Assembly: GCA_003550425.1 (NCBI GenBank)
Contig: PUKE01000115.1
Coordinates: 1 to 35,019 of the forward strand
Source of the DNA: Nitriliruptoria bacterium
Lineage (GTDB): Bacteria > Actinomycetota > Nitriliruptoria > Euzebyales > Egibacteraceae
DNA: 35,019 bases
Reading direction: 5' to 3'
The notes beneath the pieces were generated by a model. The model did no database searches and was not told the DNA's origin. It saw only the letters and a list, made by a program, of their open reading frames with translations. This document shows positions 1 to 35,019 of this stretch, in pieces. The translations under genes and the position numbers were made by a program. Numbering within the stretch: the first letter of the stretch is position 1; the number at the start of each line of letters is the position of its first letter.

Positions 1-111
1 ATGCAACACATTGGTGATCGCCGCCGTCAACGTGGTCTTCCCATGATCGATATGACCGATCGTGCCCACGTTCAGATGCGGCTTCGTCCGCTCGAACTTC
101 GCCTTGCCCAT
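1..111 (-). CDS. tuf: Elongation factor Tu, 5' end only (partial)
   Basis: The minus strand from 111 down to the window edge gives 37 residues beginning [20 protein letters not shown] and continuing [11 protein letters not shown]. This is the N-terminus of EF-Tu, with the G1/P-loop GHIDHGKT that binds GTP. EF-Tu delivers aminoacyl-tRNA to the ribosome in the cytoplasm. The ATG is preceded about 7 nt upstream by GGGGAG, which supports this start. The ORF track does not list the gene because it runs off the window edge. Two tRNA genes lie just upstream on the same strand, an arrangement seen at tuf loci in many bacteria. Confidence 0.96.
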
Positions 112-195
112 GGTTCGCTCCCCGGAAAGCCCTCGGTTGCGGATGTGATGCGCGGTACGCTCGGACAGCGGGACCCTGGCCGGAACGGCACGACG

Positions 196-231
196 CGCCA
201 CCGACCGGTCCCTCCCGGGACCGGGGTGGCG
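196..231 (-). other. Strong hairpin between tRNA-Met and tuf (putative attenuator or processing site)
   Basis: CGCCACC plus CCGGTCCC pair with GGGACCGG plus GGTGGCG. This makes a 15-bp stem with a two-nt bulge and a four-nt loop. No T-tract follows on the minus strand, so it is not a classical terminator. It lies in the 145-nt leader between the tRNAs and tuf, where it could attenuate tuf transcription or mark where the tRNA part is cut from the mRNA. The function is inferred. Confidence 0.6.
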
Positions 232-256
232 CTTGCACCGCTCGGGGCGCGGATCG

Positions 257-330
257 TAGCGGCGGGAGGATTCGAACCTCCGACCCCTCGGTTATGGGCC
301 GAGTGCTCTAGACCCCTGAGCTACGCCGCC
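257..330 (-). tRNA. tRNA-Met (anticodon CAT)
   Basis: The reverse complement folds into a full cloverleaf: acceptor GGCGGCG/CGCCGCT, D-stem GCTC/GAGC, anticodon stem CTCGG/CCGAG, and T-arm GGAGG-TTCGAAT-CCTCC. The anticodon loop is CCCATAA, giving CAT. Two oddities are visible: position 33 is C instead of the near-universal U, and the first acceptor pair is G-U. No CCA is encoded. The lack of a C1-A72 type mismatch argues against an initiator. tRNA-Ile2 with a modified CAT cannot be excluded from sequence alone, but the tuf-linked position favours elongator Met. Confidence 0.9.
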
Positions 331-361
331 GTGGGTTGTGCGTCCCCGCGCCGGGGACCCG

Positions 362-434
362 AGCCCCCCAGCGGACTCGAACCGCTGACCTTCTCCTTAC
401 CATGGAGACGCTCTGCCTGCTGAGCTAGGGGGGC
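362..434 (-). tRNA. tRNA-Thr (anticodon GGT)
   Basis: The cloverleaf on the minus strand has acceptor GCCCCCC/GGGGGGC, D-stem GCTC/GAGC, anticodon stem TCTCC/GGAGA with loop ATGGTAA (anticodon GGT), and T-arm AGCGG-TTCGAGT-CCGCT. No CCA is encoded. It is the first gene of the tRNA-Thr, tRNA-Met, tuf transcription unit. Confidence 0.96.
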
Positions 435-448
435 TAGCAGCGTCCGAC

Positions 449-477
449 AGTATGGAGGCCGCGCCCCGCAGCCGCAA
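449..477 (-). promoter_or_regulatory. Promoter of the tRNA-Thr/tRNA-Met/tuf unit
   Basis: On the minus strand, TTGCGG (-35) is separated by exactly 17 nt from CATACT (-10). The predicted start is about 7-8 nt before the mature 5' end of tRNA-Thr, as expected for a stable RNA promoter. The call is based on sequence only. Confidence 0.6.
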
Positions 478-562
478 CCGGACGGCCGGCGTGTGGGCCG
501 TGCAGCCCGTCCCATCGGCCCGCCGCTGCGTGGCCGGCCCGTGAGAAGGTAAGACTGCCACC

Positions 563-1342
563 GTGAGCGATCTCCCTCCCCGCCGACCGACGCACCTGCC
601 GCCCCCGCCCGGCGCGCAGGGCGGCGACGCTGACGCGGCCGACGATCCCCGCCCCGCAGCGGGCCAGCCCCCCGGGGAGTCCTGGCCGACCGCGCCGCCG
701 TCCGAGCACGACGGCCCCGAGCGCCACGGCCCCGGGCGGGTCGCCCCTGGGCGCGGCGACCCCGGGCACCGCGACCCCGGGCACCGCGACCCGCAGCGGC
801 CGGACGCCGACGCGCTGCGCACCACCGACGGCACCGAGAGCGATGCCCGGGCCGAGCGTCCGGTGCTGCCCACCGCCGAGGGGGTGGCGCGACCGCTCGA
901 TCCCCGCATCAAGCCGGTCTGGATCATCGGTGGGCTGCTCAACGTGCTCCAGCTCACCGCGATCGCGGCGCTCCTGGACTTCCTGGTCCCGCTCCCGCTC
1001 GAGTTCGGCCGCCTCACCGGCGCCGTGGCGGGCGTGGGCACCGTGCTGGCCCTGATCACGCCGTTCATCCGCTACCGGCGCTGGCGCTATGCCCTGCGTC
1101 CCCACGACCTGTGGATCCGCCAGGGCCTGCTGACCGTCCAGGTGTCGGTCATCCCCTACCGGCGCCTGCAGTTCGTGGACACCCGCTCGGGGCCCATCGA
1201 GCGAGCGTTCGGCCTGCGCCAGCTCGTGGTCCACACCGCGGCGCTGGGGACCTCCGGCCGCCTGCCGGGGCTCGAGGCCGAGCACGCCGAGCGCCTGCGC
1301 GAGACCTTGGCGGAGCTGGAGCCCGAGGACGCGCTGGTCTGA
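563..1342 (+). CDS. Membrane protein with bacterial PH (DUF304/bPH2) domain, YdbS-like
   Basis: This is a 259-residue protein starting at GTG. The first ~105 residues are Pro/Arg/Asp-rich and look disordered, with a short GHRDP repeat. Two hydrophobic segments follow (roughly residues 113-138 and 150-168). After them comes a bPH2-type beta domain with typical wording such as LWIRQGLLTVQ and VIPYRRLQFVDT (about 175-245). Family members are membrane-anchored and often occur as YdbS/YdbT pairs; their biochemical role is poorly defined. The stop codon overlaps the ATG of the next gene by one base (TGATG), so the two were translated as a pair. The partner is interrupted, so this protein may now lack it. 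Confidence 0.8.
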   Translation: MSDLPPRRPTHLPPPPGAQGGDADAADDPRPAAGQPPGESWPTAPPSEHDGPERHGPGRVAPGRGDPGHRDPGHRDPQRPDADALRTTDGTESDARAERPVLPTAEGVARPLDPRIKPVWIIGGLLNVLQLTAIAALLDFLVPLPLEFGRLTGAVAGVGTVLALITPFIRYRRWRYALRPHDLWIRQGLLTVQVSVIPYRRLQFVDTRSGPIERAFGLRQLVVHTAALGTSGRLPGLEAEHAERLRETLAELEPEDALV

Positions 1343-3039
1343 TGGCCATGCCCGAGCCGCCACGCCCCCCTGACGCCCACCCCGCGGCGCCGGGCCCACC
1401 GCCGCCGCGGTCCTCCAGCGAGGCGCAGGGGCCGCCCGCCGGGACCCCGTCCCCGCCCTCGAGCACCCCTCGAGGACCGTCCGCTCGGGGAACAGGCCCC
1501 ACCGACGGCGTCCCGCTCGGTGGCCCGCTGCACCCGGCCGCGGTGGGCGTGTGGTCGTTCACCCAGCTCGGCGCGCTGGCCGTCGTGGTGCTGATCAACC
1601 CGGCCTCGCTGCCGATCGTGCTGCTGGTGGCAGCCGGCATGGTCGCGGTGAACGCGGTGAAGTGGGCACGGTTCCGCTGGTGGGTCGCCGAGGGGACCCT
1701 CGTGATCACCCAGGGGCTCATCTAGCAGGAGCGTCGCGTCATCCCCCTGGAGCGCATCCAGAGCGTCGACGTGGTGCGCCGCATCAGCCACCGCGCGCTC
1801 GGCGTGCAGGCGCTGCAGGTCGAGGCCATCGGCGGCGCGGACACCGAGGGGCAGCTCGAGGCGCTGTCGCCCACCGTGGCCGCCCAGACCCGCGCCGCGC
1901 TCCTCGCGGGACGCGACGCCGCCCGCAGCGGCGCCGACCCGACCGCCGCGCTGGCCGCCGCCGCGGCCGACCCCTCGGCCACGCCGGGGCAGGCCGCGCG
2001 ATCGGACGCCGCCGAGGAGGAGCCGCTGGCGAGCATCAGCCCACGCGAGCTGCTGCTTGCCGGGCTGACCGAGGCCAACGTGACCGTGCTGGCGGCCACG
2101 GTCGGCTTCGGCTCCCAGATCCTCGGGGACCGCCTCGACGCCATCGCCGAGCGCATCCCCGCGCTCGTCGGCTCGGGCGTGGCGATCGTGGCCACGGTCG
2201 GGCTGATCCTCGTGGCCGTGCTGCTGCTCATCGTGGCGCAGTTCGTGACCTACTGGCAGTTCCGCCTCACGCGCACCCCCGACGACCTCCGCGTGCGCCG
2301 GGGACTGCTGGAGCAGCGCTTCGACACCGTGCCGCTGCGTCGCCTCCAGGCGATCCGCATCGAGGAGAACCTCCCGCGGCGGCTGTTCGGGTTCGCGGCG
2401 GTGAAGGCCGACGTCGCCGGCAAGCCCGGCAGCAGCGCGGCCGGCACCGACACGCTGCTGCCCTTTGGCACCGCCGCGCAGGCACGCGAGCTCGTCGCCA
2501 CGATCCTGCAGGACGAGCGCCCCACCGAGCTCACGCTCACCCGGATGCCCACCCGGGCCCGCACCCGGCGCCACGTGCGTGCCGGGCTGCTGACGGTCGT
2601 GGCCACCGCGGGGGCGGTGGCGTGGCTCGGCGGCTGGGGATGGGTCCTCGGGGCCGTGCTCGCGCCGCTGGCGTTCGGGGCGGCGGAGCTCGCCTACCGC
2701 GCCCTGGGCTGGAGCAAGGTCGAGGGCCTCGCGGTGACCCGCGCGGGCTGGTGGACGCGCCGCACGGCCTTCGTCCCCGAGCACCGCCTCCAGGCGCTGG
2801 AGCGGCGCGCCACGCTGCTGCAGCGCTGGCGCGGCCTGGCCACCCTCGAGCTGCAGATCGCGCGCAGCCCCGGCTTCTGGCAGGGCCCGCAGTGGATCGA
2901 CCTGGACGCGCGCGACGCGGACCGGCTCGGGCTCGTGCTCGCCGACATCATGATCGTGACCTCGCCTGCGGCACAGCCCCAGCCGCGGGTGACGGGCAGC
3001 GCGGAGCGCTCCCGCGCGGGTGGCGCGCTCTTGCCCTGA
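1342..3039 (+). pseudogene. YdbT-like multi-PH-domain membrane protein interrupted by an in-frame TAG
   Basis: Reading from the ATG at 1342, one frame runs to 3039 and is broken only by TAG at 1723-1725 (codon 128). The stop falls inside the first PH domain, between VAEGTLVITQGLI and QERRVIPLERIQSVDV, which together make one uninterrupted bPH2 motif. Downstream the frame continues for about 437 codons. It holds two more membrane-segment plus PH units, near RVRRGLLEQRFDTVPLRRLQ and TRAGWWTRRTAFVPEHRLQ, as expected of YdbT-type proteins with three PH repeats. A GAG-to-TAG change would explain the stop. It could be a recent nonsense mutation, a sequencing error, or less likely readthrough. The ORF track splits it as 1111-1725 and 1771-3039. 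The inferred internal start at 1771 has no evident ribosome binding site. Confidence 0.75.
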
Positions 3040-3095
3040 CCGGCTCCGCCGGGACGTGGCCGACGCCCAGGCCCGAGGGGCCCCTGCCCATGACG

Positions 3096-3121
3096 ACGCC
3101 CCGGCCGCGAGGCCGGGGCGT
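3096..3121 (-). terminator. Hairpin terminator after tRNA-Tyr
   Basis: ACGCCCCGGCC and GGCCGGGGCGT form a perfect 11-bp stem with a four-nt loop. The hairpin abuts the 3' end of tRNA-Tyr. There is no clear T-run, as is common in very GC-rich genomes. It also sits 57 nt after the stop of the convergent PH-domain gene, so it may end both transcripts. Confidence 0.7.
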
Positions 3122-3206
3122 GGTGGTGGGAGGAGGATTCGAACCTCCGAAGGCATAAGCCGGCGACTTTACAGGCCGCTCCCTTTGGCCGCTCGGGCAT
3201 CCCACC
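3121..3206 (-). tRNA. tRNA-Tyr (anticodon GTA), class II
   Basis: The minus strand begins GGTGGGATGCCCGAGCGG. It has the anticodon stem GCGGC/GTCGC with loop CTGTAAA (anticodon GTA), a long variable arm, and T-arm GGAGG-TTCGAAT-CCTCC. The acceptor 3' strand TCCCACC is followed by A and an encoded CCA. The long variable arm is expected for bacterial tRNA-Tyr. Confidence 0.95.
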
Positions 3207-3222
3207 AGCGGATCGGCTGGGA

Positions 3223-3251
3223 AGGGTAGGACCGCGCCCACGGCCGTGCAA
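3223..3251 (-). promoter_or_regulatory. Promoter of tRNA-Tyr
   Basis: TTGCAC (-35) and TACCCT (-10) are separated by exactly 17 nt on the minus strand. The predicted start is about 10 nt before the tRNA-Tyr 5' end. This is one of the best sigma70-like matches in the window. Confidence 0.65.
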
Positions 3252-3343
3252 CGCCCGCACCCCCCCCCGCGCGCTCGCACCGGCCACACCGCCCCTGGGC
3301 CCCGCGCTAGCGTGCCACCGTCGTACGGAGCGCAGGAGGACCG

Positions 3344-3643
3344 GTGGCCGCAACGCATCGCTTCGAGGTCGTGGTCGCCCCCGAGGACGACGCCCCGGCG
3401 CGGACCGAGCCGACCGCACGGGGACGCGACGAGGTCCCCGCCGACCAGGCCGCGCCGCTGCCCGACGAGGCCGCCCAGGCCCTCCTGGAGTGGATCGAGG
3501 CCTCCAAGCTGCCCGTCACCGCCGAGGTCGTCGACGGTCGCCTGCAGGTGCGCTCCAGCTCTCGGGACGCGCTGAGCGAGTGCCAGGCCCTGATCGCGCT
3601 GCACGACCAAGGCCTGCCGCTGCGCTTCACCAACCACGCGTGA
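3344..3643 (+). CDS. Small protein of unknown function
   Basis: A 99-residue ORF starts at GTG with a strong AGGAGGA just upstream, which supports real translation. The N-terminal half is acidic and Pro/Ala-rich. The C-terminal half (about 40-99) looks folded, with ALLEWIEASKLPVTAEVVDG followed by a helix-like segment ending LPLRFTNHA. There is no signal peptide, membrane segment or metal-binding motif, and the only cysteine is single. I do not recognise the family. It is convergent with htpX and is followed by a weak inverted repeat. No function is assigned. Confidence 0.7.
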   Translation: MAATHRFEVVVAPEDDAPARTEPTARGRDEVPADQAAPLPDEAAQALLEWIEASKLPVTAEVVDGRLQVRSSSRDALSECQALIALHDQGLPLRFTNHA

Positions 3644-3648
3644 GCACG

Positions 3649-3680
3649 GCGCCACGGGCCCGTACGGACCCAAGGGGCGC
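3649..3680. terminator. Weak bidirectional terminator candidate between the small ORF and htpX
   Basis: The 37-nt gap between two convergent genes holds an imperfect inverted repeat: GCGCC pairs with GGCGC, and inside it GGG and CCG pair with CGG and CCC. The stem is interrupted and has no T-run, so this is a tentative call based mostly on position. Confidence 0.35.
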
Positions 3681-4547
3681 TCAGGCGATCTGGCCCATCT
3701 CGCGAGCGATGCGCTGCAGGTTGGCGACCCGGTCCTGGGTGCGGGGATGGGTGCGGAACAGGTTGCCGACCTGACCGGCGCCGCCGAAGGGCGCGGAGAT
3801 GTACAGGCTGCTGTAGGCGCTGGAGGACTCCGCCGGCGTCCCGCCGACGCCCCGCCGCGCGAGCTGCTCGCTGCCGGCCTCGAGCTTGCGAAGCGCGCTG
3901 GCCAGGGCCATCGGCTTGCCCGACAGCCTGGCGCCGGCCTCGTCGGCCAGGGTCTCGCGGCTGCGGGTCACCGCGAGCTGGATCATCATCGCCGCGATGG
4001 GGCCCAGCAGGATCAGGGCCAGCTGCGCCGGCAGGCTGTCACGGTTGCCCCCGCCGAACAGCAGGCCTAGCCGCGACAGGAAGACGATCGCGGTGGCCAG
4101 CGTCGCGGCCACGGTGCCGACCAGGATGTCGCGGTTGTAGACGTGGCTGAGCTCGTGGGCGAGCACGCCCTCCATCTCGTCGTCGTCGAGCAGGTCGATC
4201 AGGCCCTGGTTGACGCACACGGCCGCGTTCGCGGGGTTGCGCCCCGTCGCGAAGGCGTTGGGCTGCGGGCTGGGGCTGATGTACAGGCGCGGCTTGGGCT
4301 GGCCGGCCTGCAGGGCCAGGCGCTCGACCATGCGGTGGTACCAGCCGTGCTCGCGCTCGTCGGCGGGCTCGGCGCGCGCCATGCGCAGCGCGAGCCGGTC
4401 GCTGAACCAGTAGGAGCCGATGTTCATGGCCACGGCGATCGCCAGCGCGATCACCAGGCCGCCCTGCCCGCCGAGCGCCTGCCCGGCGAACAGCAGCAGC
4501 GCCGACAGCAGCGCGAGCAGCGTCCAGGTCTTGAGCGAGGACTGCAC
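3681..4547 (-). CDS. htpX: Membrane zinc metalloprotease HtpX (M48 family)
   Basis: HtpX degrades misfolded or damaged inner-membrane proteins. The 288-residue protein has two N-terminal membrane segments (about 8-45). The catalytic HELSH zinc site is followed by VYNRD near residue 130. Two further hydrophobic segments surround position 145-190. The downstream TRSRETLADEAG supplies the third zinc ligand, a Glu. I chose the GTG at 4547 over the track start at 4592 because AGGAGGT lies 9 nt before it and the family N-terminus begins at this hydrophobic stretch. It follows nuoN2 on the same strand after a 109-nt gap, where TATCGT could be a -10 box but no good -35 is visible. It could be co-transcribed with, or act on, complex I membrane subunits; that is inference. 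Confidence 0.93.
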   Translation of the reverse strand: MQSSLKTWTLLALLSALLLFAGQALGGQGGLVIALAIAVAMNIGSYWFSDRLALRMARAEPADEREHGWYHRMVERLALQAGQPKPRLYISPSPQPNAFATGRNPANAAVCVNQGLIDLLDDDEMEGVLAHELSHVYNRDILVGTVAATLATAIVFLSRLGLLFGGGNRDSLPAQLALILLGPIAAMMIQLAVTRSRETLADEAGARLSGKPMALASALRKLEAGSEQLARRGVGGTPAESSSAYSSLYISAPFGGAGQVGNLFRTHPRTQDRVANLQRIAREMGQIA

Positions 4548-4656
4548 CGTCGACCGACCTCCTGGGACGACGCGGGTGACCCTTCCACCCAAAGACGATA
4601 CCCAGGACGCCGGCGGTCGATCCTCTCGACGAGCGCCTCGTGCCGCGCGGACCCGG

Positions 4657-6147
4657 TCAGCCGCTCGCGATCAGCACCGCCTGGTCCGCCGCGCCCCACA
4701 GCAGCGGCGCGAGCACGAACAGCGCGACGGTGACCACCGCGAGCCCGCCCACGGTGAAGCCGAGCGCGAGGCCCGGCTGCACGGGCTCGGGCTCGGGCTC
4801 GGGGGCCTCCTCCATCCAGACCACCCGGGCGACACGCAGGTAGTAGACGAGGCTGATGACGGTGTTGATCGCCACGGCCGCCGCCAGGACGATGCCTAGG
4901 GTGGTGCCGGCCTCCACCGCCACGAAGAACACGGCGAGCTTGGCCACGAAGCCCACCAGCGGCGGGATGCCTCCCAGGCTGACCAGGAAGGTCGTCAGGG
5001 CCACGGCCAGGCCCGGCGACCGCTGGCCGAGGCCGGCGTAGTCCGACACCCGTCGACCCGGATGGCGACGCGCCACCGCGATCACCACGGCGAACGCCCC
5101 GATGTTCATGGCGCCGTAGGCGAACAGGTAGACGAGCACCGCGCTGAAGGCGTCGGCGTTGAGCGCCGCGTCGCCGGGCTGGACGACCGCGAAGGGCACG
5201 AGCACGTAGCCGGCGTGGGCCACCGAGGAGTAGGCGAGCAGCCGCACCATGTTGGTCTGCGTCAGCGCGGTGAGGTTGCCGAGGGTCATGGTGAGGATGG
5301 CCACCACGCCGAGCACCGGCGCCCACACGTCCGCGAGCGGCTCGAAGGCCACGAACGTGACCTGCAGCAGCCCCGCGAAGCCGGCGGCCTTGGAGGCCAC
5401 CGCCAGGAAGGCGGTGACGGGGATCGGCGCGCCCTCGTAGGTGTCGGGCGCCCAGAAGTGGAACGGCACCGCGCTGACCTTGAAGCCGAAGCCGGCGATG
5501 ACGAACAGGGTGGCGGCCAGCAGCAGCGGGTTGGCCTCGCCGGCGGACAGCGAGGCGGCCACGCCCTCCAGGGTGGTCGTCCCGGTGAAGCCGTAGACGA
5601 TGGACAGGCCGAACAGCAGCACCGCGGCGCTCAAGACCCCGAAGAGGAAGAACTTCATGGCGCCCTCGTTGCTGCGCAGGTCGAACTTGCGCAGCCCGGC
5701 CATGATGAACCCGGGGACGCTGACGAGCTCGAGGGCGATGAACAGCATCACCAGGTCGCGCGCGCTCGGCATCAGCATCATGCCGAGGAACGCCGCGAGC
5801 ATGAGGAAGTAGTACTCGCCCTGGAAGGTGCGGATCTCGCTGAAGTAGCGATAGCTGATGAGCAGCACGAACAGCGCCACCGCGAGGAAGAAGCCCTTGA
5901 ACGCGAGCGCGTAGTCGTCGACCACGAACATCTGCCCGAACGAGGACCGCTGCGCGCCGTCCAGCCACAGGGCCACCACGAACCCGAAGGCGACGAGCAC
6001 CCCGAGCACCGCGATCGGGTTCACGAAGCGCTTGCGCGGCCCGTGCAGGAACAGCTCGATCAGCAGCACGAGCAGCGAGGCGCCGAGCACCGCCAGCTCT
6101 GGCGCCAGCGCGAAGAGGTCGATCTGGGTGGCCTGGTCGACGTCCAT
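4657..6147 (-). CDS. nuoN2: Complex I subunit N, second (EFG-less) complex
   Basis: This 496-residue antiporter-like proton-pumping subunit has about 14 hydrophobic segments. It keeps the essential membrane Glu in ALELVSVPGFIMAGL and the discontinuous-helix region with the central Lys and KVSAVPFHFWAPDTYEGAP. It forms part of the proton path in the membrane arm, next to NuoK2 and NuoM2. It is the last gene of the second nuo operon, 124 nt after nuoM2, and starts at ATG 6147 (MDVDQATQIDLFALAPEL). It is clearly diverged from NuoN1, so it is an old paralogue and not a recent copy. Confidence 0.95.
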   Translation of the reverse strand: MDVDQATQIDLFALAPELAVLGASLLVLLIELFLHGPRKRFVNPIAVLGVLVAFGFVVALWLDGAQRSSFGQMFVVDDYALAFKGFFLAVALFVLLISYRYFSEIRTFQGEYYFLMLAAFLGMMLMPSARDLVMLFIALELVSVPGFIMAGLRKFDLRSNEGAMKFFLFGVLSAAVLLFGLSIVYGFTGTTTLEGVAASLSAGEANPLLLAATLFVIAGFGFKVSAVPFHFWAPDTYEGAPIPVTAFLAVASKAAGFAGLLQVTFVAFEPLADVWAPVLGVVAILTMTLGNLTALTQTNMVRLLAYSSVAHAGYVLVPFAVVQPGDAALNADAFSAVLVYLFAYGAMNIGAFAVVIAVARRHPGRRVSDYAGLGQRSPGLAVALTTFLVSLGGIPPLVGFVAKLAVFFVAVEAGTTLGIVLAAAVAINTVISLVYYLRVARVVWMEEAPEPEPEPVQPGLALGFTVGGLAVVTVALFVLAPLLWGAADQAVLIASG

Positions 6148-6271
6148 CGCGGGGGTTGCCCTCTCGTCGTCGGGACCGGTGCGGCGTGGGGCCGATCAGC
6201 GCCGCGCGCGCCGGTCGGGTCGGTCGCGGTCGGTTGGTGGGTCGTCGGGCGGGGTTCGGCGCCGCGCGCGG

Positions 6272-7810
6272 TCAGGCGCCCAGCGCGGTGAGCACCGCCG
6301 ACACGGCCGGGTCGGTGATGCCGAACACGAGCACGGGCACCAGGCCGATGGCCACGGTCATGACCAGCAGGGGGGACCAGGCGCCCCACTCGATCGCGCT
6401 GACGTCGCTCAGGTCGGCCTCGCGCCAGCGCGCGGGCGCGGTGCCCATCGTCACCTTCTGGAGCATGTTCAGGAAGTAGCCCGCGGTCAGCACGGTGCCG
6501 ATCGCGCCGAGCACCATGAGCACGCGGAAGAAGGTCAGGAACCCGGCGTCGACGAGGGCCTCGGCCGGGTTGAAGGCGGCGTAGAGGGCCACCACCTCGC
6601 CCCAGAAGCCGGGCAGCGGTGGGAGCCCGAGGCTGGCGATGGCCACGAACGTCAGCACCGCGCCCATGCGCGGCATCGTCTGGAGCACGCCACCGCCGAT
6701 GTCGGCGATCGCGCGGCTGTGGTAGCGCTCCTTGATCGAGCCCACCGCGAAGAACAGCATCCCGGTGATGATCCCGTGGGCGATCATCCCGAAGATCGCG
6801 GCGTTGACCCCCACCGGGGTGAGGGTGGCGATGCCCAGCATCACGAAGCCCATGTGCCCCACCGAGCTGAAGGCGATCAGGCGCTTCAGGTCGGTCTGGG
6901 CGAGGCAGCACAGCGCGCCGTAGAGGATCGCGATCACCGCGAGCGCGCCGATGATGGGGGCGTACTCCACGGCCGCGTCCGGCAGGATCGGCAGCGCGAT
7001 GCGGACGAAGCCGTAGGTCCCCATCTTCAGCAGGATGCCGGCCAGCAGCACGCTGCCGACGGTCGGCGCCTCGGTGTGGGCGTCGGGCAGCCAGGTGTGG
7101 AAGGGCCACATCGGCACCTTCACCGCGAGCCCCAGGAAGATGCCGAGGAAGGCCAGGCGCTGGAAGGTCAGCCCGAACTCGCCGGCGGCGCCCGCCTGCT
7201 GCAGCGCGACGATGTCGAAGGTCCCCGGGCCCGCGAAGTACAGGGCGATGAACGCCACGAGCATGAACACGCTGCCGAACAGCGTGTAGAGGAAGAACTT
7301 CACCGCCGCGTACTCGCGGCGCGGACCGCCCCAGATGCCGATCATGAAGTACATCGGCACCAGGACCAGCTCCCAGAACACGAAGAACAGCACCAGGTCG
7401 AAGGCGACGAAGGTGCCGGCCATGCCGGTCTGGAGCAGCAGCATCAGCGACAGGAAGGCCTTGGGCCGCCCCGGCTCCTCGAGGTGGTGGAAGGTGTAGA
7501 CCGCGCACAGGAACGTGAGCAGGTAGCTGAGCACGAACAGCGGCAGGCTGATCCCGTCGATCGCCACGTGGTAGCTGGCGTCGATGACGGGGATCCAGTC
7601 GACCCGCAGCTGGTAGGCCAGCCCCTCGCCGCCGGGGGGCCCGAGGTAGTAGCCCGCCAGGATCGCCAGCGACAGGAGGAACGCCAGCAGCGAGACCCCG
7701 AGGGCGACGGGCTTGGCGGCCTCCTCCTTCGCCTTGGGGATCAGGGTGATGAGCGCTGCCCCCACTAGCGGCAGGAAGACGGTGATGGTGAGCGCAGAGG
7801 CTTCCCACAT
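6272..7810 (-). CDS. nuoM2: Complex I subunit M, second complex
   Basis: This 512-residue antiporter-like subunit carries the hallmarks of NuoM. FVFWELVLVPMYFMIGIWGG holds the conserved Glu. KVPMWPFHTWLPDAHTEAP covers the broken helix and the conserved Lys. It starts at ATG 7810 (MWEASALTITVFLPL) after an AAAGGA ribosome binding site. It lies between nuoL2 and nuoN2, with a 68-nt gap upstream. All residues needed for proton translocation appear present, so the second complex should still pump protons. Confidence 0.95.
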   Translation of the reverse strand: MWEASALTITVFLPLVGAALITLIPKAKEEAAKPVALGVSLLAFLLSLAILAGYYLGPPGGEGLAYQLRVDWIPVIDASYHVAIDGISLPLFVLSYLLTFLCAVYTFHHLEEPGRPKAFLSLMLLLQTGMAGTFVAFDLVLFFVFWELVLVPMYFMIGIWGGPRREYAAVKFFLYTLFGSVFMLVAFIALYFAGPGTFDIVALQQAGAAGEFGLTFQRLAFLGIFLGLAVKVPMWPFHTWLPDAHTEAPTVGSVLLAGILLKMGTYGFVRIALPILPDAAVEYAPIIGALAVIAILYGALCCLAQTDLKRLIAFSSVGHMGFVMLGIATLTPVGVNAAIFGMIAHGIITGMLFFAVGSIKERYHSRAIADIGGGVLQTMPRMGAVLTFVAIASLGLPPLPGFWGEVVALYAAFNPAEALVDAGFLTFFRVLMVLGAIGTVLTAGYFLNMLQKVTMGTAPARWREADLSDVSAIEWGAWSPLLVMTVAIGLVPVLVFGITDPAVSAVLTALGA

Positions 7811-7878
7811 GTCGGTCCTGGTCCTTTCGCTGGCCCGCGGAGGTCGTGGTCGTCAGGGGTCGGAGGCGCGGGGTCGGG

Positions 7879-9903
7879 TCAGGCGCCGGTGGCGAACACC
7901 ACGGCCAGCACGAACACGCCGATGAACAGCGCGCCCGCGTAGAGCTGGACGTTGCCGGACTGGGCCAGGCGCATCCGCGCGCCCGACCACAGCGCCGAGG
8001 CGCCCAGGCCGTTGATGGCGCCGTCGATGCCCCGCTGGTCGCCGGTGTCGTAGAGCACCCGTCCGAGCGCGGCGGTCCCCCTCCCGGACCAGTAGACCGC
8101 ACCGTCGAGCACCCGGTCGCTGAACCACACGGCCGCGGGGGCGAGCCGGTCCCGCACCGCGGTGCGCGCGATCAGGTCGGTGTAGAGGTCGTCGAGGTAG
8201 TAGCGCCGCTCCAGCACGTGCGAGAGCAGCCCCAGGTGGTGCACGGGGTCGCGCTCGGGCGCCTCGCGGTAGATCGCCCGCGCGCCGAGCACGCCCGCCA
8301 GGGCGAGCGCGGTGGCGAGCGCAGCGATCGCGGCGTTCAGCTCGATGGGGTTGGCCACCCAGTAGTCCACGTCGAACATCACCCACGAGGAGAACGACAG
8401 GGGCTGGACGGCCGGGAAGGGCAGGTTGATCCAGCCGATCGCCACCGCGGGCACCGCGAGCGCGACCAGCGGCGCGGTCATCGCCGGCTCGGACTCGTGG
8501 GGATGGCCGTGCCCGCGGAACTCGCCGGCGAACACGAGGTAGAGCGCGCGGGTCATGTAGAAGGCGGTGATCAGCCCGCCGAGCAGGCCGAGCACGAGGA
8601 CCAGGCCGCCGGTGTACCCGCCGGCCTCGAAGGCGGCGACGAGGATCTCGTCCTTGGACCAGAAGCCCGCCAGCGGGGGGATGGCGATGAGCGCCAGGGA
8701 GCCGGCGAGGAAGGTCCAGAAGGTGACGGGCATCACCCGGCGCAGCCCACCCATGTCGGTCATGTGGTTGGAGTGCGCGGCATGGATGACCGAGCCCGCG
8801 CCCAGGAACAGCAGGGCCTTGAAGAAGCCGTGGGTGAACAGGTGGAAGATGCCGGCCACGTAGCTGAACGACAGCGCGGCGACCATGTAGCCGAGCTGGC
8901 TGACGGTGGAGTAGGCCAGCACCTTCTTGAGGTCGGTCTGCACGAGGGCGAGCAGGCCCGCCATCACCAGGGTGATCGCGCCGATGACCGCCAGCGTCGC
9001 CTGGGCGGCCGGCGCGGCCTGGTAGGCCGGGAACAGCCGCGCCACCAGGAACACCCCGGCGGTGACCATCGTGGCGGCGTGGATCAGCGCGCTGACCGGC
9101 GTGGGGCCGGCCATCGCGTCGGGCAGCCAGGTGTGCAGCGGGAACTGCGCGGACTTGCCGACCGCGCCGAGGACCATCGCCAGCAGCGCGAAGGTCAGCA
9201 GCCCCTGCTCGAAGCCCCCGGCGGCGATGCCGTCGAGCACGCCCTGGATCGAGAAGGTCCCGAACATGCCCGCGAGGGCCACGACCCCGATGATGAGGCC
9301 GACGTCGCCGAGCTTGGTGGTCAGGAACGCCTTGATGGAGGCGTCCTGGTTGTGCTTGTCCTCCCACCAGAAGCCGATCAGCAGGAAGGAGCAGATCCCG
9401 ACGAGCTCCCAGCCCACCAGCAGCACCAGCAGGTCGCTGGCGATGACCAGCAGCAGCATCGAGAAGCTGAACAGGCTCAGCAGGGCGAAGAAGTAGGTGA
9501 AGCGCGGATCGTCGCGGAGGTAGCCGACGCTGTAGACGTGCACCATCAGGCTCACGGCGCTGACCAGCAGGAACATCATCGCGGTGAGCCCGTCGACCCG
9601 CATGCCCAGCTCGACGGTGAGGTCCCCGCCCAGCGGGGTGAGCGTCAGCCCGCGCTCCAGCAGGAATGCCTCGGCGCCCCCCGGCGCCGCCTGCGCCTCG
9701 CCCGCCGGCCCGATCGCCTGGGTGATCCCGGCGTTGTGGCTGAACACCTCCCAGGCCACCACCAGGGACAGCACGAGGGCCGCGGCCATGGCCACGAGCC
9801 CGACCTCGGCGCCCCGTCGCGGCAGCGCCCGGCCGGTGAAGGTGATGATCAGCACCGACACCGCCGGCAGCGCCGGGATCAGCCACGCCCATTCGGAGAA
9901 CAA
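7879..9903 (-). CDS. nuoL2: Complex I subunit L, second complex
   Basis: At 674 residues this is the distal antiporter-like subunit. Motifs are GWELVGICSFLLIGFWWED (conserved Glu near the start of the pump core) and KSAQFPLHTWLPDAMAGPTP with SALIHAATMVTAG. The C-terminal third is long enough to include the lateral helix that clamps the membrane arm and the last membrane helix (ALFIGVFVLAVVFATG at the end). It starts at ATG 9903. It follows nuoK2 closely, in the order K-L-M-N shared with the other operon. Confidence 0.95.
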   Translation of the reverse strand: MFSEWAWLIPALPAVSVLIITFTGRALPRRGAEVGLVAMAAALVLSLVVAWEVFSHNAGITQAIGPAGEAQAAPGGAEAFLLERGLTLTPLGGDLTVELGMRVDGLTAMMFLLVSAVSLMVHVYSVGYLRDDPRFTYFFALLSLFSFSMLLLVIASDLLVLLVGWELVGICSFLLIGFWWEDKHNQDASIKAFLTTKLGDVGLIIGVVALAGMFGTFSIQGVLDGIAAGGFEQGLLTFALLAMVLGAVGKSAQFPLHTWLPDAMAGPTPVSALIHAATMVTAGVFLVARLFPAYQAAPAAQATLAVIGAITLVMAGLLALVQTDLKKVLAYSTVSQLGYMVAALSFSYVAGIFHLFTHGFFKALLFLGAGSVIHAAHSNHMTDMGGLRRVMPVTFWTFLAGSLALIAIPPLAGFWSKDEILVAAFEAGGYTGGLVLVLGLLGGLITAFYMTRALYLVFAGEFRGHGHPHESEPAMTAPLVALAVPAVAIGWINLPFPAVQPLSFSSWVMFDVDYWVANPIELNAAIAALATALALAGVLGARAIYREAPERDPVHHLGLLSHVLERRYYLDDLYTDLIARTAVRDRLAPAAVWFSDRVLDGAVYWSGRGTAALGRVLYDTGDQRGIDGAINGLGASALWSGARMRLAQSGNVQLYAGALFIGVFVLAVVFATGA

Positions 9904-9924
9904 CGGTCCCGCCTCCCGCGCTCG

Positions 9925-10242
9925 TCAGTACTTCATCAGGTCGGCATCGTCGACGTTGACCGTGGCCCGGTTGCGATAGAGCAGCAGCACGATCGCCAGG
10001 CCGACGCCGACCTCCGCCGCGCCCACCGCCATCACGAACAGGGCGAACGCCTGGCCCGACAGCAGCGGATCGCCGACGTCGGTCGTCACCAGGCCGTGGA
10101 AGGCCACGAGGTTGACGGTCACGGCCGCGAGCATGAGCTCGACGCTCATCAGCACCAGCACGGCGTTGCGCCGGCTGAGCACGCCGTAGACCCCGGCGCT
10201 GAACAGCAGCGCCGCGAACGTCAGCGGGAACACCGCCTGCAT
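9925..10242 (-). CDS. nuoK2: Complex I subunit K, second complex
   Basis: This 105-residue protein has three membrane helices. The two buried glutamates needed for proton transfer are visible in LMSVELMLAAVTVN and GAAEVGVGLAIVLL. Its ATG overlaps the nuoJ2 stop by one base (TGATG), which suggests translational coupling. The C-terminus is slightly longer and more acidic (VNVDDADLMKY) than in NuoK1. Confidence 0.95.
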   Translation of the reverse strand: MQAVFPLTFAALLFSAGVYGVLSRRNAVLVLMSVELMLAAVTVNLVAFHGLVTTDVGDPLLSGQAFALFVMAVGAAEVGVGLAIVLLLYRNRATVNVDDADLMKY

Positions 10243-10856
10243 CAGGGCGCTCCGATCTGCTGTCCGGCGTCCCCCGAGCCCGGCGCGCTGGTCACGTCGC
10301 TGGACGCTGGCGCGCGCTCGCGCTCGTCCCGCGCGTCATCGGGGCCCTCGTCGGGCAGTGGCCCCTCGCCCTCCTCGCGCCGCGCGAGGACCAGCGCGCC
10401 GATCAGGGCCACGGTCAGCAGGAAGCCCAGCACCATGAACGGGAAGGCCCACTGGACGTAGAGGACCTCGCCGAGGTCGGCCACCCGCACCGGCGTGACG
10501 TCCAGCGTGGCGTCCCCGACCGTGGTCACGATCAGCGTCATCAGCAGCGCGAACAGGCCGACGCTGACCGCCACGGCGAACTTGCGGTTCTCGTTGTGCT
10601 GGGCCATCGGGCCGATCGGGGCGCGCGTCAGCATCAGGCCGAACAGGATCAGCACGACCACGGCGCCGACGTACACCAGCACCTGGGCCCAGGCGAGGAA
10701 CTCCGCGCCCATCCACAGGAACGCGGCCGCGACAGCGACGAGGGCCACCACCAGGTAGAGGGCGGCGTGCACCACGTTGCGCGCGGTCACCACCAGCAGG
10801 GCGGCGGCACCGCCGAGGACCAGCGCACCGAGCATGAACAGGTCGGGCACGCTCAC
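10242..10856 (-). CDS. nuoJ2: Complex I subunit J, second complex
   Basis: A 204-residue membrane subunit with five predicted helices, including the conserved helix with [19 protein letters not shown]. The last ~40 residues form a hydrophilic acidic tail. The track ORF extends upstream through nuoI2. I place the start at GTG 10856 because it makes a GTGA overlap with the nuoI2 stop and gives the family's usual N-terminus ([15 protein letters not shown]). A second GTG two codons downstream is possible. Confidence 0.92.
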
Positions 10857-11806
10857 TGGTCGCCCTCCGATCCCTCGGAAGCCTGTCGCCGCCGCTTGGC
10901 CGCGGCGGCCTTCGCCTTCGCGGCGGCCACGCGCTCGCTCTTGCCCTCGGCCAGCAGCCGGTCGTAGGTCTCCTGGTCGAACTCCGGCGCGGGCTCGGCC
11001 GCCGGCTCCGCAGCGGCCGCGGCCTGCGCGCCCGCCTGGGGCGAGCCCGAGCCGCCGTCGTCCGCCTGGGGCGAGGCCGAGCCGCCGGGCTGGCCTCCCG
11101 CCGCGCTGCGCTGCTTGGCCGCCGCCTTCTTGGCCTTGGCCTTGGCCACGCGCTCGCTCTTGCCCTCGGCCAGCAGCCGGTCGTAGGTCTCCTGGTCGAA
11201 GTCCGGCGCGGGCTCGGCCGCCGGCTGCGCCGCGGCCTCGGCCTGGGCGGCGGCCTCCGCGGCCGCGCGCGCGGCCTCGGCGGCCTCCTCGACCGCCTTG
11301 GCGGCCGCGCGCTGGCCGTCCTGGACCTCCTTGGGCATCGCGGCGCCCACCTCCAGCGGCGGCGGGGGCGGCACGGTGTCCATCCACTCGCGCAGCTGGT
11401 CCATCTCGTGGGTGAGGTCGGCGATGCGGTGCTCGGAGTACTCGAACTCCGGCGACCAGAACAGGGCATCGAACGGGCAGACCTCCACGCAGATGCCGCA
11501 GTACATGCACAGCGCGAAGTCGATCGCGAACCGGTCGAGCTGGTTGCGCGTGCGGCTGCGTCCCCCGGGCTCCTTGGGGGGCACCGTCAGCTTGTGGCTG
11601 TCGATGTAGATGCACCAGTCGGGGCACTCGCGCGCGCACTGGAAGCAGACGGTGCAGTTCTCCTCCATCAGCGCGATGACGCCCCGAGTACGTGGCGGCA
11701 GGTCGGGCTTGACATGGGGGTACTGCTGGGTGGTGGCCGGGGTCAGCGCGGTCTTCAGCGTCAGCCCGAGGCCCTTGAGCAGCCCGATCTTGGGAGCGGT
11801 CGGCAT
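10853..11806 (-). CDS. nuoI2: Complex I subunit I, second complex, with a duplicated basic C-terminal tail
   Basis: NuoI passes electrons through two 4Fe-4S clusters (N6a, N6b) toward NuoB. Both binding sites are complete: Cys 51/54/57/61 ([12 protein letters not shown]) and Cys 100/103/106/110 ([12 protein letters not shown]). The conserved core ends near residue 145, but the protein is 317 residues. The extra ~170 residues are an Ala-rich helix-like stretch (165-195) and two copies of a ~41-residue unit centred on [19 protein letters not shown], each ending in a Lys/Ala/Arg-rich segment. NuoI1 (202 aa) has no such tail. The unit resembles, from memory, the Ala/Lys repeats at the C-terminus of some RnfC proteins. 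The tail may dock an electron donor or the partner tail of NuoC2; this is inference. Confidence 0.95.
10926..11226 (-). repeat. 82-bp direct repeat inside nuoI2 (two copies, one mismatch)
   Basis: Copies at 10926-11007 and 11145-11226 match at all but one position (the Glu/Asp codon before FDQETYD). The offset is 219 bp, an exact 73 codons, so the frame is kept. Between them lie short degenerate repeats encoding SPQA-type peptides. Such identity suggests a recent duplication or ongoing gene conversion. Confidence 0.95.
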
Positions 11807-11851
11807 GTCAGGTCACCTCGTCGCAGCAGGGGGTCACAGCCAGCGCGCCGG

Positions 11852-12895
11852 TCATGGCAGCACCACGATCACGATGGCGATGACCACGATCTGGGCCAGC
11901 GCGAGGGGGATCAGGATCGTCCAGGCCATGCGCTGGAGCTGGTCCTCGCGCAGGCGCGGGAAGGTCGCGCGCGCCCAGGTCATGACCATGGCGAGGATCA
12001 CCGTCTTGGCGATGGTGGTCACGGTCCCGATGACCGCGCCCCACGCGCCGTCGGGCAGGTCCGCGCCCGGCCACGGGTACCAGCCGCCGAGGAACAGCAC
12101 GACGGCCAGGGCGCTGAGCACCACCATGCCGGCGTACTCGCTCAGCATGAAGAAGGCGTAGCGCAGCCCGGTGTACTCGGTCATGTGGCCGGCGATGATC
12201 TCGCTGTCGGCGATCGGCATGTCGAACGGCGGACGGTTGAGCTCCGCCATGGCCGCGACGAAGAACAGCCCGAAGCCAATGACCTGCGGCACGCCGTACC
12301 ACACCGGGATCGTGTCGAACAGCACGAGCTCGTTCTGGCGCTCGACGATCTCGACGAGGCTCAGCGTGCCCGCCTGGAGGGCGACGGCCGCGCCGGCCAG
12401 CACGAGCGGCAGCTCGTAGGCGATCAGCTGGGCGGCGTCGCGGATCGCGCCCATCAGCGAGAACTTGTTGGCGCTGGCCCACCCGGCCATCAGCACGCCG
12501 ATGACGGTCACCCCGCTGGCCGCCAGCGCGAAGAACAGCCCGAGGTCCAGGTTCTCGGCCCACACCCCCGGGCCGAAGGGGATCACCACGAGGATCATCA
12601 GGGTGGGGACCAGGGCCACGCCGGGGGCGATGGCGAACACCCAGCGGTCCGCCGACCGCGGGATGATGTCCTCCTTCTGGATGAACTTGGCCCCGTCGGC
12701 GACCAGCTGTCCGACCCCGTGCTTGACCGGCCCGAGCCCGGCCTCCATGGGACCGGTGCGGTCCTGCATGTGCCCCATGACCTTGTGCTCGAGGTAGCCC
12801 ACGACGAGCGCGGCCACGAGGAAGAACGCCACGATCACCAGCACCTTCACCACCACGGTGAAGAGCAGGCTGTCGAAGGTGAGGATGGACTCCAT
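11852..12895 (-). CDS. nuoH2: Complex I subunit H, second complex, with altered quinone-site loops
   Basis: NuoH links the Q module to the proton pumps and forms the quinone channel. The 347-residue protein has about eight membrane helices and keeps core features such as ADGAKFIQKED and NRPPFD. Two conserved loops differ from NuoH1. Around residues 46-58, RTGPMEAGLGPVK replaces the usual RVGPN pattern. Around residues 217-240, PIADSEIIAG replaces the PEGEGEIVGG type, losing acidic residues. There is no C-terminal extension, unlike NuoH1. It starts at ATG 12895 and lies between nuoD2 and nuoI2. Confidence 0.95.
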   Translation of the reverse strand: MESILTFDSLLFTVVVKVLVIVAFFLVAALVVGYLEHKVMGHMQDRTGPMEAGLGPVKHGVGQLVADGAKFIQKEDIIPRSADRWVFAIAPGVALVPTLMILVVIPFGPGVWAENLDLGLFFALAASGVTVIGVLMAGWASANKFSLMGAIRDAAQLIAYELPLVLAGAAVALQAGTLSLVEIVERQNELVLFDTIPVWYGVPQVIGFGLFFVAAMAELNRPPFDMPIADSEIIAGHMTEYTGLRYAFFMLSEYAGMVVLSALAVVLFLGGWYPWPGADLPDGAWGAVIGTVTTIAKTVILAMVMTWARATFPRLREDQLQRMAWTILIPLALAQIVVIAIVIVVLP

Positions 12896-12958
12896 GGGGC
12901 CTCTGGTGGGGTGCGCGGGGTCCCGCCGGACGGCTCGTCGGCGCGCAGCGTGCGCAGC

Positions 12959-14146
12959 CTAGCGGTCGACGTCGCCGACCACGAAATAGACGCTGCCCAT
13001 GATCGCGATCATGTCGGGCAGCATCGAGCCTTCCAGCAGATGCGGGATCATCTGGACGTTGTTGAACGACGGGGTGCGCATGCGCAGCCGGTAGGGCTGC
13101 TTGCCCCCGTCGCTGATCAGGTAGTAGCCGCCCTGGCCGAGCGGGTTCTCGGTGCGGACGTAGATGGCCCCCTCGGGCGCCTTGACCTGCTTGGGGGTCT
13201 TGGCGGCGAAGGGGCCGGCGGGCAGGTTGCCCAGGCACTGCTCGATGATGTCGCAGCTCGCGTCGATCCGGTCGAGCAGCACCTGGAAGCGGTCGTAGCT
13301 GTCGCCGTTCTCGGCGACCGGGACCGTGACGTCGACCTCGTCGTACTTGAGGTAGGGCTCGGTGACGCGGCTGTCCTCGGCGACCCCCGTGGCGTGCAGG
13401 GCCGGTCCCGTGACGCCGTAGTCGAGGGCGACCTCCGGCTCGAGGGCGCCCACGCCCTTGGTCCGCGCGTGGAAGATCTCATTGCCGAGCAGCAGGTCGC
13501 GGTACTCCTGGTTGCGGCGCCGCACCAGGGGCACGAGCTCCTCGGACGCCTTGAGGAAGCCCAGCGGCAGGTCGTCCTTGAGGCCCCCCCCCCGCGTGTA
13601 CGTGAAGTGCAGGCGGCCGCCGGTGGCCGACTCCATCAGGTTCTGGATGTCCTCGCGCTCGCGGAAGGCGTAGAACATCGGGGTGATCGCACCCAGCTCG
13701 AGCCCGAAGGAGGACACGAACATCAGGTGGTTCATGATGCGGTTCCACTCGCACATCATCGTGCGGATCCACTGGGCCCGCTCGGGGACCTCCAGCTCCA
13801 TCATCCGCTCGACGGCGAGGGCGACGCCCACCTCGTTGCAGAAGGCACTGAGCCAGTCGTGCCGGTTGACCAGCGCGATGATCTGCCGGTAGTCGCGGTG
13901 CTCGGCGAGCTTCTCGAAGGCGCGGTGCATGTAGCCGATGACCGGCTGGGCGCGCACGATGCGCTCGCCGTCGACGTCGATGACCACGCGCAGCACGCCG
14001 TGGGTGGCCGGGTGCTGCGGGCCGATGTTGAGGTTCATGTCCTGGGTCTGGAGGTCGCCGTCGCTGCGGACCTCCACCTGCAGGGACTCGCCGGGCGCGC
14101 CGGGGAGCACGCCGCCGGCCGCGTCAGCCGCGGCTGCCTGGGTCAT
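12959..14146 (-). CDS. nuoD2: Complex I subunit D, second complex, with Trp at the quinone Tyr position
   Basis: NuoD (49-kDa subunit) shapes the quinone headgroup site with NuoB. The 395-residue protein has the typical start of the fold ([13 protein letters not shown], with the conserved His) and ends in GDVDR as the family does. In the segment [13 protein letters not shown], Trp98 stands where NuoD1 has Tyr127 ([12 protein letters not shown]). A run of ten G residues encodes part of [12 protein letters not shown]. The ATG at 14146 overlaps the nuoC2 stop by four bases (ATGA). NuoD2 is a separate protein, not fused to NuoC as in Escherichia coli. Confidence 0.95.
13584..13593 (-). repeat. 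G10 homopolymer within nuoD2
   Basis: Ten consecutive C on the plus strand (G on the coding strand) encode the Gly-rich turn of NuoD2. Homopolymers of this length are prone to slippage and to sequencing error. Confidence 0.95.
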
Positions 14147-14925
14147 CGCGAGCCCTCCTCGCCGTGGTCGTCCTGCTGCTCGCCCTCACCGGCGCCCTCG
14201 CGCTCGGCTCGCTTGCGCCGACGCATCTCGGCGGCCTTCGCCTTGGCCCGCGCGACGCGGTCGGACGGGTCCTCGCCGGCCTCCGCTCCCGAGCCCGACG
14301 ACGCCAACGCGCCGCTGGCCTCGCTCGACCCGGCCCCCTTGGCCTCGCTCGACCCGGCCCCCTCGGCCTCGCTCGATCCGGCCCCCTTGGCCTCGGTCGC
14401 GGTGCCCTTGCCGCGCCGCTTGGGGGCACTGGACTCCTCCTTCTCGCCCGGCCACGGCTTGGCGAGCCGCGTGGTCAGCGCGAAGTCCTTGCGCAGTGGC
14501 CAGCCCTCGAAGTTCTCGACCGTCAGGATGCGCGGGGCCAGCCCGGGATGGCCCTCGAACACGATCCCGAACATGTCCCAGATCTCGCGCTCCTGCCAGT
14601 TGGCCCCGCGGTAGACGCTGGTGATCGACGGCAGGCGGGGGTCCTCCCGCCCACCGGGGGCGACCGCGCGCAGGTGCACCTGATGGCGCTGCTCAGGGCT
14701 GTAGAGGTGGGTGATCACGGCGAAGCCCTCGTCGCCGAGGTCCACGCCGGTCATGAAGTCGAAGAGGCGGCAGTCGAGGCGCGGGTCCTCCTTGCACACC
14801 CGCGCGGCGGTCACCAGCACGTCGGGGGCGACCGTGACGGTCGCCTGACCGTAGGCGATCTCGCGGTCCACGAGCCGATCGCCGAAGCGGTCGAGGAACA
14901 GGTCCGTGATCTCCTCGGGCGTCAC
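14143..14925 (-). CDS. nuoC2: Complex I subunit C, second complex, with repetitive basic C-terminal tail
   Basis: NuoC (30-kDa subunit) is part of the Q module. The core (residues 1-160) carries the family signature [19 protein letters not shown] followed by [18 protein letters not shown]. Residues 161-260 are an added tail: a Lys/Arg/Ser patch, three octapeptides of the GAGSSEA type (180-204), and then [20 protein letters not shown] (219-238). The last part closely resembles the basic end of each NuoI2 repeat. NuoC1 lacks it. The GTG start at 14925 has AAGGAG four nt upstream. It overlaps nuoD2 by four bases. Confidence 0.94.
14317..14388 (-). repeat. 24-bp tandem repeat, three copies plus a partial fourth, in nuoC2
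   Basis: Three units beginning GGCCTCGCTCGA on the plus strand lie head to tail, with one to two differences between them. They encode the octapeptide repeat GAGSSEA(K/E). A partial copy continues to about 14400. Copy number could vary between strains without changing frame. Confidence 0.9.
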
Positions 14926-14986
14926 CGTGCTCCTTGCCTGCCGCGGGGTCGTGCGGGCGGGGCGGGATCGAGGGCCCGCGCCCGGC

Positions 14987-15535
14987 TCACATCGGGTCGT
15001 CGAGCGGATGCCGCGTCGGGTCGCCGTCGCCGGCCACGACGGGGCGCCGGGCGTCGCGCGCGGCGTAGCGCTCCTTCAGCGACTCGTGCTCGATCTGCTG
15101 CTGGAGCGTCACGATCCCCTCGAGCAGCGCCTCGGGGCGCGGGGGGCAGCCGGGCACGTAGACGTCGACGGGCACGACCTGGTCCACGCCCTTGGTCACC
15201 GAGTAGCTGTCCCAGTAGGGCCCGCCGCAGTTGCTGCACGACCCGAAGCTGATGACGTACTTGGGCTCGGGCATCTGGTCGTAGAGCCGCTTGATCGCCG
15301 GCGCCATCTTGTCGGTGAGGGTGCCGGCCACGACCATGAGGTCGGCCTGTCGGGGCCCATGGGCGAAGGGGATGACGCCCAGCCGGATGAAGTCGTGGCG
15401 CGCCGCCGACGTCGCGATGAACTCGATGGCGCAGCAGGCGAGCCCGAAGTTCATCACCCACAGCGAGTACTTGCGGCCCCAGTTCAGCACGAACTTCAGG
15501 GGCTGGGGCACCTCGTGGCTCTCGATCAGGCCCAC
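14987..15535 (-). CDS. nuoB2: Complex I subunit B, second complex
   Basis: NuoB holds cluster N2, the last Fe-S cluster before quinone. All four ligands are present in the 182-residue protein: tandem Cys34-Cys35 ([10 protein letters not shown]), Cys100 (FGSCSNCGG) and Cys130 (VPGCPPRPE). The extra Cys103 in [10 protein letters not shown] is a form I associate with NuoB homologues outside the 14-subunit NADH type. I start it at GTG 15535, giving a 10-nt overlap with nuoA2 and the usual family N-terminus ([20 protein letters not shown]). The track ORF start at 15925 is far upstream in nuoA2. Confidence 0.95.
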
Positions 15536-15900
15536 TTCAGGACCCCCTTCTTGTACTCGTAGGGGAGGGTGAGGGTGACGAAGAACAGGAACACGAGCAT
15601 GACGCCCAGCATGAAGGGCTGGAGCTCGCCGGCCTCGCCGAGGACCACCGCCCAGGGGAAGATGAACAGGGTCTCCACGTCGAAGATGACGAAGAGGAAG
15701 GCGAAGAGGTAGTAGCGGATGTGGGTCTGCGACCACCCCTGCCCCACCGGGTCGATCCCGCACTCGTAGGTGGACAGCTTCCCGCCGTAGGAGCGGTCGG
15801 GTCGCACCAGTCGGCTCGCGGTGAACGCGACGGCCACCAGCAGGATGCCGGCGGCCAACAGCGCGAAGACCGTGGTGTAGGACTCGTAGTACTCGGTCAT
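15526..15900 (-). CDS. nuoA2: Complex I subunit A, second complex
   Basis: A 124-residue membrane protein with three helices. The signature [16 protein letters not shown] carries the conserved acidic residues near the quinone-site loop. I use the ATG at 15900 ([12 protein letters not shown]), not the track start at 15915, because AGGAGGAGC lies directly before it. It is the first gene of the second nuo operon, with a promoter candidate about 70-100 nt upstream. Confidence 0.95.
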
Positions 15901-15972
15901 GCTCCTCCTGGGCACGGCCGCCCAACCGGGCTCGCAGCGCAGCGCCGGCCTCCGGGCGTGACGGCGCGCATC

Positions 15973-16002
15973 AGTCTACGGACGGCGCTCGCCGGTGCCC
16001 AA
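15973..16002 (-). promoter_or_regulatory. Promoter candidate for the nuoA2-N2 operon
   Basis: On the minus strand TTGGGC (-35) is followed after 18 nt by TAGACT (-10). The predicted start would leave a leader of about 65 nt before the nuoA2 ATG. The rest of the 265-nt gap up to the polyprenyl synthase stop is very GC-rich and shows nothing else I can support. Confidence 0.5.
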
Positions 16003-16165
16003 TCGAGACGGCCCCACTGGCCACACAGGCCCGAGCGGCCCGGCGGCCCCGGCACGGGAGCCTCCGCCGCGCAGGCCCCTGGTGCGGCTCGCTCGGGTCG
16101 GATGGCCCGGGCCGTTCGGCCCGTCGGCGCTCGCGGCCTCACCGGCCGCCGCTCGGCCAGCCGGG

Positions 16166-17203
16166 TCAGCCCACCCGGGTGGCGGCGTAGTCGGCGAGCT
16201 CGGCGAGGCCCTCCCGCACGACCTCGGGCGTGAGGCTCGGGTCCAGGTCGCGCAGGATCCGTCGGGCCTTGGCGGCCGCCAGCCGGGCGTCGTCGCGCGC
16301 CAGCTCGAGCGCGGGATGGCCACGCAGGATCTCGAGGGCCTCGGCGACCTCCTGCGCACCGGGCTCGGTGAGCAGCCGCGCGAGACGGGAGTCGGCGCCC
16401 TCGGCCTCGACCGCGTAGAGGACCGGCAGGGTGCGCACGCCCTCGAGCAGGTCGGTGCCGGGGTCCTTGCCGGACTCCTCCGGGTCGCTCTCGAGGTCCA
16501 GCACGTCGTCGGCGATCTGGAAGCTCATGCCGAGGTGATGCCCGTAGGCGTCGACGAGGTCGACCGCCTCGCGGGGCAGGCCCCCGAGGAGGCCGCCGAG
16601 GCGCGTGGAGGCGGCGATCAGCGACGCGGTCTTGTCGGTGATGACCGCGAGGTAGTGCTCGCGGCCCGGGGGCACCGGCGGCATCCCGTGGCTGCGGGCC
16701 AGCGCCGAGCCCTGCACCTCGCGGATCTGGCCTGCGCACAGCGCGGCGATCGTGCGGGCCATGACCTTGGTGGGCTCGGTGCCCAGCTCGGCCGAGAGCT
16801 CCGAGGCGCGCGCCAGCAGGTGGTCGCCGGTGAGGATCGCGGTCGTGTTGGACCACCGCACGTGCGCGGCGACCTCGCCGCGTCGGCGCTCGGCGCCGTC
16901 GATCACGTCGTCGTGGTAGAGGGTCGCGAGGTGGACGAGCTCGACCACCACGCCGGCGTCGACGAGCGCGTCGTCGGTGGCGCGGCGACCGCCGAGCATC
17001 CCCGTGAGCAGCACGAGCATGGGCCGGAACCGCTTCCCGCCGGCGTCGACGAGGTGGCGCCCCGCCTCCTGCAGCAGGGGCAGGTCGGCGTGCACGGCGT
17101 CGCGCAGCCGCTGCTCGACGAGGGCCAGGCCGGGCCCGAGGTCGAGCCCGCGCTCGGCGCCGCGGCGGGCGAGGTCGTCGAGCGCGGCGTGGGGTACGGC
17201 CAT
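16166..17203 (-). CDS. Long-chain polyprenyl diphosphate synthase (menaquinone side chain)
   Basis: This 345-residue trans-prenyltransferase condenses isopentenyl diphosphate onto an allylic primer. It has GGKRFRP near residue 55, the first Asp-rich motif DDVID at 98-102 (in LATLYHDDVID), and the second Asp-rich motif DDVLD at 232-236 (in FQIADDVLD), with the Lys of ITDKTASL between. The length and motifs fit the hepta-/octa-/nonaprenyl synthases that supply menaquinone. The exact chain length cannot be read safely. It sits 37 nt downstream of nuoN1 on the same strand, probably as the last gene of the first nuo operon, which fits a role in making the quinone used by both complexes. Confidence 0.92.
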   Translation of the reverse strand: MAVPHAALDDLARRGAERGLDLGPGLALVEQRLRDAVHADLPLLQEAGRHLVDAGGKRFRPMLVLLTGMLGGRRATDDALVDAGVVVELVHLATLYHDDVIDGAERRRGEVAAHVRWSNTTAILTGDHLLARASELSAELGTEPTKVMARTIAALCAGQIREVQGSALARSHGMPPVPPGREHYLAVITDKTASLIAASTRLGGLLGGLPREAVDLVDAYGHHLGMSFQIADDVLDLESDPEESGKDPGTDLLEGVRTLPVLYAVEAEGADSRLARLLTEPGAQEVAEALEILRGHPALELARDDARLAAAKARRILRDLDPSLTPEVVREGLAELADYAATRVG

Positions 17204-17240
17204 GCGGGCAGCCTCCGGTCGGGGGCGGACGCGCCCGGTC

Positions 17241-18896
17241 CTACCCCGCGAACGTCGCCGCGCGCTCGGCGAGGTCGATCACGGCCGGGGGCAGCACGCC
17301 GAGGGCGATGACCCCGACGGCGGCCACCGAGACCGCGGTCGAGGCCGCCGACGCCGGCGGCACGGGGGCGTCCGCGAGGTGGGCGGGCTCGTCGTCCATG
17401 AACATCGCCACGATGACACGGATGTAGAAGTACGCAGCGATGACGCTGGAGATCACCAGCACCACGGCGAGCCACACCAGGCCCGCGTCGACGGCGGCGC
17501 GCACGATCCCGAACTTCGCGATGAACCCGACGGTCCCGGGGATCCCCGCCAGCGACAGCAGGAACAGGGCGAACATCACCGCCAGCGAGGGGGCGCTCTG
17601 CCACAGCCCGCGCAGGTCGGCCACGGCGATGGCCTTGCGCTGCCGGCGCTCGAGGATGGTCAGGATCCCGAAGGCCCCGAGGCTCATGATCGCGTAGGCC
17701 AGCAGGTAGAACAGGGTCGCGCCGGTGCCGATCTCGCTGACGGCGACCAGGCCGATCGCGGCGTAGCCGGCATGGGCCACCGCGGAGTAGCCGAGCATCC
17801 GCTTGAGGTCGTCCTGCACCACCGCCAGGGCCGCGCCGACCAGCATGGTGATCGCGGCCAGGACGCTGACGGCCGGCACCCAGATCCAGGCCAGCTGCTC
17901 CATGCCGCCGGTGAACACCCGGAGGAAGGCGGCGAAGGCCGCCACCTTCGTCGCCGCGGCCATGAAGGCGGTGACCGGCGTGGGCGCGCCCTGATACACG
18001 TCGGGGGTCCACATGTGGAACGGGACCAGGGCGACCTTGAAGGCGAACCCCACCAGCATCAGGGCGATGCCGGCGAACACCAGCCCGGCGGGCGTGCCCG
18101 GGTCGGACAGGGCGACCCCGGCCGTGGCGATGTGCGTGGTGCCGGTGGCCCCATAGACCAGGGCGATCCCGTACAGCAGGAACGCCGAGGAGAAGGCGCC
18201 GAGCAGCAGGTACTTGAACGCGCCCTCCTGGCTGGCCATGTCGCGCCGGGCCAGCCCGGTCATCACGTAGAGGGCGAGCGACAGGATCTCGACGGCCAGG
18301 AAGACCATGAGCAGGTCGGCGGCGCTGGCCAGCAGCGTCATCCCCGTCGCGGTGAACAGCAGCAGCGGGTAGTACTCGCCGCGGTGGATCCGGCGGTCCT
18401 GCAGGTAGGCGAAGCCGAGCAGGACGGTGAGGATGCCGGCGCCGGCGACCACGAAGCGCGTGAACAGCGCGACGCCGTCGACGGCGACCATGTCGGCCAG
18501 CAGGCTCTCGGTGCCCACCATCCCGCCGTTCGCGGCGGCCTGGTACTGCCAGGCGGCGATCCCGATGGTCGCGACGAGGGCCACGACGGTGAGCACCGCC
18601 CCCAGCAGCCGCGGCCGCGTGTGCAGCCACAGGGTCAGGGCCAGCTGCAGCACCCCGGCGCCGACCAGCAGGGCCACGATCTCGGGGGCCGCGCCCCCGG
18701 GGATGGCCGCCAGCGCGGCGATGCCCAGCAGGATCGCCAGGGCGATGACCGACGAGGTGCGCCGCCGCGGCCCGGCGGTGTCCAGCAGCAGGACCAGGAT
18801 CCCGGCGCCGAACAGGGTCAGCTCGGGGCTGATGGCCGCCCAGGGGATCTCGGGGATCTCCACGCCGGCGGGCAGCTGTTGAGCCAGCGCGCTCAC
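17241..18896 (-). CDS. nuoN: NADH-quinone oxidoreductase subunit N, first complex
   Basis: A 551-residue antiporter-like subunit. Key motifs are AVEILSLALYVMTGL (conserved Glu) and KVALVPFHMWTPDVYQGAP with the following Lys-containing helix. It starts at GTG 18896 and overlaps the nuoM stop by four bases (GTGA). The last core gene of the complete nuo operon, it is followed by the polyprenyl synthase. Confidence 0.96.
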   Translation of the reverse strand: MSALAQQLPAGVEIPEIPWAAISPELTLFGAGILVLLLDTAGPRRRTSSVIALAILLGIAALAAIPGGAAPEIVALLVGAGVLQLALTLWLHTRPRLLGAVLTVVALVATIGIAAWQYQAAANGGMVGTESLLADMVAVDGVALFTRFVVAGAGILTVLLGFAYLQDRRIHRGEYYPLLLFTATGMTLLASAADLLMVFLAVEILSLALYVMTGLARRDMASQEGAFKYLLLGAFSSAFLLYGIALVYGATGTTHIATAGVALSDPGTPAGLVFAGIALMLVGFAFKVALVPFHMWTPDVYQGAPTPVTAFMAAATKVAAFAAFLRVFTGGMEQLAWIWVPAVSVLAAITMLVGAALAVVQDDLKRMLGYSAVAHAGYAAIGLVAVSEIGTGATLFYLLAYAIMSLGAFGILTILERRQRKAIAVADLRGLWQSAPSLAVMFALFLLSLAGIPGTVGFIAKFGIVRAAVDAGLVWLAVVLVISSVIAAYFYIRVIVAMFMDDEPAHLADAPVPPASAASTAVSVAAVGVIALGVLPPAVIDLAERAATFAG

Positions 18897-20484
18897 CGGC
18901 TCACCTCCTCGTCGTCCACGGCGACCTCGTCGTCAGCAGGGGGGTCGATCACGAGCTCGGCGTCCGCGCCCGCGTCACCGGTCAGGTGCCGCAGCGTCGC
19001 GAGGTCCGCGTCCTCGGCGACGGCGACGACCTCGTCGACCAGGGCCTCGACCGTCGGGTTCACCCGCTCGTAGAGGGGGCCGGGGTAGACCCCGATGACC
19101 AGCATCAGCACCACGATGGGCGCCACGACCCCGACCTCGCGGGGGGTCAGGTCGGTGAGGCCGACCGCGCGCCCCTCGACCGGGCCGTGGAACATCCGCT
19201 GGTAGGCCCACAGCAGGTAGATCGCGGCGAGGATCACCCCGAGGGTGGCCAGCACGCCGGCCAGCGGCAGGGCCTCGAAGGTCCCGAGCAGGATCGGGAA
19301 CTCGCCGGTGAAGCCGTTGAGCCCTGGCAGGGCCAGCGAGCTCATCGCGGTCACGAGGAACAGCCCGCCGAACACCGGGGTGGCGCGCATGATCCCCGAG
19401 TACGAGGCGATCGCGCGGTCGTGCGTGCGGTCGTAGAGGAAGCCCACGAGCAGGAACAGCGCGCCCGTGGACAGCCCGTGGTTGACCATCTGGACCACGC
19501 TGCCCGCGGCCCCGGTCTGGTTCAGCGCGAAGGCGCCGAGGACCACGAAGCCGAGGTGGCTGACCGAGCTGTAGGCGATCAGGCGCTTGATGTCGCGCTG
19601 CACCATCGCCACCAGGGCCCCGTACAGCACGCCGATCACGCCCAGCGCGAGCATCCACGGCGCCAGGGTCAGCGTGGCCTCGGGGAAGTAGGGCAGCGAG
19701 AAGCGCAGGAAGCCGTAGCCGCCGATCTTCAGCAGCACCGCGGCCAGGATGACCGAGCCCACGGTGGGGGCCTCGGTGTGGGCGTCCGGCAGCCAGGTGT
19801 GGAACGGGAAGATCGGCACCTTGATGCCGAAGGCCGCGAAGAACGCGAGGAACAGCCACAGCTGCTCGGTGCCGGTCAGGTCCAGGCCGCGCAGCAGGTC
19901 GTAGTCGAAGCCCTGCGCGCCCGCGCTCCAGTACAGGTAGAGGATCGCGACCAGCATCAGCAGGCCGCCGATCAGCGTGTACAGGAAGAACTTGATCGCC
20001 GCGTAGCGCCGCTGCTTGCCGCCCCAGATGCCGATGAGGGCGTACATCGGCACGAGCATGGCCTCGAACAGGACGTAGAACAGGATCAGGTCCAGGGCCA
20101 GGAACACGCCGAGCATCGCCGCGCCCATCGCCATGAGGGACACGAAGAAGCCCTTGGCGCGCTCCTGCTGGTGCCAGGCCGCCAGCACCACCAGCGGCAT
20201 GAAGAACGCGGTCAGGCCCACCAGCAGCAGGCTGATGCCATCCACGCCGAGGCGGTAGGAGATGCCCCACTGGGGGATCCAGGCCGCCTGCTCCTCGAGC
20301 TGGAAGCCGGGCTGGCCCACCTCGAAGGCGGCGACGATCGCCACGGCGATCCCGAGGGTGACCAGGCTGCCGACGAGCGACACCGAGCGGATCGGCCCGA
20401 CCGCGTGGCGCGGCATCGCGGCCACGAGGACCGCGACCGCCGCCGGGACGGCGATCAGGAGGGTCAGCAGGGGCAGGTCCGCCA

Positions 20485-20485
<1 letters not shown>
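18893..20485 (-). CDS. nuoM: NADH-quinone oxidoreductase subunit M, first complex
   Basis: A 530-residue proton-pumping subunit with VLFEAMLVPMYALIGIWGG (conserved Glu) and KVPIFPFHTWLPDAHTEAP. The C-terminus carries an acidic hydrophilic tail of about 45 residues (PPADDEVAVDDEEVSR at the end) not seen in NuoM2. I choose ATG 20485 over the track start at 20494 because it overlaps the nuoL stop by one base (TGATG), like several other junctions here, and has a GGGGGG tract upstream. Confidence 0.94.
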
Positions 20486-22452
<1,967 letters not shown>

Positions 22453-22516
22453 GGTTGGATCCCTCGCATCACGGTTGTGCCTCCCCCTCGCGGTGGAGCG
22501 TCGTGGGTGGCGCGCC

Positions 22517-22822
22517 CTAGGCCCGCAGGGCACCGACGCCGTCGGCGTCGGTGGAGGCGCGCAGACGGAACAGGTTGACGACGAGCGCGAGCCCCACGAC
22601 CACCTCGGCCGCGGCGACGACGATCACGAAGAACGCCAGCACCTGGCCATCGAGGTTGGCCTGGATCCGCGCGAACGTCACGAGCGTGAGGTTGACGCTG
22701 TTGAGCATCAGCTCCACGCACATGAACATCACGATCACGCTGCGTCGGATGAGCACGCCGACCGCGCCGATGGAGAACAGGGCGGCGGCGAGGATCAGGT
22801 AGTAGCCCGCTGGGACGCTCAC
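22517..22822 (-). CDS. nuoK: NADH-quinone oxidoreductase subunit K, first complex
   Basis: A 101-residue protein with three membrane helices. The buried glutamates lie in [17 protein letters not shown] and [15 protein letters not shown]. The GTG start at 22822 overlaps the nuoJ stop by four bases (GTGA). Confidence 0.96.
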
Positions 22823-23589
22823 GTGCGCTCCTCCCCCTCCGCTCGTGACGGCTCGGCGTCGGGCCTCCCGTCGGGCCTCCCAGCGTCGGGCGCCCCGGCG
22901 TCGGGCGCCCCATCGCCTGGCGCGGCGGCGGCGTCGTCCTCACCGGGGCGCGCCGGCAGGACGGTCGAGCCGGGCTCGACGAGCTCCGCGGGATCCTCGC
23001 GCCGGCGCCCGAGGACGATCGCGCCGATCGCGGCGATGACCAGCAGGACGCTGGTGACCTCGAAGGCCCAGACGTAGTCGGTGAACAGCAGGAAGCCGAC
23101 CCCCCGCAGGTTGCCCTCGGCGGCGTTGACCGCCGCGAGCCCCAGGCAGGGCTCCCCGTCGCCGGTGCCCTCCAGGGCGGCCTCCGAGCCGCACACGCTG
23201 GCGTCGCCCAGGAAGGGACCGGCCGTGGCCGCGGCGAGGCTCACGAACAGCAGCACGCCCACGATGCTGGCCATGGTCTTCTGCCCCGGCACCCGTGCGG
23301 TGAGCGAGTCCTCGCGCGAGACGCCGAGCAGCATCAGCACGAACAGGAAGAGCACCACGATGGCGCCGGCGTAGACGATGACCTGGATGACCGCCAGGAA
23401 CTGCGCCTGGAGCACGGCGTACAGCACCGCGATCGCCAGGAAGTTGAGCACCAGCATGAGCGCTGCGTGCACCGCGTTGCGCATCAGGATCAGGCCGAGC
23501 GCCGAGCCGAGCGCGACCGCCCCGACGATGATGAACGTCCAGAGCTCGGCCGCGCCACCCTCGGTGGCCTGGGCGAGCACCGGGGTCAT
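22819..23589 (-). CDS. nuoJ: NADH-quinone oxidoreductase subunit J, first complex, with Ala/Pro/Asp-rich tail
   Basis: A 256-residue membrane subunit with the characteristic helix [19 protein letters not shown]. Residues up to about 205 form the membrane core. After GRRREDP there is a ~50-residue hydrophilic tail with repeated GAPDAG. The repeat is mirrored in DNA as two nearly identical 15-bp units. The loop with [14 protein letters not shown], holding two Cys, is unusual for NuoJ and may be periplasmic. The ATG overlaps nuoI by four bases. Confidence 0.94.
22883..22912 (-). repeat. 15-bp tandem repeat in the nuoJ tail
   Basis: Two adjacent 15-bp units beginning GCGTCGGGCGCCCC differ only at the last base. 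They encode GAPDA-type repeats, and more diverged 12-15-bp copies lie next to them (about 22857-22882). Confidence 0.85.
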
Positions 23590-24194
23590 CCCTGCCCACC
23601 CCCGGGACGCGGGTCGTCGAGCAGGTCGGTGGTCACGGGGTCACCGTGCTCCTCCGGCGCCGCGAGATCCGCCTGCCAGTGGCGCAGCGGGTCCTGGGCG
23701 GCGTGCCCCTGGTAGTAGGTCATCCCTCGGGCCTCGACCTCGTCGTCGGTGTGCGGTGGCGGCTTGGCGCCCTCGGGCAGCGGCGCGAGCAGCATCTCCT
23801 TGGTGAAGATGAAGTCCTCGCGCTTGTCCGCGGACAGCTCGTACTCGTTGGTCATCGTGAGCGCGCGCGTCGGGCACGCCTCGATGCACAGGCCGCAGAA
23901 GATACAGCGCAAGTAGTTGATCTGGTAATCGGCACCGTAGCGCTCGCCCGGCGAGAAGCGCGCCTGGGGGGTGTTGTCCTCGCCGCGCACGAAGATGGCG
24001 TCGGCCGGGCAGGCCCAGGCGCACAGCTCACAGCCGACGCACTTCTCGAGGCCGTCGGGCCAGCGGTTGAGGACGTGGCGCCCGTGGAAGCGGGGCGCGG
24101 TGTCCCGGCGGGTGTCGGGGTACTCGGTGGTGGACGAGGGCCGGAACATCGACTTGAAGGTCAGGCCGAAGCCCTTGCGCAGCGCGTTGAACAC
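23586..24194 (-). CDS. nuoI: NADH-quinone oxidoreductase subunit I, first complex
   Basis: A 202-residue ferredoxin-like subunit with both 4Fe-4S sites complete: Cys 52/55/58/62 ([12 protein letters not shown]) and Cys 97/100/103/107 ([12 protein letters not shown]). The C-terminus has a moderate extension (about 150-202) without the Lys/Ala motif of NuoI2. It starts at GTG 24194 after GAGAGGAA. Confidence 0.96.
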
Positions 24195-24206
24195 GGTCGG
24201 TTCCTC

Positions 24207-25493
24207 TCACCGCTCGCGATCGTCAGGGTCGTCGCCGCCGACGTCGTCGGGCGGCTCGGCCGGGCGGCGCGACGGCGTGGCGCCGACGAGCTCCCGTGCC
24301 TCCACGCGCTGCACGCGCTGGGATGCGGGCACGGCGGGCTCCTCCTCGGCCTGCTCCCGCCGCAGGGACGGCAGGATCAGGAGCACGAGGGCCACGACGC
24401 CGACGACGCCGAACAGCGTGAGGAGCTGGCCCATGCCGAGCGCTTGCAGCTCGTCCTGGCCGACCACGATCACGCCGGTCAGCATGACCCAGACCAGGCC
24501 GAAGGGCAGCAGCACCTTCCAGCCGAGGTCCATGAGGCGGTCGTAGCGGAAGCGCGGCAGGGTCCCGCGCAGCCAGATGAAGATGAACAGGAAGCCGGCC
24601 GTCTTGGCCATGAAGTACAGGGTCGGCAGGATCGCCTGCAGCCAGTCCGGGCCGAACAGCGGACCGCCGGGGCCGCCGAAGAACAGCGTGACCATGACGG
24701 CCGAGAACGTGAACATGTTCATGAACTCGCCGAGGTAGAACATCGCGAACTTCGCACCCGAGTACTCGGTGTGGAAGCCGCCGACGATCTCCCCCTCGCC
24801 CTCGGGCAGGTCGAAGGGCGGGCGCTGGGTCTCGGCCACCGCGGTCAGGAAGAAGATCGCGAAGGCGAAGACCTGCGGCAGCACGTTCCAGGCGGGGATC
24901 GTGATCGGGCCCAGCTCGGCGAGGGTGCCGCTCTGGGCCTCGACGATCTCCGAGACCTGCAGGGTGCCGTTCCACACGAACACCGCGGCGAAGGCCAAGG
25001 CCATGCCCAGCTCGTAGGAGACCATCTGGGCGCTGGACCGCACCCCGCCCAGCAGCGGGTACTTCGACCCCGAGGCCCAGCCGGCGAGCACGATGCCGTA
25101 CACGCCGAGGGAGCTCATCGCGAACACCCACAGCAGGCCGATCTCGGGATCCCAGACCTGCAGGGTGACCTCGCGGCCGAACAGCTCGACGGTCCCGCCG
25201 AAGGGGATCACCGCGAACATCACCAGCGCCGTGGTGGCGCTGATCACCGGGGCGGCGATGAACACCGCGCGATCGGCGATCTTGGGGGTGAGGTCCTCCT
25301 TGAAGAACAGCTTGATGCCGTCGGCGAGCGTCTGGACGATGCCCATCGGGCCGAGCCGGTTGGGCCCCACCCGCGTCTGCATCTTGGCCACCACGCGGCG
25401 CTCGCCCCAGATGAGCAGCGCGGTGCTGAGCAGCCACAGGACGAACGCCAGGTTGGCGACGATCAGCGCCGAGACGAAGTCTGGCCCCTCCAT
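24207..25493 (-). CDS. nuoH: NADH-quinone oxidoreductase subunit H, first complex
   Basis: A 428-residue membrane subunit with canonical loops ERRVVAKMQTRVGPNRLGP (31-49) and AETQRPPFDLPEGEGEIVGG (220-239), both forming the quinone entry region. The last ~55 residues form a charged hydrophilic tail (from SLRREQAEEEP to DDPDDRER) that is absent in NuoH2. Its ATG overlaps the nuoG stop by one base. Confidence 0.96.
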   Translation of the reverse strand: MEGPDFVSALIVANLAFVLWLLSTALLIWGERRVVAKMQTRVGPNRLGPMGIVQTLADGIKLFFKEDLTPKIADRAVFIAAPVISATTALVMFAVIPFGGTVELFGREVTLQVWDPEIGLLWVFAMSSLGVYGIVLAGWASGSKYPLLGGVRSSAQMVSYELGMALAFAAVFVWNGTLQVSEIVEAQSGTLAELGPITIPAWNVLPQVFAFAIFFLTAVAETQRPPFDLPEGEGEIVGGFHTEYSGAKFAMFYLGEFMNMFTFSAVMVTLFFGGPGGPLFGPDWLQAILPTLYFMAKTAGFLFIFIWLRGTLPRFRYDRLMDLGWKVLLPFGLVWVMLTGVIVVGQDELQALGMGQLLTLFGVVGVVALVLLILPSLRREQAEEEPAVPASQRVQRVEARELVGATPSRRPAEPPDDVGGDDPDDRER

Positions 25494-27964
25494 CAGGCGG
25501 ACTCCTCGAGCTCGTCGGCGGGCGCCGCGGCCACGGTGACGCGCAGGCGCCCGGTCGGGTCGTCAGGGTCGGCGAGGGTGCCCACCGGTGCCTCCAGCGC
25601 GTTGCCGGGCAGCACCACGGAGCCCTCCACCACGTGCGGGCGCACCGCGAGCGGCAGGGTCACGGCGCCGCCAGGCCCGCGGACCTCGACGGTGTCGCCG
25701 TGGCCCACCCCGGCGCGCTCGGCGTCGGCGGGGGCCATCACCGCCGAGGGGGTGCGAGCGGTGGCGAGGAGGTCGTCGGCGCCGGCCAGCAGGGTGGAGC
25801 GCTCGGCGAGCAGCAGGTCGGCGACCACCGCCTCCAGCTCGCCCTCCTCCAGCGGCGGCACCGGTGCGGTGGCCAGGGGCAGCGGCTCGGACTCGAGGGC
25901 GGCGAGGCGCTCGGCCACCGAGGCCCGGCGGTCCATCAGGGGCGCGGCCTCGGCGCGGACGTCGCTGGCGGTCTCCCAGCCGAGGTCCGCGCCCAGCGCG
26001 CGCGCCAGCTGCCGCGTGATGTCCCAGTCCTGCTGCTGCAGCCGCTGGGGCGGCAGCGCCTGCGGGAACGGCTGGCGCCGCCCCTCCCACGTGGTGAAGG
26101 ACCCCACGCGCTCCTGCGGCGCGGCGGCGGGCAGCAGCACGTCGGCGTAGGCCGTGGTCTCGGTCCGCATCAGGTCCTGGACGATCACCGTGTCGGCGGC
26201 CTCGAGGGCGGCGCGTGCCAGGCGCGGGTCCTCGAAGTCGCGCACGGGGTCGACCCCGACCAGGTACAGCGCCTTGATCTCGCCGGCGGCGGCCGCCTCG
26301 AGGATGCCGCGGGCGTCGCGGCCGGGCGCGGTGGGCACGTGGTCCCAGGCGTCGGCCACGGGGCCCGCCTGCGACTGCGGGCGCCCACCGGGCAGCAGCC
26401 CGGGCAGCAGGCCCGCGTCGAGGGCGCCGCGGGCGCCGTTGCGCCGCGGCACCCAGGCGAAGGCGGCGTCGCGGCGCTGGGCGAGCATCGCCGCCGAGGG
26501 CAGCGCGCCCGGCGAGCGCGACAGGCGCTCGCCGGCCAGCACCACCACCGAGGTCGCCGCGCCCTCGCCGTCGCCACCCAGGGCCGCGGCGACCTCGTCC
26601 TGCAGCTCGCCGGTGGTCGCCCCGGTCGCGAGGGCCGTCAGCACGCGCCCCTCGTCGCCGGCGTCGGTGCGCACCCAGCGCCAGGCGATCTCGGACATCG
26701 TGCCCAGCGTCGGGCCGACCACGACGATCCGCTGACCGTGCTTGCGCCACGCCTTGCGCAGGCGCAGGTGGAGGATCGGGACCTCCTCCTCGGGGTCCAG
26801 CCCGGCCACGACCACCACGTCGGCGTGCTCGACGTCCTCGTAGGTGGGCCCGGGCGCCCCGGCGACGGCCGCGAGCACCTCGCGCTCGTCGTCGGTGCGC
26901 GGCCACAGGCGGAAGTCGACGTTGTCGGTGCCGACCGCGTCGCGCGCGAAGCGGCTCACCGCGTAGGCGTCCTCGTCGGTCAGGCGCCCGCCGGTGAGGA
27001 CCCCGACCGCGTCGCCGCCCCCGGCGTCCAGCGCGGCCTGGAGGCCCTCCGCGGCGGTGGTCAGCGCGCCGTGCCAGCTGACCGGCTCCAGCGCGAGCAG
27101 CGAGCCACGCGCCTGGGGCTGCTGGAGGCGCTCGGGGTGGCTGACCCACGGGAAGCCGAAGCGGCCCTTGTCGCAGTTCCACATCTCGTTGACGGCCATG
27201 TTGTCGGCGGCCAGCTGCCGCTCGATGCCGCCCCGTCGCGTGTCCACCCGCAGGTTGCAGCCCGCCGAGCACTGGTTGCAGACCCCGCCGGTGGAGCGCA
27301 GGTCGAACGGGCGGCTCTTGAAGCGATAGGAGGTCGAGGTCAGCGCGCCGACCGGGCAGATCTGGATGACGTTGCCCGAGAAGTAGCTGTGGTAGGGCTC
27401 GTCCTCGTAGACGGCGACCTGCTCCAGGGCCCCGCGCTCGAACAGCTCGATGAACGGGTCGCCCGAGATCTCCTGGGAGAACCGCGTGCAGCGCGCGCAG
27501 AGCACGCAGCGCTCGCGGTCGAGCAGGATCTGCGGGCTGATCGGGATGGGCTTCTCGTAGCGGCGCTTCTGGTCGATGAAGCGGCTGTCGGGCGGGCCGT
27601 GGGCCAGCGCCTGGTCCTGCAGCGGGCACTCGCCGCCCTTGTCGCACTGCGGGCAGTCCAACGGGTGGTTGATCAGCAGGAACTCCAGCTGACCCCGCTG
27701 GGCCACCGCCGCCATGTCGCTGGTGAGGTGGGTCTTGACGACCATGCCGTCGGTGGCCTTGGTCGAGCACGAGGTCATGGGCTTGCGCATGCCCTCGATC
27801 TCGACGATGCACTGCCGACAGGCCGCGACCGGCTCGAGCAGCGGGTGGTCGCAGAACCGGGGGATGGTGATGCCCAGCCGCTCGGCGGCGCGGATGACCA
27901 GGGTGCCCTCGGGCACCTGCACCTCCGTGCCGTCGATCGTGACCGTGATCTGATCGTCGCTCAT
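25493..27964 (-). CDS. nuoG: NADH-quinone oxidoreductase subunit G, first complex
   Basis: An 823-residue Fe-S subunit of the NADH module. In order, it has a 2Fe-2S site (Cys 38/49/52/66), a His-Cys 4Fe-4S site (His100, Cys 104/107/113), a CVLCARC 4Fe-4S site (Cys 153/156/159 with 203), and the N7 site CNQCSAGC with a distal Cys (229/232/236/264). A degenerate molybdopterin oxidoreductase domain fills the rest. N7 is retained, as in Escherichia coli and Thermus but unlike many species. It starts at ATG 27964, 55 nt after nuoF. Confidence 0.95.
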   Translation of the reverse strand: MSDDQITVTIDGTEVQVPEGTLVIRAAERLGITIPRFCDHPLLEPVAACRQCIVEIEGMRKPMTSCSTKATDGMVVKTHLTSDMAAVAQRGQLEFLLINHPLDCPQCDKGGECPLQDQALAHGPPDSRFIDQKRRYEKPIPISPQILLDRERCVLCARCTRFSQEISGDPFIELFERGALEQVAVYEDEPYHSYFSGNVIQICPVGALTSTSYRFKSRPFDLRSTGGVCNQCSAGCNLRVDTRRGGIERQLAADNMAVNEMWNCDKGRFGFPWVSHPERLQQPQARGSLLALEPVSWHGALTTAAEGLQAALDAGGGDAVGVLTGGRLTDEDAYAVSRFARDAVGTDNVDFRLWPRTDDEREVLAAVAGAPGPTYEDVEHADVVVVAGLDPEEEVPILHLRLRKAWRKHGQRIVVVGPTLGTMSEIAWRWVRTDAGDEGRVLTALATGATTGELQDEVAAALGGDGEGAATSVVVLAGERLSRSPGALPSAAMLAQRRDAAFAWVPRRNGARGALDAGLLPGLLPGGRPQSQAGPVADAWDHVPTAPGRDARGILEAAAAGEIKALYLVGVDPVRDFEDPRLARAALEAADTVIVQDLMRTETTAYADVLLPAAAPQERVGSFTTWEGRRQPFPQALPPQRLQQQDWDITRQLARALGADLGWETASDVRAEAAPLMDRRASVAERLAALESEPLPLATAPVPPLEEGELEAVVADLLLAERSTLLAGADDLLATARTPSAVMAPADAERAGVGHGDTVEVRGPGGAVTLPLAVRPHVVEGSVVLPGNALEAPVGTLADPDDPTGRLRVTVAAAPADELEESA

Positions 27965-28019
27965 CGCTTCCTCGCTGTCGGGCGGCGCCTCGGGGCGCGG
28001 GCGGACCGCGCGCGGCGGG

Positions 28020-29357
28020 TCACGCGCCCACGAGCTGCTCGGGTCGTCCGTGCCCGCTGTTGCGGTCCACCGCGTCGGTGTGCGCCTCGATGCCGTCGGG
28101 CAGCCGGCCGTGCGCGATCAGGTGCTCGTACTCGTCGCGGAAGAGCGCGAGGCTCGACTTGATGGGGCTCACGGCGCCATCGCCGAGCGCGCAGAACGAG
28201 CGGCCGAAGATGTTGTCGCAGATCTCGTCGAGCAGGTCGAGGTCCTCGCTCCTGCCGCGCCCCTCCAGGAGGCGGTCGTAGATCTGGGACAGCCAGAAGG
28301 TGCCCTCGCGGCAGGGCGTGCACTTGCCGCAGGACTCGTGCTCGTAGAACTTGGTCCAGTTCCGGGCGGCCTCGACGACGCTGGTGCGGTCGCTGAACAT
28401 CTGCATGGCGGCCGTGCCCAGCAGGCTGCCGGCCTCCATGATCGCCTCGAAGTCCATCGGGGTGTCGGCGTGCGCGCCGGTCAGCAGCGGGGTGGAGGAG
28501 CCGCCGGGGGTCCAGAAGCGCAGCTCGCGGCCGTCGAGCATCCCCTGACAGGAGACCTCGACGATCTCCCGGGCCGTCGCGCCCATCGGCCACTCGTAGT
28601 TGCCGGGGCGGTTGACCTCGCCGGAGACGCAGAACAGCTTCGGGCCAGGCGACTTCTCGGTGCCCATCGACCGGTACCAGTCCACGCCGTGCTGGACGAT
28701 GTGGGGCACGTTGGCGATGGTCTCGACGTTGTTGACCTGGGTGGGCATGCCATAGACGCCCGCCTGGGCGGGGAAGGGCGGCCGCAGTCGGGGCTGGCCG
28801 CGCCGGCCCTCCAGTGAGTCCAGGAGCGCGGTCTCCTCGCCGCAGATGTAGGCGCCGGCCGCGTAGTGCAGGGTCACGTCGACGTTGACGCCGCTGCCCT
28901 TGATGTCCTTGCCGAGGTAGCCGGCCTCGTAGGCCTCGGCGATGGCGTGCTCGAGGCGCACCCCCGGCCACAGGTACTCGCCGCGCAGGTAGAGGAACGC
29001 GCGCTCGGACTCCAGGGCGTAGCAGGAGACGATGATCCCCTCGAGGAGCTGGTGGGGGTCGCGCTCCATCAGCTCGCGGTCCTTGAAGGTGCCGGGCTCG
29101 CCCTCGTCGGCGTTGATGACGAGGTAGGTCGGCTTGCCGGTGCCCCGCGGGGTGAAGCCCCACTTGACGCCGGTGGGGAAGCCGGCGCCGCCGCGCCCGC
29201 GCAGGCCCGCGTCCTTGACCTGGCTGACCAGGTCGGTGGGCGCCTGGTCGAACGCCGTGGCGAGCGACTGGTAGCCCCCGGTGCGCTCGTAGCCGGCCAG
29301 GGTGTGGGCGTCGGGGACGTCGTAGCGCTGGGTGAGGACGCTGATGGGCTCGCTCAC
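28020..29357 (-). CDS. nuoF: NADH-quinone oxidoreductase subunit F, first complex (NADH/FMN subunit)
   Basis: This 445-residue flavoprotein oxidises NADH. It has the glycine-rich GLRGRGGAGFPTGVKWGF (51-68), the FMN-binding NADEGEPGTFKDRE (82-95), GAYICGEETALLDSLEG (168-184), and the N3 4Fe-4S site Cys 343/346/349 (SCGKCTPCREG) with Cys389. The track ORF starts in nuoE. I use GTG 29357, which overlaps the nuoE stop by four bases (GTGA) and gives the family N-terminus. There is no second copy in the EFG-less operon. Confidence 0.96.
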   Translation of the reverse strand: MSEPISVLTQRYDVPDAHTLAGYERTGGYQSLATAFDQAPTDLVSQVKDAGLRGRGGAGFPTGVKWGFTPRGTGKPTYLVINADEGEPGTFKDRELMERDPHQLLEGIIVSCYALESERAFLYLRGEYLWPGVRLEHAIAEAYEAGYLGKDIKGSGVNVDVTLHYAAGAYICGEETALLDSLEGRRGQPRLRPPFPAQAGVYGMPTQVNNVETIANVPHIVQHGVDWYRSMGTEKSPGPKLFCVSGEVNRPGNYEWPMGATAREIVEVSCQGMLDGRELRFWTPGGSSTPLLTGAHADTPMDFEAIMEAGSLLGTAAMQMFSDRTSVVEAARNWTKFYEHESCGKCTPCREGTFWLSQIYDRLLEGRGRSEDLDLLDEICDNIFGRSFCALGDGAVSPIKSSLALFRDEYEHLIAHGRLPDGIEAHTDAVDRNSGHGRPEQLVGA

Positions 29358-30289
29358 GAGGTGCCCTCCTGGTCGTCGTCGGCCGCGTCGTCGGCGGCGT
29401 CGTCGGCCGGGCCCCCGGTGGCGCCCGCGCCGGGATCGGTGGGCTCCCAGTCGGGGTCGGTGGTGGGGAACTCCCGCGCCTGGGGGCCCGCGCCGGACTC
29501 GACGGCGCTCGGGTCCTGGCCGGCGTCGCGCACCGCCTGGCGGGCGCGCTCGCGCTCGGCCTCCTGCCCGGCGCTGAAGGTGGGCTCGATCGTGACCGGC
29601 GTCACGCCGGGCCCGGCCTCGGGGATCGGCACCGCGCCATCGTCGGCGCGGGCCTGGTCGCTGGCACGGCCCGCCTGGGCCACCACCGCCTCGCCGTCGG
29701 GCGCCGGGCCCAGGCCCGCGAGCCGGTGCTGGACCGCGCGGATGCCCTCGGGCGGGAAGCCGCGCGTGGGGGTGGGGCGCTCCCCGGCCGCGACGCGGTC
29801 CACGAGGTCGGCGGCCGAGGCCGGCGTCTGGCCCTCGTAGTTGAGGTAGTCGATCGTGACCACCGGGGCGCCCTCGCAGTTGCCCAGGCACTCGGCGTGC
29901 TCGAGGGTGAACCGGCCGTCCTCGGTGGTGCCGTTGTGGCCCACGCCCAGGCGCTCGGAGAGGTGGCGGTACACCGCGGTGCCCCCGCGCACGTGGCACG
30001 CGAAGTTGGTGCACACGCTGACGAGGTGCTCGCCCATCGGCTCGCGCTTGTACATCGAGTAGAACGTCGCCACGGCGCCGACCTCGGCCTTGGTCAGCCC
30101 GCACAGCTCGGCGCACAGCGTGACGCCGGCGTCGGAGACGTAGCCGTGGGCGTGCTGCACGAGGTGCAGCAGGGGCAGCAGCGCGGAGCGCTTGACCGGA
30201 TAGCGGCCGACGATCTCCTCTGCCTTGGCGCGGACCTCGGCGGGGATCTCTGGTGCGGGGCCGCTCCCGTTGGTGCTCGGGTCGCTCAC
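29354..30289 (-). CDS. nuoE: NADH-quinone oxidoreductase subunit E, first complex, with acidic tail
   Basis: A thioredoxin-like 2Fe-2S subunit. Ligands are Cys 93/98 (VCTNFAC) and Cys 134/138 (ECLGNC), forming cluster N1a. The core ends near residue 180, but the protein is 311 residues. The extra ~130 residues are low in hydrophobics and end in an acidic stretch ([11 protein letters not shown]). This tail is not needed for the fold and looks disordered. The GTG start overlaps the nuoD stop by four bases. Confidence 0.95.
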
Positions 30290-31698
30290 CGGTCGACTCC
30301 TCCCATCACGGGGTCAAGGCTGGCGACGGCGACGATGACGTCGGCGACGAGCAGCCCGCGCGTGGCCGTGGGCAGCGCGCCGACGTGGATGAAGCTCGGG
30401 TCGCGGACCTTGACGCGGTAGGGCTTGTTGGTGCCGTCGGAGGTCATGTGGTAGCCGAGCTCGCCGCGCGGGCTCTCCACCGGCGCGTACACCTGGCCGG
30501 CTGGGACCGTGAAGCCCTCGGTGACCAGCTTGAAGTGGTGGATGAGCGACTCCATCGACTGGCCCATGATCTTGGAGATGTACTCCTGGGCGTTGCCGAT
30601 GCCGTCGGGCCCCATGGCGAGCTGGGCGGGCCAGGCGATCTTCTGGTCCTCGACCATGACCGGGCCGTCGCCGACCTGCTCGAGGCGCTCGAGCGCCTGC
30701 TCGATGATTCGCACCGACTGGCGCGCCTCCTCGATGCGCAGCAGGTAGCGCGCGTAGGCGTCGCCGTCCTCGCCGGTGATGACCTCGAAGTCGTAGGTCT
30801 CGATCCCGCAGTAGGGATCGGTGACGCGCACGTCGTAGGGGATCCCGGCGCTGCGCAGCCCGGGCCCGGTGACCCCGAGGTCCAGGCACTGCTCGGCGGT
30901 GAGGACCCCCACGCCCTTGAGGCGCTCGATCCAGATGGGGTTCTCGGTGAGCAGGTCCTCGAACTCCTGCAGGCGGTTGGGGATCTCGGTGATGACGGTG
31001 TTGGCCCGCTCCACGAAGTCCTCGGGGACGTCCTGGGCCACGCCGCCGGGGCGGATGTAGGCGTGGTTCATCCGCAGCCCCGTGACCTGCTCGAACAGGT
31101 CGAGCACGGTCTCGCGCTCACGGAAGCCGTAGATCATCGCCGTGGTCGACCCGAGCTCCATCCCGCCGGTGGCCAGCCAGACCATGTGGCTGGAGATGCG
31201 GTTCAGCTCGGTCATGATCACGCGGATGATCTGGGCGCGCTCGGGGATCTCCTCGGTGATGCCGAGCAGCTTCTCGACCCCGAGGCAGTACGCCAGCTCG
31301 TTGAACAGCGGCGAGAGGTAGTCCATTCGGGTGACGAACGTGACCCCCGGCACCCAGGGCCGGAACTCGACGTTCTTCTCGATCCCGGTGTGGAGGTAGC
31401 CGATGATCGGCTCGTTGTCGACGACCGTCTCGCCGTCGAGCGACAGCCGCATCCGCAGCACCCCGTGGGTCGAGGGGTGCTGCGGCCCCATGTTGAGGAC
31501 CATGAGGTCGTCCTCGACGGCGTCGGGGAGCTCCTCCCAGTCGCCGCCCACGAGGGTGTACTCCGCGGGCTCGCCGCGCGCGGGGACGGTCTCGCCCTCC
31601 TGGGTGGCCACCGCCGAGGAGGGCTCGGTGATGGGCTCCTCCTCGCCCCAGGGGGCGCCGGTCTCGGGCGGTCGGTCGCTGTGCTGGTCGCTGCTCAT
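30286..31698 (-). CDS. nuoD: NADH-quinone oxidoreductase subunit D, first complex
   Basis: A 470-residue Q-module subunit with an N-terminal extension of ~65 residues that is acidic and looks disordered. It then has the canonical [13 protein letters not shown], the quinone Tyr127 in [12 protein letters not shown], and [12 protein letters not shown], and ends in GGVDR. It starts at ATG 31698. A 102-nt gap separates it from nuoC; the gap holds only a short 12-bp direct repeat. Confidence 0.96.
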
Positions 31699-31800
31699 GG
31701 GCCTCGGTGCTCCTGGCGTGGGCCTCGGTGTGCGCTGCGCGTGGTCGTGGGGCTGGTCGCTCGAGGGCGGGGGCGCCCGCGGATCGGGTCGGGCGCCGCG

Positions 31801-32466
31801 CTAGTACTCGCGCTCGTCGGGCGGGGGGATGGTCGCGCCCTTGTACTCGACCTCCACCCCGCCGAGGGGGTAGTCCTTGCGGTGGGGGTGGCCCTCCCAG
31901 TCCTCGGGCATGAGGATGCGCTGGAGGTTGGGATGCTCGGCGAACACCACCCCGAAGAAGTCGTAGACCTCGCGCTCCATGAAGTCCGCGGCCCGCCACA
32001 CCCCGGTGGCGGTGGGCAGCCGCGGGGCCTCGTCGTCGAGGTTCACCCGCACTCGGAAGCGGTGGCCCTGGCTGATCGAGGTGAGCAGGTAGTCCACCTC
32101 GATCCGACCCGCCTGCGTCTCGGTGTAGGTGGGCCAGCCGGTGGTCGCCTGGGCGCTGGCCTCGCGGGTGCCGCCGGGCCAGTGGACGCCCGAGAGGTCC
32201 GACAGGAGCTCGCACTGCAGCTCCGGGTCGTCACGGCAGAAGGTGAGGAGCTCCACGAGCCGCTCGGGGCTCGTCACGACCGTCAGCTCGCGGCGGTCGG
32301 CGAGCACCTCGAGCCCGTCGGGGTCGCCCTCGGCGACGTTGCCGAAGGCCTCGACCAGCCGGTCGCGGACGGCGACCAGGTGGTCGGGCAGCGAGCGGTC
32401 CAACGACCGCTCGCGCATCCGCGCCGTCTCGCCGAGGGTGACGTTGGGGTTGCGATCGCGGCTCAT
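31801..32466 (-). CDS. nuoC: NADH-quinone oxidoreductase subunit C, first complex
   Basis: A 221-residue Q-module subunit. The 30-kDa signature is FMEREVYDFFGVVFAEHP, followed by LQRILMPEDWEGHPHRKDYP. It ends shortly afterwards (PPPDEREY) with no repetitive tail, in contrast to NuoC2. The track ORF extends upstream through nuoB. The ATG at 32466 follows the nuoB stop by two bases and is the first suitable start. Confidence 0.95.
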   Translation of the reverse strand: MSRDRNPNVTLGETARMRERSLDRSLPDHLVAVRDRLVEAFGNVAEGDPDGLEVLADRRELTVVTSPERLVELLTFCRDDPELQCELLSDLSGVHWPGGTREASAQATTGWPTYTETQAGRIEVDYLLTSISQGHRFRVRVNLDDEAPRLPTATGVWRAADFMEREVYDFFGVVFAEHPNLQRILMPEDWEGHPHRKDYPLGGVEVEYKGATIPPPDEREY

Positions 32467-32468
32467 GG

Positions 32469-33113
32469 TCAGCGCTCCTGCGACGGGCCGGGCTCGGCGC
32501 CGCTCGGGGTGTCGCGCCGACCCGACCGGGTGCCGCTGCGAGGGGCGAACTGGGCGGCGGCCACGCCCTCCACGCTCGGATCGGGGTCGATCCAGCCGGT
32601 GCGGCGACGGAAGTCCTCCATCGACTCGCCCGGCTTGGGGCGCTCGACGAACTGCTCGCTCTTGACCTTGTCCTGCAGCTTGAGGATCCCGTCCATCAGC
32701 ATCTCGGGCCGTGGCGGACAGCCGGGGACGTACATGTCGACCGGCACCACGTGGTCCACGCCCTGCACGATCGCGTAGTTGTTGAACATGCCACCGCTGG
32801 AGGCGCACACCCCCATCGACAGCACCCACTTGGGCTCGGGCATCTGGTCGTACAGGTTGCGCACCACCGGGGCCATCTTCTGGCTGACGCGACCGGCGAC
32901 GATCATGAGGTCGGCCTGCCGCGGGCTGGCGCGGAAGACCTCCTGGCCGAAGCGGGCCAGGTCGTAGTGGCTGCCACCAGTCGACATCATCTCGATCGCG
33001 CAGCAGGCGAGCCCGAACGTCGCGGGCCACATGCTGCCGGCGCGCCCCCAGTTGACGAACTTCTCAACGGAGGTGAGCAGGATGCCGTTGGGGAGCTTGG
33101 CCTCTAGTCCCAT
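32469..33113 (-). CDS. nuoB: NADH-quinone oxidoreductase subunit B, first complex
   Basis: A 214-residue subunit holding cluster N2: Cys37-Cys38 ([10 protein letters not shown]), Cys103 (MGVCASSGG) and Cys132 (VPGCPPRPE). The C-terminal ~45 residues are a hydrophilic tail rich in Ser, Arg and Gly. The ATG at 33113 overlaps the nuoA end by ten bases. Confidence 0.96.
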
Positions 33114-33469
33114 TCCAGGCCTCCCTTGCGGAGGACGTAGTAGTAGCTCTCGAACAGCAGGAGGATGAAGATGGCCATCGCGGCGACGGCGAACCAGCCG
33201 AGGTCGCGGAGCACCACCGCCCAGGGGTAGAGGAAGACCGCCTCGACGTCGAAGATGATGAACAGCATCGCGACGAGGTAGAACTTCACGGGGAAGCGGC
33301 TGCCGGCGATCTCGGTCTCAGGGCTGGTGATGATCCCCGACTCGTAGGCCATGGCCTTGACGGGCCCGGGCTTCCACGGACCCAGGCGCGCTGCCACGAT
33401 CAGCGAGACGCCGACGAACCCGACGGCGATCGCGAACAACAGCAGCAGCGGGAGGTACTCGGCGAGCAC
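33104..33469 (-). CDS. nuoA: NADH-quinone oxidoreductase subunit A, first complex
   Basis: A 121-residue protein with three membrane helices and the signature [17 protein letters not shown]. It starts at GTG 33469 with GGAGG about 10 nt upstream. It is the first gene of the complete nuo operon, with a promoter candidate 60-90 nt upstream. Confidence 0.96.
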
Positions 33470-33530
33470 GGCGGATCAGCCTCCGGTCGAGCGGGACGCG
33501 GCCGGCGCCAGGGGCGCACGCGGCGAGCGC

Positions 33531-33559
33531 AGCCTAGGCAGGCGCTGCGCCAGGCTCAA
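33531..33559 (-). promoter_or_regulatory. Promoter candidate for the nuoA-N operon
   Basis: On the minus strand TTGAGC (-35) and TAGGCT (-10) are separated by exactly 17 nt, giving a leader of about 55 nt before the nuoA GTG. The 116-nt gap between nuoA and the reductase gene holds no other clear signal. Readthrough from the upstream gene is also possible. Confidence 0.6.
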
Positions 33560-33585
33560 GCGCGGGTCGTCGACCATCGCCCGCC

Positions 33586-34902
33586 TCATGCCGACGGCAC
33601 CGCCCGCGACAGCCCGTTGATGATGCGGTCGATCCCGTCGGCGCTGCGCCGGTCGACCAGGTGGGCCATGAAGCGGAAGACGAAGCGCATGAGCGCTGGG
33701 CGCGGCATCCCGTAGTCGCGGCACAGCCGCATGATCGTCGGGTTGCCCATCACCGCGGCGAACACGATGCCCAGCCGGTAGTAGCCGCCCCACTGCTCGG
33801 TCACCGCGCGGGGGTAGCCCTGCAGCAGCGCGTCGTCGCTGTGCGCCAGCGCGAGGTCGGCGGCCTCGGCGGCCATCTCGCCGGCCTCGATGGCGTAGCT
33901 GATGCCCTCCCCGTTGAAGGGGTTCACCATCCCGGCCGCGTCGCCGACCAACAGGGCGCCGCCGCGCACCATCGGGCGGCGATTGTGCGACATCGGCAGG
34001 CCGGCGCTCTTGGTGCGGCCATGGGAGGTCTCGGCGCTGATGCCCCACTCGGCGGGCATCGAGGCGATCCACTCCTCGAGGATGCCCCGGTAGCTCACGC
34101 CGCGGAAGTGGCGGGAGCTGTCGAGCTGGCCCCAGCCGACGTTCACGGTGCCGTCGTCCAGCGGGAAGATCCAGCCGTAGGCCGGCAGGAGCTTGCCGTT
34201 GGAGGTGATCTCGAGGAACCCCTCCATCATGTCGAGGTCGGGGCGCGCGTGGTCGTGGTACGCGCGGATGGCCACGCCCATCGGGCGCTTGCGATCCCGG
34301 TGCAGGCCCAGGGCGATGCCCAGGCGCGAGGAGTTGCCGTCGGCCACGATGACGATCGGCGCGCGCACGGTGCCCGTGGCGGTCGTGCCGTCCTCGCGCC
34401 GCTGCCGCCAGGTCACCCCGGCCACGCGCTCCTGACTGCTGGTCAGCCACACCGGGCCGGTGACCTCGGTGCCCTCCCAGAGCGTGGCGCCACCCGCGAC
34501 CGCGTGCTGGGCGAGCGTGTGGTCGAACAGCTCGCGCGTGGCGGTCACCGAGTGGGCGGGCCAGTCGGGGAGCTCGGGCCAGGGCAGGTCCAGCACCGTT
34601 CGCCCGCCATACATCCGCAGGCCGCGCTGGCGGTGCCACCCCGGGACGCGTCCCTCTGCCTCCTGATGCAGGCCCAGGCGCTGCAGCGCTCGCACCGCGC
34701 GGGGCGTCAGGGCGTCGCCGCAGACCTTGTCGCGGGGGAACGTGGCCTTCTCGATCACGACCACGTCGCGCCCGGCGTCGGCCAGGAACCGTGCCGTCGC
34801 GGCGCCGGCCGGCCCCGCGCCGACGACGACGACGTCGGCGTGCGTCACCGGCTCCGGCGCCGTCTGCGCGGTCGGCGCGCCAGTCCCGTCGGTGTCGGTC
34901 AC
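33586..34902 (-). CDS. Geranylgeranyl-reductase-family FAD protein (probable menaquinone side-chain reductase)
   Basis: A 438-residue flavoprotein. The N-terminal Rossmann FAD motif is VVVGAGPAGAATARFL (26-41), followed by KVCGDALTPRAVRALQ and, in the C-terminal half, GDAAGMVNPFNGEGISYAIE, the second FAD motif of this family. Relatives reduce isoprenoid double bonds; the mycobacterial member MenJ saturates one unit of the menaquinone tail. The location directly before nuoA supports a menaquinone role over archaeal-type lipids or chlorophyll. I choose GTG 34902 (VTDTDGTG) because GGGAGGG lies five nt upstream; the track start at 34983 lies upstream of the likely promoter. Confidence 0.88.
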   Translation of the reverse strand: MTDTDGTGAPTAQTAPEPVTHADVVVVGAGPAGAATARFLADAGRDVVVIEKATFPRDKVCGDALTPRAVRALQRLGLHQEAEGRVPGWHRQRGLRMYGGRTVLDLPWPELPDWPAHSVTATRELFDHTLAQHAVAGGATLWEGTEVTGPVWLTSSQERVAGVTWRQRREDGTTATGTVRAPIVIVADGNSSRLGIALGLHRDRKRPMGVAIRAYHDHARPDLDMMEGFLEITSNGKLLPAYGWIFPLDDGTVNVGWGQLDSSRHFRGVSYRGILEEWIASMPAEWGISAETSHGRTKSAGLPMSHNRRPMVRGGALLVGDAAGMVNPFNGEGISYAIEAGEMAAEAADLALAHSDDALLQGYPRAVTEQWGGYYRLGIVFAAVMGNPTIMRLCRDYGMPRPALMRFVFRFMAHLVDRRSADGIDRIINGLSRAVPSA

Positions 34903-34954
34903 CCGAACCCTCCCTGATTCTCCGCCCGTGCGGCGATCCGGTGCCTCCACGGCG

Positions 34955-34972
34955 TTGTGAACGGTATCACGA
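34955..34972 (-). promoter_or_regulatory. Rex-like operator overlapping a -10 box upstream of the reductase/nuo cluster
   Basis: On the minus strand the 18-bp sequence TCGTGATACCGTTCACAA matches the Rex consensus TTGTGAA-N4-TTCACAA at 12 of 14 defined positions, with one half-site perfect. It spans TACCGT, a possible -10 box (34961-34966), and lies 53-70 nt before the start codon. Rex is the actinobacterial and firmicute repressor that senses NADH/NAD+, so this target is biologically fitting. No good -35 was found. A rex gene is not in the window. Confidence 0.6.
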
Positions 34973-35019
34973 GGCCTCTCCACTGCCCCGGGTCGTGTCA
35001 GGGGTCACGGGGCTGGGGA

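Follow-up and report, generated by a model that had tools for sequence, protein, structure and literature searches.

A predicted Rex operator ahead of a MenJ-like reductase and the complex I genes in an uncultured Nitriliruptoria bacterium

Rex is an NADH/NAD+-sensing repressor. In Streptomyces avermitilis, Rex operators with the consensus TTGTGAANNNNTTCACAA have been described at nuoA1-N1, atpI, cydA1, rex and wblE; the targets of Rex there include wblE, ndh2, nuo and atp, and Rex control of nuo has already been shown in Streptomyces (PMC5355995). The locus described here lies in a window of 35,019 nucleotides, the whole stretch of DNA analysed, from a Nitriliruptoria bacterium. It has the same palindrome, the same spacing and the same target operon, nuo, as the S. 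avermitilis system and a similar score; the features are collected in Table 1.

Table 1. Features of the predicted Rex-controlled locus (positions in the window).
Feature	Position	Strand	Basis
Rex operator (predicted)	34955..34972	-	12 of 14 consensus positions; unchanged in sister genome; kept upstream of orthologues
Candidate -10 box TACCGT in operator, TGA before (extended -10 form)	34961..34966	-	Inferred; only TANNNT within 45 bp either side, in window and sister genome
Reductase ribosome-binding site GGGAGGG	34908..34914	-	Read from sequence; conserved in sister genome
Geranylgeranyl-reductase-family flavoprotein, MenJ-like menaquinone reductase	33586..34902	-	TIGR02032 above cut-off; start from alignment
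nuoA, first complex I gene	33104..33469	-	NF005922, 131.9 bits; 116 bp after reductase
nuoB	32469..33113	-	NF005012, TIGR01957
nuoD	30286..31698	-	NF004739, TIGR01962; nuoC between nuoB and nuoD
Remainder of first nuo cluster, nuoE through nuoM (E, G, H, I, J, L, M matched)	18893..30289	-	NCBIfam matches

The palindrome TTGTGAACGGTATCACGA, which reads TCGTGATACCGTTCACAA in the transcribed (minus) orientation, agrees with TTGTGAA-N4-TTCACAA at 12 of the 14 specified positions, as a sequence-only reading of the window had claimed. No other match with up to three mismatches exists on either strand of the window, and dinucleotide shuffles lead one to expect 0.04 such matches there. With a matrix built from the relatives' sites, the window's genus being excluded, the site scored 20.9 bits, the highest value in the window and one that was reached at none of 1.4 million positions of the mononucleotide-shuffled window; a chance origin was ruled out by the shuffles. 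The second-best window match (17.2 bits, position 24707 within nuoH) was set aside as coding. The matrix scoring proposed in the sequence-only reading places the site level with the footprinted S. avermitilis operators, which gave 20.2 (rex), 20.1 (nuoA1) and 21.2 bits (atpI) with the same matrix.

At two or fewer mismatches, the motif occurs at just five places in the 2.9 Mb assembly, two of them on contigs of 39–47% GC as against the organism's own 72–76%. Matches in the same genome on contigs of 22–57% GC were ignored as probable foreign DNA. Contigs C28, C36, C59, C84, C90 and C261 show such stretches of 22–57% GC alongside those of 72–76%, and these probably represent foreign DNA in the bin despite a low contamination estimate.

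The reductase gene most likely starts with the GTG at 34902, behind the ribosome-binding site GGGAGGG; the sister genome aligns a TTG behind the same ribosome site. The operator therefore appears to be intergenic, 53–70 bp ahead of the likely start codon. The mechanical open reading frame start at 34983, which would place the operator inside the gene, is unsupported by the sister genome, and a coding coincidence was rejected given the reductase start at 34902. The reductase of the nearest named relative, a Nitriliruptoria MAG (L081, G001), is 87% identical, and other near relatives are MAGs labelled Egibacter, Egibacteraceae and Euzebyaceae.

Reductase orthologues were collected from 60 relatives and from named genomes, two sets that share several genomes. 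Within the class Nitriliruptoria, 39/49 orthologous reductase loci carry the site at two or fewer mismatches (11 of them perfect) and 43/49 at three or fewer; among named actinobacterial loci the corresponding figures are 55/80 and 57/80. Mononucleotide-shuffled upstream regions gave no site at two or fewer mismatches. Furthermore, across 22 relatives the motif was far above a reversed control, most genomes having 2–9 matches against 0. Conservation in relatives, to which the sequence-only reading had looked, is thus evident, the palindrome being kept upstream of orthologues and often perfect there.

The relatives' consensus is TYGTGAA-N4-TTCACRA, in which the inner AA/TT is fixed at 95–98%. 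One of the two 'mismatches' of the window site is a normal variant, positions 2 and 17 accepting T/C and A/G respectively, and the sole unusual base is the A at position 12, where 95–98% of relatives have T. Because this conserved base is broken, the window copy (20.9 bits) falls below the lowest training site (22.3 bits) and ranks, by its matrix score, among the weak members of the Rex operator family.

Sites of the CRP/FNR type, TGTGA-N6-TCACA, have the half-sites TGTGA/TCACA in common with the Rex motif, and the palindrome could in principle belong to that family, with control of the cAMP type instead of by NADH. Taken alone, the window copy even fits CRP better than Rex: it matches 9 of the 10 positions of TGTGA-N6-TCACA, the deviant base falling in the free spacer of CRP. 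However, the inner AA/TT pair, which CRP does not need, is 95–98% fixed in the relatives, and TGTGA-N6-TCACA at two or fewer mismatches occurs in the window no more often than expected by chance. Moreover, no Crp HTH was found above cut-off in the genome (assembly about 95% complete), its one cNMP-binding domain sits in a 960-residue open frame, and the site co-occurs with rex. The CRP reading was rejected on the column conservation, the absence of a CRP above cut-off and the association with rex, and we regard it as extremely unlikely.

A single intact rex is present in the genome, on contig C85, with both Pfam domains. Its alignment with Thermus Rex structures spans most of its length, and both the RKDLSxxGSYGTRGVGY stretch and a glycine-rich NAD motif are retained. 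Neither of the observations that the sequence-only reading named as refuting, a genome without rex or a palindrome that is not conserved ahead of orthologues, was therefore made. The neighbours of rex encode a glutaredoxin-like protein and a siroheme-synthase-type NAD-binding protein. About 32 kb separates rex from the reductase in the sister genome, where both are on one contig.

Site and rex occur together across genomes. In one set of genomes compared, all 22 that bear the operator have rex and five of the nine operator-less reductase–nuoA loci are without it (Fisher p = 0.0007), an association weakened by kinship, as four of the five rex-less genomes are Propionibacteriaceae. G022 (96% complete) likewise has neither rex nor site, and nuoA was not found directly behind its reductase. 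Exceptions occur in both directions: G004 and G043 have the site with no rex found in drafts that are 83–88% complete, and L087 (G031), L093, L111 and L121 have rex without a site at the reductase locus. Genomes that have lost rex tend to be without the site. At the 30 rex loci of the class (L001 and L052–L080), no Rex-like site was found at three or fewer mismatches, and rex seems not to be self-regulated in the Nitriliruptoria, unlike in Streptomyces.

The minus strand of the operator holds TGATACCGT in the extended -10 form TGN-TANNNT, and this is the only TANNNT in the surrounding DNA of the window and the sister genome (Table 1). In both genomes it is the deviant operator base that creates this -10-like box. 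The proposal that the palindrome covers a likely -10 box stands in the narrow sense that TGATACCGT lies inside the operator; it did not extend to a full sigma-70 promoter, none being called there. When 87 upstream regions were aligned, TANNCT boxes clustered 8–22 bp before the operator, an arrangement that would place the transcription start under the operator. A smaller group, drawn mainly from the family and order of the window, has a TANNNT that begins about 33–35 bp after the first base of the operator, and TTCACR would therefore serve as the -35. Footprints in S. avermitilis show both arrangements, the former at cydA1 and the latter at nuoA1, atpI and rex (PMC5355995). The window and the sister genome have neither arrangement; the -10 box of this genus probably lies under the operator itself.

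The broken inner pair might alternatively mark a decayed operator, an ancestral Rex site whose useful binding was abolished in this genus and whose DNA was kept as a promoter. The window copy does score lowest relative to the training set, and the only -10-like box is made by the deviant base. Against this, the sister genome has the same 18 operator bases although the DNA immediately upstream has diverged, and rex is intact in both genomes, the two copies being 80% identical. Likewise, the same change is tolerated in the footprinted atpI operator of S. avermitilis, TTGTGATACGGTTCACGA, which is 3/18 bases off the window's minus strand and has the GTGAT deviation in common with it. We therefore consider decay very unlikely and retain the reading of a Rex operator.

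Behind the reductase, a gap of 116 bp precedes nuoA, and further nuo genes then follow on the same strand. A more restricted unit, in which the Rex operator governs the reductase only and nuoA-N, with a promoter of its own, is not under the site, would find room for that promoter in these 116 bp. Simple scans of the gap found no terminator- or promoter-like site, although high-GC promoters can be missed in this way. Furthermore, where reductase and nuoA are separate, the operator is at nuoA. In the Euzebya-like genomes G024 and G029, the reductase lies away from nuo and is itself without a site, and operators are found before nuoA and between nuoD and nuoE. In Streptomycetaceae (L120, L139, L146 and L155) the operator likewise lies before nuoA, and in L146 and L155 it has exactly the sequence footprinted at S. 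avermitilis nuoA1. The operator therefore goes with nuo wherever the two are separate, and a unit limited to the reductase is unlikely. The proposed control at the reductase gene with readthrough into nuo agrees with the tendency of site and rex to be lost together, with the site at nuoA where the genes are apart, and with the terminator-free gap. A motif scan of the window confirmed that no comparable site precedes nuoA or nuoA2. Several genomes besides the sister genome have menG (UbiE family) ahead of the operator; in the sister genome, whose preceding gene can be read, the order is menG, operator, reductase, and menG would therefore be outside the controlled unit.

Two further observations concern the nuo genes. 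The Euzebya-like second Rex-like site in the nuo operon, between nuoD and nuoE, is at L216:1501-1518 (G029) and G024:C13:147202-147219. A second nuo cluster at 4657-15915 of the window, in which nuoA2, C2, D2, H2 and antiporter-type subunits were matched, is without a Rex-like site.

Other candidate Rex sites were seen in the class. Sites at whiB1 were found in the same genome as the window (L013, three mismatches), in G001 (L215) and in G011 (L205), and the class also has sites at ndh2 and nuoA; whiB1, ndh2 and nuoA are Rex targets in S. avermitilis. Ahead of NDH-2 type NADH dehydrogenase genes, paired Rex-like sites stand 22–23 bp apart, or two helix turns (L204:1501-1540, L209:1501-1540 and L201:1501-1541), and this spacing suggests cooperative binding. 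A site in G029 follows a Glycos_transf_4 gene, at what seems, as judged by eye, to be the beginning of the atp operon. A one-mismatch site runs across the start of a gene for a dihydrolipoamide-dehydrogenase-like flavoprotein in both genomes of the window's genus (L002:1501-1518 and L186:1501-1518) and could be partly a coding coincidence. Another Rex-like site is kept beside an alpha-amylase-family gene in both genomes of the window's genus (L004:1501-1518 and L213:1501-1518); in the window's genome, it also stands beside an Rv2466c/DsbA-like gene (L004).

Taken together, the palindrome is very probably a Rex operator, predicted to control a transcript that runs from the MenJ-like reductase into nuo. 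In the scheme that we infer, a Rex dimer would sit on the operator when NADH is low and block the promoter of this reductase-first transcript. As NADH rises, Rex would let go, complex I and the quinone reductase would be made, and NADH would be oxidised. That the enzyme reshapes the menaquinone tail, as the sequence-only reading had it, depends on its likeness to MenJ: the wider geranylgeranyl-reductase model is passed, and the MenJ equivalog model NF045655, although the best match (E = 6e-72), is not. More tentatively, and with somewhat less than even confidence, we suggest that the promoter of the window's genus has shifted into the operator, the consensus-breaking base making the -10 box TGATACCGT so that the same bases would be contested by repressor and polymerase, and that more widely the reductase and complex I form one old, NADH-controlled actinobacterial unit that ties quinone-tail saturation to the level of complex I.

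The evidence suggests that Rex control of complex I is widespread in actinobacteria and reaches the uncultured Nitriliruptoria, often by way of a unit whose first gene encodes a menaquinone-type reductase; in genomes that have reductase and nuoA at separate places, it is nuoA that carries the operator. A link of quinone side-chain reduction to NADH oxidation can thus be tested directly in cultivable relatives of the same layout, such as Actinopolymorpha, Kribbella or Frankia. A Rex site at the reductase is well supported but extends an already known control system in an essentially ordinary way. As far as the literature consulted shows, the novelty lies in how conserved the reductase-first placement is and how broadly it occurs; an earlier prediction of the target is possible.

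The locus departs from the described systems in several respects. The nuo operator of S. avermitilis lies directly before nuoA, whereas that of the window lies before the MenJ-like reductase, and S. avermitilis rex has an operator of its own, in contrast to the rex genes of the Nitriliruptoria class, at which none was found. The Rex operators of Staphylococcus aureus, TTGTGAAWWWWTTCACAA, have the same palindrome core as the window site, but their spacer is A/T-rich where that of the window is G/C-rich, and the S. aureus targets are genes of fermentation and nitrate respiration (PMC2883068). Sites of the CRP/FNR type have the same half-sites and spacing as the window site but need no inner AA/TT. 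Finally, the window reductase matches the Mycobacterium MenJ model (NF045655) over its full length, well under the equivalog cut-off (243 as against 700 bits).
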